Made by a program: the position numbers and the translations under genes. The notes beneath the pieces were generated by a model. That model saw only the letters and a program-made list of their open reading frames with translations, was not told where the DNA came from and did no database searches. A DNA stretch of 64,000 nucleotides from Muricea muricata (taxonomy: Eukaryota; Cnidaria; Anthozoa; Malacalcyonacea; Plexauridae): contig OY979717.1 in the NCBI GenBank assembly GCA_963855995.1, positions 62,001 through 126,000 of the forward strand. The letters run 5' to 3'. Positions 1-64,000 of this stretch are shown here, piece after piece (positions within the stretch are counted from its first letter, which is position 1; every line of letters begins with the position of its first letter).

Positions 1-192
1 CCTAATATCCACCATCCCTGGCCCGAATTCGAACTGTTAGGGGAGGGTAGAAGCGGCCTCCAGACCATAAGTGCTAAAACCCTGGGATTCCAGATTCGAA
101 TTCGACCATCGATAGTATAGAATCACCGTTTGTATATATGTACGTTAGCCTCTGCTGCTTGCAAAGATTGTGGTGCATTAACACCGCGGAAA

Positions 193-214
193 CGTGACGT
201 ACCATCGCGTCACG
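193..214. other. hairpin in the satellite monomer (representative)
   Basis: CGTGACG at 193-199 and CGTCACG at 208-214 form a perfect 7-bp stem with an 8-base loop. The stem recurs in the monomers inspected, including right-edge copies where the loop changes from ACCATCG to ACCATGG. A role is unknown. It may simply be inherited by every copy. Confidence 0.6.
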
Positions 215-344
215 CTTTTTGCAATACCTGAATTTAAGAGTCTAGAGGTGCTTAAAAAAATTTTTTTGCATTAATATTATTGTCAATCAACCCCAAAAAC
301 AACCCTAACACTAACCCTGACCTTAATTATAAAGAAAAAAACTC

Positions 345-448
345 AAAAAAAAAAACTTTGACTCAAAAGTATAAAATAGACGTCGCCGGGATTCGAACCC
401 CAAACTGCGGCATGGAAGACATTTACCTGGACCACTACGACACAGCAC
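345..448 (-). pseudogene. tRNA-like pol III cassette in the satellite monomer (representative copy)
   Basis: Read on the minus strand, 432-442 is TGTCGTAGTGG, one base from the A-box consensus TRGYNNARNGG, and 389-399 is GGTTCGAATCC, a perfect B box. The spacing is close to that of an intronless tRNA. A run of 11 T on the minus strand (345-355) lies about 24 bases beyond the tRNA-like end at 379, in the position of a pol III terminator, so a transcript of roughly 100 nt is conceivable. The acceptor, D and anticodon stems do not pair, so this is not a functional tRNA; a tRNA-derived SINE head or pseudogene is the best reading. The same cassette follows every anchor of the array: the B box is about 109 bases after it and the A box about 152. 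Transcription is inferred, not shown. Confidence 0.7.
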
Positions 449-2959
449 AACAATCAACAAGCCGTGTTTAAAAACGGTATTTAACATTGTCGCTGAAAAA
501 AGAGAGCATAACCATGGTGAAATGGACAGAGTATTGTTATAAAAGATGGCTTTGGACATTTGGCGCCCTGGCGGAATTGGACGTTGTTGTCGCCAACATT
601 AACATCCAATTGACTGCCTTCGCCTAATATCCACCATCCCTGGCCCGAATTCGAACTGTTAGGGGAGGGTAGAAGCGGCCTCCAGACCATAAGTGCTAAA
701 ACCCTGGGATTCCAGATTCGAATTCGACCATCGATAGTATAGAATCACCGTTTGTATATATGTACGTTAGCCTCTGCTGCTTGCAAAGATTGTGGTGCAT
801 TAACACCGCGGAAACGTGACGTACCATCGCGTCACGCTTTTTGCAATACCTGAATTTAAGAGTCTTGAGGTGCTTAAAAAAATTTTTTTGCATTAATATT
901 ATTGTCAATCAACCCCAAAAATAACCCTAACACTAACCCTGACCTTAATTATAAAGAAAAAAACTCAAAAAAAAACACTTTGACTCAAAAGTATAAAATA
1001 GACGTCGCCGGGATTCGGACCCCAAACTGCGGCATGGAAGACATTTACCTTGACCACTACGACACAGCACAACAATCAACAAACCGTGTTTGAAAACGGT
1101 ATTTAACATTGTCGCTTAAAAAAGAGAGCATAACCATGGTTAAATGGACAGAGTATTGTTATAAAAGATGGCTTTGGACATTTGGCGCCCTGGCGGAATT
1201 GGACGTTGTTGTCGCCAACATTAACATCCAATTGACTGCCTTCGCCTAATATCCACCATCCCTGGCCCGAATTCGAACTGTTAGGGGGGGGGTAGAAGCG
1301 GCCCCCAGACCATGAGTGCTAAAACCCTGGAATTCCAGATTCGAATTCGACCATCGATAGTATAGAATCACCGTTTGTATATATGTACGTTAGCCTCTGC
1401 TGCTTGCAAAGATTGTGGTGCATTAACACCGCGGAAACGTGACGTACCATCGCGTCACGCTTTTTGCAATACCTGAATTTAAGAGTCTAGAGGTGCTTAA
1501 AAAAATTTTTTTGCATTAATATTATTGTCAATCAACCCCAAAAACAACCCTAACACTAACCCTGACCTTAATTATAAAGAAAAAAACTCAAAAAAAACAA
1601 CTTTGACTCAAAAGTATAAAATAGACGTCGCCGGGATTCGAACCCCAAACTGCGGCATGGAAGACATTTACCTGGACCACTACGACACAGCACAACAATC
1701 AACAAACCGTGTTTAAAAACGGTATTTAACATTGTCGCTTAAAAAAGAGAGCATAACCATGGTGAAATGGACAGAGTATTGTTATAAAAGATGGCTTTGG
1801 ACATTTGGCGCCCTGGCGGAATTGGACGTTGTTGTCGCCAACATTAACATCCAATTGACTGCCTTTGCCTTGTATCCACCATCCCTGGCCCGAATTCGAA
1901 CTGTTAGGGGAGGGTAGAAGCGGCCCCCAGACCATAAGTGCTAAAACCCTGGGATTCCAGATTCGAATTCGACCATCGATAGTATAGAATCACCGTTTGT
2001 ATATATGTACGTTAGCCTCTGCTGCTTGCAAAGATTGTGGTGCATTAACACCGCGGAAACGTGACGTACCATCGCGTCACGCTTTTTGCAATACCTGAAT
2101 TTAAGAGTCTAGAGGTGCTTAAAAAAATTTTTTTGCATTAATATTATTGTCAATCAACCCCAAAAATAACCCTAACACTAACCCTGACCTTAATTATAAA
2201 GAAAAAAACTCAAAAAAAAAAACTTTGACTCAAAAGTATAAAATAGACGTCGCCGGGATTCGAACCCCAAACTGCGGCATGGAAGACATTTACCTTGACC
2301 ACTACGACACAGCACAACAATCAACAAACCGTGTTTGAAAACGGTATTTAACATTGTCGCTTAAAAAAGAGAGCATAACCATGGTTAAATGGACAGAGTA
2401 TTGTTATAAAAGATGGCTTTGGACATTTGGCGCCCTGGCGGAATTGGACGTTGTTGTCGCCAACATTAACATCCAATTGACTGCCTTCGCCTAATATCCA
2501 CCATCCCTGGCACGAATTCGAACTGTTAGGGGAGGGTAGAAGCGGCCCCCAGACCATAAGTGCTAAAACCCTGGAATTCCAGATTCGAATGCGACCATCG
2601 ATAGTATAGAATCACCGTTTGTATATATGTACGTTAGCCTCTGCTGCTTGCAAAGATTGTGGTGCATTAACACCGTGGAAACGTGACGTACCATCGCGTC
2701 ACGCTTTTTGCAATACCTGAATTTAAGAGTCTAGAGGTGCTTAAAAAAATTTTTTTGCATTAATATTATTGTCAATCAACCCCAAAAATAACCCTAACAC
2801 TAACTCTGACCTTAATTATAAAGAAAAAAACTCAAAAAAAAAAACTTTGACTCAAAATTATAAAATAGACGTCGCCGGGATTCGAACCCCAAACTGCGGC
2901 ATGGAAGACATTTACCTTGACCACTACGACACAGCACAACAATCAACAAACCGTGTTTA

Positions 2960-5900
2960 AAAACGGTATTTAACATTGTCGCTTAAAAAAGAGAGCATAA
3001 CCATGGTGAAATGGACAGAGTATTGTTATAAAAGATGGCTTTGGACATTTGGCGCCCTGGCGGATTTGGACGTTGTTGTCGCCAACATTAACATCCAGTT
3101 GACTGCCTTCGCCTAATATCCACCATCCCTGGCCCGAATTCGAACTGTTAGGGGAGGGTAGAAGCGGCCCCCAGACCATAAGTGCTAAAACCCTGGAATT
3201 CCAGATTCGAATTCGACCATCGATAGTATAGAATCACCGTTTGTATATATGTACGTTAGCCTCTGCTGCTTGCAAAGATTGTGGTGCATTAACACCGCGG
3301 AAACGTGACGTACCATCGCGTCACGCTTTTTGCAATACCTGAATTTAAGAGTCTAGAGGTGCTTAAAAAAATTTTTTTGCATTAATATTATTGTCAATCA
3401 ACCCCAAAAATAACCCTAACACTAACCCTGACCTTAATTATAAAGAAAAAAACTCAAAAAAAAAAACTTTGACTCAAAAGTATAAAATAGACGTCGCCGG
3501 GATTCGAACCCCAAACTGCGGCATGGAAGACATTTACCTTGACCACTACGACACAGCACAACAATCAACAAACCGTGTTTAAAAACGGTATTTAACATTG
3601 TCGCTTAAAAAAGAGAGCATAACCATGGTGAAATGGAAAGAGTATTGTTATAAAAGATGGCTTTGGACATTTGGCGCCCTGGCGGAATTGGACGTTGTTG
3701 TCGCCAACATTAACATCCAATTGACTGCCTTCGCCTAATATCCACCATCCCTGGCCCGAATTCGAACTGTTAGGGGAGGGTAGAAGCGACCCCCAGACCA
3801 TGAGTGCTAAAACCCTGGAATTCCAGATTCGAATTCGACCATCGATAGTATAGAATCACCGTTTGTATATATGTACGTTAGCCTCTGCTGCTTGCAAAGA
3901 TTGTGGTGCATTAACACCGCGGAAACGTGACGTACCATCGCGTCACGCTTTTTGCAATACCTGAATTTAAGAGTCTAGAGGTGCTTAAAAAAATTTTTTT
4001 GCATTAATATTATTGTCAATCAACCCCAAAAATAACCCTAACACTAACCCTGACCTTAATTATAAAGAAAAAAACTCAAAAAAAAAAACTTTGACTCAAA
4101 AGTATAAAATAGACGTCGCCGCGATTCGAACCCCAAACTGCGGCATGGAAGACATTTACCTTGACCACTACGACACAGCACAACAATCACCAAACCGTGT
4201 TTGAAAACGATATTTAACATTGTCGCCTAAAAAGAGAGCATAACCATGGTGAAATTGACCAAGTATTGCTATAAAAGATGGCTTTGGACATTTGGCGCCC
4301 TGGCGGAATTGGACGTTGTTGTCGCCAACATTAACATCCAATTGACTGCCTTTGCCTTGTGTCCACCATCCCTGGCCCGAATTCGAACTGTTAGGGGAGG
4401 GTAGAAGCGGCCACCAGACCATAAGTGCTAAAACCCTGGAATTCCAGATTCGAATTCGACCATCGATAGTATAGAATCACCGTTTGTATATATGTACGTT
4501 AGCCTCTGCTGCTTGCAAAGATTGTGGTGCATTAACACCGCGGAAACGTGACGTACAATCGCGTCACGCTTTTTGCAATACCTGAATTTAAGAGTCTAGA
4601 GGTGCTTAAAAAAATTTTTTTGCATTAATATTATTGTCAATCAACCCCAAAAATAACCCTAACACTAACCCTGACCTTAATTATAAAGAAAAAAACTCAA
4701 AAAAAAAAACTTTGACTCAATAGTATAAAATAGACGTCGCCGGGATTCGAACCCCAAACTGCGGCATGGAAGACATTTACCTTGACCACTACGACACAGC
4801 ACAACAATCACCAAACCGTGTTTGAAAACGGTATTTAACATTGTCGCTTAAAAAAGAGAGCATAACCATGGTGAAATGGACAGAGTATTGTTATAAAAGA
4901 TGGCTTTGGACATTTGGCGCCCTGGCGGATTTGGACGTTGTTGTCGCCAACATTAACATCCAGTTGACTGCCTTCGCCTAATATCCACTATCCCTGGCCC
5001 GAATTCGAACTGTTAGGGGAGGGTAGAAGCGGCCCCCAGACCATAAGTGCTAAAACCCTGGAATTCCAGATTCGAATTCGACCATCGATAGTATAGAATC
5101 ACCGTTTGTATATATGTACGTTAGCCTCTGCTGCTTGCAAAGATTGTGGTGCATTAACACCGCGGAAACGTGACGTACCATCGCGTCACGCTTTTTGCAA
5201 TACCTGAATTTAAGAGTCTAGAGGTGCTTAAAAAAATTTTTTTGCATTAATATTATTGTCAATCAACCCCAAAAATAACCCTAACACTAACCCTGACCTT
5301 AATTATAAAGAAAAAAACTCAAAAAAAAAAACTTTGACTCAAAAGTATAAAATAGACGTCGCCGGGATTCGAACCCCAAACTGCGGCATGGAAGACATTT
5401 ACCTTGACCACTACGACACAGCACAACAATCAACAAACCGTGTTTAAAAACGGTATTTAACATTGTCGCTTAAAAAAGAGAGCATAACCATGGTGAAATG
5501 GAAAGAGTATTGTTATAAAAGATGGCTTTGGACATTTGGCGCCCTGGCGGAATTGGACGTTGTTGTCGCCAACATTAACATCCAATTGACTGCCTTCGCC
5601 TAATATCCACCATCCCTGGCCCGAATTCGAACTGTTAGGGGAGGGTAGAAGCGACCCCCAGACCATGAGTGCTAAAACCCTGGAATTCCAGATTCGAATT
5701 CGACCATCGATAGTATAGAATCACCGTTTGTATATATGTACGTTAGCCTCTGCTGCTTGCAAAGATTGTGGTGCATTAACACCGCGGAAACGTGACGTAC
5801 CATCGCGTCACGCTTTTTGCAATACCTGAATTTAAGAGTCTAGAGGTGCTTAAAAAAATTTTTTTGCATTAATATTATTGTCAATCAACCCCAAAAATAA

Positions 5901-6689
5901 CCCTAACACTAACCCTGACCTTAATTATAAAGAAAAAAACTCAAAAAAAAAAACTTTGACTCAAAAGTATAAAATAGACGTCGCCGCGATTCGAACCCCA
6001 AACTGCGGCATGGAAGACATTTACCTTGACCACTACGACACAGCACAACAATCACCAAACCGTGTTTGAAAACGATATTTAACATTGTCGCCTAAAAAGA
6101 GAGCATAACCATGGTGAAATTGACCAAGTATTGCTATAAAAGATGGCTTTGGACATTTGGCGCCCTGGCGGAATTGGACGTTGTTGTCGCCAACATTAAC
6201 ATCCAATTGACTGCCTTTGCCTTGTGTCCACCATCCCTGGCCCGAATTCGAACTGTTAGGGGAGGGTAGAAGCGGCCACCAGACCATAAGTGCTAAAACC
6301 CTGGAATTCCAGATTCGAATTCGACCATCGATAGTATAGAATCACCGTTTGTATATATGTACGTTAGCCTCTGCTGCTTGCAAAGATTGTGGTGCATTAA
6401 CACCGCGGAAACGTGACGTACAATCGCGTCACGCTTTTTGCAATACCTGAATTTAAGAGTCTAGAGGTGCTTAAAAAAATTTTTTTGCATTAATATTATT
6501 GTCAATCAACCCCAAAAATAACCCTAACACTAACCCTGACCTTAATTATAAAGAAAAAAACTCAAAAAAAAAAACTTTGACTCAAAAGTATAAAATAGAC
6601 GTCGCCGGGATTCGAACCCCAAACTGCGGCATGGAAGACATTTACCTTGACCACTACGATACAGCACAACAATCAACAAACCGTGTTTA
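2960..6689. repeat. two tandem 1,865-bp three-monomer blocks inside the satellite
   Basis: Private variants recur at a spacing of 1,865 bases: GTACAATCGCG at about 4552 and 6417, the GGAAAGAGTATTG variant in the monomers anchored at 3391 and 5256, the GCCGCGATTCG variant in those at 4013 and 5878, and GGATTTGGACG at about 3063 and 4928. The simplest reading is one duplication of three monomers. The outer limits are approximate because flanking monomers are so alike. Confidence 0.8.
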
Positions 6690-9600
6690 AAAACGGTATT
6701 TAACATTGTCGCTTAAAAAAGAGAGCATAACCATGGTGAAATGGACAGAGTATTGTTATAAAAGATGGCTTTGGACATTTGGCGCCCTGGCGGAATTGGA
6801 CGTTGTTGTCGCCAACATTAACATCCAATTGACTGCCTTCGCCTTGTATCCACCATCCCTGGCCCGAATTCGAACTGTTAGGGGAGGGTAGAAGCGGCCC
6901 CCAGACCATGAGTGCTAAAACCCTGGAATTCCAGATTCGAATTCGACCATCGATAGTATAGAATCACCGTTTGTATATATGTACGTTAGCCTCTGCTGCT
7001 TGCAAAGATTGTGGTGCATTAACACCGCGGAAACGTGACGTACCATCGCGTCACGCTTTTTGCAATACCTGAATTTAAGAGTCTAGAGGTGCTTAAAAAA
7101 ATTTTTTTGCATTAATATTATTGTCAATCAACCCCAAAAATAACCCTAACACTAACCCTGACCTTAATTATAAAGAAAAAAACTCAAAAAAAAAAACTTT
7201 GACTCAAAAGTATAAAATAGACGTCGCCGGGATTCGAACCCCAAACTGCGGCATGGAAGACATTTACCTTGACCACTACGACACAGCACAACAATCAACA
7301 AACCGCGTTTAAAAACGGTATTTAACATTGTCGCTAAAAAAAGAGAGCATAACCATGGTGAAATGGACAGAGTATTGTTATAAAAGATGGCTTTGGACAT
7401 TTGGCGCCCTGGCGGAATTGGACGTTGTTGTCGCCAACATTAACATCCAATTGACTGCCTTCGCCTAATATCCACCATCCCTGGCCCGAATTCGAACTGT
7501 TAGGGGAGGGTAGAAGCGGCCCCCAGACCATGAGTGCTAAGACCCTGGAATTCCAGATTCGAATTCGACCATCGATAGTATAGAATCACCGTTTGTATAT
7601 ATGTACGTTAGCCTCTGCTGCTTGCAAAGATTGTGGTGCATTAACACCGCGGAAACGTGACGTACCATCGCGTCACGCTTTTTGCAATACCTGAATTTAA
7701 GAGTCTAGAGGTGCTTAAAAAAATTTTTTTGCATTAATATTATTGTCAATCAACCCCAAAAATAACCCTAACACTAAACCTGACCTTAATTATAAAGAAA
7801 AAAACTCAAAAAAAAAAACTTTGACTCAAAAGTATAAAATAGACGTCGCCGGGATTCGAACCCCAAACTGCGGCATGGAAGACATTTACCTTGACCACTA
7901 CGACACAGCACAACAATCACCAAACCGTGTTTGAAAACGGTATTTAACATTGTCGCTTAAAAAGAGAGCATAACCATGGTGAAATTGACCAAGTATTGCT
8001 ATAAAAGATGGCTTTGGACATTTGGCGCCCTGGCGGAATTGGACGTTGTTGTCGTCAACATTAACATCCAATTGACTGCCTTTGCCTTGTATCCACCATC
8101 CCTGGCCCGAATTCGAACTGTTAGGGGAGGGTAGAAGCGGCCCCCAGACCATAAGTGCTAAAACCCTGGAATTCCAGATTCGAATTCGACCATCGATAGT
8201 ATAGAATCACCGTTTGTATATATGTACGTTAGCCTCTGCTGCTTGCAAAGATTGTGGTGCATTAACACCGCGGAAACGTGACGTACCATCGCGTCACGCT
8301 TTTTGCAATACCTGAATTTAAGAGTCTAGAGGTGCTTAAAAAAATTTTTTTGCATTAATATTATTGTCAATCAACCCCAAAAATAACCCTAACACTAACC
8401 CTGACCTTAATTATAAAGAAAAAAACTCAAAAAAAAAAACTTTGACTCAAAAGTATAAAATAGACGTCGCCGGGATTCGAACCCAAAACTGCGGCATGGA
8501 AGACATTTACCTTGACCACTACGACACAGCGCAACAATCACCAAACCGTGTTTGAAAACGGTATTTAACATTGTCGCTTAAAAAGAGAGCATAACCATGG
8601 TGAAATTGACCAAGTATTGCTATAAAAGATGGCTTTGGACATTTGGCGCCCTGGCGGAATTGGTCGTTGTTGTCGCCAACATTAACATCCAATTCACTGC
8701 CTTCGCCTTGTATCCACCATCCCTGGCCCGAATTCGAACTGTTAGGGGAGGGTAGAAGCGGCCCCCAGACCATAAGTGCTAAAACCCTGGGATTCCAGAT
8801 TCGAATTCGACCATCGATAGTATAGAATCACCGTTTGTATATATGTACGTTAGCCTCTGCTGCTTGCAAAGATTGTGGTGCATTAACACCGCGGAAACGT
8901 GACGTACCATCGCGTCACGCTTTTTGCAATACCTGAATTTAAGAGTCTAGAGGTGCTTAAAAAAATTTTTTTGCATTAATATTATTGTCAATCAACCCCA
9001 AAAATAACCCTAACACTAACCCTGACCTTAATTATAAAGAAAAAAACTCAAAAAAAAAAACTTTGACTCAAAAGTATAAAATAGACGTCGCCGGGATTCG
9101 AACCCCAAACTGCGGCATGGAAGACATTTACCTTGACCACTACGACACAGCACAACAATCAACAAACCGTGTTTAAAAACGGTATTTAACATTGTCGCTT
9201 AAAAAAGAGAGCATAACCATGGTGAAATGGACCAAGTATTGTTATAAAAGATGGCTTTGGACATTTGGCGCCCTGGCGGAATTGGACGTTGTTGTCGCCA
9301 ACATTAACATCCAATTGACTGCCTTCGCCTTGTATCCACCATCCCTGGCCCGAATTCGAACTGTTAGGGGAGGGTAGAAGCGGCCCCCAGACCATAAGTG
9401 CTAAAACCCCGGAATTCCAGATTCGAATTCGACCATCGATAGTATAGAATCTCCGTTTGTATATATGTACGTTAGCCTCTGCTGCTTGCAAAGATTGTGG
9501 TGCATTAACACCGCGGAAACGTGACGTACCATCGCGTCACGCTTTTTGCAATACCTGAATTTAAGAGTCTAGAGGTGCTTAAAAAAATTTTTTTGCATTA

Positions 9601-12600
9601 ATATTATTGTCAATCAACCCCAAAAATAACCCTGACCTTAATTATAAAGAAAAAAACTCAAAAAAAAAAACTTTGACTCAAAAGTATAAAATAGACGTCG
9701 CCGGGATTCGAACCCCAAACTGCGGCATGGAAGACATTTACCTTGACCACTACGACACAGCACAACAATCAACAAACCGCGTTTAAAAACGGTATTTAAC
9801 ATTGTCGCTAAAAAAAGAGAGCATAACCATGGTGAAATGGACAGAGTATTGTTATAAAAGATGGCTTTGGACATTTGGCGCCCTGGCGGAATTGGACGTT
9901 GTTGTCGCCAGCATTAACATCCAATTGACTGCCTTCGCCTAATATCCACCATCCCTGGCCCGAATTCGAACTGTTAGGGGAGGGTAGAAGCGGCCCCCAG
10001 ACCATAAGTGCTAAAACCCTGGAATTCCAGATTCGAATTCGACCATCGATAGTGTAGAATCACCGTTTGTATATATGTACGTTAGCCTCTGCTGCTTGCA
10101 AAGATTGTGGTGCATTAACACCGCGGAAACGTGACGTACCATCGCGTCACGCTTTTTGCAATACCTGAATTTAAGAGTCTAGAGGTGCTTAAAAAAATTT
10201 TTTTGCATTAATATTATTGTCAATCAACCCCAAAAATAACCCTAACACTAACCCTGACCTTAATTATAAAGAAAAAAACTCAAAAAAAAACAACTTTGAC
10301 TCAAAAGTATAAAATAGACGTCGCCGGGATTCGAACCCCAAACTGCGGCATGGAAGACATTTACCTTGACCACTACGACACAGCACAACAATCACCAAAC
10401 CGTGTTTGAAAACGGTATTTAACATTGTCGCTTAAAAAGAGAGCATAACCATGGTGAAATTGACCAAGTATTGCTATAAAAGATGGCTTTGGACATTTGG
10501 CGCCCTGGCGGAATTGGACGTTGTTGTCGTCAACATTAACATCCAATTGACTGCCTTTGCCTTGTATCCACCATCCCTGGCCCGAATTCGAACTGTTAGG
10601 GGAGGGTAGAAGCGGCCCCCAGACCATAAGTGCTAAGACCCTGGAATTCCAGATTCGAATTCGACCATCGATAGTATAGAATCACCGTTTGTATATATGT
10701 ACGTTAGCCTCTGCTGCTTGCAAAGATTGTGGTGCATTAACACCGCGGAAACGTGACGTACCATCGCGTCACGCTTTTTTCAATACCTGAATTTAAGAGT
10801 CTAGAGGTGCTTAAAAAAATTTTTTTGCATTAATATTATTGTCAATCAACCCCAAAAATAACCCTAACACTAACCCTGACCTTAATTATAAAGAAAAAAA
10901 CTCAAAAAAAAAAAACTTTGACTCAAAAGTATAAAATAGACGTCGCCGGGATTCGAACCCCAAACTGCGGCATGGAAGACATTTACCTTGACCACTACGA
11001 CACAGCACAACAATCACCAAACCGTGTTTGAAAACGGTATTTAACATTGTCGCTTAAAAAGAGAGCATAACCATGGTGAAATTGACCAAGTATTGCTATA
11101 AAAGATGGCTTTGGACATTTGGCGCCCTGGCGGGATTGGACGTTGTTGTCGCCAACATTAACATCCAATTGACTGCCTTCGCCTAATATCCACCATCCCT
11201 GGCCCGAATTCGAACTGTTAGGGGAGGGTAGAAGCGGCCCCCAGACCATAAGTGCTAAAACCCTGGAATTCCAGATTCGAATTCGACCATCGATAGTATA
11301 GAATCACCGTTTGTATGTATGTACGTTAGCCTCTGCTGCTTGCAAAGATTGTGGTGCATTAACACCGCGGAAACGTGACGTACCATCGCGTCACGCTTTT
11401 TGCAATACCTGAATTTAAGAGTCTAGAGGTGCTTAAAAAAATTTTTTTGCATTAATATTATTGTCAATCAACCCCAAAAATAACCCTAACACTAACCCTG
11501 ACCTTAATTATAAAGAAAAAAACTCAAAAAAAAAACTTTGACTCAAAAGTATAAAATAGACGTCGCCGGGATTCGAACCCCAAACTGCGGCATGGAAGAC
11601 ATTTACCTTGACCACTACGACACAGCACAACAATCAACAAACCGCGTTTAAAAACGGTATTTAACATTGTCGCTAAAAAAAGAGAGCATAACCATGGTGA
11701 AATGGACAGAGTATTGTTATAAAAGATGGCTTTGGACATTTGGCGCCCTGGCGGAATTGGACGTTGTTGTCGCCAACATTAACATCCAATTGACTGCCTT
11801 CGCCTAATATCCACCATCCCTGGCCCGAGTTCGGACTGTTAAGGGGGGGGTAGAAGCGGCCCCCAGACCATAAGTGCTAAAACCCTGGAATTCCAGATTC
11901 GAATTCGACCATCGATAGTATAGAATCACCGTTTGTATGTATGTACGTTAGCCTCTGCTGCTTGCAAAGATTGTGGTGCATTAACACCGCGGAAACGTGA
12001 CGTACCATCGCGTCACGCTTTTTGCAATACCTGAATTTAAGAGTCTAGAGGTGCTTAAAAAAATTTTTTTGCATTAATATTATTGTCAATCAACCCCAAA
12101 AATAACCCTAACACTAACCCTGACCTTAATTATAAAGAAAAAAACTCAAAAAAAAAAACTTTGACTCAAAAGTATAAAATAGACGTCGCCGGGATTCGAA
12201 CCCCAAACTGCGGCATGGAAGACATTTACCTTGACCACTACGACACAGCACAACAATCAACAAACCGCGTTTAAAAACGGTATTTAACATTGTCGCTAAA
12301 AAAAGAGAGCATAACCATGGTGAAATGGACAGAGTATTGTTATAAAAGATGGCTTTGGACATTTGGCGCCCTGGCGGAATTGGACGTTGTTGTCGCCAAC
12401 ATTAACATCCAATTGACTGCCTTCGCCTTGTATCCACCATCCCTGGCCCGAGTTCGGACTGTTAGGGGGGGGGTAGAAGCGGCCCCCAGACCATAAGTGC
12501 TAAAACCCTGGAATTCCAGATTCGAATTCGACCATCGATAGTATAGAATCACCGTTTGTATGTATGTACGTTAGCCTCTGCTGCTTGCAAAGATTGTGGT

Positions 12601-15600
12601 GCATTAACACCGCGGAAACGTGACGTACCATCGCGTCACGCTTTTTGCAATACCTGAATTTAAGAGTCTAGAGGTGCTTAAAAAAATTTTTTTGCATTAA
12701 TATTATTGTCAATCAACCCCAAAAATAACCCTAACACTAACCCTGACCTTAATTATAAAGAAAAAAACTCAAAAAAAAAAACTTTGACTCAAAAGTATAA
12801 AATAGACGTCGCCGGGATTCGAACCCCAAACTGCGGCATGGAAGACATTTACCTTGACCACTACGACACAGCACAACAATCACCAAACCGTGTTTGAAAA
12901 CGGTATTTAACATTGTCGCTTAAAAAGAGAGCATAACCATGGTGAAATTGACCAAGTATTGCTATAAAAGATGGCTTTGGACATTTGGCGCCCTGGCGGA
13001 ATTGGACGTTGTTGTCGCCAACATTAACATCCAATTGACTGCCTTCGCCTAATATCCACCATCCCTGGCCCAAATTCGAACTGTTAGGGGAGGGTAGAAG
13101 CGGCCCCCAGACCATGAGTGCTAAGACCCTGGAATTCCAGATTCGAATTCGACCATCGATAGTATAGAATCACCGTTTGTATATATGTACGTTAGCCTCT
13201 GCTGCTTGCAAAGATTGTGGTGCATTAACACCGCGGAAACGTGACGTACCATCGCGTCACGCTTTTTGCAATACCTGAATTTAAGAGTCTAGAGGTGCTT
13301 AAAAAAATTTTTTTGCATTAATATTATTGTCAATCAACCCCAAAAATAACCCTAACACTAACCCTGACCTTAATTATAAAGAAAAAAACTCAAAAAAAAA
13401 AACTTTGACTCAAAAGTATAAAATAGACGTCGCCGGGATTCGAACCCCAAACTGCGGCATGGAAGACATTTACCTTGACCACTACGACACAGCACAACAA
13501 TCAACAAACCGCGTTTAAAAACGGTATTTAACATTGTCGCTAAAAAAAGAGAGCATAACCATGGTGAAATGGACAGAGTATTGTTATAAAAGATGGCTTT
13601 GGACATTTGGCGCCCTGGCGGAATTGGACGTTGTTGTCGCCAACATTAACATCCAATTGACTGCCTTCGCCTTGTATCCACCATCCCTGGCCCGAGTTCG
13701 GACTGTTAGGGGAGGGTAGAAGCGGCCCCCAGAACATAAGTGCTAAAACCCTGGAATTCCAGATTCGAATTGGACCATCGATAGTATAGAATCACCGTTT
13801 GTATATATGTACGTTAGCCTCTGCTGCTTGCAAAGATTGTGGTGCATTAACACCGCGGAAACGTGACGTACCATCGCGTCACGCTTTTTGCAATACCTGA
13901 ATTTAAGAGTCTAGAGGTGCTTAAAAAAATTTTTTTGCATTAATATTATTGTCAATCAACCCCAAAAATAACCCTAACACTAACCCTGACCTTAATTATA
14001 AAGAAAAAAACTCAAAAAAAAAAACTTTGACTCAAAAGTATAAAATAGACGTCGCCGGGATTCGAACCCCAAACTGCGGCATGAAAGACATTTACCTTGA
14101 CCACTACGACACAGCACAACAATCACCAAACCGTGTTTGAAAACGGTATTTAACATTGTCGCTTAAAAAGAGAGCATAACCATGGTGAAATTGACCAAGT
14201 ATTGCTATAAAAGATGGCTTTGGACATTTGGCGCCCTGGCGGAATTGGACGTTGTTGTCGCCAACATTAACATCCAATTGACTGCCTTCGCCTTGTGCCC
14301 ACCATCCCTGGCCCGAGTTCGAACTGTTAGGGGAGGGTAGAAGCGGCCCCCAGACCATAAGTGCTAAAACCCTGGGATTCCAGATTCGAATTCGACCATC
14401 GATAGTATAGAATCACCGTTTGTATATATGTACGTTAGCCTCTGCTGCTTGCAAAGATTGTGGTGCATTAACACCGCGGAAACGTGACGTACCATCGCGT
14501 CACGCTTTTTGCAATACCTGAATTTAAGAGTCTAGAGGTGCTTAAAAAAATTTTTTTGCATTAATATTATTGTCAATCAACCCCAAAAATAACCCTAACA
14601 CTAACCCTGATCTTAATTATAAAGAAAAAAACTCAAAAAAAAAAACTTTGACTCAAAAGTATAAAATAGACGTCGCCGGGATTCGAACCCCAAACTGCGG
14701 CATGGAAGACATTTACCTTGACCACTACGACACAGCACAACAATCACCAAACCGTGTTTGAAAACGGTATTTAACATTGTCGCTTAAAAAGAGAGCATAA
14801 CCATGGTGAAATTGACCAAGTATTGCTATAAAAGATGGCTTTGGACATTTGGCGCCCTGGCGGAATTGGGCGTTGTTGTCGCCAACATTAACGTCCAATT
14901 GACTGCCTTCGCCTTGTATCCACCATCCCTGGCCCGAATTCGAACTGTTAGGGGAGGGTAGAAGCGGCCCCCAGACCATAAGTGCTAAAACCCTGGGATT
15001 CCAGATTCGAATTCGACCATCGATAGTATAGAATCACCGTTTGTATATATGTACGTTAGCCTCTGCTGCTTGCAAAGATTGTGGTGCATTAACACCGCGG
15101 AAACGTGACGTACCATCGCGTCACGCTTTTTGCAATACCTGAATTTAAGAGTCTAGAGGTGCTTAAAAAAATTTTTTTGCATTAATATTATTGTCAATCA
15201 ACCCCAAAAATAACCCTAACACTAACCCTGACCTTAATTATAAAGAAAAAAACTCAAAAAAAAAAACTTTGACTCAAAAGTATAAAATAGACGTCGCCGG
15301 GATTCGAACCCCAAACTGCGGCATGGAAGACATTTACCTTGACCACTACGACACAGCACAACAATCACCAAACCGTGTTTGAAAACGGTATTTAACATTG
15401 TCGCTTAAAAAGAGAGCATAACCATGGTGAAATGGACCAAGTATTGCTATAAAAGATGGCTTTGGACATTTGGCGCCCTGGCGGAATTGGACGTTGTTGT
15501 CGCCAACATTAACATCCAATTGACTGCCTTCGCCTAATATCCACCATCCCTGGCCCGAATTCGAACTGTTAGGGGAGGGTAGAAGCGGCCCCCAGACCAT

Positions 15601-16221
15601 AAGTGCTAAAACCCTGGAATTCCAGATTCGAATTCGACCATCGATAGTATAGAATCACTGTTTGTATATATGTACGTTAGCCTCTGCTGCTTGCAAAGAT
15701 TGTGGTGCATTAACACCGCGGAAACGTGACGTACCATCGCGTCACGCTTTTTGCAATACCTGAATTTAAGAGTCTAGAGGTGCTTAAAAAAATTTTTTTG
15801 CATTAATATTATTGTCAATCAACCCCAAAAATAACCCTAACACTAACCCTGACCTTAATTATAAAGAAAAAAACTCAAAAAAAAAAACTTTGACTCAAAA
15901 GTATAAAATAGACGTCGCCGGGATTCGAACCCCAAACTGCGGCATGGAAGACATTTACCTTGACCACTACGACACAGCACAACAATCACCAAACCGTGTT
16001 TAAAAACGGTATTTAACATTGTCGCTTAAAAAAGAGAGCATAACCATGGTGAAATGGACAGAGTATTGTTATAAAAGATGGCTTTAGACATTTGGCGCCC
16101 TGACAGAATTGGACGTTGTTGTCGCCAACATTAACATCCAATTGACTGCCTTCGCCTAATGTCCACCATCCCTGGCCCGAATTCGAACTGTTAGGGGAGG
16201 GTAGAAGCGGCCCCCAGACCA

Positions 16222-18790
16222 TGAGTGCTAAAACCCTGGAATTCCAGATTCGAATCCAACCATCGATAGTATAGAATCACCGTTTGTATATATGTACGTT
16301 AGCCTCTGCTGCTTGCAAAGATTGTGGTGCATTAACACCGCGGAAACGTGACGTACCATGGCGTCACGGTTTTTGCAATACCTGAATTTAAGAGTCTAGA
16401 GGTGCTTAAAAAAATTTTTTTTGCATTAATATTATTGTCAATCAACCCCAAAAATAACCCTAACACTAACCCTGACCCTAATTATAAAGAAAAAAACTCA
16501 AAAAAAAAACAACTTTGACTCAAAAGTATAAAATAGACGTCGCCGGGATTCGAACCCCAAACTGCGGCATGGAAGACATTCACCTTGACCACTGCGACAC
16601 AGCACAACAATCAACAAACCGTGTGTGAAAACGGTATTTAACATTGTCGCTTAAAAAAGAGAGCATAACCATGGTGAAATGGACCAAGTATTGCTATAAA
16701 AGATGGCTTTGAAAACGGTATTTAACATTGTCGCTTAAAAAAGAGAGCATAACCATGGGGAAATGGACCAAGTATTGTTATAAAAGATGGCTTTGGACAT
16801 TTGGCGCCCTGACAGAATTGGACGTTGTTGTCGCCAACATTAACATCCAATTGACTGCGTTCGCCTAATATCCACCATCCCTGGCCCGAATTCGAACTGT
16901 TAGGGGAGGGTAGAAGCGGCCCCCAGACCATGAGTGCTAAAACCCTGGGATTCCAGATTCGAATCCAAGCATCGATAGTATAGAATCACCGTTTGTATAT
17001 ATGTACGTTAGCCTCTGCTGCTTGCAAAGATTGTGGTGCATTAACACCGCGGAAGCGTGACGTACCATGGCGTCACGGTTTTTGCATTACCTGAATTTAA
17101 GAGTCTAGAGGTGCTTAAAAAATTTTTTTTGCATTAATATTATTGTCAATCAACCCCAAAAATAACCCTAACACTAACCCTGACCCTAATTATAAAGAAA
17201 AAAACTCAAAAAAAAAAATTGACTCAAAAGTATAAAATAGACGTCGCCGGGATTCGAACCCCAAACTGCGGCATGGAAGACACTCACCTTGACCACTACG
17301 ACACAGCACAAAAATTAACAAACCGTGTTTGAAAACGGTATTTAACATTGTCGCTTAAAAAAGAGAGCATAACCATGGTGAAATGGACCAAGAATTGCTA
17401 TAAAAGATGGCTTTGAAAACGGTATTTAACATTGTCGCTTAAAAAAGAAAGCATAACCATGGTGAGATGGACCAAGTGTTGTTATAAAAGATGGCTTTGG
17501 ACATTTGGCACCCTGACAGAATTGGACGTTGTTGTCGCCAATGTTAACATCCAATTGACTGCCTTCGCCTAATATCCACCATCCCTGGCCCGAATTCGAA
17601 CTGTTAGGGGAGGGTAGAAGCGGCCCCCAGACCATGAGTGCTAAAACCCTGGAATTCCAGATTCGAATTCGACCATCGATAGTATAGAATCACCGTTTGT
17701 ATATATGTACTTTAGCCTCTGCTGCTTGCAAAGATTGTGGTGCATTAACACCGCGGAAACGTGACGTACCATGGCGTCACGCTTTTTGCAATACCTGAAT
17801 TTAAGAGTCTAGAGGTGCTTAAAAAAATTTTTTTTGCATTAATATTATTGTCAATTAACCCCAAAAATAACCCTAACACTAACCCTGACCCTAATTATAA
17901 AGAAAAAAACTAAAAAAAAAACTTTGACTCAAAAGTATAAAATAGACGTCGCCGGATTCGAACCCCAAACTGCGGCATGGAAGACATTCACCTTGACCAC
18001 TACGACACAGAACAACAATCAACAAATCAACAAGAGAGCATAACCATGGTGAAATAAACCAAGTATTGCTATAAAAGATGGCTTTGAAAACGGTATTTAA
18101 CATTGTCGCTTAAAAAAGAGAGCATAACCATGGTGAAATGGACCAAGTATTGTTTTAAAAGATGGCTTTGGACATTTGGCGCCCTGACAGAATTGGACGT
18201 TGTTGTCGAACCATTAACATCCAATTGACTGCTTTCGCCTAATATCCACCATCCCTGGCCCGAATTCGAGCTGTTAGGGGAGGGTAGAAGCGGCTTCCAG
18301 ACCATGAGTTCTAAAACCCTGGAATTCCAGATTCGAATTCGACAATCGATAATATATAATCACCGTTTGTATATATGTACGTTAGCCTCTGCTGCTTGCA
18401 AAGATTGTGGTGCATTAACACCGCGGAAACGTGACGTACCATGGCGTCACGGTTTTTGCAATACCTGAATTTAAGAGTCTAGAGGTGCTTAAAAAAATTT
18501 CTTTTGCATTAATATTATTGTCAATCAACCCCAAAAATAAGCCTAACACTAACCCTGACCTTAATTATAAAGAAAAAAACTCAAAAAAAAAAACTTTGAC
18601 TCAAAAGTATAAAATAGACGTCGCCGGTATTCGTACCCCAAACTGCGGCATGGAAGACATTCACCTTGACCACTACGACACAGCACGTACAACAATCAAC
18701 AAACCGTGTTTGAAAACGGTATTTAACATTGTCGCTTTAAAAAGAGAGCATAACCATGGTGAAATGGACCAAGTATTACTATAAAAGATG
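16222..18790. repeat. diverged right-edge monomers with an internal 84-bp duplication
   Basis: The last monomers carry more substitutions than the interior ones, for example CCATGGCGTCACGG in place of CCATCGCGTCACGC. Two contain a tandem duplication of about 84 bp starting GAAAACGGTATTTAAC (copies begin at 16627 and 16711, and at 17331 and 17415). A third (near 18033-18085) keeps only the second half of the extra copy. The final monomer lacks the duplication and is cut at 18790. Edge decay of this type is known from other satellite arrays. Confidence 0.85.
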
Positions 18791-18921
18791 CTTAAACAAA
18801 CCTAAAAAACCTTAAAAAACCCTAAACGACCCTACATGACCCTAAATGACCCAAAATTACGATAAATAAACCTATAAAACCTTAAATAACCGTAAACACC
18901 CCCCTAAATGACCCTAAAAAG
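18791..18921. repeat. 10-bp telomere-like degenerate array, partial
   Basis: Degenerate decamers of the form NACCCTAAAT (for example GACCCTACAT, GACCCTAAAT) repeat in phase. The fuller copies span 26188-26410, 33684-33906, 41163-41385 and 48642-48864, each straddling the unit boundary I chose. The core CCCTAA resembles animal telomere repeats, but the 10-base period and the divergence mean it is not a telomere. Confidence 0.75.
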
Positions 18922-18967
18922 CCAATCAAATCTCTTTCTGTCATGTACTTGATGTGAGAACTAGGTC

Positions 18968-19321
18968 AGGGCTTATTCAGATCCGTCAGAGCACCTCCTG
19001 CTCGCAGGTTATATGCATATTGACTAGTAGCAACTATTTCAACGGCTTTTTTCGTTTTGAATATTTTTAAATGTGTTTAAGGATGAGTAATATGTTATGA
19101 ACAAGAAAAAATTTTGAGAACGAGAAAAACTTTGAAAAAAAATTTAAAAAAAAAATATAAATAAAAGAGCGACTCAACGAGTCCTCGAACCAGCGCTGCT
19201 CAAACCAGGTGACACAATGCCTCTACCCACTGCGCCAAGGATGCTCGATAAAAGAATCGTATCAAAAATTGTATTTAACCCTAACCCTAACCAGGTGCTC
19301 TGACGGATCTGAAATAGCCCT
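18968..19321. mobile_element. tRNA-like segment between 29-bp inverted repeats
   Basis: AGGGCTATTTCAGATCCGTC-type arms, 29 bases, are inverted at the two ends. They are perfect in copy 2 (26463-26491 and 26789-26817); copy 1 has the left-arm variant GGCTTATTC. Between them lie an A-rich stretch, a minus-strand tRNA-like head and, next to the right arm, AACCCTAACCCTAACC. Equivalent spans are 26463-26817, 33959-34313, 41438-41792 and 48917-49271. It could be a MITE that captured a SINE, or a SINE bounded by inverted host repeats. No target duplication was recognised. Confidence 0.65.
19167..19246 (-). mobile_element. tRNA-derived SINE-like head, copy 1
   Basis: On the minus strand, 19227-19237 is TGGCGCAGTGG, a perfect A box, followed by GTAGAGG as in real tRNAs. 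GGTTCGAGGAC at 19181-19191 is a partial B box about 46 bases on. The ends GAGC...GCTC can pair as in an acceptor stem (best in copies 2-5: GAGCGTC with GTCGCTC, one mismatch). A TTTT and then a run of 10 T (19146-19155) follow, suitable for pol III termination. A second GGTT-type B-like motif precedes the first. Folding is imperfect, so a SINE head or tRNA pseudogene is more likely than a working tRNA. Confidence 0.65.
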
Positions 19322-20121
19322 AACCTGAGAACTTTGCGTTGAACTCGGCCCAAGCCTCCATATGGATGTCGATTTAATGCGGTCACATTTGATTTGGCGG
19401 CCATTTTTAAATTTTTCTTTTGCACAACATGAGCTCCGCCGGATGGCTGCTTTGAAGACGATTGAGACGCTATGTATGTATTCCGTTGTATTTGTTCATC
19501 AGTTGTCCATTTACTTGTTTAAATATTGGTAATTGTGTACGATATTTGTTTCCGTTTATTTGTATAACTTTCACCGTGGTTGTACGAATTAAAAAGTGTT
19601 TAATTTCGTGTTCTTCGGAGGGTGTTGAAAAAAACTATCAAAAATAGGTCGGTTTCTTGAACAGGAGAAGCGAAAATGACCGATTTCGTTAGGGAAGAAC
19701 GTTAACCGGACGAAAATGTTGAGCCTTCTCGTAAATCTCAGTTTCGACGGGAAGTTTTAGGCTTATAGCCGATGTCCTTGCTGTGCACGTGGACAGGGAG
19801 AATTTAGCTATCTGAAGCGAATCCTTCAATTGATCGAAAAAATATGTCAATTATAGGTAATGCTGTCTTTGAAATGAATGATTTTAACTTTGTATTTTAA
19901 GGACAACACAGTACTGATGCGAAAACAAGTTGTGTTCGCATTTCTTGTTCAAACCGCCTCGTAACCTAATTTGCAACAAGAACTTATATATTTTCTGTTT
20001 ATTATATAAACTACAAGTGTTTTCTACCAATATAAAATATCCACAAGCTATGTTGATGATTGTTTGAAAGGCAATAATTTTCACATGTGAAATTATCATA
20101 AGTAATCTGCTACATAAATAA

Positions 20122-20640
20122 GCAGTGCTCTAGCGCGTTTATTATACAATCTACAGAAATCATTCTTTTGTAGGCGGAAAGACCAGGCTTTTAGCTTTCG
20201 ATTGTCATCGTTTTTGTGAAATTTGAAGAAAGATTGGGCAGATACGAATCAAATGAAACTAGCCGGTCGAAATCGCATATTTTCACCTCTGAGCATTACT
20301 AGGGCAGCGAATAAGGAAAGAAATTTCATTAATCCTTTATCTGTTAGGAGAAACAATTAACATCGCTAATAGAATACCAGAAGTTTACTAACTAAGCTAA
20401 AATTGGTCAATTAATTTTGTAATTTAATTCCCTAATGGGTTTAAATTTCAACAGATTCTCAATAAACTCCCAACGGTGAAAATATGCGATTTCGACCGGC
20501 TATTTTCATTTGATTCGTATTTGCCCAATCTTTCTTCAAATTTCACAAAAACGATGACAATCGAAAGCTAAAACCCTGGTATTTCCGCCTGCGAGAGGAT
20601 AATTTCTGTAGATTGTATAATGAACACGCTAGAGGACTGC
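20122..20640. mobile_element. 519-bp foldback (MITE-like) element, copy 1
   Basis: The left arm (about 20122-20288) and right arm (about 20473-20640) are inverted copies of each other over roughly 165 bases. They share CTCTAGCG near the tips, ATTATACAATCTACAGAAAT, GCTTTCGATTGTCATCG and GGTCGAAATCGCATATTTTC. The tips read GCAGTG on the left and, inverted, GCAGTC on the right, which resembles hAT-type ends. No clear 8-bp target duplication is visible, so the superfamily is unsettled. The loop of about 180 bases holds no reading frame. Confidence 0.8.
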
Positions 20641-21404
20641 AAAAATCGGTGAAGGCCGTGAAGAAACATTCTAGTAGGGTTAACAGGCCTTGAATTCAGC
20701 AGAAGCCATTGGCCGTCAATACCCTGCTTGCTGGTCACTATGGTGAAATCCAAGGCCTGGGACTTAGTAGCTTTTCTAATATTTTAGGTTTGGATCAAGA
20801 TATCTGAGTGCTCAGTATCCTCAAAGTCGAAAACATTTATTCAGGTTGGTGAACTGGCCAATTTATGCTTGCTACAGTAACAGCGATCGACGCTGTGTAG
20901 ATGTATCATATAGAATATTAGTGCTCATACAGAATTACATTACAGAATTTATTTGACTTTATATCTCTTTGTTTATTATAGATTGCAATAATTGTCAATA
21001 TTGAAGTTGTTTCAAGGTTGATTATGGTGGTGTTGTTGTATAAATCTTGTGTAGCATGCAGTTTATCAAAATTCAAAAATACAGCACCATCAACTCATCA
21101 ATGTCCTAGCTTCACACAACTTCCGTTAAAGTTGTGAAAATTAAAAATTTTAAGTTTTAGGAACTAAACCTAATTGTTCTGTTAATATTTTACGTTTGGA
21201 TCAGGTATTCATCATTGGATGACCCTACCCATTCCCCCACCGCGCTAGGCAGTCAAGTATTTTTAAACCTGCACATTTTTTTGTTTGGCCAATTTTTTGT
21301 ATATTTTTTACAGCATATACATGCTACTGGATGCCTTCCATCCTCATCAAACAGGGAATCATTTTATGTTGCCGTCATTTGCAGCAGCCACAAAAATTCA
21401 TATA

Positions 21405-22520
21405 TCTATAGGTACATTAGGTACTATAGGTACTATTGGTACTATAGGTTTTATAGGTACTACAGGTTTTATAAGTACTGTAGGTCTTATAGGTACTATA
21501 GGTTTTATAGTTACTGTAGGTTTTATAGTTACTATAGGTACTATAGTTTTTATAGGTACTATATGTTTTATAGGTACTATAGGTTTTATAGGTACTATAG
21601 GTTTTATGAGTACTATAGGTTTTATAATTACTATAGGTACTATAGGTTTTATAAGTATTACAAGTTTTACAGGAACTATGGGTTTATAGGTACTATTGGT
21701 ATTATAGGTACTATAGGTCTTTTAGGTACTATAGGTATTATAGGTTTTATAGTTAGTATAGGTACTATAGTTTTTTAGGTACTATAGGTTTCATAGGTAC
21801 TATAGGTACTATAGGTTTTATAGGTACTATATTTTATTGGTACTTTAGGTACTATAATCTTTATAGGTACTATAGGTTTTATAGGTACTATAGGTTTTAT
21901 AGGTACCATAGGTTTTATAAGTACTATAGGTTTATAGGTACTATAGGTCTTATAAGTACTAAAGGTTTTATAGGTACTATAGGTTTATAGGTACCATAGA
22001 TAGTATAGGTTTTATAGGTACTATAGGTTTTATAAGTACTATAGGTATTATGGGTTTTATAGGTACTATATGTCTTAAAGGTACTATAGGTTTTACAACT
22101 ACTATAGGTTTTAAAACTACTATAGGTTTTGTAGGTACTATAGGTTTTATATGTACTACATGTTTTATAGGTACTATAAGTACTACAGGTTTTGTGTAGG
22201 TACTGTAGGTGCTATAAGTTTTATAGGTGCTATATGTTTTATAGGTACTATAAGTTTTATAGGTACCATAGGTTTTATAAGTACTATAGGTTTATAAGTA
22301 CTATACGCTTCATAAATACTAAAGGTTTTATAGGTACTGAAGGTTTATACGTACTATAGGTCTTATAAGTACTATAGGTTTTATAGGTACTATAGGTTTA
22401 TAGGTACCATAGATGCTATAGGTTTTATAGGTGCTATGGGTTTTATAGGTACTATGGGTTTATAGGTACTATATGTTTTATAGGTACTATAGGTTTTATA
22501 GGTACTACAGGTTTTATAAG
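21405..22520. repeat. GGTACTATAGGTTTTATA minisatellite, copy 1
   Basis: About 1.1 kb of alternating GGTACTATA and GGTTTTATA blocks (basic period 9, common dimer 18) with many point variants (GGTACCATA, AGTACTATA, GGTCTTATA). Two frames stay open for 134 and 187 codons because the repeat lacks stops in phase. The Tyr/Phe/Arg-rich and Gly/Thr/Ile-rich peptides are products of the repeat, not evidence of a gene. GGTACC and GTAC palindromes recur throughout. Confidence 0.9.
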
Positions 22521-23436
22521 TTATGGTGGATGTCGTGAATATGGTGAATTGTTTGGGCAATTTAGTGGATATCGAGTCCCATGTAAGTTTGCCTAGTGAA
22601 TATCACTTGAGTTAAAAAACAAAAGAAATAAGTTTGTGATGATCATAAATTTATGTAGGTTTTACATCAAATTTTAGGGGGTCTATTGGAATGGTGGACT
22701 GATTCGTTGTCTTGGTCAAATATACATTGCATTGGATATGAAATTCCTGGTAAGTTTTCCATGGTGAAAAGGACTATATTTTTCTGGAAACAAACTAAAT
22801 AATAACTTTATGATGATAGTGGCCTATGGTGATGTCGTGTGTTGCATATGGTGAGTCGCCTGGGCAAATTGGTAATATGGTGTACGTCAAGTTTTGGGTA
22901 AGTTTGCATGGTGAATATCACTATCACTATAGTTAGAATTCTAAAAACGAAATAGATAAGTTTGTGATGATCATAAATTTATGTAGCTTTTCCACCAAAT
23001 TTTAGTTGGTCTAGTGGAATGGTGGATTGGTTCGTTGTCTTGGACAAGTATAGATTGCAGTGCATGGGAAGCTCCTGGTAAGTTTTGCATGGTGAATATA
23101 ACTATATTTCTCTAGAAACAAACTAAAGAATTACTTTATGATGATAGTGGCATGTGGTGGTGTGGTGTGTTGCATATGCTGAGTCGCCTGGGCAAATTGG
23201 CAATATGGTGGATATGAAATTCCTGGTAAGTTTGCATGGTGAATATCACCATCACTATAGTTAAAATTCTAAAAGCAAAGTCAATAAGTTTGTGATGATC
23301 ATAAATTTATGTAGTGTTTCAACCAAATTTTAGTGGGTCTAGTTGAATGGTGGATTTGGTGGTTGTCCTGGACAAATATACATTGCAGTGGATATAAAGC
23401 TTCGGGTAAGTTTTTCATGGTGAATATAACTCGAAT
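22521..23436. repeat. 328-bp tandem block (about 2.8 copies)
   Basis: GTTTGTGATGATCATAAATT recurs at 22632, 22960 and 23288, spacing 328. Each repeat contains two related halves, each ending in a form of CCTGGTAAGTTTTGCATGGTG, so it is probably an old dimer. The equivalent blocks are at 30017-30932, 37513-38428, 44992-45907 and 52471-53386. No coding potential was seen. Confidence 0.85.
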
Positions 23437-23858
23437 AATTGTCAATTATTATTATAGAGTAAAACTGGGAAAGCGATACACGAGCTTGTGAATATTTTTC
23501 TCAAAAACCCTTGCCAGTAATTTCTTTTTTGATTTAGCAAAGCGAGTATTGTTGGAATGCCTGATAATTCTCTCTTTCAAAGCCTTTTTTCTTCTCAATT
23601 GTGATGCTGAAATAGATTTAGACTTTGACGCAGTGCATACATGAAACGTTCATGTAACTGCTTACCTGTAAAAACTCATACTAACAGTGCTAAATTAGAC
23701 CTGTAATATAAGAGATTGAATAAAACGGACGGCATTGACATTTGATTGATTTTTTCTTGTTTTAGTACATGAAGATACGTTTTGTTAGCTGATCCAATGG
23801 TTCCGTGTTGCATTAAGCAGTCAAGCATTTTAACTCAGGTAGAATATGTTTCTGTCTA

Positions 23859-24216
23859 CACAGCCAAAAATGCGACAGGCTTGTTGCAATTTGTCAATTT
23901 TACCGGCTTCTCGCAAATTGTTGAGAAGTTGCAACAAGATTGTCAATGTCATCAAGTTGCAACAAGCTTGTCAAAGTCAGGCTTGCTGCAACTTGTCACC
24001 TGGAGACTTGTTACAGCTTGTTGAAACAACTTGCATCAAGCCTGTGGATAACACGTTTTGAGAATAAACTTGCAACAAGCCAGTTGACAACTTGCAACAG
24101 ACTTGTCGTCAACAAGCTGTCGCAAGCCATGCGAACGCATCCTGATATCGGCTTGTTGAAACAAGTTGTTAATAGATGTCAACAGACTTGTTTCAACTGG
24201 TGCGTTTTTGGCTGTG
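23859..24216. mobile_element. TA-flanked MITE, copy 1
   Basis: The ends CACAGCCAAAAATGCG and, inverted, CACAGCCAAAAACGC are terminal inverted repeats, with TA directly outside each end (23857-23858 and 24217-24218). This fits a TA target-site duplication as in Tc1/mariner-type MITEs. The interior is a lattice of short motifs related to CAACAAGCTTGTC, ACTTGTTGCAAC and GTTGAAACAAG, themselves partly palindromic. There is no transposase; the overlapping frames of 71-99 codons inside arise from the low-complexity pattern. The superfamily is inferred from TA alone. Confidence 0.82.
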
Positions 24217-24221
24217 TAAAG

Positions 24222-24391
24222 GTGGCGGATCCAAGGTAAGTCAAAATAAATTATAGCAGCTCTACTCGAAATTCAAAAACAACTTTATAAAAATGTCATA
24301 GGTTATGACTTTCAAAATAATAAAATCTAGGCAATGAAGTTTCTTTGAATGAGCTGTGGTGATTTATTTTGACTTACACTAGATCGGCCAC
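24222..24391. mobile_element. 170-bp foldback element beside the TA-flanked MITE
   Basis: GTGGCGGATCC plus GTAAGTCAAAATAAATTA on the left and, inverted on the right, GTGGCCGATCT plus GTAAGTCAAAATAAATCA: imperfect inverted repeats of about 32 bases around a centre of about 105 bases. It starts five bases after the TA-flanked MITE. Other copies: 31718-31887, 39214-39383, 46693-46862, 54172-54341. No target duplication identified. Confidence 0.7.
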
Positions 24392-24399
24392 TGCTCTCT

Positions 24400-24582
24400 G
24401 GGCTGAGGTGGTTATTGAAATCAGAAAAAAAAGTGAATCGGTTTTGCGGTTACTTCGGTTTTGCGGTTATTTCTGTTGGACGATTATTTCAGCTAGTCGG
24501 TTATTTGAAAATAGCGAAACCGGAGTAACCAATATTTAAGAAAACTGGCTCAGTCCGGTGAACGAAATAACTGCCTCAGCCT
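24400..24582. mobile_element. 183-bp MITE with 10-bp target-site duplication
   Basis: ACTGCTCTCT at 24390-24399 is repeated exactly at 24583-24592. Between them, GGGCTGAGGTGGTTATT on the left is inverted on the right as AATAACTGCCTCAGCCT. In units 4 and 5 the first base is A, which makes the outer nine bases AGGCTGAGG a perfect inverted pair. A 9-10 bp duplication suggests a Mutator-like origin, which is inference. Other copies: 31896-32078, 39392-39557, 46871-47036, 54350-54515; the last three have lost 17 bp of an internal GGTTTTGCGGTTA-type repeat. Confidence 0.78.
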
Positions 24583-25192
24583 ACTGCTCTCTACGTTGAT
24601 GGACGTACAAGCCCATGTGAACACGATATTCAAGATAAGATAATATAAGATATAGGATATAAGATAATAACATTGGAGGACATATTGCGGCCTATTGTTG
24701 TTCTGAGGTGAACGGGCGGCTGTTTCTTTAATGATGCGTAATCGTACATTCGGAGAGGCCTGGGCCCACCTGTCCGGTGCACTTTTGCCATTGTTGGGTT
24801 ACGGGTCGTTGTGAATCTTGGGATATATGATAAGCTGCGATGTTAAATTCAATGTTGTTATCCTTAATAAGCGGAGAGCTATAGCGGAAAGCTATTGCTG
24901 TGCGCTATAATGTTGTGGCAGGATGGTACGTTGTGAAACGGAGTATTTCAATAAGACACGACATGAGCAAATGATGCAGTTTATTAAATTATTCCTCCCT
25001 GCCACAACAACGTCGTTAGGAAATCGTGGATATCGTGGGATCATATTGGTTTGTAGGATCATCGATTATAATAATGTGCTGTCGTTAGCATTGCTAATTA
25101 TGTAAATGGTCAGACCATAGCTCTCGTACTTTGAATTTTATACTTGTAAACTTACTGTGCTTGTAAATTAGTGCATAGGTTTTTGCATACGT

Positions 25193-25312
25193 CCTGTCGG
25201 GGGACTCTGTAACATCTCGGCCCGACCCAGGTTTCCTTGCAAGGTGAGGTTTTTCCTGGCCTCCCGGTGTTGCAGAGACTTAAATAAATGATTGAATTGT
25301 ATTGTATTGTAT
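25193..25312 (+). mobile_element. retrotransposon-like 3' tail with (ATTGT)n end
   Basis: GC-richer stretch ending in TTAAATAAATGATTG and then ATTGTATTGTATTGTAT at 25296-25312. Short microsatellite tails after such a segment are typical of CR1/L2-type non-LTR elements and of SINEs using their machinery. No reading frame can be tied to it. Equivalent tails end near 32808, 40287, 47766 and 55245. Confidence 0.5.
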
Positions 25313-25443
25313 GGTGAATATTTTATGCAAGTGTGCAAGATCATAGTCGATATTTTGACTCAGAATTTCAAATCTGGTATAATACACTCATTTTACCCCA
25401 TTTTGAGACTATTGCTGCCTTGTATGGAACAACTGTTCGATAA

Positions 25444-25752
25444 CGCGGAAAACGAGTTTGCAACAGGGCATCAAGGGTCATCACAGGGGATAGTTATGAT
25501 GTCCCATTAGAACAGGTACTTGGAAAGTTGGGATGGAAAACCTCAGAAGAAAGGCACGAAATTAAGTTGACAAAATACATGAGCAAAGTTATACAGGGAG
25601 ACTGTACAGAAATACTTTCTAACCTATTTGAAAAATGTAACAACGAAAAATATAATCTAAGAAGTAGCGGCAAACTTCTAAGGCTTCCGTCAGTAGTTCA
25701 GGACAATAGCGGAGAAGCTTATAATTTATTTTATCTAGCCCAGTTGCCTTAG
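25444..25752 (+). pseudogene. non-LTR reverse transcriptase C-terminal fragment, copy 1
   Basis: A stop-free stretch of about 102 codons directly after an in-frame TAA. It contains NRASRVITG, then YDVPLEQVLGKLGW, KYMSKVIQGD and YNLRSSGKLLRLPS, which together match the conserved region downstream of the reverse transcriptase domain in CR1/Jockey/L2-like ORF2 proteins. The catalytic palm (the ADD motif) is absent and no methionine start fits, so it is a remnant. It ends at TAG after NLFYLAQLP, earlier than the usual family C-terminus, so the 3' part has also been lost or scrambled. Confidence 0.75.
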
Positions 25753-26662
25753 TTTTACAGAGTTTCTTCAAGAGTGAACAAACAATAGATGAAGTTGTCA
25801 GCTTGAATTCGAAAATTGTGATTGCATGTATGGTTCCTCTCTACACTGTTAAAATACGCTGTTTCATGATCATGTTTTAAACATACTTGTCAACTTCCAA
25901 ATACTGTACATCCTGAATCTTATTAGTAATATGCAGCTAGCATAACTAGCTTAAAACTTCCTTATTATTTAAAAGTAATACAATATATTTCTTACTGCAT
26001 TGCATGACAGAGCAGGTGAGCATGTCATGACTCATTAAAATTCTGTAGTGTGCGACTTGAAGTCTGGAACGAAACCCAATGAATCTGAAGCAAAAGCTAC
26101 TGAACATGAATAATTCAAGCTTTAGGCGACACGATTAGAAATATTAATTGTTTCATATTTTAACTCTCGAAGCAACAATTTTTTATGCCCAAAATAACCG
26201 CAAATAACCCTAAAAAACCGTAAAAAACCTAAATAGTCCTAAATATCCCTAAATATCCCTAAATGAGCCTAAATAAGCTTAAACAAACCTAAAAAACCCT
26301 AAAAAACCCTAAACGACCCTACATGACCCTAAATGACCCAAAATTACGATAAATAAACCTATATAATCTTAAATTACCGTAAATACCCCCCTAAATGACC
26401 CTAAAAAGCCAATCAAATCTCTTGTAACATTTCTGTCATGTACTTGATGTGAGAACTAGGTCAGGGCTATTTCAGATCCGTCAGAGCACCTCCTGCTCGC
26501 AGGCTAATTGCATATTGACTAGTAGCAACTATTTCAACGGCTTTTTTCGTTTTGAATATTTTTTAAATGTGTTTAAGGATGAGTAATATGTTATGAACAA
26601 GAAAAAATTTTGAGAACGAGAAAAACTTTGAAAAAAAATTTGAAAAAAAAACATAAATAAAA

Positions 26663-26742
26663 GAGCGACTCAACGAGTCCTCGAACCAGCGCCGCTCGAA
26701 CCAGGTGACGCGACGCCTCTACCCACTGCGCCAAGGACGCTC
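26663..26742 (-). mobile_element. tRNA-derived SINE-like head, copy 2
   Basis: Same element as at 19167-19246, with the better paired acceptor-like ends and two GGTTCGAG motifs 15 bases apart on the minus strand. Confidence 0.65.
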
Positions 26743-27617
26743 GCTAAAAGAATCGCATCAAAAATTGTATTTAACCCTAACCCTAACCAGGTGCTCTGAC
26801 GGATCTGAAATAGCCCTAACCTGAGAACTTTGCGTTGAACTCGGCCCAGGCCTCCATATGGATGTTGATTTAATGCGGTCACATTTGATTTGGCGGCCAT
26901 TTTTGAATTTGTCTTTTGCACAACATGAGCTCCGCCGGATGGCTGCCTTGAAGACGATTGAGACGCTATGTATGTATTCCGTTGTATTTGTTCATCAGTT
27001 GTCCATTTACTTGTTTAAATATTGGTAATTGTGTACGATATTTGTTTCCGTTTATTTGTATAACTTTCACCGTGGTTGTACGAATTAAAAAGTGTTTAAT
27101 TTCGTGTTCTTCGGAGGGTGTTGAAAAAAACTATCAAAAATAGGTCGGTTTCTTGAACAGGAGAAGCGAAAATGACCGATTTCGTTAGGGAAGAACGTTA
27201 ACCGGACGAAAATGTTGAGCCTTCTCGTAAATCTCAGTTTCGACGGGAAGTTTTAGGCTTATAGCCGATGTCCTTGCTGTGCACGTGGACAGGGAGAATT
27301 TAGCTATCTGAAGCGAATCCTTCAATTGATCGAAAAAATATGTCAATTATAGGTAATGCTGTCTTTGAAATGAATGATTTTAACTTTGTATTTTAAGGAC
27401 AACACAGTACTGATGCGAAAACAAGTTGTGTTCGCATTTCTTGTTCAAACCGCCTCGTAACCTAATTTGCAACAAGAACTTATATATTTTCTGTTTATTA
27501 TATAAACTACAAGTGTTTTCTACCAATATAAAATATCCACAAGCTATGTTGATGATTGTTTGAAAGGCAATAATTTTCACATGTGAAATTATCATAAGTA
27601 ATCTGCTACATAAATAA

Positions 27618-28136
27618 GCAGTGCTCTAGCGCGTTTATTATACAATCTACAGAAATCATTCTTTTGTAGGCGGAAAGACCAGGCTTTTAGCTTTCGATTG
27701 TCATCGTTTTTGTGAAATTTGAAGAAAGATTGGGCAGATACGAATCAAATGAAACTAGCCGGTCGAAATCGCATATTTTCACCTCTGAGCATTACTAGGG
27801 CAGCGAATAAGGAAAGAAATTTCATTAATCCTTTATCTGTTAGGAGAAACAATTAACATCGCTAATAGAATACCAGAAGTTTACTAACTAAGCTAAAATT
27901 GGTCAATTAATTTTGTAATTTAATTCCCTAATGGGTTTAAATTTCAACAGATTCTCAATAAACTGCCAACGGTGAAAATATGCGATTTCGACCGGCTATT
28001 TTCATTTGATTCGTATTTGCCCAATCTTTCTTCAAATTTCACAAAAACGATGACAATCGAAAGCTAAAACCCTGGTATTTCCGCCTGCGAAAGGATAATT
28101 TCTGTAGATTGTATAATGAACACGCTAGAGGACTGC
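27618..28136. mobile_element. 519-bp foldback element, copy 2
   Basis: Same element in unit 2; CTGCCAACGG near the right arm and GCGAAAGG in the arm distinguish it from copies 1, 4 and 5 (CTCCCAACGG, GCGAGAGG). Confidence 0.8.
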
Positions 28137-28900
28137 AAAAATCGGTGAAGGCCGTGAAGAAACATTCTAGTAGGGTTAACAGGCCTTGAATTCAGCAGAA
28201 GCCATTGGCCGTCAATACCCTGCTTGCTGGTCACTATGGTGAAATCCAAGGCCTGGGACTTAGTAGCTTTTCTAATATTTTAGGTTTGGATCAAGATATC
28301 TGAGTGCTCAGTATCCTCAAAGTCGAAAACATTTATTCAGGTTGGTGAACTGGCCAATTTATGCTTGCTACAGTAACAGCGATCGACGCTGTGTAGATGT
28401 ATCATATAGAATATTAGTGCTCATACAGAATTACATTACAGAATTTATTTGACTTTATATCTCTTTGTTTATTATAGATTGCAATAATTGTCAATATTGA
28501 AGTTGTTTCAAGGTTGATTATGGTGGTGTTGTTGTATAAATCTTGTGTAGCATGCAATTTATCAAAATTCAAAAATACAGCACCATCAACTCATCAATGT
28601 CCTAGCTTCACACAACTTCCATTAAAGTTGTGTAAATTAAAAATTTTAAGTTTTAGGAACTAAACCTAATTGTTCTGTTAATATTTTACGTTTGGATCAG
28701 GTATTCATCATTGGATGACCCAACCCATTCCCCCCCTGCGCTAGGCAGTCAAGCATTTTTAGACCTGCACATTTTTTTGTTTGGCCAATTTCTTGTATAT
28801 TTTTTACAGCATATACATGCTACTGGATGCCTTCCATCCTCATCAAACAGGGAATCATTTTATGTTGCCGTCATTTGCAGCAGCCACAAAAATTCATATA

Positions 28901-30016
28901 TCTATAGGTACATTAGGTACTATAGGTACTATTGGTACTATAGGTTTTATAGGTACTACAGGTTTTATAAGTACTGTAGGTCTTATAGGTACTATAGGTT
29001 TTATAGTTACTGTAGGTTTTATAGTTACTATAGGTACTATAGTTTTTATAGGTACTATATGTTTTATAGGTACTATAGGTTTTATAGGTACTATAGGTTT
29101 TATGAGTACTATAGGTTTTATAATTACTATAGGTACTATAGGTTTTATAAGTATTACAAGTTTTACAGGAACTATGGGTTTATAGGTACTATTGGTATTA
29201 TAGGTACTATAGGTCTTTTAGGTACTATAGGTATTATAGGTTTTATAGTTAGTATAGGTACTATAGTTTTTTAGGTACTATAGGTTTCATAGGTACTATA
29301 GGTACTATAGGTTTTATAGGTACTATATTTTATTGGTACTTTAGGTACTATAATCTTTATAGGTACTATAGGTTTTATAGGTACTATAGGTTTTATAGGT
29401 ACCATAGGTTTTATAAGTACTATAGGTTTATAGGTACTATAGGTCTTATAAGTACTAAAGGTTTTATAGGTACTATAGGTTTATAGGTACCATAGATGGT
29501 ATAGGTTTTATAGGTACTATAGGTTTTATAAGTACTATAGGTATTATGGGTTTTATAGGTACTATATGTCTTAAAGGTACTATAGGTTTTACAACTACTA
29601 TAGGTTTTAAAACTACTATAGGTTTTGTAGGTACTATAGGTTTTATATGTACTACATGTTTTATAGGTACTATAAGTACTACAGGTTTTGTGTAGGTACT
29701 GTAGGTGCTATAAGTTTTATAGGTGCTATATGTTTTATAGGTACTATAAGTTTTATAGGTACCATAGGTTTTATAAGTACTATAGGTTTATAAGTACTAT
29801 ACGCTTTATAAATACTAAAGGTTTTATAGGTACTGAAGGTTTATACGTACTATAGGTCTTATAAGTACTATAGGTTTTATAGGTACTATAGGTTTATAGG
29901 TACCATAGATGCTATAGGTTTTATAGGTGCTATGGGTTTTATAGGTACTATGTGTTTATAGGTACTATATGTTTTATAGGTACTATAGGTTTTATAGGTA
30001 CTACAGGTTTTATAAG
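28901..30016. repeat. GGTACTATAGGTTTTATA minisatellite, copy 2
   Basis: Same array and length as in unit 1, with a few substitutions (GATGGTATAGG, TACTATGTG). Confidence 0.9.
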
Positions 30017-31354
30017 TTATGGTGGATGTCGTGAATATGGTGAATTGTTTGGGCAATTTAGTGGATATCGAGTCCCATGTAAGTTTGCCTAGTGAATATC
30101 ACTTGAGTTAAAAAACAAAAGAAATAAGTTTGTGATGATCATAAATTTATGTAGGTTTTACATCAAATTTTAGGGGGTCTATTGGAATGGTGGACTGATT
30201 CGTTGTCTTGGTCAAATATACATTGCATTGGATATGAAATTCCTGGTAAGTTTTCCATGGTGAAAAGGACTATATTTTTCTGGAAACAAACTAAATAATA
30301 ACTTTATGATGATAGTGGCCTATGGTGATGTCGTGTGTTGCATATGGTGAGTCGCCTGGGCAAATTGGTAATATGGTGTACGTCAAGTTTTGGATAAGTT
30401 TGCATGGTGAATATCACTATCACTATAGTTAGAATTCTAAAAACGAAATAGATAAGTTTGTGATGATCATAAATTTATGTAGCTTTTCCACCAAATTTTA
30501 GTTGGTCTAGTGGAATGGTGGATTGGTTCGTTGTCTTGGACAAGTATAGATTGCAGTGCATGGGAAGCTCCTGGTAAGTTTTGCATGGTGAATATAACTA
30601 TATTTCTCTAGAAACAAACTAAAGAATTACTTTATGATGATAGTGGCATGTGGTGGTGTGGTGTGTTGCATATGCTGAGTCGCCTGGGCAAATTGGCAAT
30701 ATGGTGGATATGAAATTCCTGGTAAGTTTGCATGGTGAATATCACCATCACTATAGTTAAAATTCTAAAAGCAAAGTCAATAAGTTTGTGATGATCATAA
30801 ATTTATGTAGTGTTTCAACCAAATTTTAGTGGGTCTAGTTGAATGGTGGATTTGGTGGTTGTCCTGGACAAATATACATTGCAGTGGATATAAAGCTTCG
30901 GGTAAGTTTTTCATGGTGAATATAACTCGAATAATTGTCAATTATTATTATAGAGTAAAACTGGGAAAGCGATACACGAGCTTGTGAATATTTTTCTCAA
31001 AAACCCTTGCCAGTAATTTCTTTTTTGATTTAGCAAAGCGAGTATTGTTGGAATGCCTGATAATTCTCTCTTTCAAAGCCTTTTTTCTTCTCAATTGTGA
31101 TGCTGAAATAGATTTAGACTTTGACGCAGTGCATACATGAAACGTTCATGTAACTGCTTACCTGTAAAAACTCATACTAACAGTGCTAAATTAGACCTGT
31201 AATATAAGAGATTGAATAAAACGGACGGCATTGACATTTGATTGATTTTTTCTTGTTTTAGTACATGAAGATACGTTTTGTTAGCTGATCCAATGGTTCC
31301 GTGTTGCATTAAGCAGTCAAGCATTTTAACTCAGGTAGAATATGTTTCTGTCTA

Positions 31355-31712
31355 CACAGCCAAAAATGCGACAGGCTTGTTGCAATTTGTCAATTTTACC
31401 GGCTTCTCGCAAATTGTTGAGAAGTTGCAACAAGATTGTCAATGTCATCAAGTTGCAACAAGCTTGTCAAAGTCAGGCTTGCTGCAACTTGTCACCTGGA
31501 GACTTGTTACAGCTTGTTGAAACAACTTGCATCAAGCCTGTGGATAACACGTTTTGAGAATAAACTTGCAACAAGCCAGTTGACAACTTGCAACAGACTT
31601 GTCGTCAACAAGCTGTCGCAAGCCATGCGAACGCATCCTGATATCGGCTTGTTGAAACAAGTTGTTAATAGATGTCAACAGACTTGTTTCAACTGGTGCG
31701 TTTTTGGCTGTG
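31355..31712. mobile_element. TA-flanked MITE, copy 2
   Basis: Same element and flanks as at 23859-24216. Confidence 0.82.
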
Positions 31713-32939
31713 TAAAGGTGGCGGATCCAAGGTAAGTCAAAATAAATTATAGCAGCTCTACTCGAAATTCAAAAACAACTTTATAAAAATGTCATAGGTT
31801 ATGACTTTCAAAATAATAAAATCTAGGCAATGAAGTTTCTTTGAATGAGCTGTGGTGATTTATTTTGACTTACACTAGATCGGCCACTGCTCTCTGGGCT
31901 GAGGTGGTTATTGAAATCAGAAAAAAAAGTGAATCGGTTTTGCGGTTACTTCGGTTTTGCGGTTATTTCTGTTGGACGATTATTTCAGCTAGTCGGTTAT
32001 TTGAAAATAGCGAAACCGGAGTAACCAATATTTAAGAAAACTGGCTCAGTCCGGTGAACGAAATAACTGCCTCAGCCTACTGCTCTCTACGTTGATGGAC
32101 GTACAAGCCCATGTGAACACGATATTCAAGATAAGATAATATAAGATATAGGATATAAGATAATAACATTGGAGGACATATTGCGGCCTATTGTTGTTCT
32201 GAGGTGAACGGGCGGCTGTTTCTTTAATGATGCGTAATCGTACATTCGGAGAGGCCTGGGCCCACCTGTCCGGTGCACTTTTGCCATTGTTGGGTTACGG
32301 GTCGTTGTGAATCTTGGGATATATGATAAGCTGCGATGTTAAATTCAATGTTGTTATCCTTAATAAGCGGAGAGCTATAGCGGAAAGCTATTGCTGTGCG
32401 CTATAATGTTGTGGCAGGATGGTACGTTGTGAAACGGAGTATTTCAATAAGACACGACATGAGCAAATGATGCAGTTTATTAAATTATTCCTCCCTGCCA
32501 CAACAACGTCGTTAGGAAATCGTGGATATCGTGGGATCATATTGGTTTGTAGGATCATCGATTATAATAATGTGCTGTCGTTAGCATTGCTAATTATGTA
32601 AATGGTCAGACCATAGCTCTCGTACTTTGAATTTTATACTTGTAAACTTACTGTGCTTGTAAATTAGTGCATAGGTTTTTGCATACGTCCTGTCGGGGGA
32701 CTCTGTAACATCTCGGCCCGACCCAGGTTTCCTTGCAAGGTGAGGTTTTTCCTGGCCTCCCGGTGTTGCAGAGACTTAAATAAATGATTGAATTGTATTG
32801 TATTGTATGGTGAATATTTTATGCAAGTGTGCAAGATCATAGTCGATATTTTGACTCAGAATTTCAAATCTGGTATAATACACTCATTTTACCCCATTTT
32901 GAGACTATTGCTGCCTTGTATGGAACAACTGTTCGATAA

Positions 32940-33248
32940 CGCGGAAAACGAGTTTGCAACAGGGCATCAAGGGTCATCACAGGGGATAGTTATGATGTCC
33001 CATTAGAACAGGTACTTGGAAAGTTGGGATGGAAAACCTCAGAAGAAAGGCACGAAATTAAGTTGACAAAATACATGAGCAAAGTTATACAGGGAGACTG
33101 TACAGAAATACTTTCTAACCTATTTGAAAAATGTAACAACGAAAAATATAATCTAAGAAGTAGCGGCAAACTTCTAAGGCTTCCGTCAGTAGTTCAGGAC
33201 AATAGCGGAGAAGCTTATAATTTATTTTATCTAGCCCAGTTGCCTTAG
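32940..33248 (+). pseudogene. non-LTR reverse transcriptase C-terminal fragment, copy 2
   Basis: Same protein fragment as at 25444-25752. Its conservation reflects recent duplication of the unit, not selection. Confidence 0.75.
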
Positions 33249-34158
33249 TTTTACAGAGTTTCTTCAAGAGTGAACAAACAATAGATGAAGTTGTCAGCTT
33301 GAATTCGAAAATTGTGATTGCATGTATGGTTCCTCTCTACACTGTTAAAATACGCTGTTTCATGATCATGTTTTAAACATACTTGTCAACTTCCAAATAC
33401 TGTACATCCTGAATCTTATTAGTAATATGCAGCTAGCATAACTAGCTTAAAACTTCCTTATTATTTAAAAGTAATACAATATATTTCTTACTGCATTGCA
33501 TGACAGAGCAGGTGAGCATGTCATGACTCATTAAAATTCTGTAGTGTGCGACTTGAAGTCTGGAACGAAACCCAATGAATCTGAAGCAAAAGCTACTGAA
33601 CATGAATAATTCAAGCTTTAGGCGACACGATTAGAAATATTAATTGTTTCATATTTTAACTCTCGAAGCAACAATTTTTTATGCCCAAAATAACCGCAAA
33701 TAACCCTAAAAAACCGTAAAAAACCTAAATAGTCCTAAATATCCCTAAATATCCCTAAATGAGCCTAAATAAGCTTAAACAAACCTAAAAAACCCTAAAA
33801 AACCCTAAACGACCCTACATGACCCTAAATGACCCAAAATTACGATAAATAAACCTATATAATCTTAAATTACCGTAAATACCCCCCTAAATGACCCTAA
33901 AAAGCCAATCAAATCTCTTGTAACATTTCTGTCATGTACTTGATGTGAGAACTAGGTCAGGGCTATTTCAGATCCGTCAGAGCACCTCCTGCTCGCAGGC
34001 TAATTGCATATTGACTAGTAGCAACTATTTCAACGGCTTTTTTCGTTTTGAATATTTTTTAAATGTGTTTAAGGATGAGTAATATGTTATGAACAAGAAA
34101 AAATTTTGAGAACGAGAAAAACTTTGAAAAAAAATTTGAAAAAAAAACATAAATAAAA

Positions 34159-34238
34159 GAGCGACTCAACGAGTCCTCGAACCAGCGCCGCTCGAACCAG
34201 GTGACGCGACGCCTCTACCCACTGCGCCAAGGACGCTC
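34159..34238 (-). mobile_element. tRNA-derived SINE-like head, copy 3
   Basis: Identical in sequence to the copy 2 element. Confidence 0.65.
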
Positions 34239-35113
34239 GCTAAAAGAATCGCATCAAAAATTGTATTTAACCCTAACCCTAACCAGGTGCTCTGACGGAT
34301 CTGAAATAGCCCTAACCTGAGAACTTTGCGTTGAACTCGGCCCAGGCCTCCATATGGATGTTGATTTAATGCGGTCACATTTGATTTGGCGGCCATTTTT
34401 GAATTTGTCTTTTGCACAACATGAGCTCCGCCGGATGGCTGCCTTGAAGACGATTGAGACGCTATGTATGTATTCCGTTGTATTTGTTCATCAGTTGTCC
34501 ATTTACTTGTTTAAATATTGGTAATTGTGTACGATATTTGTTTCCGTTTATTTGTATAACTTTCACCGTGGTTGTACGAATTAAAAAGTGTTTAATTTCG
34601 TGTTCTTCGGAGGGTGTTGAAAAAAACTATCAAAAATAGGTCGGTTTCTTGAACAGGAGAAGCGAAAATGACCGATTTCGTTAGGGAAGAACGTTAACCG
34701 GACGAAAATGTTGAGCCTTCTCGTAAATCTCAGTTTCGACGGGAAGTTTTAGGCTTATAGCCGATGTCCTTGCTGTGCACGTGGACAGGGAGAATTTAGC
34801 TATCTGAAGCGAATCCTTCAATTGATCGAAAAAATATGTCAATTATAGGTAATGCTGTCTTTGAAATGAATGATTTTAACTTTGTATTTTAAGGACAACA
34901 CAGTACTGATGCGAAAACAAGTTGTGTTCGCATTTCTTGTTCAAACCGCCTCGTAACCTAATTTGCAACAAGAACTTATATATTTTCTGTTTATTATATA
35001 AACTACAAGTGTTTTCTACCAATATAAAATATCCACAAGCTATGTTGATGATTGTTTGAAAGGCAATAATTTTCACATGTGAAATTATCATAAGTAATCT
35101 GCTACATAAATAA

Positions 35114-35632
35114 GCAGTGCTCTAGCGCGTTTATTATACAATCTACAGAAATCATTCTTTTGTAGGCGGAAAGACCAGGCTTTTAGCTTTCGATTGTCAT
35201 CGTTTTTGTGAAATTTGAAGAAAGATTGGGCAGATACGAATCAAATGAAACTAGCCGGTCGAAATCGCATATTTTCACCTCTGAGCATTACTAGGGCAGC
35301 GAATAAGGAAAGAAATTTCATTAATCCTTTATCTGTTAGGAGAAACAATTAACATCGCTAATAGAATACCAGAAGTTTACTAACTAAGCTAAAATTGGTC
35401 AATTAATTTTGTAATTTAATTCCCTAATGGGTTTAAATTTCAACAGATTCTCAATAAACTGCCAACGGTGAAAATATGCGATTTCGACCGGCTATTTTCA
35501 TTTGATTCGTATTTGCCCAATCTTTCTTCAAATTTCACAAAAACGATGACAATCGAAAGCTAAAACCCTGGTATTTCCGCCTGCGAAAGGATAATTTCTG
35601 TAGATTGTATAATGAACACGCTAGAGGACTGC
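35114..35632. mobile_element. 519-bp foldback element, copy 3
   Basis: Same element in unit 3, with the copy 2 variants. Confidence 0.8.
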
Positions 35633-36396
35633 AAAAATCGGTGAAGGCCGTGAAGAAACATTCTAGTAGGGTTAACAGGCCTTGAATTCAGCAGAAGCCA
35701 TTGGCCGTCAATACCCTGCTTGCTGGTCACTATGGTGAAATCCAAGGCCTGGGACTTAGTAGCTTTTCTAATATTTTAGGTTTGGATCAAGATATCTGAG
35801 TGCTCAGTATCCTCAAAGTCGAAAACATTTATTCAGGTTGGTGAACTGGCCAATTTATGCTTGCTACAGTAACAGCGATCGACGCTGTGTAGATGTATCA
35901 TATAGAATATTAGTGCTCATACAGAATTACATTACAGAATTTATTTGACTTTATATCTCTTTGTTTATTATAGATTGCAATAATTGTCAATATTGAAGTT
36001 GTTTCAAGGTTGATTATGGTGGTGTTGTTGTATAAATCTTGTGTAGCATGCAATTTATCAAAATTCAAAAATACAGCACCATCAACTCATCAATGTCCTA
36101 GCTTCACACAACTTCCATTAAAGTTGTGTAAATTAAAAATTTTAAGTTTTAGGAACTAAACCTAATTGTTCTGTTAATATTTTACGTTTGGATCAGGTAT
36201 TCATCATTGGATGACCCAACCCATTCCCCCCCTGCGCTAGGCAGTCAAGCATTTTTAGACCTGCACATTTTTTTGTTTGGCCAATTTCTTGTATATTTTT
36301 TACAGCATATACATGCTACTGGATGCCTTCCATCCTCATCAAACAGGGAATCATTTTATGTTGCCGTCATTTGCAGCAGCCACAAAAATTCATATA

Positions 36397-37512
36397 TCTA
36401 TAGGTACATTAGGTACTATAGGTACTATTGGTACTATAGGTTTTATAGGTACTACAGGTTTTATAAGTACTGTAGGTCTTATAGGTACTATAGGTTTTAT
36501 AGTTACTGTAGGTTTTATAGTTACTATAGGTACTATAGTTTTTATAGGTACTATATGTTTTATAGGTACTATAGGTTTTATAGGTACTATAGGTTTTATG
36601 AGTACTATAGGTTTTATAATTACTATAGGTACTATAGGTTTTATAAGTATTACAAGTTTTACAGGAACTATGGGTTTATAGGTACTATTGGTATTATAGG
36701 TACTATAGGTCTTTTAGGTACTATAGGTATTATAGGTTTTATAGTTAGTATAGGTACTATAGTTTTTTAGGTACTATAGGTTTCATAGGTACTATAGGTA
36801 CTATAGGTTTTATAGGTACTATATTTTATTGGTACTTTAGGTACTATAATCTTTATAGGTACTATAGGTTTTATAGGTACTATAGGTTTTATAGGTACCA
36901 TAGGTTTTATAAGTACTATAGGTTTATAGGTACTATAGGTCTTATAAGTACTAAAGGTTTTATAGGTACTATAGGTTTATAGGTACCATAGATGGTATAG
37001 GTTTTATAGGTACTATAGGTTTTATAAGTACTATAGGTATTATGGGTTTTATAGGTACTATATGTCTTAAAGGTACTATAGGTTTTACAACTACTATAGG
37101 TTTTAAAACTACTATAGGTTTTGTAGGTACTATAGGTTTTATATGTACTACATGTTTTATAGGTACTATAAGTACTACAGGTTTTGTGTAGGTACTGTAG
37201 GTGCTATAAGTTTTATAGGTGCTATATGTTTTATAGGTACTATAAGTTTTATAGGTACCATAGGTTTTATAAGTACTATAGGTTTATAAGTACTATACGC
37301 TTTATAAATACTAAAGGTTTTATAGGTACTGAAGGTTTATACGTACTATAGGTCTTATAAGTACTATAGGTTTTATAGGTACTATAGGTTTATAGGTACC
37401 ATAGATGCTATAGGTTTTATAGGTGCTATGGGTTTTATAGGTACTATGTGTTTATAGGTACTATATGTTTTATAGGTACTATAGGTTTTATAGGTACTAC
37501 AGGTTTTATAAG
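36397..37512. repeat. GGTACTATAGGTTTTATA minisatellite, copy 3
   Basis: Matches the copy 2 array including the TACTATGTG variant. The lack of length change among copies is notable for a minisatellite. Confidence 0.9.
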
Positions 37513-38850
37513 TTATGGTGGATGTCGTGAATATGGTGAATTGTTTGGGCAATTTAGTGGATATCGAGTCCCATGTAAGTTTGCCTAGTGAATATCACTT
37601 GAGTTAAAAAACAAAAGAAATAAGTTTGTGATGATCATAAATTTATGTAGGTTTTACATCAAATTTTAGGGGGTCTATTGGAATGGTGGACTGATTCGTT
37701 GTCTTGGTCAAATATACATTGCATTGGATATGAAATTCCTGGTAAGTTTTCCATGGTGAAAAGGACTATATTTTTCTGGAAACAAACTAAATAATAACTT
37801 TATGATGATAGTGGCCTATGGTGATGTCGTGTGTTGCATATGGTGAGTCGCCTGGGCAAATTGGTAATATGGTGTACGTCAAGTTTTGGATAAGTTTGCA
37901 TGGTGAATATCACTATCACTATAGTTAGAATTCTAAAAACGAAATAGATAAGTTTGTGATGATCATAAATTTATGTAGCTTTTCCACCAAATTTTAGTTG
38001 GTCTAGTGGAATGGTGGATTGGTTCGTTGTCTTGGACAAGTATAGATTGCAGTGCATGGGAAGCTCCTGGTAAGTTTTGCATGGTGAATATAACTATATT
38101 TCTCTAGAAACAAACTAAAGAATTACTTTATGATGATAGTGGCATGTGGTGGTGTGGTGTGTTGCATATGCTGAGTCGCCTGGGCAAATTGGCAATATGG
38201 TGGATATGAAATTCCTGGTAAGTTTGCATGGTGAATATCACCATCACTATAGTTAAAATTCTAAAAGCAAAGTCAATAAGTTTGTGATGATCATAAATTT
38301 ATGTAGTGTTTCAACCAAATTTTAGTGGGTCTAGTTGAATGGTGGATTTGGTGGTTGTCCTGGACAAATATACATTGCAGTGGATATAAAGCTTCGGGTA
38401 AGTTTTTCATGGTGAATATAACTCGAATAATTGTCAATTATTATTATAGAGTAAAACTGGGAAAGCGATACACGAGCTTGTGAATATTTTTCTCAAAAAC
38501 CCTTGCCAGTAATTTCTTTTTTGATTTAGCAAAGCGAGTATTGTTGGAATGCCTGATAATTCTCTCTTTCAAAGCCTTTTTTCTTCTCAATTGTGATGCT
38601 GAAATAGATTTAGACTTTGACGCAGTGCATACATGAAACGTTCATGTAACTGCTTACCTGTAAAAACTCATACTAACAGTGCTAAATTAGACCTGTAATA
38701 TAAGAGATTGAATAAAACGGACGGCATTGACATTTGATTGATTTTTTCTTGTTTTAGTACATGAAGATACGTTTTGTTAGCTGATCCAATGGTTCCGTGT
38801 TGCATTAAGCAGTCAAGCATTTTAACTCAGGTAGAATATGTTTCTGTCTA

Positions 38851-39208
38851 CACAGCCAAAAATGCGACAGGCTTGTTGCAATTTGTCAATTTTACCGGCT
38901 TCTCGCAAATTGTTGAGAAGTTGCAACAAGATTGTCAATGTCATCAAGTTGCAACAAGCTTGTCAAAGTCAGGCTTGCTGCAACTTGTCACCTGGAGACT
39001 TGTTACAGCTTGTTGAAACAACTTGCATCAAGCCTGTGGATAACACGTTTTGAGAATAAACTTGCAACAAGCCAGTTGACAACTTGCAACAGACTTGTCG
39101 TCAACAAGCTGTCGCAAGCCATGCGAACGCATCCTGATATCGGCTTGTTGAAACAAGTTGTTAATAGATGTCAACAGACTTGTTTCAACTGGTGCGTTTT
39201 TGGCTGTG
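38851..39208. mobile_element. TA-flanked MITE, copy 3
   Basis: Same element and flanks as at 23859-24216. Confidence 0.82.
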
Positions 39209-40418
39209 TAAAGGTGGCGGATCCAAGGTAAGTCAAAATAAATTATAGCAGCTCTACTCGAAATTCAAAAACAACTTTATAAAAATGTCATAGGTTATGA
39301 CTTTCAAAATAATAAAATCTAGGCAATGAAGTTTCTTTGAATGAGCTGTGGTGATTTATTTTGACTTACACTAGATCGGCCACTGCTCTCTGGGCTGAGG
39401 TGGTTATTGAAATCAGAAAAAAAAGTGAATCGGTTTTGCGGTTATTTCTGTCAGACGATTATTTCAGCTAGTCGGTTATTTGAAAATAGCGAAACCGGAG
39501 TAACCAATATTTAAGAAAACTGGCTCAGTCCGGTGAACGAAATAACTGCCTCAGCCTACTGCTCTCTACGTTGATGGACGTACAAGCCCATGTGAACACG
39601 ATATTCAAGATAAGATAATATAAGATATAGGATATAAGATAATAACATTGGAGGACATATTGCGGCCTATTGTTGTTCTGAGGTGAACGGGCGGCTGTTT
39701 CTTTAATGATGCGTAATCGTACATTCGGAGAGGCCTGGGCCCACCTGTCCGGTGCACTTTTGCCATTGTTGGGTTACGGGTCGTTGTGAATCTTGGGATA
39801 TATGATAAGCTGCGATGTTAAATTCAATGTTGTTATCCTTAATAAGCGGAGAGCTATAGCGGAAAGCTATTGCTGTGCGCTATAATGTTGTGGCAGGATG
39901 GTACGTTGTGAAACGGAGTATTTCAATAAGACACGACATGAGCAAATGATGCAGTTTATTAAATTATTCCTCCCTGCCACAACAACGTCGTTAGGAAATC
40001 GTGGATATCGTGGGATCATATTGGTTTGTAGGATCATCGATTATAATAATGTGCTGTCGTTAGCATTGCTAATTATGTAAATGGTCAGACCATAGCTCTC
40101 GTACTTTGAATTTTATACTTGTAAACTTACTGTGCTTGTAAATTAGTGCATAGGTTTTTGCATATGTCCTGTCGGGGGACTCTGTAACATCTCGGCCCGA
40201 CCCAGGTTTCCTTGCAAGGTGAGGTTTTTCCTGGCCTCCCGGTGTTGCAGAGACTTAAATAAATGATTGAATTGTATTGTATTGTATGGTGAATATTTTA
40301 TGCAAGTGTGCAAGATCATAGTCGATATTTTGACTCAGAATTTCAAATCTGGTATAATACACTCATTTTACCCCATTTTGAGACTATTGCTGCCTTGTAT
40401 GGAACAACTGTTCGATAA

Positions 40419-40727
40419 CGCGGAAAACGAGTTTGCAACAGGGCATCAAGGGTCATCACAGGGGATAGTTATGATGTCCCATTAGAACAGGTACTTGGAA
40501 AGTTGGGATGGAAAACCTCAGAAGAAAGGCACGAAATTAAGTTGACAAAATACATGAGCAAAGTTATACAGGGAGACTGTACAGAAATACTTTCTAACCT
40601 ATTTGAAAAATGTAACAACGAAAAATATAATCTAAGAAGTAGCGGCAAACTTCTAAGGCTTCCGTCAGTAGTTCAGGACAATAGCGGAGAAGCTTATAAT
40701 TTATTTTATCTAGCCCAGTTGCCTTAG
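40419..40727 (+). pseudogene. non-LTR reverse transcriptase C-terminal fragment, copy 3
   Basis: Same protein fragment as at 25444-25752. Confidence 0.75.
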
Positions 40728-41637
40728 TTTTACAGAGTTTCTTCAAGAGTGAACAAACAATAGATGAAGTTGTCAGCTTGAATTCGAAAATTGTGATTGC
40801 ATGTATGGTTCCTCTCTACACTGTTAAAATACGCTGTTTCATGATCATGTTTTAAACATACTTGTCAACTTCCAAATACTGTACATCCTGAATCTTATTA
40901 GTAATATGCAGCTAGCATAACTAGCTTAAAACTTCCTTATTATTTAAAAGTAATACAATATATTTCTTACTGCATTGCATGACAGAGCAGGTGAGCATGT
41001 CATGACTCATTAAAATTCTGTAGTGTGCGACTTGAAGTCTGGAACGAAACCCAATGAATCTGAAGCAAAAGCTACTGAACATGAATAATTCAAGCTTTAG
41101 GCGACACGATTAGAAATATTAATTGTTTCATATTTTAACTCTCGAAGCAACAATTTTTTATGCCCAAAATAACCGCAAATAACCCTAAAAAACCGTAAAA
41201 AACCTAAATAGTCCTAAATATCCCTAAATATCCCTAAATGAGCCTAAATAAGCTTAAACAAACCTAAAAAACCCTAAAAAACCCTAAACGACCCTACATG
41301 ACCCTAAATGACCCAAAATTACCATAAATAAACCTATATAATCTTAAATTACCGTAAATACCCCCCTAAATGACCCTAAAAAGCCAATCAAATCTCTTGT
41401 AACATTTCTGTCATGTACTTGATGTGAGAACTAGGTCAGGGCTATTTCAGATCCGTCAGAGCACCTCCTGCTCGCAGGCTAATTGCATATTGACTAGTAG
41501 CAACTATTTCAACGGCTTTTTTCGTTTTGAATATTTTTTAAATGTGTTTAAGGATGAGTAATATGTTATGAACAAGAAAAAATTTTGAGAACGAGAAAAA
41601 CTTTGAAAAAAAATTTGAAAAAAAAACATAAATAAAA

Positions 41638-41717
41638 GAGCGACTCAACGAGTCCTCGAACCAGCGCCGCTCAAACCAGGTGACGCGACGCCTCCACCCA
41701 CTGCGCCAAGGACGCTC
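41638..41717 (-). mobile_element. tRNA-derived SINE-like head, copy 4
   Basis: As in copy 2, but the upstream B-like motif has GGTTTGAG and the D-loop region has GTGGAGG instead of GTAGAGG. Confidence 0.65.
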
Positions 41718-42592
41718 GCTAAAAGAATCGCATCAAAAATTGTATTTAACCCTAACCCTAACCAGGTGCTCTGACGGATCTGAAATAGCCCTAACCTGAG
41801 AACTTTGCGTTGAACTCGGCCCAGGCCTCCATATGGATGTTGATTTAATGCGGTCACATTTGATTTGGCGGCCATTTTTGAATTTGTCTTTTGCACAACA
41901 TGAGCTCCGCCGGATGGCTGCCTTGAAGACGATCGAGACGCTATGTATGTATTCCGTTGTATTTGTTCATCAGTTGTCCATTTACTTGTTTAAATATTGG
42001 TAATTGTGTACGATATTTGTTTCCGTTTATTTGTATAACTTTCACCGTGGTTGTACGAATTAAAAAGTGTTTAATTTCGTGTTCTTCGGAGGGTGTTGAA
42101 AAAAACTATCAAAAATAGGTCGGTTTCTTGAACAGGAGAAGCGAAAATGACCGATTTCGTTAGGGAAGAACGTTAACCGGACGAAAATGTTGAGCCTTCT
42201 CGTAAATCTCAGTTTCGACGGGAAGTTTTAGGCTTATAGCCGATGTCCTTGCTGTGCACGTGGACAGGGAGAATTTAGCTATCTGAAGCGAATCCTTCAA
42301 TTGATCGAAAAAATATGTCAATTATAGGTAATGCTGTCTTTGAAGTGAATGATTTTAACTTTGTATTTTAAGGACAACACAGTACTGATGCGAAAACAAG
42401 TTGTGTTCGCATTTCTTGTTCAAACCGCCTCGTAACCTAATTTGCAACAAGAACTTATATATTTTCTGTTTATTATATAAACTACAAGTGTTTTCTACCA
42501 ATATAAAATATCCACAAGCTATGTTGATGATTGTTTGAAAGGCAATAATTTTCACATGTGAAATTATCATAAGTAATCTGCTACATAAATAA

Positions 42593-43111
42593 GCAGTGCT
42601 CTAGCGCGTTTATTATACAATCTACAGAAATCATTCTTTTGTAGGCGGAAAGACCAGGCTTTTAGCTTTCGATTGTCATCGTTTTTGTGAAATTTGAAGA
42701 AAGATTGGGCAGATACGAATCAAATGAAACTAGCCGGTCGAAATCGCATATTTTCACCTCTGAGCATTACTAGGGCAGCGAATAAGGAAAGAAATTTCAT
42801 TAATCCTTTATCTGTTAGGAGAAACAATTAACATCGCTAATAGAATACCAGAAGTTTACTAACTAAGCTAAAATTGGTCAATTAATTTTGTAATTTAATT
42901 CCCTAATGGGTTTAAATTTCAACAGATTCTCAATAAACTCCCAACGGTGAAAATATGCGATTTCGACCGGCTATTTTCATTTGATTCGTATTTGCCCAAT
43001 CTTTCTTCAAATTTCACAAAAACGATGACAATCGAAAGCTAAAACCCTGGTATTTCCGCCTGCGAGAGGATAATTTCTGTAGATTGTATAATGAACACGC
43101 TAGAGGACTGC
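42593..43111. mobile_element. 519-bp foldback element, copy 4
   Basis: Same element in unit 4, with the copy 1 variants CTCCCAACGG and GCGAGAGG. Confidence 0.8.
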
Positions 43112-43875
43112 AAAAATCGGTGAAGGCCGTGAAGAAACATTCTAGTAGGGTTAACAGGCCTTGAATTCAGCAGAAGCCATTGGCCGTCAATACCCTGCTT
43201 GCTGGTCACTATGGTGAAATCCAAGGCCTGGGACTTAGTAGCTTTTCTAATATTTTAGGTTTGGATCAAGATATCTGAGTGCTCAGTATCCTCAAAGTCG
43301 AAAACATTTATTCAGGTTGGTGAACTGGCCAATTTATGCTTGCTACAGTAACAGCGATCGACGCTGTGTAGATGTATCATATAGAATATTAGTGCTCATA
43401 CAGAATTACATTACAGAATTTATTTGACTTTATATCTCTTTGTTTATTATAGATTGCAATAATTGTCAATATTGAAGTTGTTTCAAGGTTGATTATGGTG
43501 GTGTTGTTGTATAAATCTTGTGTAGCATGCAGTTTATCAAAATTCAAAAATACAGCACCATCAACTCATCAATGTCCTAGCTTCACACAACTTCCATTAA
43601 AGTTGTGAAAATTAAAAATTTTAAGTTTTAGGAACTAAACCTAATTGTTCTGTTAATATTTTACGTTTGGATCAGGTATTCATCATTGGATGACCCTACC
43701 CATTCCCCCACCGCGCTAGGCAGTCAAGTATTTTTAAACCTGCACATTTTTTTGTTTGGCCAATTTTTTGTATATTTTTTACAGCATATACATGCTACTG
43801 GATGCCTTCCATCCTCATCAAACAGGGAATCATTTTATGTTGCCGTCATTTGCAGCAGCCACAAAAATTCATATA

Positions 43876-44991
43876 TCTATAGGTACATTAGGTACTATAG
43901 GTACTATTGGTACTATAGGTTTTATAGGTACTACAGGTTTTATAAGTACTGTAGGTCTTATAGGTACTATAGGTTTTATAGTTACTGTAGGTTTTATAGT
44001 TACTATAGGTACTATAGTTTTTATAGGTACTATATGTTTTATAGGTACTATAGGTTTTATAGGTACTATAGGTTTTATGAGTACTATAGGTTTTATAATT
44101 ACTATAGGTACTATAGGTTTTATAAGTATTACAAGTTTTACAGGAACTATGGGTTTATAGGTACTATTGGTATTATAGGTACTATAGGTCTTTTAGGTAC
44201 TATAGGTATTATAGGTTTTATAGTTAGTATAGGTACTATAGTTTTTTAGGTACTATAGGTTTCATAGGTACTATAGGTACTATAGGTTTTATAGGTACTA
44301 TATTTTATTGGTACTTTAGGTACTATAATCTTTATAGGTACTATAGGTTTTATAGGTACTATAGGTTTTATAGGTACCATAGGTTTTATAAGTACTATAG
44401 GTTTATAGGTACTATAGGTCTTATAAGTACTAAAGGTTTTATAGGTACTATAGGTTTATAGGTACCATAGATGGTATAGGTTTTATAGGTACTATAGGTT
44501 TTATAAGTACTATAGGTATTATGGGTTTTATAGGTACTATATGTCTTAAAGGTACTATAGGTTTTACAACTACTATAGGTTTTAAAACTACTATAGGTTT
44601 TGTAGGTACTATAGGTTTTATATGTACTACATGTTTTATAGGTACTATAAGTACTACAAATTTTGTGTAGGTACTGTAGGTGCTACAAGTTTTATAGGTG
44701 CTATATGTTTTATAGGTACTATAAGTTTTATAGGTACCATAGGTTTTATAAGTACTATAGGTTTATAAGTACTATACGCTTTATAAATACTAAAGGTTTT
44801 ATAGGTACTGAAGGTTTATACGTACTATAGGTCTTATAAGTACTATAGGTTTTATAGGTACTATAGGTTTATAGGTACCATAGATGCTATAGGTTTTATA
44901 GGTGCTATGGGTTTTATAGGTACTATGGGTTTATAGGTACTATATGTTTTATAGGTACTATAGGTTTTATAGGTACTACAGGTTTTATAAG
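43876..44991. repeat. GGTACTATAGGTTTTATA minisatellite, copy 4
   Basis: Same length as the others; private change ACTACAAATTTTG near 44653. Confidence 0.9.
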
Positions 44992-46329
44992 TTATGGTGG
45001 ATGTCGTGAATATGGTGAATTGTTTGGGCAATTTAGTGGATATCGAGTCCCATGTAAGTTTGCCTAGTGAATATCACTTGAGTTAAAAAACAAAAGAAAT
45101 AAGTTTGTGATGATCATAAATTTATGTAGGTTTTACATCAAATTTTAGGGGGTCTATTGGAATGGTGGACTGATTCGTTGTCTTGGTCAAATATACATTG
45201 CATTGGATATGAAATTCCTGGTAAGTTTTCCATGGTGAAAAGGACTATATTTTTCTGGAAACAAACTAAATAATAACTTTATGATGATAGTGGCCTATGG
45301 TGATGTCGTGTGTTGCATATGGTGAGTCGCCTGGGCAAATTGGTAATATGGTGTACGTCAAGTTTTGGGTAAGTTTGCATGGTGAATATCACTATCACTA
45401 TAGTTAGAATTCTAAAAACGAAATAGATAAGTTTGTGATGATCATAAATTTATGTAGCTTTTCCACCAAATTTTAGTTGGTCTAGTGGAATGGTGGATTG
45501 GTTCGTTGTCTTGGACAAGTATAGATTGCAGTGCATGGGAAGCTCCTGGTAAGTTTTGCATGGTGAATATAACTATATTTCTCTAGAAACAAACTAAAGA
45601 ATTACTTTATGATGATAGTGGCATGTGGTGGTGTGGTGTGTTGCATATGCTGAGTCGCCTGGGCAAATTGGCAATATGGTGGATATGAAATTCCTGGTAA
45701 GTTTGCATGGTGAATATCACCATCACTATAGTTAAAATTCTAAAAGCAAAGTCAATAAGTTTGTGATGATCATAAATTTATGTAGTGTTTCAACCAAATT
45801 TTAGTGGGTCTAGTTGAATGGTGGATTTGGTGGTTGTCCTGGACAAATATACATTGCAGTGGATATAAAGCTTCGGGTAAGTTTTTCATGGTGAATATAA
45901 CTCGAATAATTGTCAATTATTATTATAGAGTAAAACTGGGAAAGCGATACACGAGCTTGTGAATATTTTTCTCAAAAACCCTTGCCAGTAATTTCTTTTT
46001 TGATTTAGCAAAGCGAGTATTGTTGGAATGCCTGATAATTCTCTCTTTCAAAGCCTTTTTTCTTCTCAATTGTGATGCTGAAATAGATTTAGACTTTGAC
46101 GCAGTGCATACATGAAACGTTCATGTAACTGCTTACCTGTAAAAACTCATACTAACAGTACTAAATTAGACCTGTAATATAAGAGATTGAATAAAACGGA
46201 CGGCATTGACATTTGATTGATTTTTTCTTGTTTTAGTACATGAAGATACGTTTTGTTAGCTGATCCAATGGTTCCGTGTTGCATTAAGCAGTCAAGCATT
46301 TTAACTCAGGTAGAATATGTTTCTGTCTA

Positions 46330-46687
46330 CACAGCCAAAAATGCGACAGGCTTGTTGCAATTTGTCAATTTTACCGGCTTCTCGCAAATTGTTGAGAAGT
46401 TGCAACAAGATTGTCAATGTCATCAAGTTGCAACAAGCTTGTCAAAGTCAGGCTTGCTGCAACTTGTCACCTGGAGACTTGTTACAGCTTGTTGAAACAA
46501 CTTGCATCAAGCCTGTGGATAACACGTTTTGAGAATAAACTTGCAACAAGCCAGTTGACAACTTGCAACAGACTTGTCGTCAACAAGCTGTCGCAAGCCA
46601 TGCGAACGCATCCTGATATCGGCTTGTTGAAACAAGTTGTTAATAGATGTCAACAGACTTGTTTCAACTGGTGCGTTTTTGGCTGTG
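46330..46687. mobile_element. TA-flanked MITE, copy 4
   Basis: Same element and flanks as at 23859-24216. Confidence 0.82.
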
Positions 46688-47897
46688 TAAAGGTGGCGGA
46701 TCCAAGGTAAGTCAAAATAAATTATAGCAGCTCTACTCGAAATTCAAAAACAACTTTATAAAAATGTCATAGGTTATGACTTTCAAAATAATAAAATCTA
46801 GGCAATGAAGTTGCTTTGAATGAGCTGTGGTGATTTATTTTGACTTACACTAGATCGGCCACTGCTCTCTAGGCTGAGGTGGTTATTGAAATCAGAAAAA
46901 AAAGTGAATCGGTTTTGCGGTTATTTCTGTCAGACGATTATTTCAGCTAGTCGGTTATTTGAAAATAGCGAAACCGGAGTAACCAATATTTAAGAAAACT
47001 GGCTCAGTCCGGTGAACGAAATAACTGCCTCAGCCTACTGCTCTCTACGTTGATGGACGTACAAGCCCATGTGAACACGATATTCAAGATAAGATAATAT
47101 AAGATATAGGATATAAGATAATAACATTGGAGGACATATTGCGGCCTATTGTTGTTCTGAGGTGAACGGGCGGCTGTTTCTTTAATGATGCGTAATCGTA
47201 CATTCGGAGAGGCCTGGGCCCACCTGTCCGGTGCACTTTTGCCATTGTTGGGTTACGGGTCGTTGTGAATCTTGGGATATATGATAAGCTGCGATGTTAA
47301 ATTCAATGTTGTTATCCTTAATAAGCGGAGAGCTATAGCGGAAAGCTATTGCTGTGCGCTATAATGTTGTGGCAGGATGGTACGTTGTGAAACGGAGTAT
47401 TTCAATAAGACACGACATGAGCAAATGATGCAGTTTATTAAATTATTCCTCCCTGCCACAACAACGTCGTTAGGAAATCGTGGATATCGTGGGATCATAT
47501 TGGTTTGTAGGATCATCGATTATAATAATGTGCTGTCGTTAGCATTGCTAATTATGTAAATGGTCAGACCATAGCTCTCGTACTTTGAATTTTATACTTG
47601 TAAACTTACTGTGCTTGTAAATTAGTGCATAGGTTTTTGCATACGTCCTGTCGGGGGACTCTGTAACATCTCGGCCCGACCCAGGTTTCCTTGCAAGGTG
47701 AGGTTTTTCCTGGCCTCCCGGTGTTGCAGAGACTTAAATAAATGATTGAATTGTATTGTATTGTATGGTGAATATTTTATGCAAGTGTGCAAGATCATAG
47801 TCGATATTTTGACTCAGAATTTCAAATCTGGTATAATACACTCATTTTACCCCATTTTGAGACTATTGCTGCCTTGTATGGAACAACTGTTCGATAA

Positions 47898-48206
47898 CGC
47901 GGAAAACGAGTTTGCAACAGGGCATCAAGGGTCATCACAGGGGATAGTTATGATGTCCCATTAGAACAGGTACTTGGAAAGTTGGGATGGAAAACCTTAG
48001 AAGAAAGGCACGAAATTAAGTTGACAAAATACATGAGCAAAGTTATACAGGGAGACTGTACAGAAATACTTTCTAACCTATTTGAAAAATGTAACAACGA
48101 AAAATATAATCTAAGAAGTAGCGGCAAACTTCTAAGGCTTCCGTCAGTAGTTCAGGACAATAGCGGAGAAGCTTATAATTTATTTTATCTAGCCCAGTTG
48201 CCTTAG
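47898..48206 (+). pseudogene. non-LTR reverse transcriptase C-terminal fragment, copy 4
   Basis: Same fragment with one replacement, GWKTLEER for GWKTSEER. Confidence 0.75.
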
Positions 48207-49116
48207 TTTTACAGAGTTTCTTCAAGAGTGAACAAACAATAGATGAAGTTGTCAGCTTGAATTCGAAAATTGTGATTGCATGTATGGTTCCTCTCTACAC
48301 TGTTAAAATACGCTGTTTCATGATCATGTTTTAAACATACTTGTCAACTTCCAAATACTGTACATCCTGAATCTTATTAGTAATATGCAGCTAGCATAAC
48401 TAGCTTAAAACTTCCTTATTATTTAAAAGTAATACAATATATTTCTTACTGCATTGCATGACAGAGCAGGTGAGCATGTCATGACTCATTAAAATTCTGT
48501 AGTGTGCGACTTGAAGTCTGGAACGAAACCCAATGAATCTGAAGCAAAAGCTACTGAACATGAATAATTCAAGCTTTAGGCGACACGATTAGAAATATTA
48601 ATTGTTTCATATTTTAACTCTCGAAGCAACAATTTTTTATGCCCAAAATAACCGCAAATAACCCTAAAAAACCGTAAAAAACCTAAATAGTCCTAAATAT
48701 CCCTAAATATCCCTAAATGAGCCTAAATAAGCTTAAACAAACCTAAAAAACCCTAAAAAACCCTAAACGACCCTACATGACCCTAAATGACCCAAAATTA
48801 CCATAAATAAACCTATATAATCTTAAATTACCGTAAATACCCCCCTAAATGACCCTAAAAAGCCAATCAAATCTCTTGTAACATTTCTGTCATGTACTTG
48901 ATGTGAGAACTAGGTCAGGGCTATTTCAGATCCGTCAGAGCACCTCCTGCTCGCAGGCTAATTGCATATTGACTAGTAGCAACTATTTCAACGGCTTTTT
49001 TCGTTTTGAATATTTTTTAAATGTGTTTAAGGATGAGTAATATGTTATGAACAAGAAAAAATTTTGAGAACGAGAAAAACTTTGAAAAAAAATTTGAAAA
49101 AAAAACATAAATAAAA

Positions 49117-49196
49117 GAGCGACTCAACGAGTCCTCGAACCAGCGCCGCTCAAACCAGGTGACGCGACGCCTCCACCCACTGCGCCAAGGACGCTC
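49117..49196 (-). mobile_element. tRNA-derived SINE-like head, copy 5
   Basis: Same variants as the copy 4 element. Confidence 0.65.
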
Positions 49197-50071
49197 GCTA
49201 AAAGAATCGCATCAAAAATTGTATTTAACCCTAACCCTAACCAGGTGCTCTGACGGATCTGAAATAGCCCTAACCTGAGAACTTTGCGTTGAACTCGGCC
49301 CAGGCCTCCATATGGATGTTGATTTAATGCGGTCACATTTGATTTGGCGGCCATTTTTGAATTTGTCTTTTGCACAACATGAGCTCCGCCGGATGGCTGC
49401 CTTGAAGACGATCGAGACGCTATGTATGTATTCCGTTGTATTTGTTCATCAGTTGTCCATTTACTTGTTTAAATATTGGTAATTGTGTACGATATTTGTT
49501 TCCGTTTATTTGTATAACTTTCACCATGGTTGTACGAATTAAAAAGTGTTTAATTTCGTGTTCTTCGGAGGGTGTTGAAAAAAACTATCAAAAATAGGTC
49601 GGTTTCTTGAACAGGAGAAGCGAAAATGACCGATTTCGTTAGGGAAGAACGTTAACCGGACGAAAATGTTGAGCCTTCTCGTAAATCTCAGTTTCGACGG
49701 GAAGTTTTAGGCTTATAGCCGATGTCCTTGCTGTGCACGTGGACAGGGAGAATTTAGCTATCTGAAGCGAATCCTTCAATTGATCGAAAAAATATGTCAA
49801 TTATAGGTAATGCTGTCTTTGAAGTGAATGATTTTAACTTTGTATTTTAAGGACAACACAGTACTGATGCGAAAACAAGTTGTGTTCGCATTTCTTGTTC
49901 AAACCGCCTCGTAACCTAATTTGCAACAAGAACTTATATATTTTCTGTTTATTATATAAACTACAAGTGTTTTCTACCAATATAAAATATCCACAAGCTA
50001 TGTTGATGATTGTTTGAAAGGCAATAATTTTCACATGTGAAATTATCATAAGTAATCTGCTACATAAATAA

Positions 50072-50590
50072 GCAGTGCTCTAGCGCGTTTATTATACAAT
50101 CTACAGAAATCATTCTTTTGTAGGCGGAAAGACCAGGCTTTTAGCTTTCGATTGTCATCGTTTTTGTGAAATTTGAAGAAAGATTGGGCAGATACGAATC
50201 AAATGAAACTAGCCGGTCGAAATCGCATATTTTCACCTCTGAGCATTACTAGGGCAGCGAATAAGGAAAGAAATTTCATTAATCCTTTATCTGTTAGGAG
50301 AAACAATTAACATCGCTAATAGAATACCAGAAGTTTACTAACTAAGCTAAAATTGGTCAATTAATTTTGTAATTTAATTCCCTAATGGGTTTAAATTTCA
50401 ACAGATTCTCAATAAACTCCCAACGGTGAAAATATGCGATTTCGACCGGCTATTTTCATTTGATTCGTATTTGCCCAATCTTTCTTCAAATTTCACAAAA
50501 ACGATGACAATCGAAAGCTAAAACCCTGGTATTTCCGCCTGCGAGAGGATAATTTCTGTAGATTGTATAATGAACACGCTAGAGGACTGC
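50072..50590. mobile_element. 519-bp foldback element, copy 5
   Basis: Same element in unit 5, with the copy 1/4 variants. Confidence 0.8.
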
Positions 50591-51354
50591 AAAAATCGGT
50601 GAAGGCCGTGAAGAAACATTCTAGTAGGGTTAACAGGCCTTGAATTCAGCAGAAGCCATTGGCCGTCAATACCCTGCTTGCTGGTCACTATGGTGAAATC
50701 CAAGGCCTGGGACTTAGTAGCTTTTCTAATATTTTAGGTTTGGATCAAGATATCTGAGTGCTCAGTATCCTCAAAGTCGAAAACATTTATTCAGGTTGGT
50801 GAACTGGCCAATTTATGCTTGCTACAGTAACAGCGATCGACGCTGTGTAGATGTATCATATAGAATATTAGTGCTCATACAGAATTACATTACAGAATTT
50901 ATTTGACTTTATATCTCTTTGTTTATTATAGATTGCAATAATTGTCAATATTGAAGTTGTTTCAAGGTTGATTATGGTGGTGTTGTTGTATAAATCTTGT
51001 GTAGCATGCAGTTTATCAAAATTCAAAAATACAGCACCATCAACTCATCAATGTCCTAGCTTCACACAACTTCCATTAAAGTTGTGAAAATTAAAAATTT
51101 TAAGTTTTAGGAACTAAACCTAATTGTTCTGTTAATATTTTACGTTTGGATCAGGTATTCATCATTGGATGACCCTACCCATTCCCCCACCGCGCTAGGC
51201 AGTCAAGTATTTTTAAACCTGCACATTTTTTTGTTTGGCCAATTTTTTGTATATTTTTTACAGCATATACATGCTACTGGATGCCTTCCATCCTCATCAA
51301 ACAGGGAATCATTTTATGTTGCCGTCATTTGCAGCAGCCACAAAAATTCATATA

Positions 51355-52470
51355 TCTATAGGTACATTAGGTACTATAGGTACTATTGGTACTATAGGTT
51401 TTATAGGTACTACAGGTTTTATAAGTACTGTAGGTCTTATAGGTACTATAGGTTTTATAGTTACTGTAGGTTTTATAGTTACTATAGGTACTATAGTTTT
51501 TATAGGTACTATATGTTTTATAGGTACTATAGGTTTTATAGGTACTATAGGTTTTATGAGTACTATAGGTTTTATAATTACTATAGGTACTATAGGTTTT
51601 ATAAGTATTACAAGTTTTACAGGAACTATGGGTTTATAGGTACTATTGGTATTATAGGTACTATAGGTCTTTTAGGTACTATAGGTATTATAGGTTTTAT
51701 AGTTAGTATAGGTACTATAGTTTTTTAGGTACTATAGGTTTCATAGGTACTATAGGTACTATAGGTTTTATAGGTACTATATTTTATTGGTACTTTAGGT
51801 ACTATAATCTTTATAGGTACTATAGGTTTTATAGGTACTATAGGTTTTATAGGTACCATAGGTTTTATAAGTACTATAGGTTTATAGGTACTATAGGTCT
51901 TATAAGTACTAAAGGTTTTATAGGTACTATAGGTTTATAGGTACCATAGATGGTATAGGTTTTATAGGTACTATAGGTTTTATAAGTACTATAGGTATTA
52001 TGGGTTTTATAGGTACTATATGTCTTAAAGGTACTATAGGTTTTACAACTACTATAGGTTTTAAAACTACTATAGGTTTTGTAGGTACTATAGGTTTTAT
52101 ATGTACTACATGTTTTATAGGTACTATAAGTACTACAGGTTTTGTGTAGGTACTGTAGGTGCTACAAGTTTTATAGGTGCTATATGTTTTATAGGTACTA
52201 TAAGTTTTATAGGTACCATAGGTTTTATAAGTACTATAGGTTTATAAGTACTATACGCTTTATAAATACTAAAGGTTTTATAGGTACTGAAGGTTTATAC
52301 GTACTATAGGTCTTATAAGTACTATAGGTTTTATAGGTACTATAGGTTTATAGGTACCATAGATGCTATAGGTTTTATAGGTGCTATGGGTTTTATAGGT
52401 ACTATGGGTTTATAGGTACTATATGTTTTATAGGTACTATAGGTTTTATAGGTACTACAGGTTTTATAAG
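51355..52470. repeat. GGTACTATAGGTTTTATA minisatellite, copy 5
   Basis: Same length as the others; shares GGTGCTACAAG with copy 4. Confidence 0.9.
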
Positions 52471-53808
52471 TTATGGTGGATGTCGTGAATATGGTGAATT
52501 GTTTGGGCAATTTAGTGGATATCGAGTCCCATGTAAGTTTGCCTAGTGAATATCACTTGAGTTAAAAAACAAAAGAAATAAGTTTGTGATGATCATAAAT
52601 TTATGTAGGTTTTACATCAAATTTTAGGGGGTCTATTGGAATGGTGGACTGATTCGTTGTCTTGGTCAAATATACATTGCATTGGATATGAAATTCCTGG
52701 TAAGTTTTCCATGGTGAAAAGGACTATATTTTTCTGGAAACAAACTAAATAATAACTTTATGATGATAGTGGCCTATGGTGATGTCGTGTGTTGCATATG
52801 GTGAGTCGCCTGGGCAAATTGGTAATATGGTGTACGTCAAGTTTTGGGTAAGTTTGCATGGTGAATATCACTATCACTATAGTTAGAATTCTAAAAACGA
52901 AATAGATAAGTTTGTGATGATCATAAATTTATGTAGCTTTTCCACCAAATTTTAGTTGGTCTAGTGGAATGGTGGATTGGTTCGTTGTCTTGGACAAGTA
53001 TAGATTGCAGTGCATGGGAAGCTCCTGGTAAGTTTTGCATGGTGAATATAACTATATTTCTCTAGAAACAAACTAAAGAATTACTTTATGATGATAGTGG
53101 CATGTGGTGGTGTGGTGTGTTGCATATGCTGAGTCGCCTGGGCAAATTGGCAATATGGTGGATATGAAATTCCTGGTAAGTTTGCATGGTGAATATCACC
53201 ATCACTATAGTTAAAATTCTAAAAGCAAAGTCAATAAGTTTGTGATGATCATAAATTTATGTAGTGTTTCAACCAAATTTTAGTGGGTCTAGTTGAATGG
53301 TGGATTTGGTGGTTGTCCTGGACAAATATACATTGCAGTGGATATAAAGCTTCGGGTAAGTTTTTCATGGTGAATATAACTCGAATAATTGTCAATTATT
53401 ATTATAGAGTAAAACTGGGAAAGCGATACACGAGCTTGTGAATATTTTTCTCAAAAACCCTTGCCAGTAATTTCTTTTTTGATTTAGCAAAGCGAGTATT
53501 GTTGGAATGCCTGATAATTCTCTCTTTCAAAGCCTTTTTTCTTCTCAATTGTGATGCTGAAATAGATTTAGACTTTGACGCAGTGCATACATGAAACGTT
53601 CATGTAACTGCTTACCTGTAAAAACTCATACTAACAGTGCTAAATTAGACCTGTAATATAAGAGATTGAATAAAACGGACGGCATTGACATTTGATTGAT
53701 TTTTTCTTGTTTTAGTACATGAAGATACGTTTTGTTAGCTGATCCAATGGTTCCGTGTTGCATTAAGCAGTCAAGCATTTTAACTCAGGTAGAATATGTT
53801 TCTGTCTA

Positions 53809-54166
53809 CACAGCCAAAAATGCGACAGGCTTGTTGCAATTTGTCAATTTTACCGGCTTCTCGCAAATTGTTGAGAAGTTGCAACAAGATTGTCAATGTC
53901 ATCAAGTTGCAACAAGCTTGTCAAAGTCAGGCTTGCTGCAACTTGTCACCTGGAGACTTGTTACAGCTTGTTGAAACAACTTGCATCAAGCCTGTGGATA
54001 ACACGTTTTGAGAATAAACTTGCAACAAGCCAGTTGACAACTTGCAACAGACTTGTCGTCAACAAGCTGTCGCAAGCCATGCGAACGCATCCTGATATCG
54101 GCTTGTTGAAACAAGTTGTTAATAGATGTCAACAGACTTGTTTCAACTGGTGCGTTTTTGGCTGTG
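53809..54166. mobile_element. TA-flanked MITE, copy 5
   Basis: Same element and flanks as at 23859-24216. Confidence 0.82.
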
Positions 54167-55376
54167 TAAAGGTGGCGGATCCAAGGTAAGTCAAAATAAA
54201 TTATAGCAGCTCTACTCGAAATTCAAAAACAACTTTATAAAAATGTCATAGGTTATGACTTTCAAAATAATAAAATCTAGGCAATGAAGTTGCTTTGAAT
54301 GAGCTGTGGTGATTTATTTTGACTTACACTAGATCGGCCACTGCTCTCTAGGCTGAGGTGGTTATTGAAATCAGAAAAAAAAGTGAATCGGTTTTGCGGT
54401 TATTTCTGTCAGACGATTATTTCAGCTAGTCGGTTATTTGAAAATAGCGAAACCGGAGTAACCAATATTTAAGAAAACTGGCTCAGTCCGGTGAACGAAA
54501 TAACTGCCTCAGCCTACTGCTCTCTACGTTGATGGACGTACAAGCCCATGTGAACACGATATTCAAGATAAGATAATATAAGATATAGGATATAAGATAA
54601 TAACATTGGAGGACATATTGCGGCCTATTGTTGTTCTGAGGTGAACGGGCGGCTGTTTCTTTAATGATGCGTAATCGTACATTCGGAGAGGCCTGGGCCC
54701 ACCTGTCCGGTGCACTTTTGCCATTGTTGGGTTACGGGTCGTTGTGAATCTTGGGATATATGATAAGCTGCGATGTTAAATTCAATGTTGTTATCCTTAA
54801 TAAGCGGAGAGCTATAGCGGAAAGCTATTGCTGTGCGCTATAATGTTGTGGCAGGATGGTACGTTGTGAAACGGAGTATTTCAATAAGACACGACATGAG
54901 CAAATGATGCAGTTTATTAAATTATTCCTCCCTGCCACAACAACGTCGTTAGGAAATCGTGGATATCGTGGGATCATATTGGTTTGTAGGATCATCGATT
55001 ATAATAATGTGCTGTCGTTAGCATTGCTAATTATGTAAATGGTCAGACCATAGCTCTCGTACTTTGAATTTTATACTTGTAAACTTACTGTGCTTGTAAA
55101 TTAGTGCATAGGTTTTTGCATACGTCCTGTCGGGGGACTCTGTAACATCTCGGCCCGACCCAGGTTTCCTTGCAAGGTGAGGTTTTTCCTGGCCTCCCGG
55201 TGTTGCAGAGACTTAAATAAATGATTGAATTGTATTGTATTGTATGGTGAATATTTTATGCAAGTGTGCAAGATCATAGTCGATATTTTGACTCAGAATT
55301 TCAAATCTGGTATAATACACTCATTTTACCCCATTTTGAGACTATTGCTGCCTTGTATGGAACAACTGTTCGATAA

Positions 55377-55685
55377 CGCGGAAAACGAGTTTGCAACAGG
55401 GCATCAAGGGTCATCACAGGGGATAGTTATGATGTCCCATTAGAACAGGTACTTGGAAAGTTGGGATGGAAAACCTTAGAAGAAAGGCACGAAATTAAGT
55501 TGACAAAATACATGAGCAAAGTTATACAGGGAGACTGTACAGAAATACTTTCTAGCCTATTTGAAAAATGTAACAACGAAAAATATAATCTAAGAAGTAG
55601 CGGCAAACTTCTAAGGCTTCCGTCAGTAGTTCAGGACAATAGCGGAGAAGCTTATAATTTATTTTATCTAGCCCAGTTGCCTTAG
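55377..55685 (+). pseudogene. non-LTR reverse transcriptase C-terminal fragment, copy 5
   Basis: Same fragment with GWKTLEER and EILSSLF for EILSNLF. Confidence 0.75.
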
Positions 55686-55815
55686 TTTTACAGAGTTTCT
55701 TCAAGAGTGAACAAACAATTGATGAAGTTGTCAGCTTGAATTCGAAAATTGTGATTGCATGTATGGTTGCTCTCTACACTGTTAAAATACGCTGTTTCAT
55801 GATCATGTTTTAAAC

Positions 55816-56045
55816 GAGATAATCTAATCTTCGCGCCTCGCGCCTTTTCTTCGCGCCTCGCGCCTTTCTTTCGCGCCTCGCGCCTTTTCTTCGCGCGTCG
55901 CGCCTTTTTTCGCGCCTTTTTTTCGCGCCTTTTTTTCGCGCCTTTTTTTCGCGCCTTTTTTCGCGGCTTACTTTTCATGCTTTTTTTTTCGTGCGTTTTT
56001 TCTGCCGTTTTTCCCGCGCCTTATCCCCGGCCTCGCGTTTTTTTT
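55816..56045. repeat. CGCGCC/TTTT simple repeat at the array end
   Basis: Alternating T-rich runs and CGCGCCTCGCGCC or CGCGCC blocks, fading into TTTTTTTTCGTGCG. It is much richer in CpG than anything nearby. It begins exactly where homology of unit 5 to the other units stops. The minus-strand Lys/Arg/Ala-rich frame of 96 codons across it is a low-complexity artefact. Confidence 0.85.
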
Positions 56046-56125
56046 GCTAAAAGTTCATTAAATTATTCTTGAAAATTGCCATCATCATCTTTTAATGTAT
56101 AGGGAGAAAGAAACTTGCTAAACAA

Positions 56126-56653
56126 GTGACTCTACTATTATTCATTAACTGGAACGATAACTCGGCAATAAAGCCATTTGAACTAAGGAAAGCAATTTAT
56201 AACTCTTTTATTACTCCTCACGATAACTACTGTGCTGAAACATGGCACTTCTGTAGTAAGAGCTCACTAAATAAATTAGAAAAAGTAAACGAACGTGCTA
56301 TACGCTTTGTTTTTAAAGACAAAAATACTCCATATTGCGATTTATTAAAGCAGCTAGGTAGAGCAACATTGGCTGAGGAACGAGCTCATAAAATACTTGG
56401 AACCATTTTTAAAATATTGCACGGATCATGTCCAGTTAGTATCCGTGATCTAATACAATGTAGAATTTCAGCTTATAACTTAAGAGGAAAAGATATTCTT
56501 AAACTACCTAAGGTAAATACCACAAAATATGGGCTTGAATCGTGGAGATACTACGGCCCTAAATTGTGGAATAGCCTGCCAGATAGTGTCAAGTCTTTGG
56601 CCACTTATGCAGCATTTAGGAAAGCATTAGTAAACATTGAATTAGAACTGTAA
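56126..56653 (+). CDS. 5'-truncated non-LTR retrotransposon ORF2, C-terminal part
   Basis: A stop-free frame of 175 codons. From about residue 17 it matches the region after the catalytic domain of CR1/Jockey/L2-like reverse transcriptases: LRKAIYNSFITPHDNYCAETW (family form LYNSF..PHFNYC), LNKLEKVNERAIRFV, YNLRGKDILKLP, then GLESWRYYGPKLWNSLP and a short tail after a typical VKSL..FRKAL helix. The catalytic domain and endonuclease are missing upstream, so the copy is a 5'-truncated insertion, the usual result of target-primed reverse transcription. It starts at GTG only because no stop intervenes; there is no real start codon. The uninterrupted frame and complete 3' end suggest it is younger than its neighbours. 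Confidence 0.8.
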   Translation: MTLLLFINWNDNSAIKPFELRKAIYNSFITPHDNYCAETWHFCSKSSLNKLEKVNERAIRFVFKDKNTPYCDLLKQLGRATLAEERAHKILGTIFKILHGSCPVSIRDLIQCRISAYNLRGKDILKLPKVNTTKYGLESWRYYGPKLWNSLPDSVKSLATYAAFRKALVNIELEL

Positions 56654-56784
56654 AATATTTAGTTATATTATTTTTTATTAATTAGGTAGTAGTTAGGTGG
56701 CATACCTGTAAAATAGCTGTATGGCTAAGTGTATTGTCCACGTTAATAAATTTTTGAAATTTTGAAATTTGAATTTTGAAAGCC
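56654..56784 (+). mobile_element. 3' UTR and tail of the preceding retroelement
   Basis: About 100 bases follow the stop, then GTTAATAAATTTTTG and a (TTGAAAT)-type tail ending near 56780. This places the element's 3' end just before AGCCGTTTTTTC. Confidence 0.6.
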
Positions 56785-57034
56785 GTTTTTTCACTGGCAA
56801 ATTTTTGTCGCGCAAGTCTTCTATCTTATAAGCTCTCAACTAGGAAAAATTAGATTCTTAATTAATAGTTCATTTCAATTTGAGTAGAACCGTACACATG
56901 TCACATCGCGCGAAAGTAATCGCCAGCAAAAAATCGGCTTATGAATACTGTGTATTACTTATGAATACTGTCCAATGTCATATGTCATTAGTCAAATGTC
57001 TGAAAATAACATAGAATAAAAAAGTACAAAATTA

Positions 57035-57045
57035 GGGGGGGGGGG
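57035..57045. repeat. G11 homopolymer
   Basis: Eleven consecutive G. A matching run of 12 G is at 61749-61760. Between 56785 and 57059 nothing else was recognised. Confidence 0.9.
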
Positions 57046-57059
57046 TTACCCCTGATTAA

Positions 57060-57689
57060 TTAAAGTCTGATTATGAACAGTTATATGATTATTTTGTTTC
57101 AAATAATTTGCTATCCGATCATCAATTTGGTTTTAGACAGTTTCACTCCACAGCATCAACCCTTTTAGATAGCACAAATGAGTGGCTTAGTTAATATGGA
57201 CCGTTGTGAAATTAATATTGCAGTATTTCTAGACTTAAAAAAAGCTTTTGATACGATAAATCACGATATTCTTTTAAAGAAACTTGAAAGGTATGGCGTG
57301 GGATCACCAGTGTTGAATCTTTTAAGAAATTACCTAACAGACAGAACTTAGATGTGCTCAGTAAATGGCGTATTGTCCTGTTCAAAAACAGTTGCGTGTA
57401 GTGTTCCTCAAGGCACGACTTGGTCCACTTCTATTCTTAATTTACATAAACGATTTACCAGGTAGTTTGGGGTTTTCGTCGGCAAGAATGTTTGCTGATG
57501 ATACTACATTAACTGCCTCTGGTGAATCAGTTCTAGATGCTGAGGTGGCCATCAATCATGACCTTGCAAATATCAAACAATGTCTCTCAGCAAATAAATT
57601 ATCACTAAATCTTGTCAAAACTGAGTATTTATTAATCGGATCAAGGCATAACATAAATAACTTATTTCATGCTCCCAAAGTGCATGCTG
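57060..57689 (+). pseudogene. non-LTR reverse transcriptase, catalytic domain, frameshifted
   Basis: Three frame segments read through a reverse transcriptase domain: first KSDYEQLYDYFVSNN and SDHQFGFRQFHSTAS; then, after a frameshift near 57190, AVFLDLKKAFDTINHDIL (motif A with its catalytic Asp) and VPQG; then, after another shift near 57413, LGPLLFLIYINDLPGSL and FADDTTL (the catalytic ADD box), followed by the thumb-side segment LSANKLSLNLVKTEYLLIG. There is also an in-frame TAG after NYLTDRT. Reverse transcription of element RNA was its ancestral job; this copy is dead. It stops being recognisable at 57689, immediately before the TA flanking the Foldback-like element. The last 270 bases recur at 63550-63819 with about four differences. 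Confidence 0.85.
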
Positions 57690-57990
57690 TAGTACTCACT
57701 CTTAAGCGCTTAAGATAATATTCTCCCTCTCCAAAATGCATGGTTACATAAATGTAGTTGTATACAAGACCGAATTTTGGGAGAGGTGCGCGCCTCCTCT
57801 GGGAATAAGAGAGGTGCACACCTTCCCAAAAAAACCCCACATTCCCTTACAATTTCTCCAAAATCTGGCCTTGGTTATATGTTAACTCGGTTTTTGCATG
57901 CATGCCACTTGATTTCTTATCTTTACTTCAAAGTTCAAATGGTCATTGTGGCCATGCATGTGTCTTTAGTATTGGAAAATGTTAATTATA

Positions 57991-59710
57991 AGGATTGAAA
58001 TTATTGTTTTCAGAGATTTTATGACTTTGGTTAAATAGGAACAAATTTTGTCATTGTTTAACCAAGCCTATTATTACACGAATTATTATGTATTTAGTGT
58101 TTGAAAATGTTATTATAAGGATTGAAATTATTGTCGTTTTCAGAGATTTTATGACCGGTTGAATAGGAACAAATCTTGTCATTATTTAACCAAGCCTATT
58201 ATTACACGAATTATTATGTGTTTAGTGTTTGAAAATGTTATTATAAGGATTGAAATTATTGTTTTCAGAGATTTTACGACTTTGGTTAAATAGGAACAAA
58301 TTTTGCCATTATTTAACCAAGCCTATTATTACACGAATTATTATGTATTTAGTGTTTGAAAATGTTATTATAAGGATTGAAATTATTGTTTTCAGAGATT
58401 TTATAACTTTGATTAAATATGTACAAATTTTGTCATTATTTAACCAAGCCCATTATTACACGAATTATTGTGTCTTTAATGTTTAAAAATGTTATTATAA
58501 GGATTGAAGTTACTGTTTTCAGAGATTTTATAAGTTTGGTTAAATATGTACAAATTTTGTCATTATTTAACCAAGCCTATTATTACACGAATTATTTGGT
58601 CTTTAATGTTTAAAAATGTTATTATAAGGATTGAAGTTACTGTTTTCAGAGATTTTATAACTTTGATTAAATATGTACAAGTTTTGTCATTATTTAACCA
58701 AGCCCATTATTACACGAATTATTGTGTCTTTAATGTTTAAAAATGTTATTATAAGGATTGAAGTTACTGTTTTCAGAGATTTTATAACTTTGGTTAAATA
58801 TGTACAAATTTTGTCAATGTTTAACCAAGCCCATTATTACACGAATTATTTTGTCTTTAATGTTTAAAAATGTTATTATAAGGATTGAAGTTACTGTTTT
58901 CAGAGATTTTATAACTTTGGTTAAATATGTACAAATTTGGTCATTGATTAACCAAGCCCATTATTACACGAATTATTGTGTCTTTAGTGTTGGAAAATGT
59001 TATTATAAGGATTGAAGTTACTGTTTTCAGAGATTTTATAACTTTGGTTAAATATGTGCAAATTTGGTCATTGTTTAACCAAGCCCATTATTACACGAAT
59101 TATTGTGTCTTTAGTGTTGGAAAATGTTATTATAAGGATTGAAGTTACTGTTTTCAGAGATTTTATAACTTTGGTTAAATATGTACAAATTTTGTCATTG
59201 TTTAACGAAGCTATTGTTACACGAATTATTGTGTCTTTAGTGTTGGAAAATGTTGTTGTAAGGGCTGCTGTTAGCGCTGTATTGTTTTCAGAGATTTTAT
59301 GAGTTTGGTTAAACATGATCAAATTTTGTCATTATTTAACCAAGCCTATTATTACACGAATTATTGTACCTTTAGTGTTTGAAAATGTTATTATAAGGAT
59401 TGAAGTTACTGTTTTCAGAGATTTTATAACTTTGGTTAAATATGTGCAAATTTGGTCATTGTTTAACCAAGCCCATTATTACACGAATTATTGTGTCTTT
59501 AGTGTTGGAAAATGTTATTATAACGATTGAAGTTACTGTTTTCAGAGATTTTATAACTTTGGTTAAATATGTACAAATTTTGTCATTGTTTAACGAAGCT
59601 ATTATTACACGAATTATTGTGTCTTTAGTGTTGGAAAATGTTGTTGTAAGGGCTGCTGTTAGCGCTGTATTGTTTTCAGAGATTTTATGACTTTGATTAA
59701 ACATGATCAA
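57991..59710 (+). repeat. 127-bp tandem repeats, left arm
   Basis: About 13.5 repeats with shared blocks GTTATTATAAGGATTGAA, TTTTCAGAGATTTTAT, TTAACCAAGCC and ATTACACGAATTATT. Spacing is 127 in the regular part (for example 58419, 58546, 58673, 58800). Two longer variants contain GGGCTGCTGTTAGCGCTGTA near 59262 and 59650. Overlapping frames of 64-84 codons are products of the repeat. Confidence 0.9.
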
Positions 59711-60560
59711 TAATTCGTGTAATAATAGGCTTGGTTAAATAATGACAAAATTTGATCATGTTTAACCAAACTCATAAAATCTCTGAAAACAATACAGCAG
59801 CCGTTATAATAACATTTTCCAACACTAAAGACACAATAATTCGTGCAATAATAGGCTTGGCTAAATAATCACAAAAATTGTTCCTATTCAACCAAAGTCA
59901 TAAAATCTCTGAAAACAATAATTTCAATCCTTATAATAACATTTTCAAACACTAAATACATAATAATTCGTGTAATAATAGGCTTGGTTAAATAATGACA
60001 AAATTTATACCTATTTAACCAAAGTCATAAAATCTCTGAAAACAATAATTTCAATCCTTATAATAACATTTTCCAACACTAAAGACACAATAATTCGTGT
60101 AATAATAGGCTTGGTTAAATAATGACAAAATTGATCATGTTTAACCAAACTCATAAAATCTCTGAAAACAGTAATTTCAATCCTTATAATAACATTTTCC
60201 AACACTAAAGACACAATAATTCGTGTAATAATAGGCTTGGTTAAATAATGACAAAATTTGTTCCTATTTAACCAAAGTCGTAAAATCTCTGAAAACAATA
60301 CAGCAGCCCTTATAATAACATTTTTAAACATTAAAAACACAATAATTCGTGCAATAATAGGCTTGGTTAAATAATCACAAAATTTGTTCCTATTCAACCA
60401 GTCATAAAATCTCTGAAAACGACAATCATTTCAATCCTTATAATAACATTTTCAAACACTAAATACATAATAATTCGTGTAATAATAGGCTTGGTTAAAC
60501 AATGACAAAATTTGTTCCTATTTAACCAAAGTCATAAATTCTCTGAAAACAATAATTTCA
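59711..60560 (-). repeat. 127-bp tandem repeats, right arm (inverted)
   Basis: About 6.7 copies of the left-arm repeat in reverse orientation. The switch of orientation falls at ATGATCAATAATTCGTG near 59705. The right arm has half as many repeats as the left, showing independent expansion or loss. Confidence 0.9.
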
Positions 60561-62780
60561 ATCCTTATAATAACATTTTCCAATACTAAAGACACATGCA
60601 TGGCGACAATGACCATTTGAACTTTGAAGTAAAGATAAGAAATCAAGTGGCATGCATGCAAAAACCGAGTTAACATATAACCAAGGCCAGATTTTGGAGA
60701 AATTGTAAGGGAATGTGGGGTTTTTTTGGGAAGGTGTGCACCTCTCTTATTGCCAGAGGAGGCGCGCACCTCTCCCAAAATTCGGTCTTGTATACAACTA
60801 CATTTATGTAACCATGCTTTTGGAGAGGGAGAATATTATCTTAAGCGCTTAAGAGTGAGTACTAGGCTAGTAGCGAGAAAAAGGTATGTTGAAAATTGAA
60901 TAATATATGTATGAGGTTAGCAAAAATATATGGTACATGCACTGTTTTTCGTAATAAGATTATTATATTGTATTTTGATTTATAAATAAATCTGAACACA
61001 AGATAAGAAGAAATTATTTATTAAATTCTATTATTAACAAAAACCGTATTCGTTTGACTAATTACGGTATATTTAGTATAAGATAAATGAACATTTAATT
61101 AGACCTGATTTTGACTAGCAAGATGAACATAAGCACACGGTTAAAAAACAAAGAAATCAACAGTACCGAAATGTGCGTCGGAACAAAAACAAATTTTAAA
61201 GAAAATTCTTTCAGCATTTTTTCGCAAAATTCACTGGAAACGTTATCCCTTTTTATTTTACTGATGCTCATGCTGCCAACAAAAACCAGGTCATATGCGT
61301 AGTATACTGGCGAGTACACAAGCCAAAGTTTATAACGAATTTGAAAGAGAAATGTCAATTAATTGACGATTTTATGAACACTTTCATGGTTCGTGGATAT
61401 GACGTCGTATATTAGCATAGAACATGAGAGACTGGCACGTATCCAGTTGCACATCTGTTTATCCTTAATGCATGGCTTTACAGCACATCCATTGTGTGTC
61501 TTTTTAAAGTTCCTTTCTTTTCCTAAAACAGCTTCCAGACGTTTTGTTGGAATTTATGTTGTGCATTTTCGTGGATGACTGAATTGTCCAAATATGACTG
61601 TGCAGGCCAGATCCTTTGGAGAATGCATACTTTACAGGACTGAAATGTTGGTCCGGCCAAACAATATTTACCATGCAGGCAATTGTGTGAATTTGTTTCT
61701 CAGCCTCAGAGACTAAAAATAATTATCAAATATTAATTACTGATAATTGGGGGGGGGGGGATGGGTGCATGCTCATATATTTCCATTCTGCACAATCTCT
61801 GCACAGACTAAATCTCATGAAGTTTTTCAAACGTTTTTTATGCCGCAGGTTTAGCTGCTAGAATGATGGCATTGTCACAGCCAAGGAGACGAAAACATAT
61901 AGGTCCCAACATGAGTGAGACTTATTGTTGGCTATTCTCTACTAATACTGAAGTTCCAAAGTATATAGTGACCAAACATTACAAAAGATTTCTGATTAAA
62001 TAAACATTAAACTTCTATGGATGGCTAGATACTGTTAACTTAACCTTAATAAGACAGTTACTGAATGTTGCAAAAAGATGGCATGGGCAGAAGAATAGTA
62101 TACAGGGAGTGATAAAAAATAGTCCACTTAACTAGCTTATTTTCAAACTAGCCACAGTCGGTTGCATTATTTTCACATTTTCAAATGTTTCAAACAACAG
62201 TCTTGTACCCACAAGAAATCAATAATGTTGATTGTTCGAAAGTTTTCATGTTTATTGCAGCCCAATACTGTATCTTGGCTGTGCAGTACAAACAATCCAC
62301 TTTGATAGGAAGTCAGATACTGTAGACTGATGACCTAGACTGGAAAGTATCGCTGTTTTTAACAAGATCTCGGGTTTCAAAAATTTCAAATGTACAGTGT
62401 GCAAACCTGTGTCAAATGCACTTCCGTGTGCATGTTAGATACCTAGCACTGGCCATATTCACCATATTCAGTATGAAGCCAAGTATGCAAACCTGAACAC
62501 AACAAAAATTCTTGAGTGGCTAGTTGCCATACTTTCCAGACCATACCAGCTGATTACAAAATAAAGTCAAAAGAGACTTACTTGTGGGTTTTATATAGGA
62601 CTATAATTGTAGGTTGAATACAATCTCGAATTTTTACCTGCCTGTTTGCCATCACATGATCACTACATGCAATGAATTACTAACCTTCGTGACTAGACAG
62701 ACAATACTTATTATTTAAAGTACAGTGCTTCATAAAGATTTGCAGCACTGATAAATTGATAATCTCAAATGTGAGATCAT

Positions 62781-62878
62781 GACATGTGAAAATTATCGCT
62801 TTTCAAACAATCAACTAATAGCTTCTGGATGTTTTATATTAGTAGAAAACACTGTAGTTTATATAATAAACAGAAAAA
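62781..62878 (-). repeat. diverged inverted copy of a segment of the 7.5-kb unit
   Basis: On the minus strand this reads TTTCTGTTTATTATATAAAC, then CTAATATAAAACATCC, GATTGTTTGAAAAGCGATAA and TTTTCACATGTC. It aligns with 19992-20091 of unit 1 (TTTCTGTTTATTATATAAAC, CCAATATAAAATATCC, GATTGTTTGAAAGGCAATAA, TTTTCACATGTG). It is a dispersed repeat family predating the 7.5-kb array. Confidence 0.75.
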
Positions 62879-63494
62879 TACATGGTGCTAGGAAATGCCC
62901 TCGTTCGCTGCACTCACTCTTAGGATATCATGTTCAACACTCGAAATAAATCTGGTATCTCTGCGACTCCGCGCACCATTTTAATATTATTAATATCATC
63001 CAATATCCGTACGTATATTAAACTGGTGAAATTCATAAACAAACCACGTAGTCGTACAGTCTGTACTCAGAAAAAATATTACCAATTCTATTTACCTCGC
63101 TACTTTCCGTCGATTCATGAATATTCAAGCCCTCATTATTAGAAAGCTCATCCATATCTAATGCATATCATCCAATATCTTCCATATTCATATTTTGACT
63201 CTTGTTAAAAAAGGAAGCCATGCTGAAATTACTTACCAGTACCTTTGATTGCGTTTAGCTTAGTAACCATGCCTTGGTTTCTGTTGTTGGTTTTTGAACA
63301 AATTTTGTCTGAAATAATACCTCTTTTATCTTAACCAACGCTGTGCCAATATCGTCTTTCATTTCAGTAACCTATTTCCTAATATTAAACTGAAAACCAC
63401 ATGCAGCTGCTTCCATGCCAACTGTGAATAGAGCCGGATTGATGACAGCTTTACCTGTTAAATTTGTTGGAATTAGGCATAATTGCATCCGGAG

Positions 63495-63517
63495 AAACGC
63501 ACAAATTTTGTGCGTTT
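63495..63517. other. 23-bp perfect palindrome
   Basis: Arms AAACGCACAAA and TTTGTGCGTTT separated by one T. It lies about 33 bases before the breakpoint at which the second reverse transcriptase fragment begins. Confidence 0.8.
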
Positions 63518-63549
63518 GACAACTTTTTTGGGCCGTGCGGATTCTCATG

Positions 63550-64000
63550 TTGGTCCACTTCTATTCTTATATTACATAAACGATTTACGAGGTAGTTTGG
63601 GGTTTTCGTCGGCAAGATTGTTTGCTGATGATACTACATTAACTGCCTCTGGTGAATCAGTTCTAGATGCTGAGGTGGCCATCAATCATGACCTTGCAAA
63701 TATCAAACAATGTCTCTCAGCAAATAAATTATCACTAAATCTTGTCAAAACTGAGTATTTATTAATCGGATCAAGGCATAACATAAATAACTTATTTCAT
63801 GCTCCCAAAGTGCATGTTGGTGACATGCCAATCAAAAGGGTGGAAGAAACAAAGGCACTTGGAGTCTATATTGATGAATATTTATCTTGGAATAAGCACA
63901 TTGAAATATTTCGAAGAAAATCTCATCCGGCATCGGGGCGGTCAGGAAACTAAAGCCTCATGTTGATCATAATATGTTAATATGTGCTTACAATGCACTA
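63550..64000 (+). pseudogene. non-LTR reverse transcriptase fragment, cut by window end
   Basis: Begins abruptly inside motif B (GPLLFLYYINDL), then FADDTTL (catalytic ADD box), LSANKLSLNLVKTEYLLIG, RVEETKALGVYIDEYLSWNKH. Near 63910 one A seems to be missing: the frame shifts from HIEIF to ISKKISSGIGAVRKLKPHVD, which continues to the window edge as NMLICAYNAL. The first 270 bases match 57420-57689 at about 98%, and this copy shows what the other would have contained beyond its breakpoint. The 5' half of the domain is missing. Confidence 0.85.

Follow-up and report, generated by a model that had tools for sequence, protein, structure and literature searches.

The palindromic core at positions 57692-60862 of the window, the 64,000-nucleotide stretch of Muricea muricata contig OY979717.1 analysed here, is not a free-standing element but forms the central part of two transposons, both larger and both dispersed. 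One of these, element 1, has the build of a foldback transposon with 7-bp target duplications, and the other, element 2, is Mutator-like with 9-bp duplications; the core appears to have been copied from element 1 by element 2 and then to have spread through the genome. We consider capture of the core inside element 2, followed by doubling of one half of the chimera, to be the likely overall explanation.

The core is a palindrome with almost no spacer, in which outer arms of 270 bp enclose 127-bp repeats (about 13 on the left and 7 on the right). Its left outer domain (57692-57960, plus strand) leads into a left array at 57959-59651 on the same strand (TRF period 127, 13.3 copies; 14 anchors, the last running into the centre), and a right array at 59708-60596 on the minus strand (period 126, 7.0 copies) leads out to the right outer domain (60590-60864, minus strand, including the TA at 60863-60864). 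These values bear out an earlier note on this DNA, which had described asymmetric, oppositely oriented 127-bp arrays of about 13.5 versus 6.7 copies. The palindrome centre (59675-59787), with the junction ATGATCA/ATAATTCGTG, is common to most copies read, in either orientation. Two substitutions and a single 1-bp gap separate the two outer domains of about 270 bp, whose exact terminal match runs 45 bp inward from 57692 and two bases (TA) outward. Even when as many as 3 mismatches are tolerated, the terminal 20-mer occurs in the window only at 57692-57711 (plus) and 60843-60862 (minus), against 0.00 expected from shuffling. The first three units correspond by position across the arms: both first units are 130 bp long, both second units lack the same 2 bp and both third units carry ACGAC, indicating that the core arose as one inverted duplication. 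No Rfam family matched the window at gathering score.

Copy counts were obtained by pattern searches of the window's own genome (453 Mb), with reversed patterns as control. The foldback layout that the earlier note had proposed was upheld, in that the core belongs to a large family with many copies, in which each tandem-repeat arm changes length independently, running from about 4 to 31 units among 21 copies compared (window included); likeness between the two arms inside one copy was mixed. The note read the core as an independent foldback element of 3.17 kb that had entered a TA, a Tc1/mariner-type target; the window does show a TA at either side, but we give this reading virtually no credence. 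The same TA lies within longer conserved arms at 40 of 40 outer tips in the 20 further copies read, all of which continue outward of the TA on both sides into conserved sequence of either arm A or arm B. Against 223 bare tips genome-wide (reversed control 7), 171 places showed the tip with flank A and 41 the tip with flank B (control 0 each), these being separate counts not matched place by place, and a TA is missing from the equivalent position of the LINE relative at 63550. The palindrome with exact inverted termini thus stands as a structure, while 57692 and 60862 are not element ends and a separate TA-targeting foldback family finds no support; the TA is internal arm sequence, which removes the ground for Tc1/mariner membership, and the true ends carry 7-bp or 9-bp duplications. 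An inverted repeat starting at CTCACTC with a TA at 57694 is ruled out by the same 20 copies. Together, these findings indicate that finding a TA beside an exact inverted repeat says little for a target duplication. Many contigs carry copies, and the duplications around them are distinct, which makes an assembly artefact unlikely. Exact searches with two patterns, which could miss diverged copies, returned nothing in viral or prokaryote contigs, and blastn of 57500-61200 found no match among plasmids.

Element 1 consists of two long inverted arms, each with an approximately 2.46-kb domain A, the 270-bp outer domain and about 4 to 31 of the 127-bp units, joined at one shared centre. Its termini read CAGATATT.../GAGGTATT..., with CAGATATTATTTCAGAC at one end and GAGGTATTATTTCAGAC at the other in most copies read. 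Seven of the nine distinct copies with both ends read are flanked by 7-bp target duplications (mispaired-end control 1/72), and two, L020 and C6:11056k, have no matching 7-mer. A duplication of this length is the one that characterizes Galileo-like members of the P superfamily; P elements themselves make 8-bp target duplications. In the window, arm A occupies 60865-63323, with the terminus GAGGTATTATTTCAGACAAAATTTGTTCAAAAACC at 63289-63323 (minus strand, inward), and is followed at 63324-63330 by TTTTATC, the 7-bp target duplication of the captured element 1 at its donor site. No transposase was found for element 1, and three further stretches (L099-L101) proved to be foldback arms without a transposase frame. 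Element 1 is in all likelihood a non-autonomous foldback transposon of which the palindromic core forms the middle.

Element 2 ends in GAGATARTCTAAT..., and its GAGATARTCTAATYTTCGCGCC termini contain tandem repeats of 20 bp; its start, GAGATAAT, resembles maize Mu. Ends were sought in 14 copies, and all nine with both ends read carry 9-bp target duplications (mispaired-end control 0/72); the five that did not give both ends are all A-long/B copies. The terminal inverted repeats span about 240-300 bp, one L023 end being shortened. This length, together with a duplication of exactly 9 bp, agrees with membership of the MULE superfamily, for which target duplications of 8-11 bp are given (PMC6446971). 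In the window, element 2 begins with its terminal inverted repeat at 55816-56067 (plus strand, inner limit approximate), composed of GAGATAATCTAATC and then 20-bp TCTTCGCGCCTCGCGCCTTT repeats. The presumed left 9-bp duplication, GTTTTAAAC, lies at 55807-55815 in the last unit of a 7.5-kb tandem array, another unit of which reads GTTTTAAAC directly followed by ATACTTG; this copy has lost its right end, so the duplication is seen from the left side only, with no right partner in the window. Arm B (56779-57689, plus strand) is the internal part of the 2.4-kb element and contains a LINE reverse-transcriptase fragment. A LINE 3' fragment at 56180-56778 (plus strand) is inserted in the B arm at 5 of 40 scored places; in the remaining 35 its two sides meet directly, overlapping by about 10 bp, and the outer piece is whole in 33 of these and partial in 2. 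Pfam gave no match for the LINE piece at 56096, and the piece at 63483 matched RVT_1 with E 6e-6, which does not reach the curated cut-off of that family.

Core-less relatives of element 2, 7.1-8.7 kb long, encode a SWIM-finger transposase. Five pairs of element-2 ends, spaced 7.1-8.7 kb, enclose the five best matches to the 657-aa protein, which are 98-100% identical, and SWIM (PF04434) scored above the Pfam cut-off (E 3.7e-5 and 1.3e-4). MULE-type DDE transposases often carry such a finger. A transposase-encoding relative had been predicted, and one exists for the outer 9-bp element, though not for any TA element. The Pfam MULE domain PF10551 was not detected in this protein, the 103 genomic places listed for PF10551 all lie elsewhere, and searches against solved structures and NCBIfam gave no match. 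Profile alignment (hhalign) with seven MULEs of the same genome was modest (probability 48%, E 1.8e-4), with D, D and CxxH aligned by our own reading.

Inside element 2, a block at 57690-63549 comprising the core, one element-1 arm and some 220 bp from the flank of its host site is bounded by 270-bp direct repeats. The left repeat (57420-57689, plus strand) is LINE sequence 98% identical to 63550-63819; it occurs once, at bases 1011-1280, in L095, a 2.4-kb core-less element 2 that represents the uninterrupted state. The TA at 57690-57691 forms capture junction 1 as the first two bases of the captured arm. The donor-site flank carried with the capture lies at 63331-63549 and continues without LINE in L093, and element 2 resumes at 63550-64000 (plus strand), where the right repeat gives way to LINE that fills the rest of the window; beyond it, L095 remains homologous as far as position 64357. 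Speaking against the explanation preferred here, junction 1 showed no microhomology and junction 2 only 2 bp. Two further places of the 40 scored (C5:226k, 99%; C3:11167k, 97%) match until window position 57689 and have no tip, and two donor-type sites (C2:45010k and C4:16990k) possess both element-1 ends and matching TTTTATC flanks.

These sequence relationships are best read as template-switch capture of the block by element 2. While a 2.4-kb element 2 with the LINE in it was being replicated or gap-repaired, synthesis would have jumped at GCATGTTG to an arm of element 1 and run on through the core, arm A and some 220 bp of the host flank. It would then have returned to element 2 at a point 270 bp upstream, leaving the direct repeat around the block. 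Simple transposition of the core into the LINE at 57689 was rejected, as the LINE does not carry on in the right flank. It is also unlikely that a whole element 1 inserted in or near the element-2 LINE and later lost its left A arm, with rearrangement of the LINE: element-1 copies with both ends exist and A-arm deletions do occur (L016, L017), but neither the donor flank after TTTTATC, a site found elsewhere with both element-1 ends and both flanks, nor the 270-bp direct repeat is accounted for by simple insertion. Instead of being a precursor, L095 might in principle have arisen when the 270-bp repeats recombined with each other; its identity to L009, 93.6-94.5% as compared with 97-100% among the B-arm places, argues against recent loss of the block, an old loss still being possible. 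Pack-TIR and Pack-MULE elements are marked by internal sequence taken from another place and by multiple copies, each with its own target duplication; they are matched here by a donor-type site, an uninterrupted recipient-type copy and distinct 9-mers in L009 and six B/B copies, from which we infer the copying step.

Symmetric B/B copies, with element-2 ends on both sides, form eight pairs, of which six were read to have their own 9-bp duplication, and in one GAGG/GAGG copy (C6:11056k) the outside flanks are mirrored as well. The palindromic core may let one half be copied onto the other, by fold-back template switching or inverted recombination, which would yield the B/B copies and the GAGG/GAGG copy; the B/B copies would then be mobilised in trans by the element-2 transposase, and unequal exchange would alter the number of 127-bp units. 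Spread of the core as a satellite-like module through segmental duplication and ectopic recombination would fit an outside flank, accacaaacatagtacc, common to four A-long/B copies, the TTTTATC site common to several element-1 copies and the closeness to contig starts of the five places where the extra LINE is inserted, but is highly improbable because separate sites carry their own, independent duplications of 9 bp and 7 bp. Beyond capture and half-doubling, we tentatively suggest that the core could act as a transferable mirror which, copied into any transposon, makes a symmetric foldback with two identical ends that is competent for the host transposase. If so, foldback architecture would spread between unrelated transposon superfamilies, besides evolving separately in each.

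The repeated origin of foldback transposons in different superfamilies is an old question, and here one palindromic core sits inside two transposons with different ends and target-duplication lengths. Since a single genome contains the chimera and its symmetric forms alongside a donor-type site and a recipient-type copy that is uninterrupted, the capture and half-doubling steps are open to direct examination.

Among known systems, Tc4 and Tc6 of C. elegans have the foldback form within TA-type families, with a target site unlike that of element 1 or element 2. Tetris, a non-autonomous foldback of Drosophila virilis, resembles element 1 in that each terminal inverted repeat has a flanking domain followed by long tandem repeats (about 220 bp in Tetris), and its outer ends are shared with another element, DAIBAM; it differs in its 8-10 bp duplications and middle domain, whereas element 1 has 7-bp duplications, no spacer and a core that moved into a second transposon (PMC4079207). 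Galileo of the P superfamily shares 7-bp duplications, long internally repetitive arms and arm-length changes with element 1, and its chimeric copies with non-matching 7-mers may be compared with L020; this likeness is one of features, and unlike Galileo, the element-1 copies read are all arm, with no transposase or THAP protein tied to them (PMC3573991). Tm1, a Mutator/Foldback element, parallels element 2 in its 9-bp duplications, variable numbers of short tandem repeats in the terminal inverted repeats and separate transposase-encoding members, although its repeats are 13-15 bp compared to 20 bp by inspection here, and the excerpted account of Tm1 does not describe a captured foldback core (PMC3169594). 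In Pack-TIR capture by FoSTeST, including Drosophila FB4, a template switch at a foldback yields a chimera that transposes with 9-10 bp duplications, similar to what is proposed here; there the foldback captures host sequence, whereas in the window another transposon would have captured half a foldback together with its flank (PMC8277862).

The palindrome at 57692-60862 (the core) has the foldback anatomy that the earlier note had claimed: near-identical outer arms of ~270 bp enclose 127-bp units arranged head-to-tail in two arrays of opposed orientation, with no spacer between them and with 14 unit anchors on the left (the last one in the centre) and 7 on the right. Units 1 to 3 of one arm match those of the other position for position, down to a common 130-bp length, a common 2-bp loss and a common base change, so both arms are one inverted duplication. 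The 99% identity of units 9 and 10 to units 12 and 13 of the left arm is due to a later local duplication.

The same note had taken 57692 and 60862 as element ends and the adjoining TA as a target duplication, and neither assignment withstood comparison with other copies. We searched the 453,007,491-bp assembly (window, C2:62001-126000; C-numbers denote contigs, L-numbers the copies or stretches read) with the terminal 20-mer of the core (the tip) and observed 106 + 117 places genome-wide, compared to 3 + 4 for the reversed control. Twenty further copies were fetched as +/- pairs among 100 listed exact places, which is not a random sample, and conserved sequence continued outward beyond the TA in 20/20, always of kind A (the right flank in the window) or kind B (a reverse-transcriptase fragment, the left flank there); L019 has just 95 bp of A on its left side before 127-bp units resume. 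TA was present at 40/40 tips because flank kinds A and B both carry it, and it is therefore not a target duplication. With the window included, the 21 copies comprised 13 A/A, 7 A/B and 1 B/B. Genome-wide, the tip was joined to A at 171 places and to B at 41 (controls 0), that is 212 against 223 bare tips in separately made counts, and, grouped by position, 16 of those 41 make up 8 B/B pairs. On C1-C3, the three largest contigs (~256 Mb), exact tips seem thinly spread (17 of the 100 listed), and among the places listed they seem denser on C4-C10.

Outer domain and centre are common to the copies read, which differ in how many units they have per side. Runs hold ~4 to 31 units, with one lone unit next to an insert in L010, and the centre junction, ATGATCA followed by ATAATTCGTG or its complement, is common to all copies other than L026 (rearranged), L027 (extended) and L019 (one-base change at the junction). 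Longer stretches matching neither core nor flank occur in L010, L014 and L026; the first resembles a Penelope-type element on reading, and the other two look like nested insertions. Extra arm segments in L009, L015, L025 and L026 are joined via the first 309 bp of A. By eye, the centre has one orientation relative to the GAGG end in L014, L016-L022 and L028 and the opposite one in the window, L009 and L010; flipping of the core between the inverted arms may account for this.

Arm A belongs to a foldback transposon, element 1, and runs ~2.46 kb from tip to a terminus at 63323 whose pattern occurs at 79 + 74 places (control 0 + 0); the element usually reads CAGATATT at one end and GAGGTATT at the other. 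An exact 7-bp duplication (AAAATCC, AGCAATC, CCGGAGG, CGCGGTT, GCAGACG, CTTTTCG or TTTTATC) was observed in 7/9 distinct copies with both ends and flanks read, versus 1/72 for mispaired ends; the TTTTATC site, found with identical flanks in several copies, was scored once. The two exceptions are L020, whose element-1 flanks lack a matching 7-mer, and C6:11056k, and both ends were sought in L014, L021, L022 and L027 and not obtained. Five copies measure between 7.2 and 15.2 kb end to end. Three A arms (C7:4068k, C8:1434k, C9:12341k) carry a ~650-bp insert at the position of window 63297, with an 8-bp overlap (GTTTTTGA) derived from match coordinates, the insert sequence itself not being read; it is probably a hAT-like element. 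In the left arm of L021, what looks like the start of an insert falls on that base too, where a second 8-mer was not seen, and L029 (left side of L027) holds a large insert in arm A, ~623 bp from the tip, with a reverse transcriptase that by eye resembles the DIRS type.

Outside arm B, and also outside a longer version of arm A (A-long), stands GAGATARTCTAATYTTCGCGCC with 20-bp repeats, the terminus of element 2 (50 + 58 places; control 0 + 0). Duplications of 9 bp flank L009 (9,342 bp) and L023 (6,474 bp, one end shortened). Both ends were then sought in five B/B copies, giving a 9-bp duplication in 5/5, and in five A-long/B copies, where they were obtained in 0/5; four of the latter (L048-L055; C5, C10, C13, C16) have identical outside flanks (accacaaacatagtacc) and look like segmental duplicates, which points to dispersed segmental duplication. 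In total, 9/9 element-2 copies with both ends (14 tried; core-less L094 and L095 included) carry the duplication, versus 0/72 for mispaired ends. A LINE 3' fragment (window 56180-56778) is inserted in the B arm at 5/40 scored places, three on C2, one on C3 and one on C12, each close to the start of its contig, and marks exchange between those regions; at places without it the two sides adjoin with ~10 bp of overlap.

B/B copies move as units, since each side finishes in an element-2 end and their 9-bp duplications are independent of one another (6/8 pairs read); the arms of L023 are 99.2% identical over 1,157 bp. The copy at C6:11056k, with GAGG at both ends and a mirror-image identical flank on each side, looks like a half-doubling product on the other half. 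How closely the two arms of a copy agree varies. In 9/13 A/A copies the A arms are at least 93.8% identical over 500 bp, and they are less so in L017 (88.2%), L019 (62.2%), L024 (92.6%) and L028 (76.4%), and some arms are closer to another copy than to their own partner (L018 right, 99.2% versus 93.8%). Mean identity within versus between copies is 92.5% versus 85.6% for A arms (500 bp) but just 95.0% versus 93.7% for the 270-bp outer domain; L016 has the same deletion in both arms.

How element 2 acquired the core is suggested by L095, a core-less copy of 2,449 bp with duplication GATTTCGTT, in which the LINE is uninterrupted by the block. The window has two copies of L095 bases 1011-1280, one at 57420-57689 and the other at 63550-63819, and the intervening 57690-63549 is foreign to L095; at two more of the 40 scored places, C5:226k (99%) and C3:11167k (97%), the match also stops at 57689 and no tip follows. 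This foreign block consists of the tip and core followed by arm A with its terminus, then TTTTATC and ~220 bp of flank known from element 1's TTTTATC site, a donor-site flank that continues without the LINE in L093. The first capture junction (GTGCATGTTG to TAGTACTC) shows no microhomology, and the second has TT in common. Block and junctions fit template switching, as proposed for Pack-TIRs (PMC8277862); such switching would have inserted the block into element 2 in a copying step that we infer. Alternatively, L095-like copies could stem from block loss by recombination between the 270-bp repeats; however, the rather low identity of L095 to L009 (93.6-94.5%) speaks against recent loss. The core is best read as a nested, captured foldback core common to two transposons.

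A transposase-encoding relative was found for element 2, the outer 9-bp element, and not for a TA element. L094 (7,128 bp, without core) contains reading frames, of which one encodes a SWIM zinc finger, and its central frame recurs at 98-99% identity at C1:16061k, C1:70509k, C3:18291k and C4:8499k, each time between element-2 ends 7.6-8.7 kb apart; it is open for 657 aa at three loci and 479 aa at C4. These four would also be core-less, judging from no tip among the exact places listed there; the sequence read covers 3.8 kb of one of them (L097). Pfam returned SWIM and nothing else for the frame, and there was no overlap with PF10551 places elsewhere in the genome among those listed. A profile of 7 relatives aligned to 7 same-genome PF10551 MULEs (probability 48%, E 1.8e-4), matching both aspartates and CxxH by reading. 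We call element 2 Mutator-like, a superfamily assignment drawn mainly from its ends and duplications.

Window 1-18790 is a tandem array whose units measure ~622 bp, become longer in the later part and agree at ~97% in the first part; one strand carries tRNA-like sequence (GGGATTCGAACCCC). A ~7.5-kb unit follows five times at 18784-55815 (~99% identical), each with a TATAGGTAC-type minisatellite and 328-bp repeats and most also with CCCTAAATAA arrays; element 2 begins directly at the end of the last.

The literature considered comprises work on Tm1 (PMC3169594), Pack-TIRs (PMC8277862), MULE evolution (PMC6446971), Tetris (PMC4079207) and Galileo (PMC3573991), together with PMC3310237. Among the titles and abstract openings listed, none concerned a Mutator-like element with another foldback transposon's core, which leaves absence unproven.
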